Part shown: piece after piece, positions 1 to 64,000 of the stretch | Numbering within the stretch: position 1 is the first letter of the stretch | Layout: each line of letters starts with the position of its first letter | Assembly (NCBI RefSeq): GCF_032854445.1 | Contig: NC_088302.1 | Location: forward strand, 37,142,191-37,206,190 | Direction: 5' to 3' | Source of the DNA: Liolophura sinensis | Lineage: Eukaryota > Mollusca > Polyplacophora > Chitonida > Chitonidae | Length of the DNA: 64,000 nucleotides | The notes under the pieces: generated by a model | The model's input: only the letters and a program-made list of their open reading frames with translations | What the model was told of the DNA's origin: nothing | Database searches by the model: none | Position numbers and translations under genes: made by a program

Positions 1-2
1 AT

Positions 3-182
3 GGAACCCTCAACAACATCACTGACAAGTATTTCACTACAAAATCTTTACTGCCACAGTTCACTGTACACGGACGGCCATAAAGAATGAAATATGACCT
101 CCTATGGATGATCAAGGATGACAAGATCCCAAGAATTTATGACTTTGGAATGCTTCCTCCAGACACATATGGCAAAGTTTGA
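3..182 (+). pseudogene. Coding-like relic, unidentified
   Basis: Frame 3 reads with protein-like composition from the window edge to a TGA at 180-182, interrupted only by a TAA at 81-83. The second part begins MKYDLLWMIKDDK and ends in PPDTYGKV. I do not recognise the family. It could be a decayed retroposed or transposon gene, or the end of a gene lying left of the window with the TAA as a lesion. No splice signal resolves the stop. Confidence 0.25.
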
Positions 183-490
183 AATAAATCATTACCTGAA
201 CACACGGCCGACGGATGATTGTTCATTACCGCAGGATAATGGAGGGTTTGGGGCTTGAGCAAATGGTACGGGGAGACATACTAAGTGAAATGTGCCACAG
301 GTCTTTATTCTCAGTACCAACACTTTGGTACAGAGCCAATCTGTCACTCGATCTTGTGCCAAACCCTAGCTTCCAATGACAGGCCAACAGTTATATATTA
401 TACCAAAGAGATCCTGGTAGCATAATAGTGTTTGGTCAGCATCCTTGCTGTTCCAAACATTCAAATTCTTGGAAGATGATGGCTGAACTA

Positions 491-716
491 CTGGCTCCGG
501 GATCAAAAAAATGATGTTAGACTTAAGTCAAAAGTTCAAAAGACTTTAAAAATGTTATCTGTTGCGTAACGAGATCAAAATACTGCTTGACAATGTAAAT
601 TCTGTGTACGTTTTAGTAAAAACAATTTTCAGCTAAAATAATGTGAAGGAATATATCAAATTTAACGACTGAAATTTTGACTTAAGTGTAATATCACTTT
701 GTCATCCTGGGAGCAG
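491..716 (+). mobile_element. MITE, CTGGCYCCGGGATCA family, copy 1
   Basis: A roughly 225-bp element with inverted ends. The left end reads CTGGCTCCGGGATCA, followed by GACTTAAGTCAAAA. The right end reads TTTTGACTTAAGT, followed by a diverged copy of the terminus. It has no coding capacity. Its interior matches the copy at 17855 in the same orientation and the copy at 1135 in reverse orientation. Confidence 0.6.
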
Positions 717-1134
717 GAATATTACTATCTTTTTCACACACACTGGAACTATTAACTAACAAAAATACATGGTAACTATACTCAAGCATTTACAATATAA
801 CTGCTTCCTCTTTGCATCAAGCAATCTGGCTGGGAATTAATGCTATTATATTTCATTACAAACTACATTTGTTGATTGTAACATTCTGTTTAATTCCGCT
901 TAATCATATGTTCTGCAAACAAACAGATATGAACACATTTAAAATCTATAAGTAGTAGACATAATTATAGCTACAGGTACAAGAATAATTCACAATGGTT
1001 GAGTATTATTGGTGTACTACATGTATAATGCACACTTCTTGTATATATTTTTGTATTTAATTCCCATTGTTTCTGCATGTGACCTTAAACCATGATGATC
1101 CCCCAGAAGAGAAAAGACAAATATCTGGCCCCGG
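717..1134. other. AT-rich spacer, nothing recognised
   Basis: AT-rich sequence between two copies of the same MITE family. I see no exon-like frame, repeat or regulatory cluster. Confidence 0.4.
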
Positions 1135-1342
1135 GATCAGAAAACCATCTTAGACTGACGTCAAAATTGTTAAACTTGGTATGTTCCTTTCCCTCAGTTT
1201 AGCTGAAATTTGTTTTACAATAAATTACCCAGAACTTATATAGTCAAGCCACAGTTTGATCTTATTATGTAAGAAATAACAGCCATAAAGTGATCTGAAA
1301 TTTTGACTTAAGTCTAAAATCCTGTCATGATCCCAGGGCCTG
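1135..1342 (-). mobile_element. MITE, CTGGCYCCGGGATCA family, copy 2 (inverted)
   Basis: The best-preserved termini of this family are here: CTGGCCCCGGGATCA on the left, and TGATCCCAGGGCCTG, its near-perfect reverse complement, on the right. Subterminal TTAGACT and AAGTCTAA-type blocks are also inverted. The interior (CAGTTTAGCTGAAATTTG) is the reverse complement of the interior of copy 1, so it lies in opposite orientation. The target duplication is unclear. Confidence 0.7.
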
Positions 1343-2196
1343 ATCTAAGTGTAAGCCAACAGCTGCTAACAGAAGGTAAACAAACATGGCTGCTAGGTAC
1401 ACAATGGTTCCTGGTTGTTGAGGAATTCATCTCAGTAGTCTAATAAGCTTTCAAGAGGCTCTCTCAATTCGTTCAATAAGGTCAGATCAAGCAAACAAAC
1501 TCAACACCTAAGGCAATATATGTACGTGTACAGCACTGTTATGATATTTCAGGTATTCAAGGTTTCATTACCTTTAGTACTACATTGTATTCCATTATTA
1601 AAATAAAGTGCTGTATCATCAGAAAGTATCTCATCAAACTTGTATAAAAAAACTTGCACAATTAGGCTAGATACATGCAAGTCAAAAGGACATTCAAAAA
1701 ACATTCAGTTGAACATCACAAAAAAAAACGCCATCAATATAGCACTTGTGTAACATGAAGATGATGCTCATTTAACATTATTATTGTGACTTTAGAAAGC
1801 AAAAGACACCAGCTATATGGAACTATATGAAAAAAGACATCCTGGTGACCATTCTAGCTTTGAACAAAACTACAGAAAGACTACAACCAACACTGAACTA
1901 GAGCAGATACATGCAGATGTAAATAGAACAAAACTGGGTGATTGTATTCTTTCACATTCCAATGAACAAGATTGAAAGTATATATATATATATATCCACT
2001 CTCAACACGAGACAAACTTAACAATGTGGTATTCGTAATTAATTTTGAGTAAGATGACAGATATCCACGGGTAGGATCAGCTTGTAGGGCACCCAACTTC
2101 CCTGTAAATATTGAAGGCCTTAAGTTTTTATAATATGATATACAATAACACCCACCTTCCTGAAAGGGATGAGCAGTAGTACACCCTTTTTCTCCA
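1343..2196. other. AT-rich spacer with short TA microsatellite
   Basis: No gene seen. A short (TA)n tract lies at about 1979-1995. From about 2090 the sequence grades into the diverged edge of the minisatellite, with the ACCCACCTTCCTGA.AGGGATGAGCAG block already present at 2150-2175. Confidence 0.4.
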
Positions 2197-3650
2197 ATGA
2201 AAAAGACCAGAAAGATATTCACCTTCCCACTAGGGAAGACCACCCGGATACCAACATTCCCAATAAGAAAGACCAGAAGACCACCCACCTACCCAATAAG
2301 GAATACAAGAATACCCACCTTCCTGATAGGGATGAGCAGCAGTAAGCTTGTTTTCCAAAAGAGGAAGGCTAGAAGTATACCAACATTCCCAATAAGAAAG
2401 ACCAGAAAACCACTCACCTACCCAATAAGGAATACAAGAATACCCACCTTCCTGATAGGGATGAGCAGCAGTAAGCCTGTTTTCCAAATGAGGAAGGCTA
2501 GAAGTATACCAACATTCCCAATAAAAAAGACCAGAAGACCACCCACCTACCCAATAAGGAATACAAGATTACCCACCTTCCTGATAGAGATGAGCAGCAG
2601 TAAGCTTGTTTTCCAAATGAGGAAGGCTATAAGGATACCAACATTCCCAATAAGAAAGACCAGAGAACCACCCACCTTCCCAATAAGGAATACAAGAATA
2701 CCCACCTTCCTGATATGGATGAGCAGCAGTAAGCTTGTTTTCCAAATGAGGAAGGCTAGAAGGATACCAACTTCCCCAATAAGAAAGACCAGAAAACCAC
2801 TCACCTACCCAATAAGGAATACAAGAATACCCACCTTCCTGATAGGGATAATCAGCAGTAAGCCTGTTTTCCAAATGAGGAAGGCTAGAAGGATACCAAC
2901 ATTCCCAATAAGAAAGACCAGAAGGATGTCAACATTATCAATAAGAAAGGCCAGACGAACACTCCCCTTCCCAATAAAGAATACAAGAACACCCTCCTTC
3001 CTTATAAGGATGCTCAGTAGTACATCCATCTTCCCTTTGAGGAAGACCAGAAGAACACCCAAATTCTTAATGGGGAACACCATAAGAACACCAATGTTCC
3101 CAACAGGGAGCACCAGAAGAACATCCACCTTCTCAATGGGGAACACCAGAAGAACATCCATCTTCCCAATAGGGAACACCAGAAGGATACCAACATTCCC
3201 AACAATGAAGTTCAGAAAAATACCCACCTTCTTAATGGGGAACACCAGAAGAACACCAACATTCCCAATCTGGAACACCAGAAGAACATTCATCTTCTCA
3301 AAAGGGAACACCTGAAGAACATCCATCTTCCCAATAGGGAACACCAGAAGGAAAGCAGCATTCCCAACAATGAAGTTCAGAAGAACATCCAGCTTCTCAA
3401 TGGGGAACACCAGAAGAACATCCATCTTCCCAATAGGGAACACCAGAAGAACACCAATGTCCCCAATAAGGAACACCACAAGAGCATCCAAATTCCCAAT
3501 GGGGAACACCAGAAGAACACCAACATTCCCAATCTGGAACACCAGAAGAACACTTATCTTCTCAAAAGGGAACACTTGAAGAACATCCATCCTCCCAATA
3601 GGGAACACCCGAAGGAAAGCAGCATTCCCAACAATGAAGTCCAGATAAAC
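2197..3650. repeat. 33-bp minisatellite with 129-bp higher-order repeat
   Basis: The array is built on a 33-bp unit of the type ACCAGAAGAACATCCATCTT followed by CCCAATAGGGAAC. In the left part the unit AGGAAGGCTAGAAG recurs at 2362, 2491, 2620, 2749 and 2878, an exact 129-bp period (about four 33-mers minus 3 bp). In the right part, marker variants recur at multiples of 33: AACAATGAAG at 3201, 3366 and 3630 (165 and 264 bp), and GAAAGCAGCA at 3351 and 3615 (264 bp). All periods are divisible by three, so frames stay open on both strands: 372 codons on plus from 2197, and 267 codons on minus from 3608. Differences between copies include many amino-acid changes, so I treat it as satellite rather than gene. 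Confidence 0.85.
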
Positions 3651-6600
3651 AATGCCACTCCTTGTGCACTGGCTACCTTCACAATAAGAGGATCAGCCCA
3701 ATGCCCACCTCCTCCAAGACCAGCGGGATATCCCCTTTAAGATAAACACATCCAAAATATATCTAATTTACAATACACTAGAAACGGGTTATATGTACTA
3801 TTATCACCATTCAGAGAAGATTCTATCCATCTGATTGCTTGAAATGCCAAACATATGAGGCCGAATATGAAGGGACTTTGGGCAAACATCAGTTTCCATA
3901 TACCGCCAGAGTGAAGGCATCATGCAAGACGAGACGCGCAGAGGTAAAATGTAAACAAAAAGGGAAACAACTCTGCTTGAATCTGTCATCTGCTTTGATC
4001 ATGGCCCGACGTCGGAAAAAAGGGAAACATTTTTTGTTTCGCACTAATGAAAAGAATGTGGCAACATGAGCAAGTTTGATCGCAGAAATATGGAAAAAAT
4101 CTAACGAGCATGCTCATAATGCGATAATTTTTGTTCCTACTGCGATGAAAAGAACAGTTGAAGAATTTCCTCCAGAAAGATGGGGTAGTCCTACGACACT
4201 TTTGCCTTGGTTTGAGGCCTGAAAACAGGATGGGACTACATACACCTTTATCCTATGAATTCTTCGTCATTCCTCCATGTGGTTAAATCACTGTCCAGAA
4301 GCTCGTGTGTCACAAATCAATCCGTTTCATCCCTGCCTGTTGATCACAACATCCCCATGTTCGCTGTGAGTGAGAGAAATTTAACATGGGCAAAGACTGA
4401 AAATTGAGTGCAGAGACTTCTGGGCCCTACTGAGTACTGTACCATCTGAATCGTTATCCAAATCTTCTCTTCCGAAATCAAAATCTCCAGAATCGCATCA
4501 ATCACAGCATTCTGTTGCGTCTCATCTTCTTTGCGCGTTTCATTTGATTAGCACTAATCCTGACCTTGCCTGATCTAGATCAGCTGATTAATGACTATGA
4601 TGACATAGCTTCGCTGCCACTGACAGAAACATATGACAGCTCCGACATTTAACAACTGTGCCACATAGTCAGTGAACAATAATACTAATAGAATACGACA
4701 TCAATTACACCCTTCTTTCGACGTCGAAGGCTCTGAACTTCAATACCAACACGGACTGTAAAAATTTAATGATTTTATTTTATTGGACAGGGGACACAGA
4801 GGGAGACAACTCCAGAGAGGCAGTTGGGCTGGGCTGATGAGCACCAGTTTTCCTTAGTTTTACATCTCAAAAATGCTCTTTATGTTGATAAATTCTTTAT
4901 ATGATGACCTTCTGAGGGTATACAAGTAGATGTTCGTTAATATATATTTTTCCTCGCCTTCACCTCAGAAAAAAAATTATTGACCTCAGCCAAATGTGTA
5001 CCTGTGCCTTCAATGGCTGTAGGCGAAATGCTAAGAGAATAATTGGAGACTAATATAACCATGGGTACTATAATATTTTAGACTGGACAGACTGGTGGAG
5101 TTGACATCCTCGAGGGCATCGTAAGAAATAGTGCATCTGGGAAATTGGCTGTCTGGAAAGAAAACCTGGCCGCCCTTGACTGGGTTACAGTATAATGACT
5201 CTCTAAGGGTGGAATCCTTTTGTGTAAAGGGTATCTTCAGGGTAAATGATGATCTAGGGCCAATTAATCCCTCTACAACACAATACTGAGTTTTATTGGC
5301 TGTATCAGGGCTGTGTGACTTGGGCCAACGGATAGGGGCTTTCAGGAAGGGGGGGAAAGCTATTAAAAGCTATAATGATATCAGTGAGCTCTGGGTGATG
5401 GTGAAGGTAATGGTCACTGTTAAACAGACTAGCCAGGGCCTCTACTGACCTCAGCAATAAAACATAGTACATATGTCTTCTCATGAAAGTCTCATGATGC
5501 CAAAAACAAGTGTGTGAATGAACGTGGCCACCTACAGGTAGAGGCTAAGCAAAAAGGGTGAATGTGACTTGTCATGTGTAGTCAAAAATATGTTTATCTG
5601 GAGTAAACCACAACCCTTTAAGCCAGGTACCTCACAAACTTCCTGACATAAAGCTACAGCCAAATCAGTCAGGGATGAATTAGAGCTTGCAATCTCATTC
5701 GTCAGGGGTCAATAATTTGCAGCAATAATAAACGGTCTGACACGAAAACTGTTTGTAAGATAGATAAAGGTAACATGTCTTAACATCACCAAAACTTAAA
5801 ACTTAATCCATATTTTTCCATTTGATTATTTGCTTGATTTAAATGTCACTTCCAGGGTTATTCCACAATAAAAATCACTCCATCCTTGCATACCTATATA
5901 AAAAGTCAAACTTCTCCAGTAATATACGCAGAGCAGCCCTACCAGCTAGTAAATCATCCCAAACATAACAAATATAAAGCCTAAATTCATGAGTTATTAA
6001 ATCACACCATTCTGAGTACTGACATCGGACCGACCAGTATATGCTTAAAGTACAAGAAGGTTTGTCCACATTCAGCAACCTTTCAGCTGTAACGTGTATA
6101 TATGTTCTAACCACTAAAAGCAATTCCATTTCATTATCTCTGCTTGAGAAAGTCGTACCCAACCATAATCATAAATCCAGGACTATTGATATGTATTCGT
6201 GTACAGAGAAGTATAATGATGGGATATATAGCGATATTTTTTATATACATCTTATGTTGCTTTCATGGCCACTTTACCATAAAAGAATCCTAATAACACA
6301 GGATTAAAATATGGACGCATAAAAAAGCCATCTATATCCTGGTAATAATAATAAGCGCATAATTCTGAACATGTAATATCGATCTGAAAATCTTCAGATC
6401 ATTCTACACTAAAACACAGCATTACCACGGCTACTCTGGCCAAATTTCATTTTATGATGAAACCACAAAGTGGTCTGCTTTTAACAACAAGAAAAAAATG
6501 TGAGAAAAAAAAAACTATATACTAGAGGGCAGTTCAAAGAAAATATAATGGCCAATGGATATATAATCTCGGCTCGTCAACACCGTAGCTACTGGGTACG

Positions 6601-7026
6601 CTATAAAAAGATAGTACCTGGATGTCACAAAAACTAGGCCTCCTGCTATTTGTCTAAATAGCTCCGAGCTGTTGCATGTACATTTTTTGCACCTCAATCC
6701 TTCAGCATAATAGTTCTGGGGAATCGTAAAAAACAATACATTTTCTCTCAATAATGATATCAATTATGAAGCAGGGCTATCAGGGCTGTACAATTATCAC
6801 TGGAGTTTCCAGTGTGGGAGAGTGTTCATATAAGGCTATATTCTTTAGCTAGAGGCCCAATAATCTCAAATGTCCTTACTCTATATATACAGGCCAGTTA
6901 TGGTAACAATATCTGCATTCAGAAAACACATATTGGCAGAATATCCCAGGCAGTGTTGACAAGGAAGACGAGGGTTGGGGAGAAGGGAGGGATGCATGAA
7001 GCTAAAAGTACTGGAAACATTCCTTA
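3651..7026. other. Non-coding stretch, weak coding-like fragments only
   Basis: No assignable gene. Around 3840-4560 the composition is less AT-rich, with short protein-like frames. One is MARRRKKGKHFLF on plus, starting near 4001. Another is on plus near 4144, containing EEFPPERWGSPTTLLPWFEA before a stop. A third is an acidic minus-strand run with DSGDFDFGREDLDNDSDG near 4430-4500. None can be joined by convincing splice sites. They may be transposon debris or an unrecognised first exon. The rest, to 7026, shows nothing. Confidence 0.3.
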
Positions 7027-7676
7027 AGCTGAGATTCCATATACGCGGTATGCGGTTTGCGGTATACGGCACGCGGATACGGCATGCGGTATGCGCTTTC
7101 TCTGATTCCATTTATGCGGTAACCTATGCGTTTTCTTTCATTCATGGTGCGTTTTTATCAGAGCAAACATGTCGCATTCCTCCATTTCACGACGTGTGGC
7201 TTTAGAGCAAGATTCAGACCTTGCCATAACAGCAATGTCATATAAGTTGTTGCAACTAAAGAAGCGTAAAAAGAGAAAACACCGATGGTGGGTCCACAGT
7301 ATTTTGCGGCAAAGAGCTCAGCAGGGAGCTTTCCGAAAACTTGGTCTCGGAATTGCAGCTGGATGGAGAAAAATTCCAACAGTACTTTCGTCTAACCAGA
7401 GAACAATTCAAACAAGTTCCGACCACGTGTCGGGGAAACACCCCACCAGTGACGTCATTTCTTGGGATACCCTGTCCGGTTTTGAAAACGCATACCGCAC
7501 CGATCGCTACATGGTGCGATTGATTTTGTCGTATACGTTTCCGCATGAAAAAACGGAACCGCTACCGTACCTATGGAATCATTGCAACTTATTTTAACTA
7601 TTTCGATTTTTTGCCGCGTACCGCATACCGCATACCGCGTACCGTATACCGCTACCGCATGTAAGGAATCTCAGCT
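7027..7676 (+). mobile_element. PIF/Harbinger-type DNA transposon, internally deleted
   Basis: The termini are perfect 12-bp inverted repeats, AGCTGAGATTCC at 7027 and GGAATCTCAGCT ending at 7676. Each is flanked by TTA (7024-7026 and 7677-7679), the 3-bp duplication typical of PIF/Harbinger. Inside each end is an array of GCGGTAT/ATACCGC-type decamers (7044-7108 and 7615-7660), likely subterminal transposase-binding repeats. The interior carries only an N-terminal transposase relic and lacks the DDE catalytic region, so this is a non-autonomous deletion derivative of about 650 bp. Confidence 0.85.
7169..7460 (+). pseudogene. Harbinger transposase N-terminal relic (frameshifted)
   Basis: Plus-strand reading starts at 7169 (MSHSSISRR) and contains a lysine/arginine run followed by HRWWVHSILRQRAQQGAFRKL. 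It then continues only after a one-base shift near 7340 as LVSELQLDGEKFQQYFRLT and REQFKQV. The order (W-W-V basic block, G-x-F-x-x-L, then D-x-x-K-F-x-x-Y-F-R-x-T) is the usual N-terminal signature of HARBI1-like transposases. The downstream DDE nuclease domain is absent and the reading ends in the subterminal repeats. Not functional. Confidence 0.75.
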
Positions 7677-7680
7677 TTAG

Positions 7681-7742
7681 AAGGGAGGGGCTGGGGTTGG
7701 GGGTGTGGGGAGATGGGTGGGGGGGGGGGGGGGGGGCGGGGG
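7681..7742 (+). repeat. G-rich tract with 18-G run
   Basis: The G-rich strand has several GGG or GGGG blocks and an uninterrupted run of 18 G at 7719-7736, next to the Harbinger element. It could form G-quadruplexes and is a likely sequencing or assembly weak point. Confidence 0.8.
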
Positions 7743-8354
7743 TATGTGTATTGGAGGAATCAATCAGGTTTTAAGCTAGAGGCAGTCCGATAATGCAAGT
7801 CACTATGTACCATTATGAATTACTTACATGTACACGTATGCCAAGTTCGCTTGAAGCAGGGTAACAGAATGTTAACAAGCCCTCAGATACACGTATATAC
7901 CGGATTGTATTGTGCTATGTTAGCACAGGCGCCATCTACATCTACGATGTCATCATTTAATTTAAATGTCATGTAGAATTCCTAATCTTCAGCATAAGCA
8001 GGTAAGTGTCTGAATTTGATGTGGATTGGTTGATTGCATGCATGGAAATGCTCAAACGAGACACTAACGAGAAGACTAACACATGTCATCATACCTGAGG
8101 GCAGGGTGGGAGGTGGTGAGGTTGAATTTGAAGAATCATGTAAGTGCATTTATAGTCGGAGGCAATCCCATAAAACCGACCATTATCTATCATTATGCCC
8201 TATACATGCCAAATTTACCTGAAACATCATAAGCATCATATAGGCCGCAGTAGCCTAAAGGTACATGGATACCGTTGCCTATGATGCTCTTAATTAGGTA
8301 AATGATTACCTTTAAGGATATGACATGTTGAATTTGATCTTCAACATCAGTTTC
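7743..8354. other. Spacer with weak dispersed similarity
   Basis: No gene. Two stretches, near 7770-7850 and 8145-8220, resemble each other loosely (GAGGCARTCC.ATAA...ATTATG...ACATG...GCCAA). They may be old copies of one dispersed repeat. Confidence 0.3.
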
Positions 8355-8617
8355 GGGGGCCTCTGTGACTCAGCTGGTTAGCATGCTACGGCAGCGTAAT
8401 GACCCATGAGCCTCTCACTAATGCGGCCACTGTGAGTTCAAGCCAAGCTCATGCTGGCTTCCTCTCCGGCCGTACGTGGGAATGTCTGCCAGCAACCTGT
8501 AGATGGTCGTGGGTTTCCCCCAGGCTCTGCCCAGTTTCCTCCCACCATAATGCTTGCCGCCATTGTATAAGTGAAATATTCTCAAGTACAGTGTAAAACA
8601 CTAATCAAATAAATAAA
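8355..8617 (+). mobile_element. tRNA-derived SINE, near full length
   Basis: The head is tRNA-like, with an A-box-like GTGACTCAGCTGGTTAGC and a B-box-like GTGAGTTCAAGCC. The conserved body follows (GGTCGTGGGTTTCCCCC, TCCCACCATAATGC, AAGTGAAATATTC, GTAAAACAC) and the tail is AAATAAATAAAT. It is flanked by a 14-bp duplication, TCAACATCAGTTTC, at 8341-8354 and 8618-8631. The body resembles the metazoan/mollusc SINE cores described as Meta or Nin-DC type; that naming is from memory. Confidence 0.85.
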
Positions 8618-8654
8618 TCAACATCAGTTTCCAATTATTATGTAGAAACATGTG

Positions 8655-8820
8655 GAAATGTCTAAACGAGACAATAGGTCTGATCTTCTTCACATTTTGA
8701 GCAGACTGACATTGTCTAATCAAGACAATAGGTCTGATCTTCTTCACATTTTGAGCAGACTGACACTGTCTAATCGAGACAATAGGTCTGATTTTCTTCG
8801 CATTTTGTGCAGACTGACGT
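8655..8820 (+). repeat. 54-bp tandem repeat, three copies
   Basis: The block GAGACAATAGGTCTGATCTT recurs with its ACAATAGGTC starting at 8671, 8725 and 8779, an exact 54-bp period. The third copy has diverged (TTTTCTTCGCATTTTG). A related GGAAATG.TC.AAACGAGACA segment occurs near 8045. Confidence 0.85.
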
Positions 8821-10002
8821 GATAGGTATGTTGTTCATCTATGCAAATAATAAGCAAGCCTGCAGTACATCTCAACAGAACTGAGTTGAAATATTGGCGT
8901 AAGGTTACATAACAAAGAGTGCAACACACTAAATGTGACATTTCTGATGGTATAATGATCTTGCAGAATGCCGTGTCTTGTAGACCAAACCTGGAGATTA
9001 TGAATAAATTAAGTCTCCATTAGGACTTAAATGTCCACATGCACCTGCATGGTATACTAGGCAGACAGATACTTCACCTGCTTATCAAGAAACAGCTTTA
9101 TCCTGCTTGACACAGTTCTCATCAAGTGATGAGTCAGGTATAACTATCAGTGACTGTTGGTGTTCACGCATACATGTACAGGCAAACAAGTACTAGTAAA
9201 TAAAACTCCTATATCTCAAATTATCGTTCGTGCAATCTGCAGTCAAATACATATACATGTAGTTTTAACATACAACACGCATACCTCTAATTGTGTATAC
9301 ATTTTTGTTTGTCTAAACATCAAGACATTTACAGTTGATCTCAATAACACATGAGTTTACTAAATTCATGTAATCATAATCCCAAAAAGTTTCAAATAAG
9401 ATTTCCAAAAAATGATTATGACAATATATGTCAAATTCAGGACTGCTTTTTCTGTCTTAAATATACATTGTATTCCACAAGCAGAAAACATCAACTGATA
9501 CAACATTAAAAAAAAACATGTAATCAATAAATAAAAAATAAAAAAAATCAGCCGTATTAGAAAGACTATCTCCATGAAACCACAACATATACATGACTTC
9601 CTAAAATAAGTTTTATTATAAACTATTTGTAATACACATATTACATCTGAGCTTGATCACTATATTTACACAGAAGATAAGGGGAGACACTGTGAAAGAA
9701 GTGCACTGTCCATCTGTTTCATAACAGATGCGAGCAGGAAATCAACCAGTTAATATGGTCTAGTTAGAGCCTATCCGCTCTCTGACATAATCAATACCAG
9801 TTGTCAGCACAGCAGCCAAAGTGGCTGAGTTGAGCGCCTCTCATCCCCTTAATAAACACCAACCATGCCAACATCGGGAGAAGCAGGAAAAGGGGTGCGA
9901 CAGCTAGAGGAAACACTGGAAATGTACCAGTGCCAGCTCCATCACCTGTCTGACAAACTGGTACATTGTTGTTATCCAGACCCTGGAGACAAATTGGTTA
10001 TT
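8821..10002. other. AT-rich spacer, nothing recognised
   Basis: No exon-like conserved frame found. The open frame beginning at 9865 on plus runs into the SINE that follows and is explained by it. Confidence 0.4.
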
Positions 10003-10255
10003 TATTTATCTGATTGGTGTTCAACGCCGTACTCAAGAATATTTCACTTATACGACGGCAGCCAGCATTATGGTGGGTGGAAACTGGGCAGAGCTCGGGG
10101 GGAAGCCACGACCATCCGCAGGTTGCTGGCAGCCCTTCCCACTTACGGCCGGAGAGGAAGCCAGCATGAGCTGGACTTGAACTCACAGCGACCGCATTGG
10201 TGAGACTCCTGGGTCATTACACTGCGCTATCATGCTAACCAACTGAGCCACAGAG
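10003..10255 (-). mobile_element. tRNA-derived SINE, near full length, minus strand
   Basis: Reverse-oriented copy of the same family. The tail TTATTTATTTAT is on the left, then the body, and the tRNA-like head ends near 10255. A near-perfect 15-bp duplication, GACAAAWTGGTTATT, flanks it at 9988 and 10256. Confidence 0.85.
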
Positions 10256-10558
10256 GACAAAATGGTTATTATTACACAGATGGGTTAAATGGGTTAAAAC
10301 AGCACTCCTTCTAATAATACTTAAATTTATGAGGCTTCCAAATGAATTCTATCACTAACCATCAATTAATATATATAAGCATGTCAGAATTCAAACTAGT
10401 GTGAACGTTCTCGAACAATGCCATCAGAATAATATCTCAGATTCACCATTGGCAAAGCACCTTATTTAACACATATTTTAAAGTCACCCAGTTAAATGTA
10501 GCTTTCTACAATCATGTTCTTGTGTACTTATACCTGTTCAAATGTGTATCAAAACTGG

Positions 10559-10715
10559 TTTATTTATCTATTTGTTAGGAGTTTTACTAGGTACTCAAGA
10601 ATACTTCAATTATGGGACAGAGGCCATCATGATGAAAAGAAAGTGGGCACTCAACCGGGGAAAAACCCACAACCACCTGCAGGTTGTTGACACACCTTCC
10701 CATGTAGGAAGAGAC
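10559..10715 (-). mobile_element. SINE fragment, minus strand, head missing
   Basis: The tail and body are recognisable (GGAGTTTTAC.AGGTACTCAAGAATA, AACCCACAACCACCTGCAGG), but the tRNA-like head is absent. A 5'-truncated, diverged copy. Confidence 0.7.
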
Positions 10716-13024
10716 TTCTTCTCTACAACTGTGGCAATTGCTCTAAACATTTAACTTTCTTTAATTCTTTATGTTTTCTAATAATGAGGTTGACCCGATG
10801 CGAATGGACTGAAGGCGATCTCATCCTTCATCAACATACATGTATATAAGTATGAGAAAATGTGATATACTTGTACCTATTTATAAATATAAACAAACAT
10901 AGACCTACAAATACATATATTATTATACAAATGATATTTAAACAATAAATCTGAAAATTGAATATACATGTATGTGCATGTATATTTTTATACCGGTCCA
11001 CCAGATTTTTCTCATGTAACTGCTCTAGTAATGAACCTATCAGATATTTTCTTGGACAATATATCAGCCATTTTTTGTGCCCAAAAAAATGATGGGAGAC
11101 AGAAAGACAGGATAAATTTTTATGTTTATAATGCAAAGTAATCCTTCAAATGTGTCATTCTGGCCAATGGTTATAGAGAAAAAGTTTAGTATTCAGAGGA
11201 ACTCATCTTTCGCCACATGTATCTTTAAGCTCCAAAGGGTATATGAAAAGAAAACTCTAAAATAATGGTGAAAAGAGAAATGAAGACATCTATGCCAAAA
11301 ATGAAAAAATAAAAATAAAAATTTGAGGCATATTTTATATCTCTCGATAATGAAAATTAACCCCTCTATTTCATTCATGTTTTCCACCAATGGCTGTAAA
11401 TTTTTCGAAATGACGTCATCGAACTTACTGGGATAACGGGACAAGCTTAGAGCCCATGCACCCTTTCAGAATCTTCTTCTCACAGAACTGTTTTGAAAGA
11501 TATAATCATCGTTAATGTCACAGCTGCAGGCTACTTTTCTGGAACGGCAAAGGGAACCAATGGAAAACAGCAGTTTAAAGCAAATCTTACCTGCCCCCAA
11601 AAGACAAGTGAGAAGCTTTTTGATATTTCATGTTTTACGACACATCTTAAACTGCATACTAAGAAATAAAAATCAAACATGTACCCTTGTACCCTTTTGG
11701 TAAAGAATAAAATTTGACTGACCCAATTTGAATTTTTTTCATAATGATATAACAACAGTATCAATTCAAGTACAAAACTTGTGAATTAAATTTTCATGAC
11801 CTTAAAAATTGTTTTGAAAGAAAACATGACGCAATACTGTGAATGGTTATAGACCTTCGATGCCACAGTCTCCAATATGGCTGCCATTTATTGAGGATAA
11901 TCTGATCAACGGGCCTATACAACAGCAAGAAATCATTAAATTCAAATAGCAGATAAATACTTGCACTATCAAATAACTGATATTGAAACTGAAAAATCAG
12001 AAATTTTCTACTTTAATTCTCTAGCATATAATATTACCACAATCTGTCAAGGATTGTGGCATTTTAGGTAACTACACTTAATTAGTCGATCCTGCATTCC
12101 TTTAAAATGAAGCAGAGTTACAAAAAACATCTTTGCTGTTAAATTGTCTGTCACTCCTTAATCTGACAGTAGATTAACTAAGCTGAACAAATTCCTGGCA
12201 TAATTAACTCCAGATTCCCACCTGAGACTTCCAGTTTTAAAGTTAAACTTTGCTGCTCCACATTAAACACTCTAAAAAAAGTTCAGCTCTTGGTTTAGTA
12301 TTAAGAAGAGGGAAGAACAGACGGCAGCGTACACAATCAACAAAATGCCATCTGTGGGTACATATTTGTTCAAATATTGCCAGCCTCTCTCAATAAATCA
12401 GCGAATGTTGGTCAGACTCAGCAATTCTCATTTACAGCGGATTTATAACTCTGCCCTGGGAGAAAACCTTAATCTGAAGGAAATAAAAAAACGGACAAAT
12501 TCCCCCAGCGTGCCAGCCAAGACGCCTTCCAGGAATAATCTGTCTGTTTCACTGACAATTAATTCGTCTCTAAGCTGACACCTCAAACTTTAAAAAAAAT
12601 CCTTTCTAATTATCCGAGTGGAATTGCTTTGTCAAATAGCCATCTAGCTTCATTGCCTTCGCTTAGTGAGACTTGGTAGTGATGTAAAAACTAGTGGACC
12701 ACTCTATTTGCCCCATGGCTACAGTTTTTGCTAAATTCACAGGGCTATACAGTATACATGTATATAAGCTGACAAAACGGAGGAACTTGTGTTTGATAAA
12801 TTCAATCAGTCATGTGATAAAGGTCCTACTTCATGAAGCTAACCTCATTTCCAGCAGAGAACCCTCCACAATCTTACAATACCAAGCTTTACACAACACT
12901 AATTCATCCTTCCATCTTGCCCTTGGAAATATTGAAGACTGTGTTGAGCATGTTCAGAAACCTAGTTATTCATTTGGTATAGTGGTAATACCACAGTGAT
13001 AAAAAAAAAAGATATGTGAAAGAT

Positions 13025-13030
<6 letters not shown>
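10716..13030. other. AT-rich spacer, no gene recognised
   Basis: Several TACATGTATATA motifs occur (for example near 10840, 10965 and 12755). Short open frames here have no family signature. Confidence 0.4.

Positions 13031-13090
<60 letters not shown>
13031..13090. repeat. (TA)n microsatellite
   Basis: About 58 bp of uninterrupted TA dinucleotides, bordered on both sides by TACATGTATAT. The whole is self-complementary and can extrude as a cruciform. Confidence 0.95.
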
Positions 13091-13096
<6 letters not shown>

Positions 13097-15451
13097 ATAC
13101 AAATGTATAACTTTCACATTTTTAACGGCAAGCAGTTAACTTCATGTTATATTTGTATCCACATGTGTATGCATCTATAAATAATATTGCCATTCTTTCT
13201 TCCACTTTAAAAAAAAAAATTAAAAAATTCTTAACAACAGCAAATTATCGCAAAAAGTCAATATTATCTTGCACTAGCTCTGCCCCTTGATAAGTGAATG
13301 ACCAATGTTAAAACTTATAGAGCAGCTTGCTGCAACTGAAAAATTCAATGAATCCAGCAAATTATGCATTAGGGTACAATTACGACAGATCCAAGATTCA
13401 CTTTGAAGTTTCAATATTCTTTAACGAGTCTTACGAACTGCAAGAATCCTTTCCGTAAAGAAACATGCAAGATATCCATCAGATTCTAGGTTTTAATAAC
13501 TGAGCTGTTAAACCAATATGACAGGCAGCTAAAACTAACCTTTATTCAGAGGGATTACCATGGTCCACGGGGGGGGGGGGGGGGGGGGGGGGGTGGGGAG
13601 GAGGGGGGATTGATCTTACAAATGTCTGAAGCTAGAAAATATTATTAATTCTTTTGTTGGCTAACACAAAAGATTAATTCTATTTGCATTATGTACTCTG
13701 AGAACACAATATCGGCCACCGACCGCTACTAAAATGAACAAATCATGGAATGTGAATGTCTACATGTATATAAACAGACATATATATATATACATATATG
13801 TACATAACTGTACAATCATGTAAATATAAGAAATCCTTGTTCAAGAATATATTTCAACCTACTCTGTAATGAAGGAAAAATTAATAAAACACTCCCTGCT
13901 TTCTACTGGTACAGCTACCTATAGAGTACTCTAGAATCAAACTAGCATGAGCTGGATTTGATCTCATAACCTGAAGAAAAGTATTGTAGTCAATCCTGCC
14001 ATTCTGGACGATCGAGATAAATATTTATTCATATTTATTCTCACACAAATCTAAAACAAAAACATGCCAAAAGAAGTAAACAGTCCATATAGAATGCAGA
14101 CATGAAGAACCTGCCCTGAAAAGATAATAAGTCTTTTTTTCCCCCAACATAGAAGTACACCCATTATTTTGAAATACTTGATCTTCCTAATATGTTCCTA
14201 TGCAGAGATCACAAAAAAACCCCTAAAAACCCCCAAAAAACCAGTATATTTATTGAGCATGTAAACAACATATATTGTGAACCAGGTGCAAGCTGGTGTT
14301 AATATATCGCAGTCATAAACTTAACAATAATGTCATGAGAGTCCGTAATTTTTTTATTTGCTCCTGTTCTGTATTTATTGTCGGACATATATCATGCTAG
14401 GGTGTAAACAAGGCTAACCTAGGTTACAAATAAAAGACAACATGTACTGCGTACAGAGATCTCAGCACGTTAACTTTAACATCTTGTGGTCAACCTAACT
14501 CTATCTGTGTTCGGATGTTTGTTTTGAGAGCTAGCACCAGGCAGTGACAACTGCCCGTCTGTCCGATGACATAAACAGCATATGCGTGGCCAATAAACAG
14601 ACAGGGAAAAGTGATGGCATATGAAGCAGAGGCTTTATGAGCCAGCTACCTGTCTAAGTGGATGGTGAAACAGAAAATAGTAATAGTTGGACAACTTGAT
14701 CCCAGCGTTTTATTAATCATTGGGAATAAAGAAAAAATGAAATCTGGACACTGGTCTCTTCAAACATGCAAAATGGCCTGACAATGGACAATTAGGACAT
14801 TCTCCTCCACACTTCTGGCTAACTCCCTATTATGAAGGTTGAAAGGTACTGGGAAAATCTCATATTGAGCCAGATGTAACCTTGGTACTTAATCTTTGAA
14901 TGCTATAGGTTCATTGATTCCACACTAGCAGAGGAGCTTTATACAGATTGTCTTCTGAAGACTACGTACAATATAGCTCCAGGCATTCCTGAGAATCAAG
15001 ATTGTAACATGCAATTCTGATATTAGACGTCAACAGTTCAAACACTTAATGTAAACATAGGTATAGGACTAAAACAATATTACCATTAAACATTCATTTC
15101 AATACCAACTATAGTAAAAATATTCGATCTTCTTATCCAAATAATACTGCTTTCAAATAAACCCAACTGTGTAGAAAAATGAGACATACTCTGTGCATTT
15201 TTCATCAGAAGTCGCCATTTAATATATGTCTACTGGCGACTTACTTTTTAGGATTTACTTTGCTTGATCGATTCTTAGTTATATGTTGTATGTTAATAAA
15301 CCCAGCATGCCTCCAGTTCTGTAAATAACAAGATATTGGCTTGTCTACTCTCAGTCAATGAGCCTGACACCATCTCCATGTTTATAATTTTTCTCTTTTT
15401 CAAATTTACGATGTACATGTATATACATATGCTGAGAGAAAAATAACTCAC
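13091..15451. other. AT-rich stretch, probably intron or 3' part of the WW-like gene
   Basis: Contains a poly-G run at 13569-13593 and a short TA/CA-rich stretch near 13780. It lies downstream of the donor site of the minus-strand exon at 15452-15549, so further exons of that gene are expected here or further left. I could not identify any. Confidence 0.35.
13569..13593 (+). repeat. 25-G homopolymer
   Basis: Uninterrupted run of 25 G, followed by GTGGGGAGGAGGGGGG. A strong G-quadruplex candidate and an assembly risk. Confidence 0.9.
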
Positions 15452-15549
15452 CTTATGTAGTAGATTCTCCCGTCTTGAGTCAGCTTAGCCTCTAATCCAT
15501 CTGCCAGCTGATTGTTAATCCTTTGTAAAACATTACCATGTGCAGCCAT
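15452..15549 (-). CDS. First coding exon, unidentified WW-like protein
   Basis: The minus-strand ATG at 15549 sits in ACAAGATGGCTGC. It opens 32 codons ending AG|GTGAGT, a strong donor, so the next exon joins in phase 2. The peptide starts MAAHGNVLQRINNQLADGLE and ends TQDGRIYYI. The spacing L-x-x-G-x-E ... D-G-R-x-Y-Y matches the first half of a WW domain, but the first signature tryptophan is leucine. I do not recognise the gene and found no downstream exon. The start context matches YY1/TISU elements that overlap start codons of genes with short leaders, which would put transcription start just upstream. The alternative is a distal leader exon at about 21.4 kb. Confidence 0.55.
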
Positions 15550-15897
15550 CTTGTTTTTTAATTTAGCCCGGCTAAAATTTGTATCAACTGTGTGACCCGA
15601 AATTGGTGAATGTGAGAGCACTAATTTAGGAAATAATATTTCAAAGGCAACATAGCTTTATAAAAGTGAGACTAAATACTTCTGATCTGCATTCTGATCA
15701 CACCATTCTTAAATCATTTCCTAATGTCCACGTGGGATTGGATGAGAAAACATCAACATGCAAATGATTCAAAACACTGAGGTCCCATTGGACACTGTAT
15801 TTTGTTATAGAAATTTCACATCACATCATGGTAATCCAGTAGTGTGAAAGTAGACCGTTAATCTCCTTATGACAAGTGCGAGCCCCATCTCCATAAT
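15550..15897 (-). other. Candidate 5' UTR exon of the WW-like gene
   Basis: On the minus strand a good acceptor (CGTTTTTGCAG|ATTATGG) lies at 15898-15899 and the sequence then runs unbroken to the ATG. A short upstream frame starting ATGGAGATGGGG would precede the main start. Splice-signal inference only. Confidence 0.3.
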
Positions 15898-17365
15898 CTG
15901 CAAAAACGAATAAATATAAGAATATGTTATATGGTGTTTTTCTCTCTCACAATAATGTAGTATTAAATGAAGATCTGATATTGCTGATTATAACATTATA
16001 GTCATATATTTATATTCAGTTAATCTGCAAGTTAAGCAACAATGCTGACACCATGTAATTAATGCATTTTGTTTCTTGAAAGTCTCATATTTTATGCACT
16101 TTCAATGCTTTGTAATGCATGTTCATGATAATGGGCATTAGGTAAAACATGTTTGAACATTTACAATACATATACATCTATAAGAACACTTTATCACTTG
16201 ACTATAATTTACTGTGATCATATATATGCATATATGCAAAGCAGCAAACAGTGACAATTACATGAACATGTATCTCATTTACATGCATGTATAATTAATT
16301 AATAAGCAGGGGTTAACTATGACTGCACACATAAATCTTGTACTCAAGTCAACAAATCATAATTTTATACACGATAAATGTTAACAATTTCATGAACGTG
16401 GTATATTTTTTAATATCCACCAGCAAAGGGTGACAGCTGATCATGGATGTAACTTCATTCTAATTTCACTCAATAATTAGAATTTATTAATATTTACTAT
16501 CTGATAAACTGTTAAATTCATCACATACTGCATGGTGAACATGACAGAAATTACAGCTAACACCTACTGCAACCACACTGTCATCCGAAGTTAAAACACT
16601 TACCCAACACACAATTATATAATCACAATTCTTGAAAGACTTGAAACTTTAAGTAAATTTTGTATTGGTTAAAACAAATATACAGTACTCAATAAACATA
16701 TACCTTACCAACCTATATATGACTTTCAAAATATTAACTTTTACATTAAACCATGCCATACATATATTTTTAATTGTCAGAGCTATAAGACTAATGTGGA
16801 ATGGGGGAGAGGATTCTTTTGTTTTTTTATTGTCTTTCTTCTTCTTTCTGACAACACTTTTACACCTTGTTGAGTGGTTTTACAAGAAGATGTGCCAGGT
16901 GGGTGAAAAAACTATATGATGTCAGGCATGACAAACTCGAGGGTCACATGTGGGGGTGTCAGATCATATGTCTAATAAATGGATGTTCCTTCAGGCAATT
17001 CATGTGATCAGCTACTTAAAAATCCATAAAATCTCACCAGATATACACAAAAATTCATTCCAAAGATTCCTGAACAGTGCCTTGAGTAATAATTTACAGT
17101 TATAACGTTTCAAAACGGATATATTGGTAATTTTAATGTTTATATATATTTAGTCCAGTACGTACAAATGTAATACATCTATCATTCCAGCTATACAATT
17201 AGGTATAGCAAACATGAAAACTCTGGAAACCTTTGGAAAATTACATCCTAAAAACACAAATAAAGGCAGACTTTCTCTTCTTTTCTTTTATAGGGTAAAA
17301 GTCATAACTTTGCAGTGAAATATGTATCAAGATGTATTAGAACTAGGCACCTGTATACAGATTTG

Positions 17366-17647
17366 AGGGGCCTCTGTGGCTTAGTCGGTTAGCGCGCTAG
17401 CGCGGCGTAATGACCCAGGAGCCTCTCACCAATGCGTTTGCTGTGAGTTCAAGTCCAGCTCATGCTGGCTTCCTCTCCGGTCCCAAGTGGGAAGGTCAGC
17501 AACCTGCGGATGGTCGTGGGTTTCTCCCGGGCTGTGCCCGGTTTCCACCCACCATAATGCTGGCCGACGTCGTATAAGTGAAATATTCTTGAGTACGGTG
17601 TAAAGCACCAATCAAATAAATAAATAAATAAATACATAAATACATCA
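17366..17647 (+). mobile_element. tRNA-derived SINE, full length
   Basis: The clearest copy in the window: the head starts GGGGCCTCTGTGGCTTAG, then the B-box GTGAGTTCAAGTCC, the body, and a tail of AAATAAATAAATAAATA type. An 11-bp duplication, ATACAGATTTG, flanks it at 17355-17365 and 17648-17658. Confidence 0.9.
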
Positions 17648-17854
17648 ATACAGATTTGGATTCATATTCCACCCTTCAACAGTCACTGCTTAGTAATTAT
17701 GCTAATATTTATGCGTTTATATCGTTTTAATAATCAATAACTGACAGACTTCTCACTTACACAACCATATTTTCGGGGACTGGTACTCTAATTAATTATT
17801 TTATGAAATTCAGTCTAGAATCTGTTGATTCTACATCTATGTTTATCTTTAAGA

Positions 17855-18065
17855 CCTGGCCCTGGAATCACAAAGCGAACTTAGGCATAAGTCAAAATTT
17901 AAAATCACTTTATAATTGTTATTACTGAAGTAACATCGTCAAAGTATTGTTTGAAAATGTAAATTCTTGATAATTTATTGTACAACAACTTTCAGCAATA
18001 TTAAATAATGGAAGGGAACATATCAAATTTTAAGAACGAAAATTTCCATTTATGGCCCATCATAG
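17855..18065 (+). mobile_element. MITE, CTGGCYCCGGGATCA family, copy 3
   Basis: The left terminus CCTGGCCCTGGAATCA and the interior (AATGTAAATTCTT...TTTCAGC...GGGAACATATCAAATTT) match copy 1 in the same orientation. The right terminus has decayed. Confidence 0.6.
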
Positions 18066-20292
18066 CACATTACATTAAAAAAGCCACACCCAATGATGAG
18101 CTCACAAAATTATGGGAGCATTAAATGCAATGGATTACACATTAATTCAACAGCAAAAACCTGAAAGTAAATTATTCTCAATATTGACAAAAACTAGGCT
18201 ATACAGTTAAGATTACTAATAGCATATCTATGCAATACCTTCAAGTTAGTGAAAAATGTTGGATACAGTCGACTGAATATTAGATCTGATATTATACTGT
18301 AAGTATTATGAACAGAAATAGATATGCCATTATTAACAGCATGATCCATTTATAGTCCCACCCCTGTAGAACCCCAAGGGACATTATCTGCTCATTTAAA
18401 TGAACCTGTGACCAGGCTCTAAACCGCTCAAGGCAGAACCACGAACTCGCGATGTGACAGCACATGCTTCAAGTACACCTGTCCACATTCTGCTACATAC
18501 AGTCCTGAAATAAAAGAATTCTAATCTTACATACATACGGAGTGGCTCGATCGGGGAAAACGACCTGATGTGACTTTTCCTTACACAAGTGCCTGTCGAT
18601 CGGCTGATGACAATTACATACATATTTGCAGTCTTTTATTTCGCTGTGTTGGTCTTGGGCTAAGATAAAATCAATAGGTGATCTAAATGCACAGGTAAAC
18701 AGGGATCTCTAGCATGCCTGTACTGATACAACCAGCCTCCCAAGCTTAGCCATTAGAGACATGCTGCACTGGGTCAACACAGGTAATTGAAAATAGAAGA
18801 ATTCAACAAATACCTGGCAAAAAGCTATGCCTTACAGATACACTGAAGAACATACTATAACCACTATTTATTGTTACCTTCATTCATTCAAGCCTGAGAA
18901 AAATATTTCAGCCGTGATAAACATGCTGTGCATGGTCACCATTTTGCATCTTGTCCAGATTTACATGTGTCTAATTGAACTCAAAATCAGAATAAAGCTG
19001 TACATTTTTTCCCAGTCCGAACATTCATAAAGACTTCAGATTCTAAGGCTCTATACTTTTGAATGAATGGTCCCTCAAATCAGTTGGAAATTATAGGTAA
19101 AAAAAAATGTACAATAATAATGTATGAAAAAGAGTTGGAATTAAATTAGGTATAGCTCAGCTGAACAAAGGTAGTTCTGTAAAGGAACAATCAAAAAACT
19201 GATTTTTATATTGTTGTAAATGATCTTAATCTGTACATTACCTAACTCAGCCCTCTGCCCCATTAAGCATTAATATAAATACTATGACTATTCTATATAT
19301 GGACAGAACAAGAATTTACATCAAATTTTCTAAATGGATGTGATAAACACTATACAGGTTCAGTGTAAACATAGTAACATGTACGTGCTTATTTGATAGA
19401 TCAAGAATTTTATAACTGATACCTGTACCATGATGATCAGGTTTATCAGTAGTATTGCATGCAGAAACCCAAGTCCTCTCAAGTCAGCCATTCCCCTTGC
19501 CCAGGAACCTGACAAACCATCTGACTTAATACATAGCTATAAAGAACTTCTTATGCACAATCAACTTATGAATAGTGTATTTCTGTAATAAAATAGTCAA
19601 ATAATTAAGATACAGTACAGTAGCTGCAGCCCAAATACTAAGCACAGTATTGTGTATTACCATCTTCATATATTGGATAGGTCGGTCACCATAAGGCTTA
19701 GGTATTGTGCAGCGTACTGAAAAGAAATCAGTTGACCTATAGCTGTCAGCTAGCTCACATATTGCAATCTTCAGCTAATGCTGAATAATGAGCCCGGGTT
19801 TAAGACACAGTTCAGTCAGCAATAGGCCTTAGCTATGTCTTTAGTATCTTATACTTACTTTAAGGCCAATGATACTTGATTCCTTGTTGACCCATCAGAA
19901 CACTTTGGAAAATTGGTGGAGGTGGCATCAAGTTTCATTTTTCATTATCATTATCTTGGCTATCCTCAATGACAGTTTCACCTTTTTCACAAGAAAAAAA
20001 AGGAGGAAATAATGAATTCTAATGCAAAAGAGGCAAGCATGCAGTGGAGGGAAACTAGGAATCTAGTGTGGTCATTCTGATTGGCATAACTCAATGAGTT
20101 TGTCCACATTTGGGTTTTTAAGACATTAGTGTAAAATGTGTTAAAATAAAGTTTTTATTGCTTCCAAATATGACAACAAACAAATTCTGCTCTATGAATG
20201 TTCTGAATTTCTTTCTATGATATGGGTCAAATTAACGAAGCTTGAATGCAGCTGAGCCTGTAGGAAAGTAGCTGTGGCATTCTATAAGTACT

Positions 20293-20363
20293 GTGGCCGT
20301 CATCGTATAAGTAAAATATTCTTAAGTATAGTGTAAAACATCAATTGAATAAATAAATAAATA
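20293..20363 (+). mobile_element. SINE 3' tail fragment
   Basis: Only the 3' end of the family remains: GCCGTCATCGTATAAGTAAAA, TATTCTTAAGTATAGTGTAAA, then AATAAATAAATAAATA. Strongly 5'-truncated. Confidence 0.75.
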
Positions 20364-21440
20364 TAAGTACTGTATTTCAGTTTAGCATTTTTCAGGTGAC
20401 ACATTTGGCCAGACTCTGACTGATTATATTCACCTTATATTGCCACTTATGAGTTTTTTTTTATGAAATTTAATTAAGTTTTTATCAGAAAAATATAAGG
20501 GCTGGCAACAATGTTATCATCCTAAGGCCTTTCCAAGATCTTGTAAAGATCTTGCATTCATCTATGATTTAAGTTACTGATACAGTTTGGCTGTCAACTG
20601 CATTCAATGTTTTAATTCATCAGCTTACCCTGCCATGTCAAGGAACAAAAGCATCAAACAAATCTTCTAGATTTTTGGATTTGATAGTCAAAAAAAACAA
20701 TACAATGTTGCAGTCTACCCAATATACCATGAATTATGACAAAAAAACCTTCAAATGACATGCAGCCGTACAATGTATCATAATCTTTATATTTGTATCA
20801 AATAAGTGTACCTTGTGGAGGAACATTGTTAAAAAATACTGAAATACATGTTCATAAAAAAAACAACAACACAATAATCCAAAAATATGAAAAGTGTGCC
20901 TAACTAACATACACTAACTGACATGATGTACACAAGCATAAAGTATAAATAGTAATAAATCAATGTATAAGAAATACATTTTAAAGAATATTGAAACATA
21001 CATAAAACGATGTATTGTGATATTGTAATGCAAACAAAACAGCCCACTTTTACAATCTCTCACACGCGGTTACATAGTGCATTGTATACTGCAGAGTTGG
21101 ACTATGATGTAAAGAAGTCAAGAAAATAAATAAGTATGCAACTATCACAAGATAAGGGTTTCTTATGAGATAAACCACGGTTTCCAACGATATAAGTGTA
21201 GCACCTCTGGAGCATGATCGAACTGCGACTGCGAGGAAAGATAGACGCACATGTGTGTTCCGAGATGTAGATGTACTGTACACCTAAAGGGCTAGGAGTT
21301 TAACCTGACAAAGCTGAGAAGGAAAACACAGGACACTAGTAAACAATCTATGCAGGTGACATTTCTCCAACTGTCAAACCGACTAAGCAGCGTGGAGTAC
21401 GTCGCATGCCCGATCGACCGCACCTTAAAGTAGACCTTAC

Positions 21441-21907
21441 CTTAGCGCGGGTAGAAACACCGGTATATCTCATAGCAGTCCAACTTGAAATCAACAGACA
21501 GTCCCGGCGTGCGAGGCTGTCAGTAAACTCCTTGCAACCAACGTGAATTTTCCCGCCTCACTAATAAATGTCATGCTTGCAGATAAAGTTGCCTTTTGTA
21601 ACCATTGTGCATACCTGTCAGAAATATTAGGCCGAGTAGATCCCCATATCACTGGCAGACACATGTATCCCAGCCGTCGGTCGCTACTACTACACAGTTG
21701 AATGCACTCACCTCTCGCTCGTCTCCACTATTCACCGCTGAGTGGAATCCCGATACACTCTCCGAATTTCGGGACCTCGCTGGATTGTGCCGTGTATGCG
21801 GAGAACCACTGACGTCATCCTTGTCACGTGACTCATTCTGACACGAAGGTTTCCGGTACCTGGGTTTGACGTTTGGGAAAAGTTAACACCGATCTCTGCC
21901 AATTTTG
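21441..21907. promoter_or_regulatory. Probable divergent promoter, WW-like gene / SCOC
   Basis: This stretch is richer in CpG than its surroundings. A minus-strand donor (CCGCGCTAAG|GTAAGG, exon end 21441) and a plus-strand donor (CAATTTTG|GTACGT, exon end 21907) point outward at its two edges. It contains TTTTCCCGCC at 21548 (E2F-like) and the CRE/CLEAR/AP-1 cluster at 21810-21835. I infer two leader exons and a shared control region. No transcript evidence is available. Confidence 0.4.
21810..21835 (+). promoter_or_regulatory. CRE, CLEAR/E-box and AP-1 cluster
   Basis: Three perfect consensus sites lie within 26 bp: TGACGTCA (CRE, 21810-21817), GTCACGTGAC (the CLEAR palindrome bound by TFEB/MiT and USF factors, 21823-21832) and TGACTCA (AP-1, 21829-21835, overlapping the E-box). 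The motifs are seen directly; occupancy and target gene are inferred. Confidence 0.6.
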
Positions 21908-24900
21908 GTACGTATTTTACCGACAGCATTCGCGTAGTTATATCCTTTAGAATGCTGTGTGAATAAATGTTACATATGTTGAGAGGAAAGACAGGGAATC
22001 TCGATTTTTAAGCAAGAATGTATTATGTTATGCTACTGGAAAGCAGTGAACAACAACAACGACAGTGGTGTCCTGATTCAGTGAATAATGTATATAATTA
22101 CTGATAAATACATTGCCGCGCCTGCGTTTAATGGCGTGACGAGGTAGTTGCTTATGTATATCACGGATTCGACATCCAACAGCCTATCCTGTCTATGTAT
22201 TTTCTTAGTCTTACATGTGGACCCAGGTGGTTGTTTCAACTCGTCTTTGTACACTGGGCTGGCGGAGAATATCATAGCCACAGCGGGAGCCTATTGTGAA
22301 CTGTACACCGTTTCACGCCGAGTTCTATAAATCTTTTCAAATTGATCTCATCAGTCTAAAACAGATGTTAACTGTGGCTCTTATCGCTCAGCTAGCCCAC
22401 ACACACAACCCGTGGTGTAACTTAGCTGTTGCTCGGAACAAGCAGAAAATGTGTCACGCAGCCAACCTTGTCAACTTGTTTGCCCGTCCAGGCAAGTACA
22501 ATCAGTAGTGTATCCAGCACCTTATTTACTGAAACAAAATTTCTTGGGATTGGTACTAAGCATCTAATAAAGAAATAAATAAATAAATAAATTTGTTGTA
22601 GCAAATCATCCGCCTAGGCATAATCAAATCAAACCTTTGAATAAAATGGCTGTCAGAATAACCAGAAATAGGCTAAATTTTTAGTTATTGTTGTAATCTG
22701 TGGAATGTATCACTACATACACTTGCAGTAACACAGCATGGCGGAATTTCACTGTTCTCGGAGAATGTACTTCCGTTTGTGGTTGAATATGCTGCTTTCA
22801 TGGTTGTTAAGTTACAATGGAATGCTTTTTGACGAATTATAAAGTCCCACCTGCGAAGGTTAACAAAAACGTGGGGGCTTCAAAGTCTAAATAGGCTGCT
22901 ATAAATATGGAATAAGGAATACTAAACACACATAAAAACAGTGTGTGTTCCATGACAGTATCTGTTGGTAGAGGTTTTGATTGATCGTTATTGGGATTTT
23001 ATCAATTCAGTTATACTGCAACACCTGCTATTAAAACAAAATGAAGGTAAAGTTGTCAGTGAGTGAGTTATTGGAATAAACCTTGTGGGCCTACAGGTTG
23101 AGGTGTAATAAATCAGTGTAGGCCTGTGAGCGTCATTCAGCTCCATTCCTTGTGAGGAAGAGCTGAAATAATTAATTTATTATGGAATGTTATGACAAGC
23201 CATAATTCTAGGAAATTGACATGTACATACATATACTTGTAGTTCGATATGTAACTAAAAGAATCTCTGTATTGGTAGGCATATGTAGGTTTTTACATGT
23301 ATGCACATGTATGTCTTTCGATTTTCTCAACCCCCTTCACTCAATCAACGTTACACTTCCCAGGTGTATTGCTTGGGAAGTCCAAAATAGTGAAGTGTTA
23401 GGTATTTTCAAAAAATGTGTTCTGCGGTAGGCACACACAGTACTCTGTCTCTTGGAAAAGTAGGGAGTACTGCACCTCTGAAAATTATCTGTAGTACTGC
23501 TTGACCCCTTGGGTTACTGCCCAAGTTGATCTTCCTAGTGGCATGAATACCAACGAACTTATTACACAAAGTTTTTCATGATCTGTTGAAGAAATAATCT
23601 GTGAAATTGTGGAATGAGCTGTTATTTACGTTTGCTCTATGTGATAAACATTTGAATATAATCGTGAAAAGATCGAAAAAAAAAGGGTTGATTGTACATG
23701 TATTCTATGTATCCTTGCCATCATTGAACTATTGATATACAACTATATGGTGTAAGGACCAAAACCTGTATTACGATATGTGCCTTGATCCATTGCCACG
23801 TATGGCAGGGGGTTCATATGACTGAAAAATTGTTAAGTATGACATTAAACCTCAAGCACTCACTCACCCAACAGACATCAACGTGATTGACATACCAATT
23901 CAGGTCAATCGGGTAGATGGCATCACGCAGTGAGAAGCTTAAACAAGACCTTTCTTTCGAGTTCGACAGAGATTTTCTGGGGAAATACATGTATGAGATG
24001 AAGGTCAGTGTCAGTAGTTGCAAAAGGTACATAAGTGTCTTAGCTGGCAGACAGACCCTGTATTATGCGAATTTGGATATTAAAGGAGAACTCCAACGCC
24101 TTTATTTTCATACTAAATGTTCCCTAGACACAATATTTTGCTATGTCCGTATGTAAACTGCATTTAAAAAAATATTATTTTAACTAGTTCCACTTAAAAA
24201 CACCATTCATGTTGGATCATCTGCCTAACTTGTCGGCCACAGAGCCCTGGCCAGGGGATGTCATGTCGTGAAGACCTGCCAGGATTATTTAGGCTATTGA
24301 AAAAGCCCTGCAAAGCCCATGACAAATCTGTGCATTCAGATCTACCCACTGTCAATGTAACTAACGTTGCAGTGCTCTGCGATGTGTCACCGCAGTCGCT
24401 AAACCACACTAGGGCATGGAATAATCTCAAAATTAATTGTAAAAGTATAGCGATTGTCTCGTCTTGTCTGTGTTGAACACACACTTGCAGGGAATGTACT
24501 GCTGTGGCGTCACAAGGTCAACGGTGGCTCGATAGTAGTGGAGTAGATTTTCTGATCACCAAATTCTGCTGTTTTTCTTCCGTTTTTGATGTTTTAAACA
24601 ATACGGAATCAAATCATGGGACATGAAAGCTGCAGTTTGGCAGGCCCAACGCTGGAGTTCTACTTTAAGTATTATGTATGCAGCAAGCTTTGCCGATGGG
24701 GTAGCCAACTACATATACAATGTAATAATCGGGTACACGTCTTATGGGCTAAGGATGGTACCAGGCTCCGTGTTTCCAGGCTAAATAATTATGTTGAATA
24801 ATTATTCTAGAGTGAAGTAGAGGTATGAAGTACCAGATGCTTTTAAAATGACAAAAAAATTGAGACTTTTACAATGAGTTGATGTGCCCTGATAGGAAAT

Positions 24901-25615
24901 ATCTAACATGCATGCGCAGCGCACGTAAACAATAGCTTCAAGTGTAAAATGTTGCTGTTCTGACAGTTGTGAGTAGGGCACAAAAGGGAGATATCAGTAT
25001 GGAATTTCCACTCGTATATAGATGCGGAGGAATGAAATAAAATTGTCCCAAAAGACCGCAGAGGGGTCTGCAAATGTAAGTCACCTGACCTTTGCCCATA
25101 ATATGAAAGTTTTGGCAGGTATTTTCGTTCCGCCGACTTGCTCGCTTAAGTATGCTAACTATAAATTTCAAACCTGTGCCAGGAATGAAATAAAAACATG
25201 GATGAAGAGAATGCTTCCCACTGGTTTCAGAACTGTTGTTTAAATGATTGTTACTTCGTCCAAAACACCATAGCACAAACAAGGTTAGTAAGTGGCAGTG
25301 TGGTACTAATCAGAATGCCCCTTGATTGAATCAGTATCCGACCTATTTGGAAGTTGAGCATGTGCCAGTCCCTGCACGGACTGCTGCTTCTTCATAAAGA
25401 ATGAATTTATATATGTGTTAGAAAGCATGCTGTTGGCATTAAGCTTCATGTTACACATTTCACCTAAATATCCAAATTAATGCTGTTGAGGCTTATTCCT
25501 CGCCAAGCTTATGCCCTGAAAACAGTGGACATTTGTGAATCTGGGAATCAACAGCAAGTCAGAACCACTTGGACACGATCAACCTCCTAACCATGGTAAC
25601 TTTGATGTTTTGTAG
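21908..25615. other. SCOC: Probable first intron of SCOC
   Basis: Lies between the candidate leader donor and the acceptor of the first coding exon. It contains one SINE tail of the second family near 23814. Short open frames in it lack family signatures. Confidence 0.35.
23814..23872 (+). mobile_element. SINE family 2, 3' tail fragment
   Basis: The tail CATATGACTGAAAAATTGTT, then AAGTATGACATTAAACCTCAAGCACTCACTCACCC, matches the 3' end of the element at 25752. A TCACTCACTC-ending tail distinguishes it from the AAATAAAT-tailed family. Confidence 0.7.
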
Positions 25616-25638
25616 AACAATTTCTGGTTGGTACCCTG

Positions 25639-25699
25639 ATGAAGATGTCAAACAAAGAAGAACTGAGCAACATTCCTCTTACTAGTGACAGTGAATCAG
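25639..25699 (+). CDS. SCOC: SCOC coding exon 1
   Basis: The exon itself begins at 25616 after TTTTGTAG and ends TCAG|GTTAGT. It encodes [20 protein letters not shown] plus one base. Confidence 0.85.
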
Positions 25700-28600
25700 G
25701 TTAGTAGCCTTATTATACGCAGTATATAATGACAATAACATAGGGTATAAAATCAAAGCAGCAACTACAGTGTGATAGTGAGCAAATGGTCTCGTTACTG
25801 GTGAAATACGGCCTCTTGTCAATTTGCGCTAGGGACTGATTCGGTGGCCTAATAGTTAGAACATTCGCGTGATCTGGAGACCTAGGATCAGACCGGTTCT
25901 GGCCGTATCAAAGTCTTTTAAAATGGTACTTTTGATGCCTCACTGGACCTTTAGCACTGAGAAGTTACAGCAAGGAAACATGACTGGTTAACCAGTGTTC
26001 GTATAATGTGACTTTGTGGGGTGTCATGTCTGGTGTCTTCTGCCACAAGAAGACACAGTATATGTACACACACCTAATGACTCCTCATTGTCATATGACT
26101 GAAAAATTGTTAAGTATTACATTAAAACCCCAAACATTCATTTATTCAATCAATTAACCTCAGGTTTTTTTTTCCAACTGTTAACGTACATACCTAAAAA
26201 GTAGCAAATTACATGCTCCACAGCACCAGAGCTAAAGCAGAATTAAGACTAATTGCAGAAATGTTCTGATACTGGTACATGTACAGTGTATGTGAATGAC
26301 TGGGCTAACCTACCTGTACATAGTGTATATATGCCTTGGCTTTGGGGGCTTCTTGTGCAAAACTTTTGCAATAGGACTTGTAAGCCTCACAAAATTGTTT
26401 TTGCTACTTATAACAGATATACCCAATACCCACGTCATTGCGCCAGATATGTTAAAAAGCATGTCAGCATCACTAGAATGTATTAGCTGCAGTGTCATAC
26501 AGTGTGCATGTATGTCTTAAATGTGCATTGTCATGGATGCCTGCTGGGATGACTTTCAGCCCTTGAATCAAAGCAGTTCAAACTTCTCATGATTCAAAAG
26601 GGGTTCAAATACACAACAAAATGTCAGTGGTCAATAGGATCTGTGAGATCTACTTATCTCCTTCAATTGAATAAATGGGAGTATAATCAAACTCTTTTAT
26701 GATTCATTTTTGTCTAAATCTAGAGCCTGTAATACATATTTGCTCGTTGCTGATGTTAACAGGTGAAGGAGATGTCCATCAGAGACCAGGAGACATTGAT
26801 AGTAACAGGCTAGAGGGTCTGACCAATGGAACCAGTGGACATAGTGAGTCTATTACAAGGGGTTTAAAATACATTTAACTGTACTGTCTCTGTGCAAATG
26901 TTTTACCATAAGCATATACTAAGAAGACTTCTCATAGATACAAATCAAAAGGGACAGCAAAAAAGCAGCAGAGTGGGCAGTTTCCACCGCCTACTGTTAA
27001 CCTGCTTATCGTACCTGATAACAAAAAAGGGCAGAGTGTACATTTTTGGGGCTGGATGCAACATCCTTTTAAGATTTATTTATTTATTTATTTATTTGAT
27101 TGGTGATTTACGCCATGCTCAAGAATATTTCACATACGACGACGGCCAGCATTATGGTGGGAGGAAACCGAGCAGAGCCCAGTGGAAACCCACGACTATC
27201 CGCAGGTTGATGACAGACCTTCCCTCTTAAAGCTGGAGAGGAAGCCAGCATGAAGCGGACTTGAACTCATAGTAACTGCATGGGTGAGAGGCTTCGAAGT
27301 CATTACGCTGTGCTAGGGCACTAACCAACTGAGCCACAGAGCCCCCACTCCTTTTAAGAAGCCTAGATATGGGTATATAGGGTTAGAAATGAGTGATACA
27401 TGAGAGTACATACACACCCACATTTTGGCTGGCACATCTGAAAATTCAAAACGGGTGTGCAGCGTGCAATCAGCTTAAATTTTACTCATTTGAAACATTA
27501 ATTGATAGTTTGCACTTAAGAATGCTCATGATAAGGTTAGTAGTGAAGTTTATTTTATTCACTGAGTTTACTTGTTTAAAGAAAAGGACATTAGCAGTAT
27601 GAAATATGGAGGGCATTAATAACACATCAGATGTGAGGCAGCAGAGAACTGGTGATAAAGGTCAGCTAAAGGCCCAGCTGTGCCCATGAGAATGAACTGG
27701 ATTAAATGTCTCTTTTTTTTACCTGTATTTAGCTGGGTTTGCATGGTAGTGGGCAGGATGTGTATTTATCATTTACAGGAATTTTTGTTCATGTGTCTAC
27801 ATTAATGATAAAAAGCAATATGTTTCAGCTTAATGCAGCAATTTTCTTATTTGACCCGTATATAATGTTTTCATCAAAGTGTGATTTGGCTTCACTATTA
27901 CAGCCATTAGTTCTGTATTTACGCCCACAATTTGTTTATTAATTTGGTTTTTCGAATGCTAATTTATGCTTGTAAATTGGGTAAATAGTTTAATATCGAG
28001 AAAGTCATTATTTTAATGTGCCTGTAATAATTAACCCTTTTGTTTCACTTTCAGTTCTAGACCCAGATATTAACCCAGATGAAGAAGAAGAGAAACACAG
28101 GCTGATTACACAGGTTTTAGAATTGCAGAACACCCTGGATGGTTAGTATTATCCTCTGACTTGTCATGCTTCCATCATGGGACAATATTCTGCGATGCAG
28201 TACATGTATGAAGGTCTAGGTGACTATTTGAATAAACAACTACAATATAGTAGCACAGTGTACAGAAAGAATATCTCAGAGTCCCAGCCTGAAGAGTTCC
28301 TCAAGAATATACACTGAAAACAGCATTTTCTTTCAGCAAAGGAAGTTTTCACGACTCATTTTAACAGTGGGTTGAAAGTAGCAGTATTATAGTACTTCAT
28401 TTCTGATTAAGAATTGTTTTTTGGAAATTGGTGAAAATAGTGGATATGAAAATTTGAAGAAGTTAGATATATACAGTGCATCAGTATGATCAATCAGTAT
28501 CAGTCTTCACGGGATGAAAATATAATATAATATACATTTTACATAATTATATTAAAACTTTACAGATGAAAAAAAAAATTGACATCCACTATACATCAGT

Positions 28601-28778
28601 CTGAGAGAACCTGTATGGTTTACATCTATTTTCAGACCTGTCATCACGAGTGGACTCTGTGAAGGAAGAGAACCTCAAGCTGAAATCTGAGAACCAAGTG
28701 CTGGGACAGTACATTGAGAACCTGATGGCGGCCAGCAGTGTGTTCCAGTCCACCTCCCCCAAAACCAAGAAGAAGTAG
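25639..28778 (+). CDS. SCOC: Short coiled-coil protein SCOC (four coding exons)
   Basis: SCOC is a small Golgi/trans-Golgi coiled-coil protein. It binds ARL1 and, with FEZ1 and UVRAG, promotes starvation-induced autophagy (family knowledge). Four exons join in frame: 25639-25699, 26763-26843, 28055-28141 and 28636-28778. All have GT..AG borders and phase 1 junctions, giving 123 residues. Residues 1-55 are variable and acidic. The coiled coil is about residues 58-112, with the diagnostic block [20 protein letters not shown] followed by [10 protein letters not shown]. The C-terminus is lysine-rich (PKTKKK). Human isoforms span roughly 80-160 residues, so the length fits. The start is the first ATG of ATGAAGATG; the second ATG (25645) is an alternative, and the frame is open back to the acceptor at 25615, so an upstream coding exon is possible. 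Confidence 0.93.
25752..26150 (+). mobile_element. SINE family 2, full-length candidate, in SCOC intron
   Basis: A tRNA-like head (GGTGGCCTAATAGTTAGAAC as A box; the B-box region GGATCAGACC is degenerate) is followed by a body with GTCTTCTGCCACAAGAAGAC (an inverted repeat). The tail is CTGAAAAATTGTTAAGTATT, then ACATTAAAACCCCAAACATTCATTTATT. About 75 bp upstream of the head (25757-25830) is also found at 63885-63965, so the unit may begin before the tRNA-like part. Confidence 0.65.
26763..26843 (+). CDS. SCOC: SCOC coding exon 2
   Basis: Follows TTAACAG and ends CATA|GTGAGT. It encodes a polar, poorly conserved linker, residues 21-48 ([20 protein letters not shown] and on). Confidence 0.8.
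27075..27348 (-). mobile_element. tRNA-derived SINE, full length, in SCOC intron
   Basis: Reverse orientation, starting with TTTATTTATTTATTTATTTA. An 11-bp duplication, TCCTTTTAAGA, flanks it at 27064-27074 and 27349-27359. Confidence 0.9.
28055..28141 (+). CDS. SCOC: SCOC coding exon 3
   Basis: Follows CACTTTCAG and ends GATG|GTTAGT. It encodes the acidic lead-in and the start of the coiled coil ([20 protein letters not shown]). Confidence 0.92.
28636..28778 (+). CDS. SCOC: SCOC coding exon 4
   Basis: Follows CTATTTTCAG and ends at TAG. It carries the invariant core of the family ([16 protein letters not shown]) and the basic tail. Confidence 0.95.
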
Positions 28779-28892
28779 ATCTCCAGGGTGGCAGAAGTTT
28801 AGCTTTATTAGGTGAGGATTGAGGTGTTATGGAAATGTGGCAACAACTCAGTGTTGAGTTTGGTAGTTACATTGGGGGTGCTAGTCAAGTAA

Positions 28893-28903
28893 AATAAAAT
28901 AAA
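28893..28903 (+). other. SCOC: Candidate SCOC polyadenylation signals
   Basis: Overlapping AATAAA hexamers lie about 115-120 bp after the stop codon. The real site is not provable from sequence. Confidence 0.45.
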
Positions 28904-29784
28904 TGTAGTTGTGAGTGGAATACTGATAAGTAGTTGTTATTCATCAATGCACATGAAATGAAGCCTTTGGGACAATTTCATATAATTTTCAGTATAAACA
29001 CAGGAATTGTTTAACATAAAGTGGAAATTATCTTCAAATGTATTAGATCGTTTTTTTAAGCCTTGAAGGACACCTAAACCTAACCATTCCTGATTAGTTA
29101 TGTGGGTAGTCATATAAGTGAAACTTATACAAGCTATTTAAATGCATGTACATGCATATAGCAATGTGCATAATTTCACAATATCGTGAAGCTCATTGTG
29201 CTCAAATTAAAATGTCCCAGCTTTACACATACATCTAACATCACCTTTCAGCAGAGACAATATGACTGTGCTAATTCCTGAACCTTTTGCACATATGAAA
29301 GAGCAACATCTAGTGCAATTTATGCACATGTTTAAGTTGATTTTGGATTGGCCAATTTTGGGGCTTCACAAAAAGTACAATTTTATGAGTGTACAGAGAT
29401 AATGCCTTCAGAATATGCTTGAATAAACACCTTGCAAACATGCGAAAAGGTTGAACAATTACAGTAGATTTTAACCAGCCAATTTCCAAAATCGCCTTAT
29501 TGATATTGTTGACATTGCCGAAATTCCAGGCACAATGTTCAAATGAAACTTAAAAGACAGACTTATAATTTATTTTTGCAGGTCAAAGACAAAATATACA
29601 GTTAAATCCAGCTGTTTACATAATCACCATGTACATGTCCGTGTAAAGCCAGTGATACATGCTGGTCATGACTTTTAAACACACAATTATCAAATGACTG
29701 TACTTAAGTTCATGCAAAATGTATAGATGTTTCATGTATAGCATTTAATATTTCCTATGGCATCGGCTTAGAACAGTTTGGTAG

Positions 29785-29936
29785 TACAGTACAGTGCCTG
29801 GGCTTCTCACCAATTCCTGCTGTGAGTTCAAATCCTGCGCATCCTGGCTTCCTTTCCAGTTCCTTTTCCCACCATAATGCAGGCAGCGGTTATATTCTTG
29901 AATATTGCATAAAACACCAATGGAATAAATAAATTT
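29785..29936 (+). mobile_element. SINE, internally deleted
   Basis: The B-box region CTGTGAGTTCAAATCCTG, a shortened body (CCCACCATAATGC) and the tail (GCATAAAACACCAATGGAAT, AAATAAAT) are present. About half of the body is missing. Confidence 0.65.
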
Positions 29937-31821
29937 AACATTTTTTGCTGCATGCAGCTGCCCTCCTATTAAGGTTGTTATTGCTGGGTAGTTTGTTAGT
30001 GCTCTGTTCAGATAGATTTGATTTATGTCTTCTGCTCGGGTGATCTGAGAAGATGACAAGCTTCAGTCAGGCGTGTCAGATCATCCTGACACTCAATGTG
30101 TCTGCATGTGATTATATACTCACTTTTCTTTAGCTTTTGTCATCAGCACAGTTTGCCTTTTTGAAACATTAATGAAACGAAACAAGGTCAATTCAAGGTT
30201 AATGTCTCTTACAGGTGATAATAACCCACACATTAATGAGCTCACTGTAGGTATGTAATCATGACACCAACATCAAACACAAGCATATAATGGACAGTAC
30301 CCTGGTATATTATCTCTCTGGTGTGTGTTCTCGCCATGGTATGGTTCAAGTACTGGCAGTGTGGTGTAAAGGTCTAATCATTCATTCATACTAGTGGCTT
30401 TGTTCATGACATATCTATCTAGGTATGAGGGACAAGGCTCACAGCGTGTTTGTCAGTCTATCAGTCGGTCACAAAACACCTGTAAACACTTTTTTCGTTT
30501 TTTTCATCATAGTATATTGAAATGGGACATAACTAGTTACAAGTTAGGCAAGAATTTCGGGTTGTTTTTAACTTTATTATGGAAGTTTTTTTTAATCCTA
30601 TTTTGCATTTGCATAAGTTTTGTGGTAGTACACTGTGTTGAGTTAGAACTTGGTACAGGGCTTCACCAATATGATTTACAAATCAGGTTTGAGTTTCTGG
30701 TCATCTTGTCCATTTTCAACAAAATCACATCAGTTTTTGTTCTGTTGTAAATTTAACCATACTTGAAGCTGTATTATTGAATATTCTGTTGGATCAGTCA
30801 GGTAGGGTACTGTACATGCACAATCTGTGAACCGTAGCAATACAGTACTTCCAGTACGCTCAGAGCTGAATCTTGATCTTCTTGTGACAGTAACTGTATT
30901 AGGTTCCCAGATGATTTTTTCCAGATTCAGTGGGTTGGTTGTGTCTTAGGGTTTCTTTGAGAACAGACAAGGGTATTAGATGTACCTTTGACATGTTTGA
31001 AAGCTGCCTGGAGCATGACATTTAGAACAGGAACCGGGTACACTTTCCAGGAGTGAAGTTAAACGTGTATAGCACAGCTCACCCAGCCTTTCTGTTCCTG
31101 AAACCTTTAACCATTATGCAAGCATGTTGTGAGCTAGGTCTATGGTTATCATTCAAGTTACATTTGTATTGAGCTTCAAAATCAAAGAGCTGTTTAGTTG
31201 GCCTGAAGGCATTGGGTAAATTTGAAGTAATGTTTTCATCATGTGGCATTTCTCTGTGTGACAAAGGAGAAGCCCCCTGGGTCCTTGGAAGTGTATTATA
31301 AGCCTGTGTGGCATGTTCCGTTGATCAGAGCCGTGTATTTAGTGACGTCCTCAACAAGTCAGACGATCCGCAGCACAAAATGTATCATTGTTCAGCATCA
31401 ACAGGACACAGATCATATCGGAGCAAGACATCACATTTATGCCACTCATCAGTTGACATATCCATCAGCAAATATAGAACTGCTCACATTTTCTGACTCT
31501 GATAACAGCTTCACCCACAGAATATTGATTTTTTCTCCCCTCTGTATAGACTCCCCAAGTTTTGCTCATCACACCATTATTATAACAATATCAGTTTCAG
31601 ACATTTCCAGCAGATTCCTATATATCATCTTTTTTCTCACTCTTTTTCTCACATGGCTTTAAATTTCTTCAAATCCACTGAAAATTAAAGAAAACAATTG
31701 AGTAATTAAATGAAATTAATGTTTCTCTAAGCTTCTTTAATACTTAAAACACAGGCAGATGAACAAAAATGTTTTCATCGAAAATGCGGCATCATCTATT
31801 AGATACCTGTTTTGTTTCTTG

Positions 31822-32070
31822 TTTTATTTATTTGATTGGTGTTTTGTGCTGTACTGAAGAATATTTCACTTGTACAGCAGCGGCCAGTATTATGGTGGGA
31901 GAAAACCAGGCAGAGCTGGGGGAAACCCACAACCATTGGCAGGTTTCAAACCTTCCCATGTAAGGCTGGAGAGGAAGCCAGCATGAGCTACCCTTGAAAT
32001 AAAGGCAACCGCAGTGGTGAGAGGCTCCTGGGCCATTGCGCTGCGCTGCCGCATTAACCACTTCTCCCAC
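31822..32070 (-). mobile_element. tRNA-derived SINE, minus strand
   Basis: Tail GTTTTATTTATTTGATTGGT on the left, body with CCAGTATTATGGTGGGAGAA, and a degraded tRNA-like head at 31980-32060. Confidence 0.8.
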
Positions 32071-33433
32071 TTATTTTAAAGCAGCTGTATTACCCTTGTG
32101 ACCAGTCCTTTGAACTGTTGGACAGAGATGTATTAATTGATATTATCAGTAAATTATCAAACGGACCTGGTATGTAATCATTTTGGTTGTACGTTAAGCT
32201 AATTTTAAACAAAATCAACTGCATTGAATTACTGTAAAGTATTTCAAAGTTAAGCTTTAAAGCTATGTATTAAAATCACCTGTTTTCCCTTTTTGTTACT
32301 TGGTTTGATGTCATCATCTCATCTAAAGTCCATTAAATGATGTTGCCTTTAATATTCCAGTGAAGTGATTTATGCAGGTTATCTGATTTTACAAAATTGT
32401 GGAGCTAAATTTCTATTCTTTCATGTTCCTTCTAAAAGAAAATAGGAAAAACATTAAGCCAAAAAAAGTCATGTTCCACTTTTATTAACACACGTATGCC
32501 ATACCCTGAATCTATCAATACTTCATTTCTGTGGTGGTTGTGAATTAATACACGCACCTAATAATTAGTGAAGATAATGTGAAAGTACATGTATGTGCTC
32601 TCACAGGGTGCCTATCCAGAAGCAGACGTGAACATCAGTTATATTGAATCTTGTGGGACTGGCATTGGGTGCATAGGGCCTGTTCACTGTCATGTGTTGT
32701 GGAGTGTCTTGTAGACAAAACACAGGTCATGACCTGAAGACCAGAAAGGCAAGGTTATTACTGTATATAATGACAGTCGGTAACAGATGCCAGGCACGAT
32801 ATTGATTCTCTTAAAGGAGACACAGGTTATTGCTGATTTAATCTCTCTCCTACCATTTCTATTTCCTTCCATTTGGATCCTCTTGAAGGCTTTATACTCA
32901 TCATTGTGTTAGATTCCTGTCAAGTGTGTCTGAACCATCTGAGAGGCCCACTCTGCAGAAGGCCTACTGGCTTATTGCTTCAGAGCAGCATCAGTCGCAT
33001 TGTAACTTTACGTCAGCTGTCACAGTATGACATATTGTGCTTTTATATACAAAGGTGTACCTCCAGGTATATGTACCAGTTTGTAATAGTGCCATTGAAT
33101 TTCTAGATATTAGTGTAACTGATAGACACCCAAAGGCTGGTATCATGCTGATGAAATAAGGTCCTGCCTGTTCGGGGCATTACTAGGTTTTCTCTGAAGC
33201 TTTTGACCAAAGGGGTTGTATTTAATATGAATACATTTTCTACTGGTGTGGCCACAGCTTGTGTCCGGAGGTTTGACAAGTACCTGGGTTAAGTGGTTGT
33301 CCCAAGTTGAATGCCTAATATTGTCCACCTGTAAACCTGAGACCAGTACATTTCATAAAGCACATTTTATAATAGCTAAGTAAGCCCTTTGCTGTGTGCA
33401 CCATATGCTGTAGATGATGAATTTGTGCACCTA

Positions 33434-33569
33434 CGTGGGAAGGTCTTCCAACAAACTGCGGATGGTTGTGAGTTTCCTATGGGCTTGGTTTCTTCGCACC
33501 TCAATGATGGCTGTTTTCAGTGAAATGTTCTTGAGTATGGCGTAAAACACCAATCAAAATAAATAAGTA
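33434..33569 (+). mobile_element. SINE fragment, body and tail
   Basis: Starts at the body (CTACGTGGGAAGGTC) and ends GTAAAACACCAATCAAAATA AATAAG. The head is missing and the middle has diverged. Confidence 0.7.
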
Positions 33570-33587
33570 AAATTAATATGTCCTCTG

Positions 33588-33686
33588 CACGCAGGTGCTG
33601 CAGTTTCTTGCCACCATACTGCTGGTCACTGTCTTATATTAACGGGGAATACTTTAGAGTATGGCGTAAAACACCCGTCAAATAAC
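33588..33686 (+). mobile_element. SINE fragment, tail half
   Basis: A second, more diverged tail copy directly after the previous one (GCCACCATACTGCTGG, GGCGTAAAACACCCGTCAAA). Confidence 0.55.
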
Positions 33687-36600
33687 ATATGAAATTATTG
33701 ATAAAATACCCACATAAATAACTACTAAAGAGAAGTATTTTATCAGTTTTGTACAATTCTTAAACCTCTTTACTTGACGCAATGTCCATCTTTTCCATAC
33801 ATATATTTTCATACATAGTTCTGTCTTACACTTACAGTGTACTGTAACACTTGGAAGTTGTCCATGTAGTTTTATCACCAAAATCGTATCATAAAGATGC
33901 TTATATGCATGGCCTTCCGTCTGTACACGTAAAAAAATTGAAATTACAGCAATAATGCATAATTATGTTTCAGGATATATGTAATGACATGTCTTTGGCT
34001 AACGATGCCAGACTGATATAGGAGATCAGCATTAACCCATACAGGATAACTTTAATAATCCATATTGCTGGAATAGTTTGTGCGTTGGATATATACAGTC
34101 TAAATATCACATATACGTTTGTTTTGATCATCTGCAAATACATTTTTCTCCATTACTGAACAAGCCATTTTGTGTTGATGCTTTTTTTTTTTTCTTCACA
34201 TGGGTACTCTGCTTTCATTTATTATTACATTATAGCGAGCTGTATTGTATAATTCAGAAATCAGCAGACGCTCTTGGCAAGATGTGAATGTAGACATCAC
34301 ATTTGCATACAAGTCTCGTATACCAAAGCTTCTATACCCTATAAATAGACTTGAGAGTTGTACGTGTATACGTGTATACGTGTACTGGTCGATAGCAATA
34401 TAAAGTGGAGAATAAAACACTTAGCAGTCTCCATGTGCACAAACCCTGCTCTGATGTGCAGGGAAATATTCCTTGTTTCACTTATGAGAAATGGTTTTAT
34501 TCTTGACGATGTGCAGAACTTCAGAGCCTGGCTTCATCAAATTATTGGCCCCTAAATGATGTTGCAGGTTGGAAAAAAATTCAATCAGAGCTGCAATTAA
34601 AATGGTTTTTTCCATGTAGTTAAAAATAAGTGCACTGACCCTTTACTGCAGAACAATGTATCAACCACAATATGACCTTTTTTCTTGTTCTTCTTGTCCT
34701 TTCTAAGCACTTGTAATTTATGGCTCGGGTCTTGATTGATAAATACTAGCTCTGGTTATACAGTGAGGATTTGCGGAACAAAGCATGGTGGTTTGCTTCA
34801 CTTTCCTCTAGGCAAACCTGTTCACCACCTTACAAGTTAAAAATTCACGAGCATGATGGGTACAGCTTTCAAAATCTAAAAAGAAAACATGTCCGTTATT
34901 ACTTATGTACTGATTTTTTTTTTCTGCAGATTTTGCCAGCTGAATTACACATTACATGGGACGATTGGCATTACAGCATCTTCATGACCAAGTCTGTTCT
35001 TTTGTGATCTTCATCATCCTTCATTTTATGTGCAATATATTAATGAAATGAGAACTTTTTGTGATAACATATATTGACATTATTTAATTGCTCTGTGGAC
35101 ATCATGTTATGTATTTAAGCTTTGAACTGTTTATTATTTCACTGCCATGATATTTTAAGTTGAACTGCAATCTACATGTACGTGCATATCTCTGTGTCTG
35201 AAATCTCACCTTTATGTCCACTAGCGTGTACATGTAGAGTAGATTTGTCATATTACAAATAAGCAGTGTTATAAATACTTCTATTAGTATTACTATATAT
35301 ACATACATGTAGATCGTCTAATCTCTAGGTGTACAAACAAATGCTTCCTGACTGATGTGTGAAAGTTTCGTTGAGCTGTTTAATGCACTAGTAAAATGTT
35401 TGGAGGTAAGACGTTAGATATAAGTATACTATTCAAAACAAAGGTAGGGATATTCTATAGAAAGGAGCCAATATCATTTTAAAATGCACCCCATCCAAAG
35501 TCAGAGGCAAGTTTTTTCAAAAATTTTCAGAGTTGCGACATGTACAAAGATTAATTTATCACGACGTATTGTGAACATCCAGAATGTACTCCTTGTTCAA
35601 TCACATTTATAAAATCGAATCTTTAAGAAACATCAGTTCAACATGCTAAGAGCAGAATATTCCAGACCTCTTGTAGAGTAGTATATTCGATGGTCACATT
35701 TCCTCTTTGTTGCGGACCACTCTGAATCAGTCTCCTGTAGGCAAATTTCTATCCTTTACATGTTGTCAAGCCATATGTAAGGTTACTAAATTAGTTTTGT
35801 CTTGTATAATGTACGTAGGCCTACATGGCAGAGGTACAAGTTTATCTCAGAAATGTACATGTACCTATAGATTGTCAATAGTGCAGTGTTTGTACATGTA
35901 CAGATAGCCCTTGACATTTTTCCTGTAATTCAGCATTAGAATTCCTATTTGTAGTGTGCTGATAATGTAACTGTGTGTACATGTACTAAACCAAGTAATT
36001 TTTGGAAGACCTTGAAAGGCATTTAATCATTATGTTACCATTTTTGTTTTCTTATATAAATCTTGATGTACACGTGTACAAGCCATAATCTATGTAATTA
36101 GTCGTAAACTAAAGCCCTGATTAACATGTAATTTTATTTTGAGTAACATCATTTTTTCAGGATTTGTGTATTTACTATCATTTCACATTTGTGTCCATGT
36201 GTGTTTTATACATGCTCCAATTAAAACTACTGTCACACAGAAAGTGACTTTCTTTATGTACATGTATACACCTGTACTTGTTATATAAGTATTATTTTGG
36301 TTGCACGCATGTATGGAATACAATGAACACGGACTCCTCAATAACAGAAAGACTAGGTTTGACTTGTCTCAAAGTTCTGGTTCAAGCACTGATGCAGCCA
36401 TCACAATTCTATGCCTTCAGTACTGGTCACTGTGTTACTGATAATGCTGCTGTTGCTTCCTAGAATCAACCCCTGACCTGTCAGATGTCTACTGTTTAAG
36501 TGACCTAGCCTCTTTGACTGGCCAGCCTCTAGTCATAAATATTGCTCGATACATGTATGTATATAATTTTTGGTTTCTAAAGATTTTAGTCCTGTCCATG

Positions 36601-36903
36601 CCATGAGATAAAATTACCAATACGTCTGTCCAAATTACAAAAGTATTGTTTTGTTTTTTTTTTTTAAATTTTGTGTATGCAACCATTTTCACCATTTTAT
36701 GAACCGTCATTTTAAGAAGTAGTACATATGTGTATTAGGGAAATTCTGCAGCTTTAGGATTTATACAGTATTTAATATTAAACACTGTTTTCAAATAATG
36801 GTCATGTATTACATATTCATAAGCATTTGGTTACTGCATCCTTAGCAAATTGTATCTTGGTCTGCTTAGTGATGAAAGACTGAGGAGAACAGTTGGCTGT
36901 TAA

Positions 36904-37114
36904 AGCTGCAGTCAGATACCACTCATTGGAGTTTTCATAGTGATTTAAAATCAAGTTCCAAGTCTGAGTGAAGACATCATGCTACTCTGAAACAAGATCA
37001 GATCTGCCTTATGTTTTGTCAATGAATCCAGTCTAGATATTTTTTTTTTTCGAATAAAGAAGCATGTTTATCCTTAACCTGTAATTTTGATCAAAGATGC
37101 TGTGTGACTGCAGC
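36904..37114 (+). mobile_element. TTAA-flanked MITE (piggyBac-type candidate)
   Basis: Inverted ends AGCTGCAGTCA (left) and TGACTGCAGC (right) enclose about 211 bp without coding capacity. Each end is bordered by TTAA (36900-36903 and 37115-37118), the target duplication of piggyBac elements. It includes a T-run and an AATAAA. Confidence 0.65.
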
Positions 37115-38138
37115 TTAAGTCGATTTCGATGGATATGCAGTGTGTGACTGGCAGGGGAAACTTGTGAAATATCATGATCTCAGTAAATAGCCACACCTGC
37201 TATCATTTGCCATGAGCGCACGTTTGCAAGGTGTATATGCAAGCAAATTCTGAGCGCATTATTCTGTGTAGACTGATAAACTTATACTTTTTGTGAAGCC
37301 CTGAAATTGGTCAATCCAACTAATGTACTTTTGTCTCCAAATTTGAGTTAAAAGCATGCATAAATTGCACTGAAAGTTGCTCTTTCATATGCGATAAGGT
37401 TGAGGAAAGAAGGTAATGTCAGAGCTATTTACTTAAAGTGTGGTGATCGTGAAGTAACATTTTTTTTTTACAATGGAAAATGAAATGGGTTTTCAACCAA
37501 GGAATTGTGTTAAATATGTGACATTGATTTTACGGTTAAATTTTGCAGATGGATACAGTGTGTGTATGAAGAAGATTATTTGTTACATCCTTGAGGGAAA
37601 ATTTTAAAGGTCAGAACAGACAACCCATCTGATTTGGAATGGCAGGTGTCAGTGACCTGAACATGCCTCAGTGATTGGACATGTTGCTCTTTGTATCATG
37701 TGTTCCTCTGTCCACTATGTGGGACTCTGCAAATGACATACTGCATATTCACTCTCTTATCCATTTCTTTCTGGAGTCAGTCTTTTCCTGTGACTACAGC
37801 TTCCCCTAGTCGTAATGCTTACAGTCTAAATAAAAAGACAATAACACTGACCTTTACACTTTGACTTGCATTTATTTCCAAAGCATAGAAAATTACTTTA
37901 ATAGATCTACGTGCACTTTGATTTCAGAAAATGTTCATAGTCACTGTCCTTTTAAGCATACTCTACAAAAATATACATGCACAAAGCAATTTTATATCGT
38001 TTTTGAGTTTGAATTTTATAACGTGTTAACTCAACAATACCCCCTTACAAGTGTAGGTATTACTATCAATTGTGGCTTCAATTTCCACCAGATTTTCCGA
38101 TTTTAGGGCAGTAATCCAGGATCTATGGTAGCGTGAGT

Positions 38139-38206
38139 GGTCGGTAATCACAGTTCACAACACGAAAGTTTAGCATTGTGAAGAGCATGAACTGTGATTA
38201 CTGACC
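38139..38206 (+). ncRNA. Hairpin, possible small-RNA precursor
   Basis: Arm GGTCGGTAATCACAGTTCA (38139-38157) and arm TGAACTGTGATTACTGACC (38188-38206) pair over 19 bp with one mismatch (a G-A opposition). The 30-nt loop contains a further CACAA/TTGTG pairing. The size and shape resemble a pre-miRNA, but I do not recognise the sequence. It could instead be a small MITE remnant. Confidence 0.3.
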
Positions 38207-38844
38207 AATCTGTTCTCAGGCTTTGAAGCCACACCTGATAATGAATACTTACTTGTTGAGTTAACACATTATTCAATACTTTGAGAAAACAATATAAAAT
38301 TGCTATTTGCGTGTGTATTATTGTTGAGTTTATATATGTGTAATTTCTTCACTTGCTATTGTTTGACAGTGTTTCCTTGTAGCTACGCTCCTGATATCAA
38401 TGGATGAATCTTCATACTTTACTGTTAATGAGTAAAGTCTAAGATATACGTGCTGGTATTACCAGTCTGCTTTTTTATCCGGCCAGTCCCAGTAATACTG
38501 ACATATTCATAGGGATGCCTTAATATACTGGAATGGTATGCTGAAAACACCAGACATGATACCCCACCCAGTCCCATTTTGCCCACCAGTGCTTAGTCTG
38601 TCTCCTTACAATTTGGCCACTAAAGTGCCGTCTGACCCTATCATGTATGAGAATCAACAATAGCCATGCAGGATTTCATGATGTGCTGCCATTATTGCTG
38701 GCTTATGGTTGCAATTAGGTATCATGCTATTAGGTGATTGTCATGACAGCCAGGAGCTGGAAAGGCGATGACCAGGCTTGCATGGGTGAAATTCAAGACA
38801 ATTTCACACCAAGAGAGGTGCCAAAACGAATATAACTCATCATT

Positions 38845-39096
38845 CATTTATTTATTTGAGTGGTGTTTTACGCTGTACTAAAGAATATTTCACTTATACG
38901 ACAGCGAACAGCATTATGGTGGAAGGAAACCGGGCAGTGCCCCGGGGAAACCCACGACCATCAGCAGGTTGCTGCAGACCTTCCCACTTACAACCGGATA
39001 GGAAGCCAGAATGAGCTGGACTTGAACCCACAACAACCGCATTGGTGTGAGGCTCCTGAGTCATTACGCTGCGCTAGCGGACTAACCAACTGAGCC
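38845..39096 (-). mobile_element. tRNA-derived SINE, full length, minus strand
   Basis: All parts are present in reverse order, ending in the head complement ACTAACCAACTGAGCC. A perfect 13-bp duplication, ATAACTCATCATT, flanks it at 38832-38844 and 39097-39109. Confidence 0.92.
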
Positions 39097-39334
39097 ATAA
39101 CTCATCATTGCTGCTTTTATATTACACAGTTGGATTCACTGATCTTTTTTTTTTTTTTTTAGAATTTTCCATTTAATGCACTGGAAGATACACCTTTAAA
39201 CAGATGTATACAATGTGACCATTCAACAAAACACCAAGGCTTCAAGTCTAAACAAGAAAGATTAGTACAGATACCTAAGATTTTTTTTAGCCAGTGTTTC
39301 AACTAGACAGTATAAACTCACAGGCTATGTGAGA

Positions 39335-39340
39335 TTTATT
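39335..39340 (-). other. COA5: Candidate COA5 polyadenylation signal
   Basis: AATAAA on the minus strand about 365 bp past the COA5 stop. One of several possible sites. Confidence 0.25.
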
Positions 39341-39703
39341 CTTGTAAAAAAAAACAAAAACAAAAAAAACAACCCCAATCATCAGTCTTAACCAACACAA
39401 AACACAGGTAGAAAATGCCTCCTGATCTATCAGTCTGTAGACAGCACCATATTTTACCTTCACTTCACAGCTAGATGTCTTTACAACTACGGATAAAATT
39501 ACAATGTCCTCTTTCCCTTGATTAATTTTAAATAATACAGTGTATATTATCGCCAGTGATACACACTGTGGTTAAACATACATACACATGTACTGAAGAG
39601 TCTTGTTGCCAAATTTCTGCTACAACAGGTGGTGCCCCACATAACTGCATCCTGCACATGTTCACACAGATCAGTACTGAGTAGCCTTTCTACTGTACAC
39701 ACA

Positions 39704-39745
39704 TCAATAGCCTTTCCTTCCTCTAAACCGTGTTCTCATATCCAG
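39704..39745 (-). CDS. COA5: COA5 coding exon 3
   Basis: Follows CCTCAG and encodes LDMRTRFRGRKGY then TGA. Easily missed because it is only 42 bp. Confidence 0.9.
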   Translation of the reverse strand: MDMRTRFRGRKGY

Positions 39746-41908
39746 CTGAGGAAACAGAGACACAAAGTTAGCATTATTAGAGAATACTGATGGCTTATTT
39801 GCTTTGGGTTTAAGGTTGTTTCAGTATTGCTCTGTTTATGTCAAAAGGGTGTCTCCAATGCTGTCATATCTGTAGTGCTGCCTCACTAGAACACAATGCT
39901 GAAGACACCAGACACCCACCTGTTGACATTTATTTATTTGATTGGTGTTTTATGCTGTACTTGAAAATATTTCACTTTATACATAACAGTGACCAGAGTT
40001 ATGGTGGGAGGAAACCGGGCAGAACTTGGAGAAAACCAACGAACATCTGTACATTGGTAGCAGACCTTCCTGCATCCAGCATGAGCTCAAGACTGCACTG
40101 GTGAGGGGCTCTTGAGTTGGCACTCTACCCACCTCGGCCACGGAAGTATACAGGCACTGGATGAACCAGAGCTTGCGTATAACTATACCTTGTTTATTAC
40201 AATAAAACAAAAATAGCCTCCATAATATAAGCTGATGTCTCATACACACTATCTGCTGGATACTTTTCAAGTAAATTTCAGGTGAAAAACAATCAAAACA
40301 GCAACAGATTGAAAAGTATGTGCTTCAAATGCACAATTTCACAGTGGATTCAATATCAATTCACCTAAGGTGATGGCATTTTCATTATAAATGTACATGT
40401 AGATGGGTGCTATCCATTAAATTGTGTATATGAAATCACATTTATCTATTGTAATAAAAATGGAACAAGGTTAACTTCAAATAAATGTATGATGTGTGTT
40501 ATGCTTGACTACCTCACTAAAAAGTTTTTCAACAATTCACCTATACAAAGCTCACTATAAATGACACCTGGCTCATTACTGCTTGCAATTATGCGTATTC
40601 ACTTCATATTTTTTATGCTTCTCTGTTTGGCAAATCTGGGTGTATGTAATAAAATGCTGTTGTGACAGTTTAGTGGTTGGTCTTTATGATTAAAGACATT
40701 GCATAACAACACATTTAATCAAGCTAAATGTATGGACTAAATGCAAGGGAATTTACTGCAATCTAATATTGACAATCATATCAATTACAGAAAGCTAACT
40801 TTTGTAAAGAAACTCAGTTGCCCGAAAGCATGCGTTTGTAAGATTAAAGGGAGACAATTTCATCTGTTTTCACAGGTTACCTCCCATCCTTGATAGTTTT
40901 CTGAAAGTACCATTCTCTATGACAGATCGGAAGCTAGAGACCAAACGGCATGGGTGAAGAAAACAGTTCTCCCAACGTTATTGCATAGGAAAATGCCTAT
41001 TTTCGAATCCCTGTCAGTGATCTTGCATCTGCTGGATTTGTATAATTTTCTTCATTCAAGAATCAATAATTACATTTTCCAAATGAATCTGTACTCACCA
41101 ATGACCGTTTACACTCATAAAATGCCCTTCTCAGGCTGTAGCACTCTTCTGGGATATTTGGGTCATTTTTCAACATCAAACATTCCTTTGGTGTTTTACC
41201 ATGCTGGGGTGGAAAATTGAAACAAGACAGAAAATTACAAAATAATAACATGATTTTAATGTTTATATAATATAGATATTTTGCTCTAATCACGAGTAAG
41301 CACAATTATCATGAAGAATATAATTTAAGGCCAGGTGAAAAGAGATACAAATCCATTTCAATTTTTAATCTGCAATGAAATTAAATTTGGTATTTACCTC
41401 CTTTTTAGGAGTGCAGGTATATGAGGGTAGGTGTAAAAAAGTTAACTATCACAAAGTTGGGAGAGCAAATGCAACTTAAATATAAGAATTCAGTTTTTTA
41501 AAAGTCTTGGCATGAATGGCACTTATCTAATTTTACACCTGAACTCTCCACTTGCTGAGTTCATGTATTTATTTTTAGGGAATAATAGAGTTAAAGTGGT
41601 ATTAAAATTAGAAAAATTGTAAAAAAAATTAAATGCCTTTAACATCAAGATACATCAACATCATCACCAGTTAAGAACAATTCCAAGAAATTTTTACCTG
41701 TATTATCATCATCACATTAAGGTTAATTAACTTTGTGTACAAACTACGTAACTCTTAAAATATCTTTGATCTGAGGTGCCATAAGAATACATACCACTCT
41801 AACACAGTCACTCTTTAATAAGCATTCTTTCAGGTCGTCCCTTAGACCAGAACAAGCCACTTTAGGCTTCTTGTCCACATCTTCTTTATCTTCATAATAT
41901 TTCGGCAT
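39704..41908 (-). CDS. COA5: Cytochrome c oxidase assembly factor 5 (PET191 homologue), three exons
   Basis: COA5/PET191 is a small twin CX9C protein of the mitochondrial intermembrane space, needed for assembly of respiratory complex IV (family knowledge). Minus-strand exons 41908-41795, 41203-41099 and 39745-39704 join in phase 0 with GT..AG borders, giving 86 residues (human 74). The N-terminus MPKYYEDK is the family signature. Cysteines at 19 and 29, and at 59 and 69, form the two CX9C pairs; further cysteines are at 35 and 46. The C-terminal TRFRGRKGY is also diagnostic. No signal peptide, as expected for MIA40-dependent import. The exon holding the ATG begins three bases upstream after TTTCAG, so the 5' UTR must be split; a donor TTTTG|GTAGGT at 44089/44088 is a candidate. 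It is divergent from UNC50. Confidence 0.95.
39928..40146 (-). mobile_element. tRNA-derived SINE, shortened, in COA5 intron 2
   Basis: Tail CATTTATTTATTTGATTGGT, body with AGTTATGGTGGGAGGAAACC; part of the body and head are deleted. Confidence 0.8.
41099..41203 (-). CDS. COA5: COA5 coding exon 2
   Basis: Follows TTTCCACCCCAG, ends TCATTG|GTGAGT, 35 codons. It holds the second CX9C pair within PEECYSLRRAFYECKRSL. Confidence 0.93.
41795..41908 (-). CDS. COA5: COA5 coding exon 1
   Basis: ATG through AGAGTG|GTATGT, 38 codons, with the first CX9C pair in ACSGLRDDLKECLLKSDC. Confidence 0.93.
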
Positions 41909-41911
41909 TGT

Positions 41912-44088
41912 CTGAAACATTTGTATGTATCCATATTCATATCAAAATAAGAAAGAATAAAGACAATAAACACAGCTTTGAAGGAACAATGGATGACCCA
42001 GCTGAAAAAGTACTGATTTCTTCATGTAGAATATTCTTTGAGCCAAAATATGCTTTAGTGTGACATTTCAAGCTTTAAATCTAGAATGTTCTTCCTACAA
42101 GTACATGATTACCCTTACAAATGACATTTGCAGAAGATGTTTGTGAAACAGTATATGAAATTGGTATATATACATGTATGAGCTTGAGTTTTGTCAACAT
42201 CAAGAATCATAGACTCAAAGTAACTCAGTACTTCATTTGCAAGCAGGTGGAGTAAGAAATACATTTAATATTGGATGATCACTGATGCTTTCAAACATGG
42301 CTCAAAATAGTTCATAAGCTCTATATTTTGGACCTATGACGTGAGGCTCTGGAAATCAGGAGCGACATGCCAACCTCATAAAAATTTTGAGGAAATCTCA
42401 CAAGACAGAGGACGTTTAAGTAATTAAAAATAAGAACTGCACTGCTTTGTAGTAACCTTTTATTATATCAATTATCCAGTTGTTTCTGTTGACAACTCTG
42501 TTTAAATGCACCTAGAATTACAAGAGCTAAGGGTGATATCTGGACATTTTCGAAGTCTTGCAATCCCCATACACTTTACCAGGTTTTAGACTATCAGGAC
42601 AGACTGTATTACTTACATGTACATGTAGTATGTACAGCTTAGTAAAGCTTCCTCGAGCCCATCCTGATGTCTGATATACAAGGATTCCCACAGCTATCTG
42701 TTTTACAGAATTTCTGATTCAAACAAGTTTACCAACATCTATCATAAATGTTTCTAATTTGAATTTTGGCAAAGTAGGAGATGGATATTTGAAATACCAC
42801 AATTAAAAATGATATCCTAATACCCAAGTATTATTATCCTGATACCAACATATTTAAAGGCGAAGACCCCCAAAAAGTAAATAAAGCAAAGAGAAAAAGT
42901 TCCTATGGAAGAAATCTTCCAGGCTCATACCTGCATGGGCCTACATGTATTGTAATTTAAACTGCCAAATTATAAAAAAAAAAAAAAGACAGTGAAAGCT
43001 CATGAACTGTTTTGAATTAAAAATTTCAACTGATGAATATTACTCTTGATACAACATGGTTTACTCTTGCAGAAAATGAGATTTCTACAAACGGTTGACT
43101 TGAGGAAAAGTAAGACGGGCTGAAGTTGTAAATGTAATTGAAATATTCTTGCTGGATAATACAAGGACCTGTTCGAGGCTCCATGAGTCCAGCTCCATGT
43201 TGGACTATCAGAGCTAATTTAAAGTAAAAGAAAGCTAAAGTATGAAATAAGGTTCATCATTTTCCTGATGTTCACCAGAAGGAAGGAATTTTTGAGAATA
43301 TTAATTCACTGATTATCCACTCGTGGGTAAAAAGATCTATTCCAAAATTCAGTGATGTGATTAGAGTTGGAAAAACTTTCTGTGACCTCAGAGTTCCGAT
43401 TGTATGGTCCATAAAGCCCATCTAATAATTCAAATGTTTGAAGGCCTTTAACTTTATTCACAAAAATTTAAAAAAATAAATGAAAGTGTATAGTTTTAAG
43501 TGGTCTATTAAGTGATGCCTACTTCTATTTTTAGATGTCTTTTTCTTTAAATGTCTGAAATGGTGAAATTATACATTCTAAAGATACTTTCCACAGGTGT
43601 AACATTGGGCACCACTGCTGAAGTAGTTATTGAACTAACATATATAGCATGTACACACTTAGTTCAGTATATAACCACGAGAAGCTAGTTAAACTGGGGA
43701 GAACTAGGATCAAATCCTCGTACCAAACTAGTTGCTGCCTCCCTCTAGTGGATGTGTCACTCGAATCAGAGTTACACGTTTGCAATTATTGGTGCTCAAC
43801 ACGGAGAGGATAACAGTCTATTCTTCTCTCAAACGCTCTCAGCCGAACAAAATATTGCCAAACCTAACGTCAAAGCAATCTCGAAATACATCAGTGTCTG
43901 CAAACTTTAAGGCGTGGATACGTAGGCCTACATATTTGATGTTAATTTTTATCTCAAACGCCATGAAAAACCGCCAAGGCAACCGAATCAGTTTTTAAAT
44001 TGCGCCCTGACGTTGGTCAGGGCGCCATCCTTGGCAAATCTAGCGTCAGAATAATTTGGGAATAGACCTAAAGCATCCATGTACCTAC
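41912..44088. other. COA5: Probable COA5 5' UTR intron
   Basis: Between the acceptor of the ATG exon and a candidate minus-strand donor. AT-rich, no repeat or exon recognised. Confidence 0.35.
44002..44025. repeat. Perfect 10-bp inverted repeat
   Basis: GCGCCCTGAC, loop GTTG, GTCAGGGCGC. A GC-rich hairpin close to the COA5/UNC50 control region. Function unknown. Confidence 0.8.
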
Positions 44089-44229
44089 CAAAAGCTAGCA
44101 AAGTAGTTTTGCAGACACCAGTTTTCGACACCACGGGCTATATACCTTTTTCTTGTAAAAAAAAAAATATGAATTACACTATTTGTCCAATTGTTAGCTA
44201 CTAACTAGACACGTAAAGTTGACAACTCT

Positions 44230-44420
44230 TTCACTACACGATGAGAGATAAATATTGATAAGCTAACGACACTTTACAGTTCCGGCACCTGTCAACTGGG
44301 CGCAGCCATTTTGAGAACTGTCAAGTTAGCACATGCGCGGTTTATCATCTTCACTGTTCCGGTGGCCAAGCTGGACGTTTGTTGATGTTGACGAGTTCAA
44401 ACAGCGAAAGAAGCCAAGTA
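44230..44420. promoter_or_regulatory. Probable bidirectional promoter COA5/UNC50
   Basis: A CpG-containing segment between the divergent genes. It has two ETS cores (TTCCGG at 44280-44285 and 44357-44362), a YY1-like GCAGCCATTTTG at 44302-44313 and an NRF1-like CATGCGCG at 44332. These factors are typical of nuclear genes for mitochondrial proteins such as COA5. Start sites are not known. Confidence 0.5.
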
Positions 44421-45979
44421 TTTATGTGGTACGTTATCATATTTACACTTGAACTGTTCAGGAATTGGACAGCATTCACCTCTAGCCGATGGAAATCTCA
44501 TCGAATGAACTAACTTGCTGTGAACTACTGTTTGATGTTTGTACTTATTTTTGTTACACGTTGTTGTTGTTTGACAGATTGTTACCAACACTTACTTTCT
44601 AACTAACTAAAAGTGACTAACTGAAGAAATCTTATTACAATCAAACGTAATTAAGCTACAATAGCATTTCGCAATACAAGGGAACACAGGGCCGTTATCT
44701 TTCTTCTTAGGTTATTCTGCGCGAATCTGTGCAGATGTAAAATTCCTACAGTCCTAAAGTTTCTACAGTCATTTCATATCCTACCAATTTCTGTCCAATG
44801 TCTTTTGATACCCCAGAAATGTTATAAGGATTGCGTAGTTCCTGAATGGGTAAGTCTCATATCGAGCATCATAGGTGAGAGAGTTATGGTGTCAAACAAT
44901 GCCAGATGTGTCAGATTCATTAATTCACAAAACAAGCACATTTTCATATACTATCGCACTGCGACCGTAAGCTGTGTGTCCCCATTTCGATGTCGTACGG
45001 GAACTGAAGGTGGACTTAACATGCCGAGTGTGACTATCATGATTGCCATAGGGATTATCTCCCTTGAATGTGCTCATATCATGTGATTTGTACGGGGTAC
45101 TATCAAAACAATGTGGTACCCATCATGGGGCAGAGTCTGAAAATATACCTGATTGTAAATCTGTGCAGTTGTCATGGATTGTTTTTGATTTAGCAAGACT
45201 CAGAACAGGTTAGTTGATTATGGGAACGACTCGTTTTACAAAGGTGTACGCGAGGGAAGTTTTAATGCACGTTTGAAGATGCTGTAAATGTTCCTTACTA
45301 TCAATGCAACACATTTGGGGCTGTTTCCCATGGTAACTCACGCGACTATGTTGCTCGATCTGAGAGTTCAATGATTTGATTGCAGTGTCACAGTGATACT
45401 GATAGCCGATCTCCTTAAACAGTGTACCAACTTAAACAGCATGTAGTTGACTAAAATTAAACAACTAACTGTATGTTAGTGCTTACTTGAAGAAATATTA
45501 ATGTAAGTGCCCCTGAACAATGAATTGATATAGTCTATCAGTTCTACAAGACTATGGGGCCTCCGTGGCTCAGTTGGTTAGTGCACTAGCGCAGTGTAAT
45601 GACCGAGGAGTTTCTCACCAATGCGGTCGCTGTGAGTTCAAGTCCAGATCATGCTGGCTTCCTCTCAGGCCGTACGTGGGAAGGTTTGTCAGCAACCTGC
45701 GGATGGTCGTGTGTTTCCCCCGGGCTCTGTCCAGTTTCCACCCACCATAATGGTGGCCGCCGTCATATAAGTGAAATTTTCTTGAGTACGGCATAAAACA
45801 CCAAAATTTACAGTGTATGAAATGCATTCATTCAAGGGTTATGAAAAAAAACTCATCTTGACAATCAATATAAAATTATTTTGCTGAAAATGCAGACCTG
45901 TCACACGTGAAGTACATTGGCAGTTTGGATTCTGTAATTTCTCCTGAGACTCCACTATTTTTCATTTATTTTTTTCCAG
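44421..45979. other. UNC50: Probable UNC50 5' UTR exon and intron
   Basis: A strong donor, AATGG|GTAAGT (exon end 44849), could close a leader exon; the acceptor TTTTTTTCCAG at 45979 precedes the coding exon. One SINE (45556) lies in the inferred intron. Confidence 0.35.
45556..45806 (+). mobile_element. tRNA-derived SINE, plus strand
   Basis: Head GGGCCTCCGTGGCTCAGTTG with B box GTGAGTTCAAGTCC, complete body, ending GCATAAAACACCAAAA. The usual AAATAAAT tail is missing and no target duplication is clear. Confidence 0.85.
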
Positions 45980-46016
45980 ATCTGTGATCATTGTGTGACA
46001 AATTGGTTGTCACTTC

Positions 46017-46273
46017 ATGATGAGCAACTATGGCAAGGCACATGCCTCCCCTCCCCCGTCTGTCAACGGTTCTCCCCCAATGTCACCTGTACCAGGGGCA
46101 GGCCCGGAGCAGATGTGGGGGGCATCCACAGGAGATAATACACGTCTACGAGCACGGCTAACAGCTACAGCAAAGAGATCAAAGTATCTGGGCAGACTTC
46201 TAAAATTCAGACAAATGGACTTTGAATATGCATTTTGGCAGATGTTGTATTTGTTTGTCTCCCCACAAAAGGT
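46017..46273 (+). CDS. UNC50: UNC50 coding exon 1
   Basis: The exon starts at 45980 after the acceptor and ends AAAAGGT|GTAAGT in phase 2. It encodes the variable N-terminus and the first conserved block. Confidence 0.93.
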
Positions 46274-49200
46274 GTAAGTTGGAAACTTAATTTACTTGTA
46301 TGGACTTTTGCCGTCTGATTATTATACATGTATTATATTTCTGTATACTATTACAAAGATATGCACCTTTTTGAATTCATTTGCTAGTTTATTTATGAAA
46401 ACCAGACTCACTGTGCATTTTTTGTTATAAAATTGCACTAGGCCATTAAAATTTCTCCTTTACTATTGTAACTACTGTCTAGAAAAGTTGAGCACACTAT
46501 TAACACATACATGTAGCATAGTGCTCAGAAGCCAAATAAACCACTGATTGTGAAAAACACTGATTTTTAAGCAGGTACGCAGTCTGCTATCGGGAAGTTA
46601 TTTGAATACATTGAAGGCTCTAGGCATCCATTTGTTTTATTATGATTCCTATATTTGCCCACACCGCTCATCCAAAAGTGCATTTTTATGGGCAAATAAA
46701 AGTAAAAAAATAACTGTTTTAATATTGATACTTTTTTCATAGGATATCATCATGCCTTTTCAGCAATTGCAAAACGCCTTTTAAAATCAACAAAACTCTC
46801 AATATCATGCAAGATGAGTGAACTTATGGATAAAATTGCAATATTTTCAGTTATGTCAGATATTATGGTTTCTGACGTATACATATTTTTGTTCTTTGTA
46901 CAAAAGACATGATGTACAGTACACTGAATGTTTGTATCAGCTAAATATGGACTCACCAGAATCATGTTTTTTTCAGGTACCGAAACTTTCAGTACAGAAA
47001 ACGTGAGTGACATTTTCCATATTTAGGAAGTGTGGAGTACAATAAGGATTGTAGAAGTGATAATTTATACCTTACTTCATAACTTCGCAGCTGTAAAATT
47101 TAGATACATGTATAAAGAAATATAAATCAATTACAACCTAAAGCAAGTTATTTTGTTTGAACTTTTGCAATGAATAATGTTTGTTTTTCATTAATACTGA
47201 CACACGTGAGATACAGGTTCAATCCTGGCCTTGGACAAGAAAATTTGTGCTTTCCCAAACTCTCACTGTCTGTGGGACCTTGGCACAATTTGTGTGCATA
47301 TCTTTACATCACATGTTCTTCAGTGTTTTGCCAAAGGTCGTTGGTTTACTCAGAGTACAGCCTGTCTTTTCAATTTATGAATTCTGCCAGTCTAACTGTT
47401 TATGGGGCCTTGGTGACAGTATTTGTGTGGCTCTTTGTTCAGTCAAAGAATTCGTTAAAGAAAATGAGTTTTCCACCATTATTGTGTGTAAACATCTGTG
47501 TATGACAGTGTCTGTATGTCATGATTGGAGAAATTGACTTTTAACTTGCCAGTGGCGGAATGTTACCCTGGACATGTGTTTTTCCTGCACTCAATAAAAT
47601 TTGACTACCATCTTATAGGAAAAGAAAATTCTTAATGCAAAGTCAACAAATAGACATAAACTGCCTGAGTGTTTTTTTCTGATGTGCTATGTAATTCTAT
47701 AAATCAGCTTCTCAACTGGAATTCTTTTGAGGCCCTGGGGTTTGCCATGTTACACTAGTGACTGGAAACACAGTGTCATGTCACTCAAACCTCACGCTTA
47801 TGTGGCTAAATGGCAGAACAGTGTTTGTTTGACTTCAGCAGAATCTGAAGCCATCACGGGTTATGGAAAGAACTCGTGCCTGATGGTTGAAATTGATAGC
47901 ATGACACGGCTTTTCATTTTCTCAGTGTGCACAATTTTGCGTATTGGAACGCCTATGTCTTGGGTGTGCAACATCAAAAAAATACAAAAGTATGTATTTT
48001 AAACTTTATGTTGGATACTTTATGTTTAATTCTAATTTTGTCTTTTATTTTAAGTATTACATTATATAAATGTATCTATGAAAAAGGGTGAAATAAATAA
48101 TGACCAAAATATTGTGAATGTCACTTTGGATTATTTTCCATTAACAGAGACCAAGGACCAATGGGCTAGAGACGACCCAGCCTTCCTGGTCTTGCTTAGT
48201 TTTTGGCTGTTTGGTATGTTCTTCATGTTACCACTGTAACTTTAACCTCCAGTGTTCTGGTATGTTTTGTAAACTGGTCTTGGAATAAGCGTACTACCAT
48301 GTTTAAGTGTATTATTGTTCTCTCAAGTAGAAAGTGTATAGAAAACTTGCAGTGGACACTTTGCCTAATTGTTGTATGTTATCGAAAAGGAATTGATTTA
48401 TATATACTGAAGACGATTTTACAATTACCAGAAAGTTTCACAGCTTTAAATTGTTGCAATAATTGGTATGTTGTATAATTTGTATAATGATGTACTGATT
48501 TTACAGTGTAACACCAAAGTACAAGTAGTGGAATTTTTGCACTTCTTTTTCCAGTATATCATGAAAGTTGAATTAATTTGTGGTACAGGTACTGATATCT
48601 GTAATTTCTGTTTTTCAGTTTCCTCCATTGGATTTTCACTCTCGCTACATTTGGGGATTACTGGTTTCATCAAATTTTTTCTTTGGGTAGTATTTGTGGA
48701 CTGCATTGGTGTAGGCATATTGATAGCCTCCTTATTTTGGTGAGTGAAACAGCCAACTTTTAATTCGTCATTTAAAGTGGCATATGATACATTTACAGTT
48801 GTATGTATGCTTTCTGTTGCATTCTTTCACAATGATGAATAATTATATAGTTTTCTTTGCCTTAAAAGAACAGACTCAGAGAATTCATTCCTGGCTTTTT
48901 CCAAATATGAATATTCCATTATTTTTTTTAGAAACAAAATAATGTCATAACACATTATTTTTGATGTTGATACTTACATTATTCCAGTGGGATATCATCC
49001 TGTGTTCTAAACAAATCTTAAATAAATGCTTCAAAATGAGTAGAATTCTCAACATCAGGAAAAATAGTCAATTAGCTGATGAAAGAGATTTTATTTTATT
49101 TATTTGCAAATATAGCTATTAGAGCATATTTAGGAGCTAAAATGAGTTTCTGACAACATTGTGCTTCATCTGGTTCAATATTAGCTGAAAAGTCCACTGT

Positions 49201-51166
49201 ATATAACCTCACTGTTTAGTAGCATTTTGTTCAAAGGACAAAGGTTTTTCTTTTATCTGATCTGTTATCTTAATTTGTTATGATTTTTTCCTCCACTATT
49301 CATCAGGACTATATTAACTGTATTTGACCTAAGATTTCATCCAGATCTAAGTCACTCCTTTTGCCTGATTTTACGAGTTCTATTGATATTAAAAAGGGTG
49401 TGAGGAATTTTTTGTCACAGGAAGGTAGAATATTATCATTCTGGTCAAACGTACATTTCAACCCCAAAACCATTACTTTATGACTTATATTTGCCTGTAA
49501 AATGCACTTTTGCGGTGAAGTTTTATGTCAGTGTGAGTTTATGTGTTTACATTCCTTCATCTTATGTTTCAGGTTAATCATGAACCGCTACATGATCACC
49601 ATGCCACGGAGGGGACAGGATGTAGAGTGGGGATATGCCTTTGATGTTCATCTCAACGCTTTCTTTCCTCTGCTCATGATTTTGCACCTTTTCCAACTTG
49701 TATTTTACTATGGTATGACTTGTAAAATTATCCCTGAGCTGACAAGACTTTGAAGCTCTTTTGTCATGCTCATAAGCTATGTATGTCTTTACATTTATTT
49801 GAAGATAGGACCACATCAGTGGCATAATGGTTAGAGTGTCTGCCTTGAAGTCGAGAGACCCTGAAATCAAATTGGAATCGGTTTGGTATTACCCAGGTTG
49901 GGTCATACCACAGACTAGGTTCTTGCTGCTGCCTCATTCGGCATTCAGCACTGAGAGGGTATCTGCCAGGCTTTACCTGGTTTCCTCTCACCATAATGCT
50001 GACTGACATATTACATTGAAATATTCTTGAGTACCCTGTTTCTTCTAAAATTTGGGACACCTGATCTGCTCATCCTAGCCAATATATATGTAATTCTAAC
50101 AGGAATATTGAGTTTCTTTTTTATCACATGGTTAGACCATCTAATGAAGAACATACTCTTACCTTTACTTTTCCAAAATGCAGGTAAAGAAAGGTAATAT
50201 TCCACTTTCAACACTATTAAGATCTGTCTCGGATTTTAGAAGAATTAGGATATGGCGTAAAACACCAAAGAAATAATTGAATAAATAAATAAATATTGGA
50301 CAAACTGCCTGGTTGAGAAATTGTGCTACAAGTTGCCCTTTGGTATTTGTTTCAGCATTAATAGACAATGACCGCTTTGTGGGGTGCTTGGTGGGGAACA
50401 CGTGCTGGCTTATTGCACTGACTTACTACATATACATCACATTCTTGGGCTATAGTGGTGAGTTATTAAAAAATTTTGGAACCTCTTTGTGAAAGTAGTT
50501 TTACTCTTGAAGTTTAACTGCAGTCATTTTTGTAATCATATGTGTGTGTTTTGTGTGTGTTTGATAACTTATAAAATGTTAATATTGTTTCACGATTTAA
50601 GGTGCTTGCATTTCAGTCTCCTGGACACATTCTTTTAAGAGGTTTTCCAACATGGTTGACTACAGTGAATTAAACCAATTAAATCATCATTCATCATGAC
50701 ACGCATGTAGATAACTTTTGATTGGTCAATTTAATGGAAAAAAATCAAATCATAAAATAAAAATTACCAGTGTATATTGTTTTGGGTATTGGATTAGAAT
50801 TGTGTCAAGCATGCTCAAATAATAAGAGCAATGTTCCATCTGATAATGTGGTAGTTTAGTACAGAAGTGTTTTTTGCCTTCTTATAAGTGCACTATTGCC
50901 CAAGTGGCATCAAGCCATAGTCTTGTCCTTGGATATGTATGACTAGACCAGAATCCTTACTGACTTTGTAAAAGTTATAAATACATTTATTTTTAAGCTG
51001 ATATTTGTTACGTTTTTTTTTTATTTCAGCCCTGCCATTTCTGAAGAACACACGGTCTATATTGTTTGCGATCACAGGTATTATTTTAGTATACCTGCTA
51101 TCTCTCATTTTCAAGTGGAATTTCACCAGGGGTCTCTGTTCATTTTATACCAAACGAGTTATGTAG
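46017..51166 (+). CDS. UNC50: UNC-50 family Golgi membrane protein (seven coding exons)
   Basis: UNC50/GMH1 proteins are multipass Golgi membrane proteins. They act in ARF-GEF recruitment and, in nematodes, in assembly and surface delivery of nicotinic receptors (family knowledge). Seven exons join in frame with GT..AG borders: 46017-46273, 46977-47002, 48148-48213, 48619-48739, 49573-49712, 50356-50457 and 51030-51166. The product is 282 residues (human 259). Residues 1-50 are a Pro/Ser/Gly-rich tail that accounts for the extra length. Then come FRQMDFEYAFWQMLYLF, QTKDQWARDDPAF, and DVEWGYAFDVHLNAFFPL, all family signatures, with about five hydrophobic membrane spans. The end is KWNFTRGLCSFYTKRVM. 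The first of two adjacent ATGs was taken as start. It is head-to-head with COA5. Confidence 0.96.
46977..47002 (+). CDS. UNC50: UNC50 coding exon 2 (26-bp microexon)
   Basis: Between TTTTTTTCAG and GTGAGT. It encodes YRNFQYRK and split codons on both sides. The peptide and both phases match the family exactly, so it is real despite its size. Confidence 0.9.
47003..48147. other. UNC50: UNC50 intron 2
   Basis: No repeat family recognised. Overlapping open frames at 47170-47537 have no similarity to UNC50 and are intronic. Confidence 0.6.
48148..48213 (+). CDS. UNC50: UNC50 coding exon 3
   Basis: Follows TTAACAG and ends TTTG|GTATGT. It encodes TKDQWARDDPAFLVLLSFWL. Confidence 0.95.
48619..48739 (+). 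CDS. UNC50: UNC50 coding exon 4
   Basis: Follows GTTTTTCAG and ends TTTTG|GTGAGT. It encodes a membrane span with FLWVVFVDCIGVGILIASLF. Confidence 0.95.
49573..49712 (+). CDS. UNC50: UNC50 coding exon 5
   Basis: Follows TATGTTTCAG and ends TATG|GTATGA. It encodes the loop with MPRRGQDVEWGYAFDVHLNA and the next span. Confidence 0.95.
49808..50033 (+). mobile_element. SINE with a different tRNA-like head, left part, in UNC50 intron 5
   Basis: Head CAGTGGCATAATGGTTAGAG differs from the other copies. The body (TTTCCTCTCACCATAATGCT, TGAAATATTCTTGAGTA) is that of the common family. The element is interrupted at 50034 and resumes at 50251. Confidence 0.7.
50034..50250 (+). mobile_element. TA-flanked MITE nested in a SINE
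   Basis: Ends CCCTGTTTCTTCTAAAAT (left) and ATTTTAGAAGAATTAGGA (right) are inverted repeats. TA flanks both sides (50032-50033 and 50251-50252). Removing the insert restores the SINE motif TTCTTGAGTA/TGGCGTAAAACACC. A TA target duplication suggests a Tc1/mariner-type element; it is about 217 bp and non-coding. Confidence 0.7.
50251..50295 (+). mobile_element. SINE right part (continues 49808-50033)
   Basis: TATGGCGTAAAACACCAAAG and tail AATTGAATAAATAAATAAAT complete the interrupted SINE. Confidence 0.75.
50356..50457 (+). CDS. UNC50: UNC50 coding exon 6
   Basis: Follows TTTGTTTCAG and ends AGTG|GTGAGT. It encodes VGNTCWLIALTYYIYITFLG. Confidence 0.95.
50458..51029. other. UNC50: UNC50 intron 6
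   Basis: No repeat or additional exon seen. Confidence 0.6.
51030..51166 (+). CDS. UNC50: UNC50 coding exon 7
   Basis: Follows TTTATTTCAG and ends at TAG. Last membrane span and cytosolic tail (KWNFTRGLCSFYTKRVM). Confidence 0.95.
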
Positions 51167-52436
51167 CATAATACCCATATCAGATGCTTATTGTACATAG
51201 CTGTGTAAATACCAAATGTGTCAATGTGTACATAAACCTGTAAGTAAGAGGGTGGGAGCTTGAAAATAGCTGACAGACAATATGTGATAGTTCGTGTATA
51301 TGGGGCAAATATTTGTTACAATGTGCACTGCTCTGTTGTACAGGTTAGCTTTTGCAAGGAATGGTAATTTAAGATGTTTATGAAAACTTTGTTCTTGTAT
51401 TAAGCTATTTTGACTGGTGCAGTAATAGTGTATATACATCTTAAAACCATTATGATATATGCTATACGTTTTGAGTATTACCCCAGGGCACGTTGCACAC
51501 TGTAGACTGCAGCTGCTATTCAGTACACATAGTGTATAGGTTTACTGTAAACTCATCCTGAATCGTCACATGCCTACATTTGATAATGCCACAGTGATAA
51601 CAGGTGATACATATCATTTAAGTTGACCCTTTTTAATGAGCCTTTAAAGTGCCCAGTGCCTTGGCCCATGTTACATAACAAAACAAGTCCGGCAAAATGC
51701 TAGTTGGGACAACTAACAAACCATAACAACTGACATGGATTACCTCCCTTGTGCAATGGGAGATATTTGTATGAAAAGTGTATTTATACAGGGGGCTGTG
51801 CTGCAGATTATGAGGAACAAATCTGTTCGCCTGTTTCAAGTCCAGTTTTCTTCATTTTTCCTGTATAGGCGAAGTCATACCTTCTCAGACAAAATCCAAC
51901 CTCACTAATGGCTAATGCATGGTATTAAAAAATTTATAAAAATTTGTAACACAAGTCATTTTATAATTCCTTATCAGATAGCTATTAAGTTGATGATCTC
52001 TGCTGTATAATGATGTAACATGCAGAGATTGTCTTCCCAGTAGATGCTATATATGTATTATAACTATATGGTTAATTTAAACTCACTTTTAAACTTAAAG
52101 TTTAAGCTCTGTTTGACATTACTGGACAAGGATTAGTATATGTCACCTTTAATTTTTTTAGTATGTGATTGAACTGCTGCTGTGTCTGCATATGAAGAAA
52201 ACAAAATAACACTTACACATTTTTATATGAATCAAGGTTTCAGCTGTTATAATTTGGCCATACATGTATGGACACCATTGATAGAATTTCACAAAAATTT
52301 CTCAAGTATGTGACCAGTATTCTCTGGTACAGCCTCATTAAGTATTACTCATAATGTACTTCAGAAGTTTGCTACTGTTGTAATGTATGTGATAATAAAG
52401 ATGTAGGTTTCCATTAAGTTTCATATATTGTGATGA
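51167..52436 (+). other. UNC50: Probable UNC50 3' UTR
   Basis: AT-rich, without recognisable coding signal. The first AATAAA after the stop that I see is at 52394-52399, giving a 3' UTR of about 1.2 kb. The extent is inferred. Confidence 0.4.
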
Positions 52437-52582
52437 CGTATGTGGGAAGGTCTGCCAGCAACCTGATGATGGTTGTGGGTTTCCCCCGGGCTCGGGCCAG
52501 TTTCCTCCCACCATAATGCTGGCCACCGTTGTATAAGTGAAATATTCTTGAGTACGGTGTAAAACACCGATCAAATAAATAA
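52437..52582 (+). mobile_element. 5'-truncated SINE with target duplication
   Basis: Only body and tail are present (TATGTGGGAAGGTCTGCCAG to AATAAATA). A perfect 12-bp duplication, ATATTGTGATGA, flanks it at 52425-52436 and 52583-52594, so the truncation happened during insertion. Confidence 0.88.
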
Positions 52583-53269
52583 ATATTGTGATGAGAAATG
52601 TTTTCATATGGGTTTTGTTGTGTGGGTCATGGGTATAGTAAACAAGGAAGTGAGGATGTTGATGACCTACATGTATCAGACAAGTATTCACATTAGCCGT
52701 AATAGGAAAATCTGATGGTACACATCTGTTAAAATTTGTTTTAATGCTTCATCTTTGCATTTGCTTTCTATTAACATCACAAAATACAGCTATAAAAACA
52801 GTATATCATAAAGGAGTTGCCTGTGCATACAGAGGGTGTTCGCTCCCAACTCAGTGTACATATAATCCTTGACCTAGTATATTCATTTTTTGATGAGCAC
52901 TCTCTTCTGTATGCAAAGTTGTTTTATTAAATCATTGTGCAGAGGAATAAAATACATGATAGATTACTAGATTTAGTAGTTGTCTTTTGCTCAATATTAC
53001 TTGTTTTGAGTCGAGCCCATGCAAGCTTCCTCTGCAGTTGTACATAGGAATGTCTGTCAGCAACCTACAAATGGTTGTGGGTTTCAACAACCAATACAGT
53101 ATGGCAATCACCATTGTAATGTAGTTTGGCAACCACCATTCAACTAACCAATAAATATTACGGCTATAGTATGACTGACCAAGCAGTTTAGGCCATTTGT
53201 GACCCCATTGATAAATGAGGTCACATGTGGGTAGTGTGGCAGGAATGCAGTGAGGTGCAGTAGTTACTT

Positions 53270-53520
53270 TTTGGGAGAAGCCCTGGTTAGTTCTTGGAAG
53301 AAGCCCTGGCTTTTTACCTCTGGGAAAAAGGTCTAGTATTTCTTTGGAGAAGTCCATGTTTTCTCTTTGGAGAAGTTCTGGTTTCCTTTTGTGAGAAGTT
53401 CTGGTTTCCCTTTGGAAGAGGTCATGGTTTCTTCTTGGCAAAAGCCCTGGGTTCTTGTTAGGAGGTCCTTGTTAGCTTATTGAAGAAGTCCTGATTTCCT
53501 TCTTGGGAAAGGTCAGGTTA
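53270..53520 (+). repeat. Degenerate 23-30-bp tandem repeat
   Basis: Variants of GGAGAAGTTCTGGTTTCC recur, with AGAAG at 53348, 53371 and 53394 (23-bp steps) and looser copies around them. It produces the open minus-strand frame seen over it. Confidence 0.7.
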
Positions 53521-53635
53521 CCTCTTGGTTACAACATATACAGGGAGGATAAATACATGTAAAACAAGATTGGTGGTGAGACACTCTGGGCTGGGTATTG
53601 ACACCTCAGGACCAGACAAACTCAAAGACTTAATT

Positions 53636-53705
53636 GTTATTTATTTATTTATTGGACTGGTGTTTAACCTCCATATAATGCCGTTCTGAGAAATATTACA
53701 CATAG
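53636..53705 (-). mobile_element. SINE tail remnant, minus strand
   Basis: TTATTTATTTATTTATTGGA, then CTGGTGTTTAACCTCCATATAATGCC, is a diverged reverse tail of the common family or a sister family. Confidence 0.5.
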
Positions 53706-54484
53706 TTACATGATGGGTCAGTTTGCCAGCAAGAACAATGTTTAATGTAGTCGACTGAGTCAGCAAGTGCCCTTAGCTTATTTGCAGTGTGTAACTTAAA
53801 CTAACTTTGCCGCAACTACTCTCATCATTCCCAGCTTTTCAAACACTTTCCTCAAATCTCACAACCTTTTTATACATCAAAGTTTTTTTCAATACGACTT
53901 TTAACAGCAAAACTGTATGGACTAAATACTATGTTCAAAAAGTTTTGAGCTTTTCAGATAGTTCAGAATCAAACTTCTACTGTGTCAGGATATACACAAT
54001 AAAATGTAGCTCGAACTCCCTGGAATGATATGTCACAGTGTCCTCTTTAGGATCTACCCGCGAGTATGAGAGTCGCCTAGCGACAGAACAGCGACCTTGC
54101 AAGAGTACAGGAAACAATTACCAACATGAAATGCGATCTTTCTGCTGCCCTTAGGCCCGTGCCAGATATGTCTCCTTTCAGCGAAATGATTTTCAATCCG
54201 TTCGCTGATAACAAGCTTCTTAATTCTGCAATTCACCACTGATATTATTGGAGTTGAATTCCTGATGGCAGTGTCAATGACATTAATCAGAACAGCGATC
54301 TTTCTACATTATACGTTATAAGATGAGTAGGCCTTGCCCTTTACTTCGCGGCTCATGATCGACATTTTTAATTTCCAACAATATTATACGACAAATGTTT
54401 CTTCAAGAAAAATGAGCAAATGACCGAAACTTAGCACAGTCGGTAGTGCGCGAAGCCATAGCGTCTTGACATTGTCAGATAGCC

Positions 54485-54575
54485 AATATTGATTGATTCA
54501 TACATTGGTGTCTAATGCATCCTCAAGAATGTTTTACTCCTTCGACGACAGTCAGTGTCCTGGGTGAAAAAATGG
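54485..54575 (-). mobile_element. SINE remnant, minus strand
   Basis: TTGATTGATTCATACATTGG, then TGTCTAATGCATCCTCAAGAATGTTTTACTCCTTCGACGACAG, aligns to the reverse tail and body with many substitutions. Confidence 0.45.
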
Positions 54576-55617
54576 AAAGTCCGAAGTGAACCAGCGGCCT
54601 TTGTCATATGACTGACGAACTTTTCTACGAGGATTTTTACTGGTTGAAGGCAAGTGCCTGATTTCCAACGAATTGCAAAGAAGACCACCTAAACAGGTTG
54701 CTGACAGCTTATTGCCATTTGAACGTTATGGGCGGGTGGATCTCAAAAATTGTTTTGACATGCTGGGCGTGCCTGGGCGATTGAAAGATGGGCATGTTGA
54801 TATTCCCGCCACAACCGGCCCCTAAATGTTAAAACCTTTTCGGAGCTGAGTGTTTCAGAGCTTAGGCTGTGGATTAGTTTTGAAATCTGTTGATGAGAAA
54901 ACAATTGTCATAAATGATAATACACCTGGGCGTTTTGTTTTATTTTATTCACATCAAATCAAAGAGGTCCATATGGACCCAGGAATATGATCGATAACAT
55001 TAGTATAGTTAACAGATACATAACAAATACCGGTATATTTTGTTACATATAGTATATAAATAGACCAACATTACATTTGGCAATTCCACAATGTATAAAA
55101 TACAATGTCACACCATGAAGTAGATGTGTAGATATATGCAGCATGCAACCAATATCCCAATACTTCAATCCGGTAGAATAGCAATAGCGCTTCGCACTGA
55201 TGTTTGAACTTATTAACCTCCATAGATATGTTACTGCCAATATCCTGTTAGAGAACATTAAAATATCTTTGCGATCTAACGCATATACGATCCATGTCAT
55301 ACGCATATATGCTTTCGTTTTTGCCCAACAATTGTTCCAGATGCTGTCCGATTTTTTCTGTAGGGTCACGTTGTAAAACCTCAGATCACGTTTGAATACC
55401 AGCCCAATCCATGCATAAGTTTTGTATATTTAATCATTTCTATGATTCTTTTTGATGGTTTGTATCCATTGAATAATTATGTCTAACATTGTCCGTTCTT
55501 GATAAAATTGGTTCACAGTGTGCAGATTCAATTTGTTTTAAATGTTACAAGGTACGATATATACACTATACGCAGTACCCTTCGGTGTATTGTTAACAAA
55601 GTAAGGATAATTAACAA

Positions 55618-55740
55618 TGCCGAAATAGAACTCATTTCTCTTGTCGTAAAGGTAGCAGAAAGAAACGTTGTCGTCTTTGTACGAATAGTCCAAAGAAGTC
55701 TTCTACGAAATTCCAAGTAAGATTTACAGTGTTGAAGTAT
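55618..55740 (+). pseudogene. Cys-rich relic, piggyBac C-terminal finger-like
   Basis: One plus frame reads THFSCRKGSRKKRCRLCTNS, then PKKSSTKFQ. The order H-F ... K-R-C-x-x-C ... K-K-x-x-T-x-F resembles the C-terminal zinc-binding segment of piggyBac-like transposases, but the later cysteines are absent and nothing upstream matches the catalytic domain. Tentative. Confidence 0.25.
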
Positions 55741-57204
55741 GTAGTAGAAGTACTCTCTCCTCTTTCGTGTTCTACTTTATTGTCCCAGAAAGGGTGGAGT
55801 TACACAGTTCTAAATCCCCAGAATGAACAAATCGAGGCTTACAGGTTGAGAAATCGTAAATGGCTCAGTTTAGTGTTGGAACTAAATAAAGCCGACCACT
55901 TTGCAGATCGGTGTAAAGCTACCGTTTGCACTATATTTTAAAGAGTTGCCTTACTATTCAACTTGCTTATGTATATTTATTTCCATCATAGGTTTGTGAG
56001 TATAGGCCTTTGTAGATTTATACTAATGGTCATTTGGATTAAGTACCATATTTACGATTCATCTGGGAGCCATACACAGATGTATAATGGGGTTAGAAAG
56101 TCGCAGCGGCAATTTCTTTAATAGCCTGTTCAGCTCTGAAGCTATAGGTTTGGAAGTCTTAAACCGCCTGTATGAAGGAGAAGCGATGCGTCCTGCACGA
56201 ATGCAATTTGAATACCATAACGAGTGGAGACAAAAATCGGTCCATTTCCATTCACCAGGAATTCAATAGATCCGTTTTATTGGTTCCCGTGCTCTTAGAC
56301 AGCCTTCATCTCAAGCAGATGTGATTGACTTCAAAACAATCTGGGTGATGTTTTCCCAATGGAGATGGCGCTAGCCAATTACCAAAGGCGCGAGACGAGA
56401 ACATAGCAGTCTTAACTCACCGGACAAGGACCGGTGTTAGCTTTTGGTTGGGGGAAAGGGGGAGTGGGGTATAAGTTGGAAAAACCATGCCCTTCAGCTT
56501 ATAACTCATTGTGTTATCATAGCTCCTCTATAAGAAACTAATGTGTTTATTATGAGGACTGGAGTAGGGGATGTATTATTGGGCACGTCCTCCGGTCGAC
56601 CGCAACAAAATACTGAGTCAGCTGGGGTAAAGCTACAGATGCCCCGATAACCCAATTGTAAGGGGATGACACGAGTGTCCAAAGGTCCCACTGCGATCTG
56701 GAGATGGACAGATAAAACTCATCACGTTACTGGGTATATATCTGACCAAAGTTTATACTAAGCGTGTACCTCCTAATGCATATAACATGGTTAAACAGGC
56801 AATCTTTAAACACACCAGTTAGGTCATTTTAAACTTTTCGGGACGATATGCTGTCAATGTATACATGTATATGCTAACATGGTTTTACAACCTCTGTTAA
56901 AGATTAATGGAGAATTTTAACTACAACCGTCACACTTTTCAATTGTCTTGTCCAAGAATCGGGTTCCTGGAGGCAATCCTATTACCTCCGTTGTGAAGGT
57001 GACCCTGATATTTTGCATGGGCTTCTTCTTTCCCCAAATAAGCAGTTCTAGTAGGCAGAGATTCAAGCCATATATGTCAGGTAATTTTAAATGTGAATGG
57101 CATGACCCTTCATTTCGTTGGTCAGGTATTGAAGTAAAGACAACTGATTGAATGAAATGAACGTTCTGAATTGTCTCATCGCCTCATTGCCCTAGAAAGG
57201 TGCG

Positions 57205-57231
57205 AGCCTTATAATAGTATATTATAAGGCT
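57205..57231. repeat. Perfect 12-bp inverted repeat
   Basis: AGCCTTATAATA, loop GTA, TATTATAAGGCT. Could be a remnant of a palindromic element or a protein-binding site. Confidence 0.8.
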
Positions 57232-60200
57232 ACCCCTAAAATTGTGCTATGCCTCACCTTGCTGTAGAAGGTTGTTTAGCTGAATTTATATTCTTCAGTT
57301 GAAAGCTAATCTACATGTACCTGCATCATTTTATCTTACCACCGAAAGCACGTGTAAAATTTCACCAAGGCGATTTCCCAAAACAGCCTAGCGATACTTC
57401 GATCTGATCCTGATGCTGGGTACAGGGGTCACAAAAGAATTTCCTGGGGTATACACCGTAAAAGCTAATGTCTGTGGGCATGGTAAACTGGTACAAAGTA
57501 ATATCGAGAAGCAGCACTTGCATTAGGTTCTCACTGATTAATTCTTTTGGGCGTAACATTGCATTCAATACGATTAACCCCATCCCATGCAGCGATTGTT
57601 GTCTTAGGCGACAATAAGCGAACGGCTGTGCTCTTTCGTGTAACCATACATGAAGTTCACTGGAGACAGTTTGCCTTTCACCATATGTCACATGTAGAAA
57701 AATTCGCCAGCAACACGTGCCAATCCATGGTTGCTGGTTCACCCCGCCTTCGCCAACACAGTTTACCGGCCCACACCATATATATGTGAAAAATCTTCGA
57801 GTATGCCGTTCAAGAAGACGATAAAAATTAATACAAAATATTTCGGTTTCCTTTTAAAATTATATATGTCCCCTAATGTCATGATATTTTTAGTGCTATC
57901 TCAGTGAAACATCATGCTGAATAAACGAGACATTATACACATGCGCAGCGCTTCCACAGTGTAATGGGATGAAGTAATGATTTGCAATTCTCCATTTCCC
58001 TATTGCTCAGTGCCAGCAGACAAGCACTGTCGTAATATATTGTAATATTTTGTAATATATTTAAAAATTATTTTAGGTTCACCCGATTTGGGATAAAACC
58101 TTAAGCGAATGATGTTTGGTATTAAGCTGACCAGCGTCTGTAAAATACCCGAAATACCCGAAATATCGTCTGAAAAAATGAAAAAAATTCTTTTTTTTTT
58201 TTTTTAAATATTTGTTTGCAGCATGAAAGAAGCTTGCACGGGTTATCGGATGTGCTGATCACGTTCCGGTGACGCCAACAATCAAAAACCTTTTTGCTTC
58301 CTTTACAGTTTTTCTACGGGACAATCATCCTATATATTGACATCAATGCTATACCTGCTGAGAGTAAAGAACACAGCTTGAGACAAAATTAAGACGTTCC
58401 TTCGTTCGTGGGACATAGCATACTATAACTGTTTCAACATGTGCGCTAGAGCTTACTGAACGTTGTCCAAAACACTGTTAAGACACACATACATGTATTT
58501 GATTGCTGCGCTGTAGATCTTACCAAAGATTTTTTATATGACGACGGTTAGGATTGGTAAGAATCTTGAGGACAGCAACAATTTTTTTTATAAATTCAGT
58601 CAAACTAAAATGATTCTAATCTGGAGCCATTATTTTCTTTTCCATGAGCGTTGTCAGGATTATGGTTCATGCTCTGTGAACTCGTGATCTGCAGTGACTA
58701 TTTATTTGATATGACCGCAGTCAGGCGTGAGGCTTATAGCTCAGGATCGTATGGTCTCCGCCGATCATATCAGCTCTCTTGGACGACTACACAGCTCACG
58801 GTTCATTGTCTAGCTGATTATATGGTTAATGGTGAAAGCTGGTCTTGAACCATACTTCCAGCTAAGACGCGTGTTACTTACAAAATAGCTTGCAAAGTAT
58901 ACAAAATTTAAAAACGTTTGGAGCCCGTTTTTTGCATTTTTGAAATGCGACAGTTGTTTGAAAAACGCTATTAATAAATAAAGACAAAGGAAACATTAAT
59001 ATGCAGTATATTTTAGATGAAAGCCAATTAAATATTACACTATCTAGGCAAGTGGTTTTATTTACGATTTTGGAAATTTGTCAACCGAGATACAAAGATT
59101 TATTTGAAACACTGGTTTTATTGGGGGTCATTTTTCTAAACATTTTGTGAGCAGTAACATCACACCAGACTGTGGCCACTTAACACAGACATATTGCTCG
59201 AAAAAGAAAAGAACTTTATAGGAAGTGTTTAAAGGTCTTCACCACTAGTATGCTCTTGGCTATAACTGTTTTTCAAAACTAATCCTTCTTTAGGAACGAT
59301 GAAACTTCGGTGGTTGAAGTGTTTCGAATATTAATTACCCACCTATTTATTATCAGCTTGGACAGGTTAATCAGAAGTAACGAAGAATATAGATACAATA
59401 TTAAGATATTGCATATAGATCTAGTTATAAAAAACAGCCCAATACATCAGTGTAGCCAAATTTAGCCAGGTGATTTACTGTCACTCTACCTATATACTTA
59501 CATGGACTTGCAATTTTAATGAAGGAACATCTGGATAATGACATATTTTACTAGAGGCAATATGGCGCCGCCTTTGTAACCGGCTCTCACCAGGAGAACG
59601 CGTCGGAAATTAAACAGATCGCACTTTTCCCGCAGGTGTGTAACTGGATGATCGTCTGGGAGTGACAATGATTGCCTTTCTCCAGTTAATTGTCCCCCTG
59701 TGTAAGATCCCTGGGGACATATGTACAGCCTGTGTTGATACTGTTTAGCGCTTTGGTGTCTCCATGAAATGGCGGGATGCCATGTAGCCCTATATCCTGC
59801 ACGAACATTCCACAGAGTTTCAAGCGGCAGGACACATGAAATACTGGTTCAGTCTCAGTTTCTGACAGGGAATATGTTCTTTTGTCAATTTACCCCGCCC
59901 CACTCGTATGGCTTTTTATGTAGTCTTAGGTGACGATTGTTGGTGATTACTTACGGCGCATATGCTGAACTCGATCTGCACATGAAAATCTGTGCGCCAC
60001 ATATTGGAAAGCTCGTAAGTTACAAACCAAAAGCCGATGGTTTACGCCGGGAACTCTGTTCTAGAAGCGATGTATTCGTCAGTATGGCATTATACATCAA
60101 TCAATCAATCAATCCGTCAAACCATACAATTATCCATCTTTGGCGTATTTTAGACATAATTTAGTCCAGAGTACCAGCTTTGCCACCACTTGCATTTTCG

Positions 60201-61705
60201 CATATTTTAATCAAAATCACTGAATAAAATAATGTTAGATACATATAGCCTACTTTAATATTGTTTATTCGATATGACATCCAAGGAACCTTTTACACGC
60301 ATTGCGAGATATGATGCGAGACACGTTAAACAGGCATAGGCCTAAGACATTAGCAACGTTCTGTTTATCGCAATCCAAGATACCCGGCACAGACCAAGGA
60401 ACGCTTTAATCCACACAGTGCTGACTCAGAAAGCTAAAGCTATACCCATTATTTCCTGGTAGAGCCACTTGTATAACCTAATCCAAAGACACACAGGGGT
60501 AGTTTACATTACATGTCACATCCCGGGTCGGTATACGGATCTACAGCCGTCTCTCCGTCAAAGATGTAATCCCGATCCCAGCTAAACCTGGACGATAGCC
60601 ATTTGTGTGTGTAGCAGGTAATTTACTGCCACTGTTGGACAACGCTCGCTTAGCCGCTTTAGAATCAAGTTTGGCTATCTCGCTTGGCACAAATTGTCCC
60701 GGTGTAATTGATTTGTAAATTGGCAAATGTCGGCCTGCTTAACTCGAGTATGTTGATCGTATACTCTTCCAAATCAGTTGGAAAAACAGTCTCGGCCAAC
60801 TGTTTAAGGATGACGCGTCGCAGAAGCACGTTAATTGGTGGAAATAAATGCAGAAGCGATGCGCAAAAATGACAATGTTTTCAATTTCCACAGGCAAACA
60901 ATTTTGTCTGGTCTGTGTAATTTCCTGATACGCCACATGCCATATAGCACATGTATAATAAATGTATAATTATAGGGGACATGGCATCAGCATTTTGATA
61001 AAGCACAAAACTTATTTATTTATTCGTTTGTTTTGTTTGATTTATAGAACACCGATTATATATAACTATACAATTATGACAAAATGTGTAAATTTACAAT
61101 ACAAAGGAACACAAAATGTTCCCTGTGCTCATCACCAGCTTCTAGGCTTTGCAACAACAGTTTTGTGCTTTATCAGATCTCTTATGTGGCTGCAAGCACA
61201 TATACACAGGGCGACATCGGGTGACACAGGCAGCGATAAGACGTAGCTCAGTTAAATAGTGTTTTATTTGATTTTGTATAAAAAATACAATTTTGTTTTA
61301 AGATAAAGTGACGACATTGCTGTGTATCCAGTCAGAATCGATAAGCGTGTTAAGTAAATTAAATATAAAGCTATACATTAATTAAGTGATGTAAAATTCA
61401 CCAACATATCGGTGAACTGAATGTAGCTTTTCTCAATAACATGCAATTTTACTAACACCATTGACAATTTTCGTCTTCGATTTAATATCACACTGAGAGA
61501 TTAGCTAAAGCTCAAGTGACACAACATAAGGAACTTTTGTATTTAGTTACTGGTGAAAATCCGCACCTTTTCCTCTCCAAATCATGATATAATTTTAAGC
61601 GTGAAAGATATTCGGATGCAAACATTTGTACATAGGTATGATACCACGTGTAGGTATAGGTATCTTATCTCATAGCACCATGGGAACGCCGCCATCCTTG
61701 CCCCG

Positions 61706-62017
61706 TCATCTCCAAAATGTTTTCCAGTAGATTATGTTAAAGATGATAAAACCCAACGGAAAGAGATATCTGGAACCCCGATCTATTTTTGACACGCTGT
61801 TGAGAGTTACCTCCCGTTTTCTCCGTTTGACTCGTGTTTTCCGCCGCAGGGACCCCATGATGGAACCCCAGATCTTCTTATACTTGCTGTCCCTCCTGTC
61901 GAAGTGGTCTTGCCCGACTGGACGGCTGTGACAGTTATTCGGCCGAGATCGCGGTGGGTAGGTGGCTCCGTTCATGCTCTTGAGAGGGGTTCGACAGTTG
62001 GGCTCTGCAGGGGTAAT
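61706..62017 (-). CDS. Receptor terminal exon (M4)
   Basis: Acceptor TTTTTAAAG|ATTACC is chosen because it keeps phase 0. The alternative CCTGCAG|AGCCC would break the frame with the donor at 63067. 103 codons plus TGA. Confidence 0.85.
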   Translation of the reverse strand: MTPAEPNCRTPLKSMNGATYPPRSRPNNCHSRPVGQDHFDRRDSKYKKIWGSIMGSLRRKTRVKRRKREVTLNSVSKIDRGSRYLFPLGFIIFNIIYWKTFWR

Positions 62018-63312
62018 CTTTAAAAAAAAAGCTAGAAAGTATTATTTTTTTAGCATTTAAATTCGATATTGAAGGCGTTAAAGACAAATGTACAAATGTT
62101 TATTACTTAACACGTTGGGTTCTCTGCCTTCAAAAAACCCTAAAAACATCAACTTCAAGAGTGGCGACATCCTTGAACTGCAAAGTAAATATATGTTAGA
62201 TCACTGCCAACAACGGACATGCAGTACGGCAAAAGAAACGTATTTACTTGTTCAACCAACAAAGGAATAAGAGGACAAGGCTTTAAGTTTAAGACGTCCA
62301 ACTCTAGTGATTCAAGCACGGAAGTAAAAAGATGAAAATGAAGTTTTTAATTTCTCTATCACTCTCTATCAGTGCGAAAACGCTCAATGACCTGTGAAAT
62401 GAAGAGCTGGACTAATAATGTCTTGCCATTTTTGGTTTTGCGCCTCCACTCTTTGATTAGACCCTCCACTAATCATCTTGGATCTTTTCACTATTTAATG
62501 TGTAAAATGGAAAGAGGAACACCACAAACCTTCTTCCACACCAGTCTACTACGAGCCTAGAAGTTCCATATTCACTGTACCAAAAAAACTGCGCAACACT
62601 CGTTACATCTGTTCAAGCTATGAACCCATGGCCCACAAACAGCATATATTGCCAGCTCCCTGACTAGGGGTACACTCAGAAATATAATTTCAACTGGACA
62701 AACATATAAGGAAAAAAGGGAAACGTGTAGATAAGCATACGTGTAGATAACAAGTGCTGGTGAGAATAGTTGCTCAGATAAACGGCCACTAGTGGCCTGG
62801 TGTAATCGAGGAATGACTTTCTGCTGCTTATTTCGTGTTTACTGTTGAGGAAAGACCTTCTGCTGCTTATTTCGTGATTACTGTCGAGGAATGACCTTCT
62901 GCTGCTTATTTCGTGATTACTGTCGAGGAATGACCTTTTGTTGCTTATACTGAAGTCCATCTTGTATGAGTTGTTCAGGAGTCATATGGTGGTCAGTGGA
63001 TTAAAACATAAACAAGATCTGACTGCAGTTGCAATAAATAAAGATGTCAGCAACGTTTATACCCTACCCCTTCTTCAGACGTATCAAATTCACTGGTATC
63101 CTCATCACTATCGCTGACGTGCATCCATGGGTAGATCTCGCCACTCCCACGCTTCGTGAAGTAATGGACTGCGGCGAACTGGAGGATAGCTGCCAAGACA
63201 AAGAGATAACACACGGCCAGGTATAGATCCAGAGCCGTGGAGTACGACACTTTGGGAAGGTCTGTCCTATTGTCCAACCCGAGGAAAGTCATCGTCAAAA
63301 CCGTGGTTACAC
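61706..63312 (-). CDS. GABA-A-receptor-like Cys-loop channel subunit, last two exons (partial)
   Basis: Subunits of this family form pentameric ligand-gated, usually chloride, channels at the cell surface. Exons 63312-63068 and 62017-61706 (minus) join in phase 0. The first starts within M2 ([10 protein letters not shown]), continues with the conserved M2-M3 link TDLPKVSY, then M3 ([20 protein letters not shown]) and HYFTKRG, which is typical of GABA-A alpha-like subunits. An acidic loop follows ([16 protein letters not shown]). The second exon gives a basic loop ([11 protein letters not shown]), then [30 protein letters not shown] and stop: M4 and the C-terminus. The position after IDR is Gly, where other subunits often have Trp or Leu. 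The ligand-binding domain and M1 lie beyond the right edge. Family is certain; the exact subunit type (alpha-like, GRD-like or other) is not. Confidence 0.9.
62018..63067. other. Receptor intron within the M3-M4 loop
   Basis: Contains a 39-bp tandem repeat (62806-62950). No further exon recognised, though an alternative loop exon cannot be excluded. Confidence 0.6.
62806..62950 (-). repeat. 39-bp tandem repeat, about four copies
   Basis: The block GAGGAATGACCTTCTGCTGC recurs at 62808, 62847, 62886 and 62925, an exact 39-bp period. As 13 codons it keeps a minus frame open ([13 protein letters not shown]). Confidence 0.88.
63068..63312 (-). CDS. Receptor exon with M2 end and M3
   Basis: Follows CTCTCTCTCAAG and ends GAAGAAGGG|GTAGGG. 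A split Gly codon at the 5' side implies the upstream exon ends in phase 1. Confidence 0.9.
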
Positions 63313-64000
63313 CTTGAGAGAGAGAAAAAGTAAATACGGATCAGTTTAACACAGTCTATATCCCGGGAAATTGAGTATTGACGTGTGGAAGATTCTGGTG
63401 TGTGTCCGTTACAAGAGTACCGGGGGTCGGTGTTATCTACCAGACGTGTTAATATTAGTGCACAGCCAGAGAAGCTGTGGATAGCGTTATAAAACGTCGT
63501 CTGGGGTTTAGCGTCAGGGTTTACGCACGCAGAACCTTCTGGCATAGTTAAACCTCTTCAGCTCTGTTTGGATGGGTGGGGGTGGGGGGCGGAAGCGAAA
63601 GTGATCAAAGTATCAGGCAGGGGTTTATATATCTATAAAACAAATGGAGCAAATGATTACTTTTAAAAGCCACCCCGCCAAGGCTCTTTGATGACATTAG
63701 GATTCTTGGCTAATCCTATATTTGGTAACCTGACATCGGATCCATTCGTTAGGTTACTGATGGCTTTATCTCACTGGCGTATCGTCAGCACGCACCATTC
63801 CTTATAGCGTCGTCAGTGAAATGACCTATGAAGATCGAGTTGGTAATATAATTAAGACGTACAGCATAGAGAGAAAAACCAGAGCAGCGAAGACAGTGTG
63901 ATAGCTGGCAAATGGTCACACGCAACCGATGAAATACGGCTGCTTGTCAGTTTACCTCAGTGAGGGTTTTATTCTAACTGTTCATGTATATGCATAAATA
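63313..64000. other. Receptor upstream intron with repeat
   Basis: No exon for M1 or the extracellular domain found. A GGGTGGGGGTGGGGGGCGG tract lies near 63575, and family-2 SINE-associated sequence near 63885. Confidence 0.5.
63885..63965 (+). mobile_element. Family 2 SINE-associated 5' segment
   Basis: ACAGTGTGATAG..GGCAAATGGTC...GATGAAATACGGCTGCTTGTCAG matches 25757-25835, the segment just before the tRNA-like head of the family 2 copy. Here the sequence then diverges or is cut by the window edge. Confidence 0.5.

Follow-up and report, generated by a model that had tools for sequence, protein, structure and literature searches.

COA5 and UNC50 lie side by side in this genome and read away from each other, and we consider it probable that they form an ancestral divergent pair whose transcription is driven from a single compact bidirectional promoter, located at ~44.28–44.40 kb of the window, the 64-kb stretch of DNA that was analysed and to which all positions refer. 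This explanation is built on the observed identity, order and strand of the genes, CpG enrichment between them, a cluster of promoter motifs and two amniote gene lists. The genes are unrelated housekeeping genes, COA5 being mitochondrial and UNC50 Golgi. If the arrangement is confirmed across phyla, it would allow one to test cleanly whether promoter sharing is by itself enough to keep functionally unrelated genes linked for more than 500 million years.

The COA5 gene, which encodes a PET191-like cytochrome c oxidase assembly factor, was identified from a spliced open reading frame (ORF) and a Pfam match and occupies positions 39704–41908 of the minus strand. Its coding sequence consists of three exons (41908–41795, 41203–41099 and 39745–39704) that specify 86 residues and end in a stop codon, and the product matches the Pfam family PF10203 Pet191_N with an E-value of 1.1e-25. 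All three exons were also aligned by a human COA5 query, with E-values of 1.5e-8, 7.6e-5 and 0.004. UNC50, recognised in the same way, spans 46017–51166 of the plus strand and comprises seven coding exons (46017–46273, 46977–47002, 48148–48213, 48619–48739, 49573–49712, 50356–50457 and 51030–51166). The exons encode 282 residues, again with a stop codon, of which residues 57–277 match PF05216 UNC-50 with an E-value of 1.9e-88. Searches of the viral_contigs and genome_contigs collections returned no relatives of UNC50, and viral_contigs contained none of COA5.

The 5′ ends of these adjacent protein-coding genes face each other from opposite strands, as in a divergent pair, and the start codons, at 41908 and 46017, are 4.1 kb apart. 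We scanned 38 of the 147 listed ORFs against Pfam, eight in the gap and 30 elsewhere. None of the eight, which are all the ORFs of at least 70 residues that lie wholly inside the gap, matched a Pfam family at E ≤ 0.1. Nor did any Rfam family reach its cut-off within the 64-kb window, and ARAGORN, run in its bacterial setting, found no tRNA in it. Thus, complete spliced ORFs, Pfam matches and the scan of the gap ORFs bear out the claim of an earlier note that COA5 and UNC50 are divergent neighbours with no gene between them. Outside the gap, two of the 30 scanned ORFs belong to the receptor gene described below; the other 28 had no Pfam match above the cut-off, with six weaker matches in five of them at E-values of 0.0016–0.068. 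Exon prediction from codon statistics was powerless here, yielding no candidates and then two, and scoring five of the seven true UNC50 exons below zero. Additional genes may be present undetected in the window flanks.

The DNA between COA5 and UNC50 is CpG-rich, as expected of a bidirectional pair. Two overlapping runs form a CpG-rich stretch at 43601–45000 with observed/expected ratios of up to 1.02, and the ratio of 0.93 at 43650–44650 corresponds to the 92nd percentile of the window, the mean of which is 0.46. Toward COA5 the ratio falls to 0.22–0.27 (41900–43600). The window contains 20 runs with a ratio above 0.8, three of them in the gap, so CpG enrichment by itself is not special. Low values at both ends of the gap mean that CpG-rich DNA near either start codon is confined to the centre of the gap and to a SINE-like copy at 45555–45805.

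Within this stretch, motif scans located four sites in 86 bp (44277–44362), which we propose as the core of a bidirectional promoter. The first is a minus-strand ETS core, CCGGAA, at 44280–44285 within TGCCGGAACTG (44277–44287), the best ETS match of the window (3.6 such matches are expected by chance per 64 kb). It is followed by a YY1-like site on the minus strand, CAAAATGGCTGCG (44301–44313), that is oriented toward COA5 and ranks fourth among the YY1 matches of the window (0.93 expected), and by an NRF1-like site, AGCACATGCGCG (44328–44339), the second-best NRF1 site of the window (0.67 expected). The best NRF1 site, at position 17393, lies within a SINE-like copy. A second CCGGAA core is found at 44357–44362, 77 bp from the first and in the same orientation. 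The pattern AARATGGCKGC occurs twice in 64 kb (0.07 expected), and one of the two occurrences is the YY1-like site. Neither TTCCGG (four in the window versus 8.7 expected, two of the four inside 44277–44362) nor CATGCGC (three versus 2.3 expected, one of them inside) is enriched in the window. It is the coincidence of sites at 44277–44362, rather than the count of any single motif, that stands out.

We scored this coincidence with motif models built from general consensus sequences, as were the splice-site models used below. The combined NRF1, ETS and YY1 score of 5.15 at 44277–44362 is the highest in the window, where the runner-up reaches 2.78, and no cluster with a score of at least 5.15 appeared in 3 Mb of simulated window-like DNA or in 1 Mb of simulated CpG-rich DNA. 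Figures obtained with ten motifs are fairer, because the three motifs had been picked in the earlier note after the sequence had been read. In this test the COA5–UNC50 locus, with 5.15, is outscored within the window by one other cluster, at 21774 (5.21), and the simulations reached 5.15 in one cluster in 3 Mb of window-like DNA and in six clusters in 1 Mb of CpG-rich DNA. Six clusters per Mb correspond to ~0.025 per 4.1 kb, so that such a cluster in one given 4-kb gap is unlikely even with ten motifs. The proposed ETS, YY1 and NRF1-like sites near 44.3 kb are present as one compact cluster beyond simulated chance, and the GABPA/ETS, NRF1 and YY1 motifs typical of bidirectional pairs are enriched here, less strikingly so when ten motifs are considered.

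The distance between the start codons may overstate the distance between the transcription starts. The UNC50 start codon lies 37 bases 3′ of a putative splice acceptor read from the sequence at 45966–45979 (plus strand) with a good score of 5.5, which implies that UNC50 likely has an intron in its 5′-UTR; the proposed intron would contain the plus-strand SINE-like copy at 45555–45805. On the other side, the COA5 start codon lies three bases 3′ of an acceptor-like AG (TTTCAG/ACAATG; putative acceptor TTTCAG at 41912–41917, minus strand). A 5′-UTR intron is likely for COA5 as well, with less certainty than for UNC50, the acceptor being weak (score −2.5). Acceptor-like AG dinucleotides 5′ of both start codons raise the possibility that the transcription starts are much closer together, nearer 44.3 kb, and the gap is probably a promoter between two introns. 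Candidate donors for the non-coding first exons are TTG/GTAGGT at 44083–44088 (minus strand, score 2.4) for COA5 and GTG/GTACGT at 44429–44434 (plus strand, score 2.3) for UNC50. Both are outscored by alternatives, at 42930 and 42616 for COA5 and at 44850, 44875, 45209, 45333 and 45503 for UNC50. These mediocre nearest donors and the weak COA5 acceptor are points against a shared promoter.

Taken as sequence, the motif cluster and the CpG-rich gap fit a single bidirectional promoter. In the mechanism that we propose, NRF1, ETS/GABP and YY1 factors would bind the 86-bp core and polymerase would be recruited in both directions, with the COA5 transcript starting at ~44.31–44.33 kb and the UNC50 transcript at ~44.36–44.40 kb. 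Each transcript would begin with a non-coding first exon that is spliced across the 5′-UTR intron to the exon carrying the start codon. A chromosomal break between COA5 and UNC50 would then strip the promoter from one of the genes, and selection would act against such breakage. A promoter common to both genes would thus allow the pair to persist without a functional tie between the products.

The mechanism is plausible, and COA5–UNC50 would be a further example of a well-known class of gene pairs. One published definition of bidirectional pairs requires the two transcription starts to be separated by less than 1 kb (PMC3403606); COA5–UNC50 is known here by its start codons, 4.1 kb apart. In amphioxus, 25% of neighbouring genes (3,950 of 15,884) are reported to lie in bidirectional promoters, with an enrichment of housekeeping genes (PMC6292497). 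COA5–UNC50 resembles the ancestral chordate bidirectional promoters of that study in its 5′-to-5′ neighbours, in the compact shared promoter proposed here, in the housekeeping bias and in the very long retention seen for some pairs; it differs in that it is found in an inferred non-vertebrate and that its starts are predicted. Many ancestral bidirectional promoters were lost in vertebrates, so a common promoter is no guarantee that a pair stays together, and of 821 human bidirectional pairs, 60 are reported to have an orthologous counterpart in each of seven further vertebrates (PMC2423431). According to a human–mouse study, the selective force is not co-regulation of the two genes, nor is it a functional connection between them (PMC3403606). 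The motifs of GABPA, NRF1 and YY1 are among those reported as over-represented in human bidirectional promoters, and insertion of a GABP site is reported to be able to make promoter activity bidirectional (PMC10887517). The core described here shares with these human promoters the same three factor classes and a CpG-rich setting, whereas its putative sites stray from the strict consensus, for example CCGGAACT compared to CCGGAAGT. The value of COA5–UNC50 is that of a testable candidate bidirectional promoter with named sites and, possibly, of a wider neighbourhood.

We take human COA5 and UNC50 to be head-to-head and, presumably, within the CNGA3 block of chromosome 2. The earlier note had proposed that the two genes are linked outside this genome, and they do stand next to each other in gene lists from cattle and chicken, which carry no strand. 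A cattle interval is given as INPP4A, COA5, UNC50 and MGAT4A (PMC10818672), and a chicken list reads CNGA3, VWA3B, COA5, UNC50 and MGAT4A (PMC10976558); both appear to be in map order, without saying so. As expected for an ancestral pair, the same two genes are thus neighbours in a distant lineage, and if the present genome is, as it appears, that of a non-vertebrate animal, the age of COA5–UNC50 as a pair would exceed 500 million years. The likeness consists in the same two genes being together. The flanking genes INPP4A or VWA3B and MGAT4A differ from the present locus, where INPP4A and MGAT4A were not found: with human queries, tblastn gave no match to INPP4A in the window and a single chance-level match to MGAT4A in its 64 kb (E 0.89), an outcome that depends on the query sequences used and on where the window ends. 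We found no description of the COA5–UNC50 arrangement in the open-licence library that was searched, and it may well appear in other places, such as the supplements of papers.

Several other explanations can be considered for these data. COA5 and UNC50 might be ancestrally adjacent and yet use separate promoters, the 44.3 kb cluster serving only one of them. We regard this as unlikely, although the 4.1 kb gap is roomy enough for two promoters and its best donors lie far from 44.3 kb. At the COA5 end, the weak acceptor would allow transcription to start near 41.9 kb without a 5′-UTR intron, but the CpG observed/expected ratio there is just 0.22 (41900–42500). CpG enrichment covers a wide stretch, weaker runs reaching 45350 on the UNC50 side, yet the ratio is down to 0.39 at 45850–46300, the DNA 5′ of UNC50 at 45555–45805 is a SINE-like copy, and no further cluster from the list of top NRF1/ETS/YY1 scores falls in the gap. 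A considerably smaller chance attaches to the idea that vertebrates and this lineage each acquired the pairing on their own, or that it is a coincidence. The comparison is limited to this genome and the cattle and chicken lists, and divergent pairs are common, accounting for the quarter of amphioxus neighbours cited above (PMC6292497) and for a reported 32% of fly genes (PMC3403606). However, we estimate that two given genes among ~20,000 would end up adjacent and divergent by chance with a probability of roughly 1e-5 to 1e-4, and ancestral pairs are known in the hundreds, with 372 in one study (PMC6292497).

We give marginally less credence still to a constraint on the wider neighbourhood, such as regulatory DNA of a nearby GABA-A receptor gene, as the reason for which the pair was kept in place of a shared promoter. 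A GABA-A receptor alpha-like gene does lie 10.5 kb past UNC50, and chicken variants beside GABRB3 and COA5 are placed ~0.7 Mb apart (PMC9823035), but the UBE3A/GABRB3 block is described as having parted from the human chromosome 2 CNGA3 block in placental mammals (PMC1626109), and cattle nevertheless list COA5 and UNC50 together. A single shared promoter remains our preferred reading of the pair.

The receptor gene itself was recognised from Pfam and structure matches as two exons at ~61706–63312 of the minus strand, convergent with UNC50 and probably continuing past position 64000. One of its ORFs matches the Pfam family Neur_chan_memb with an E-value of 1.1e-17 and the other with 1.3e-05 (26.0 bits, below the cut-off of 28.1), and the best solved-structure matches of both are GABA-A alpha-1 chains (5.4e-18 and 1.5e-07). 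The GABA-A receptor family is not known outside animals, so the genome here would be that of an animal, and probably of a non-vertebrate. The chicken variants mentioned above map to GGA1, the one beside GABRB3 at 132.889 Mb and the one beside COA5 at 133.607 Mb, and the same source notes a role of UNC50 in the cell-surface expression of nicotinic receptors (PMC9823035). Tentatively, and with the balance tilting against it, COA5, UNC50 and a GABA-A receptor gene could have formed a single neighbourhood in the bilaterian ancestor, which would measure ~24 kb here and ~0.7 Mb in chicken and would have been split in placental mammals when the human chromosome 15 and 2 blocks parted. If so, the proximity of UNC50 to a Cys-loop receptor gene would be ancient. 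Against such a neighbourhood, UNC50 is the nearer of the two genes to the receptor here, whereas in chicken it is COA5, the receptor family is large, and the likeness of the present gene to GABA-A alpha-1 chains need not mean orthology. Between UNC50 and the receptor gene the window contains CpG-rich DNA at 53851–56450 and 57451–62450, where none of the ten scanned ORFs exceeded the Pfam cut-off.

Other features were observed elsewhere in the window. The cluster at 21774–21860 is promoter-like, with an E-box palindrome GTCACGTGAC, TGACGTCA and an ETS core, and lies inside CpG-rich DNA at 21051–22500; no gene was recognised nearby among the Pfam-scanned ORFs. CpG-rich DNA is also found at 6801–8000 (observed/expected up to 1.39), where neither of the two scanned ORFs scored above the Pfam cut-off; the ORFs of this stretch may resemble a decayed Harbinger-type transposase. 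A block of internal repeats at 2132–3651 has long open frames on both strands. Finally, a SINE-like family, which presumably resembles mollusc repeats in sequence and would tentatively point to a mollusc host, gave no match in pattern scans of viral_contigs and genome_contigs and is represented in the 64 kb by seven near-full copies (8356–8604, 10014–10256, 17367–17611, 27100–27347, 31836–32060, 38861–39097 and 45555–45805) and ten shorter or weaker pieces.
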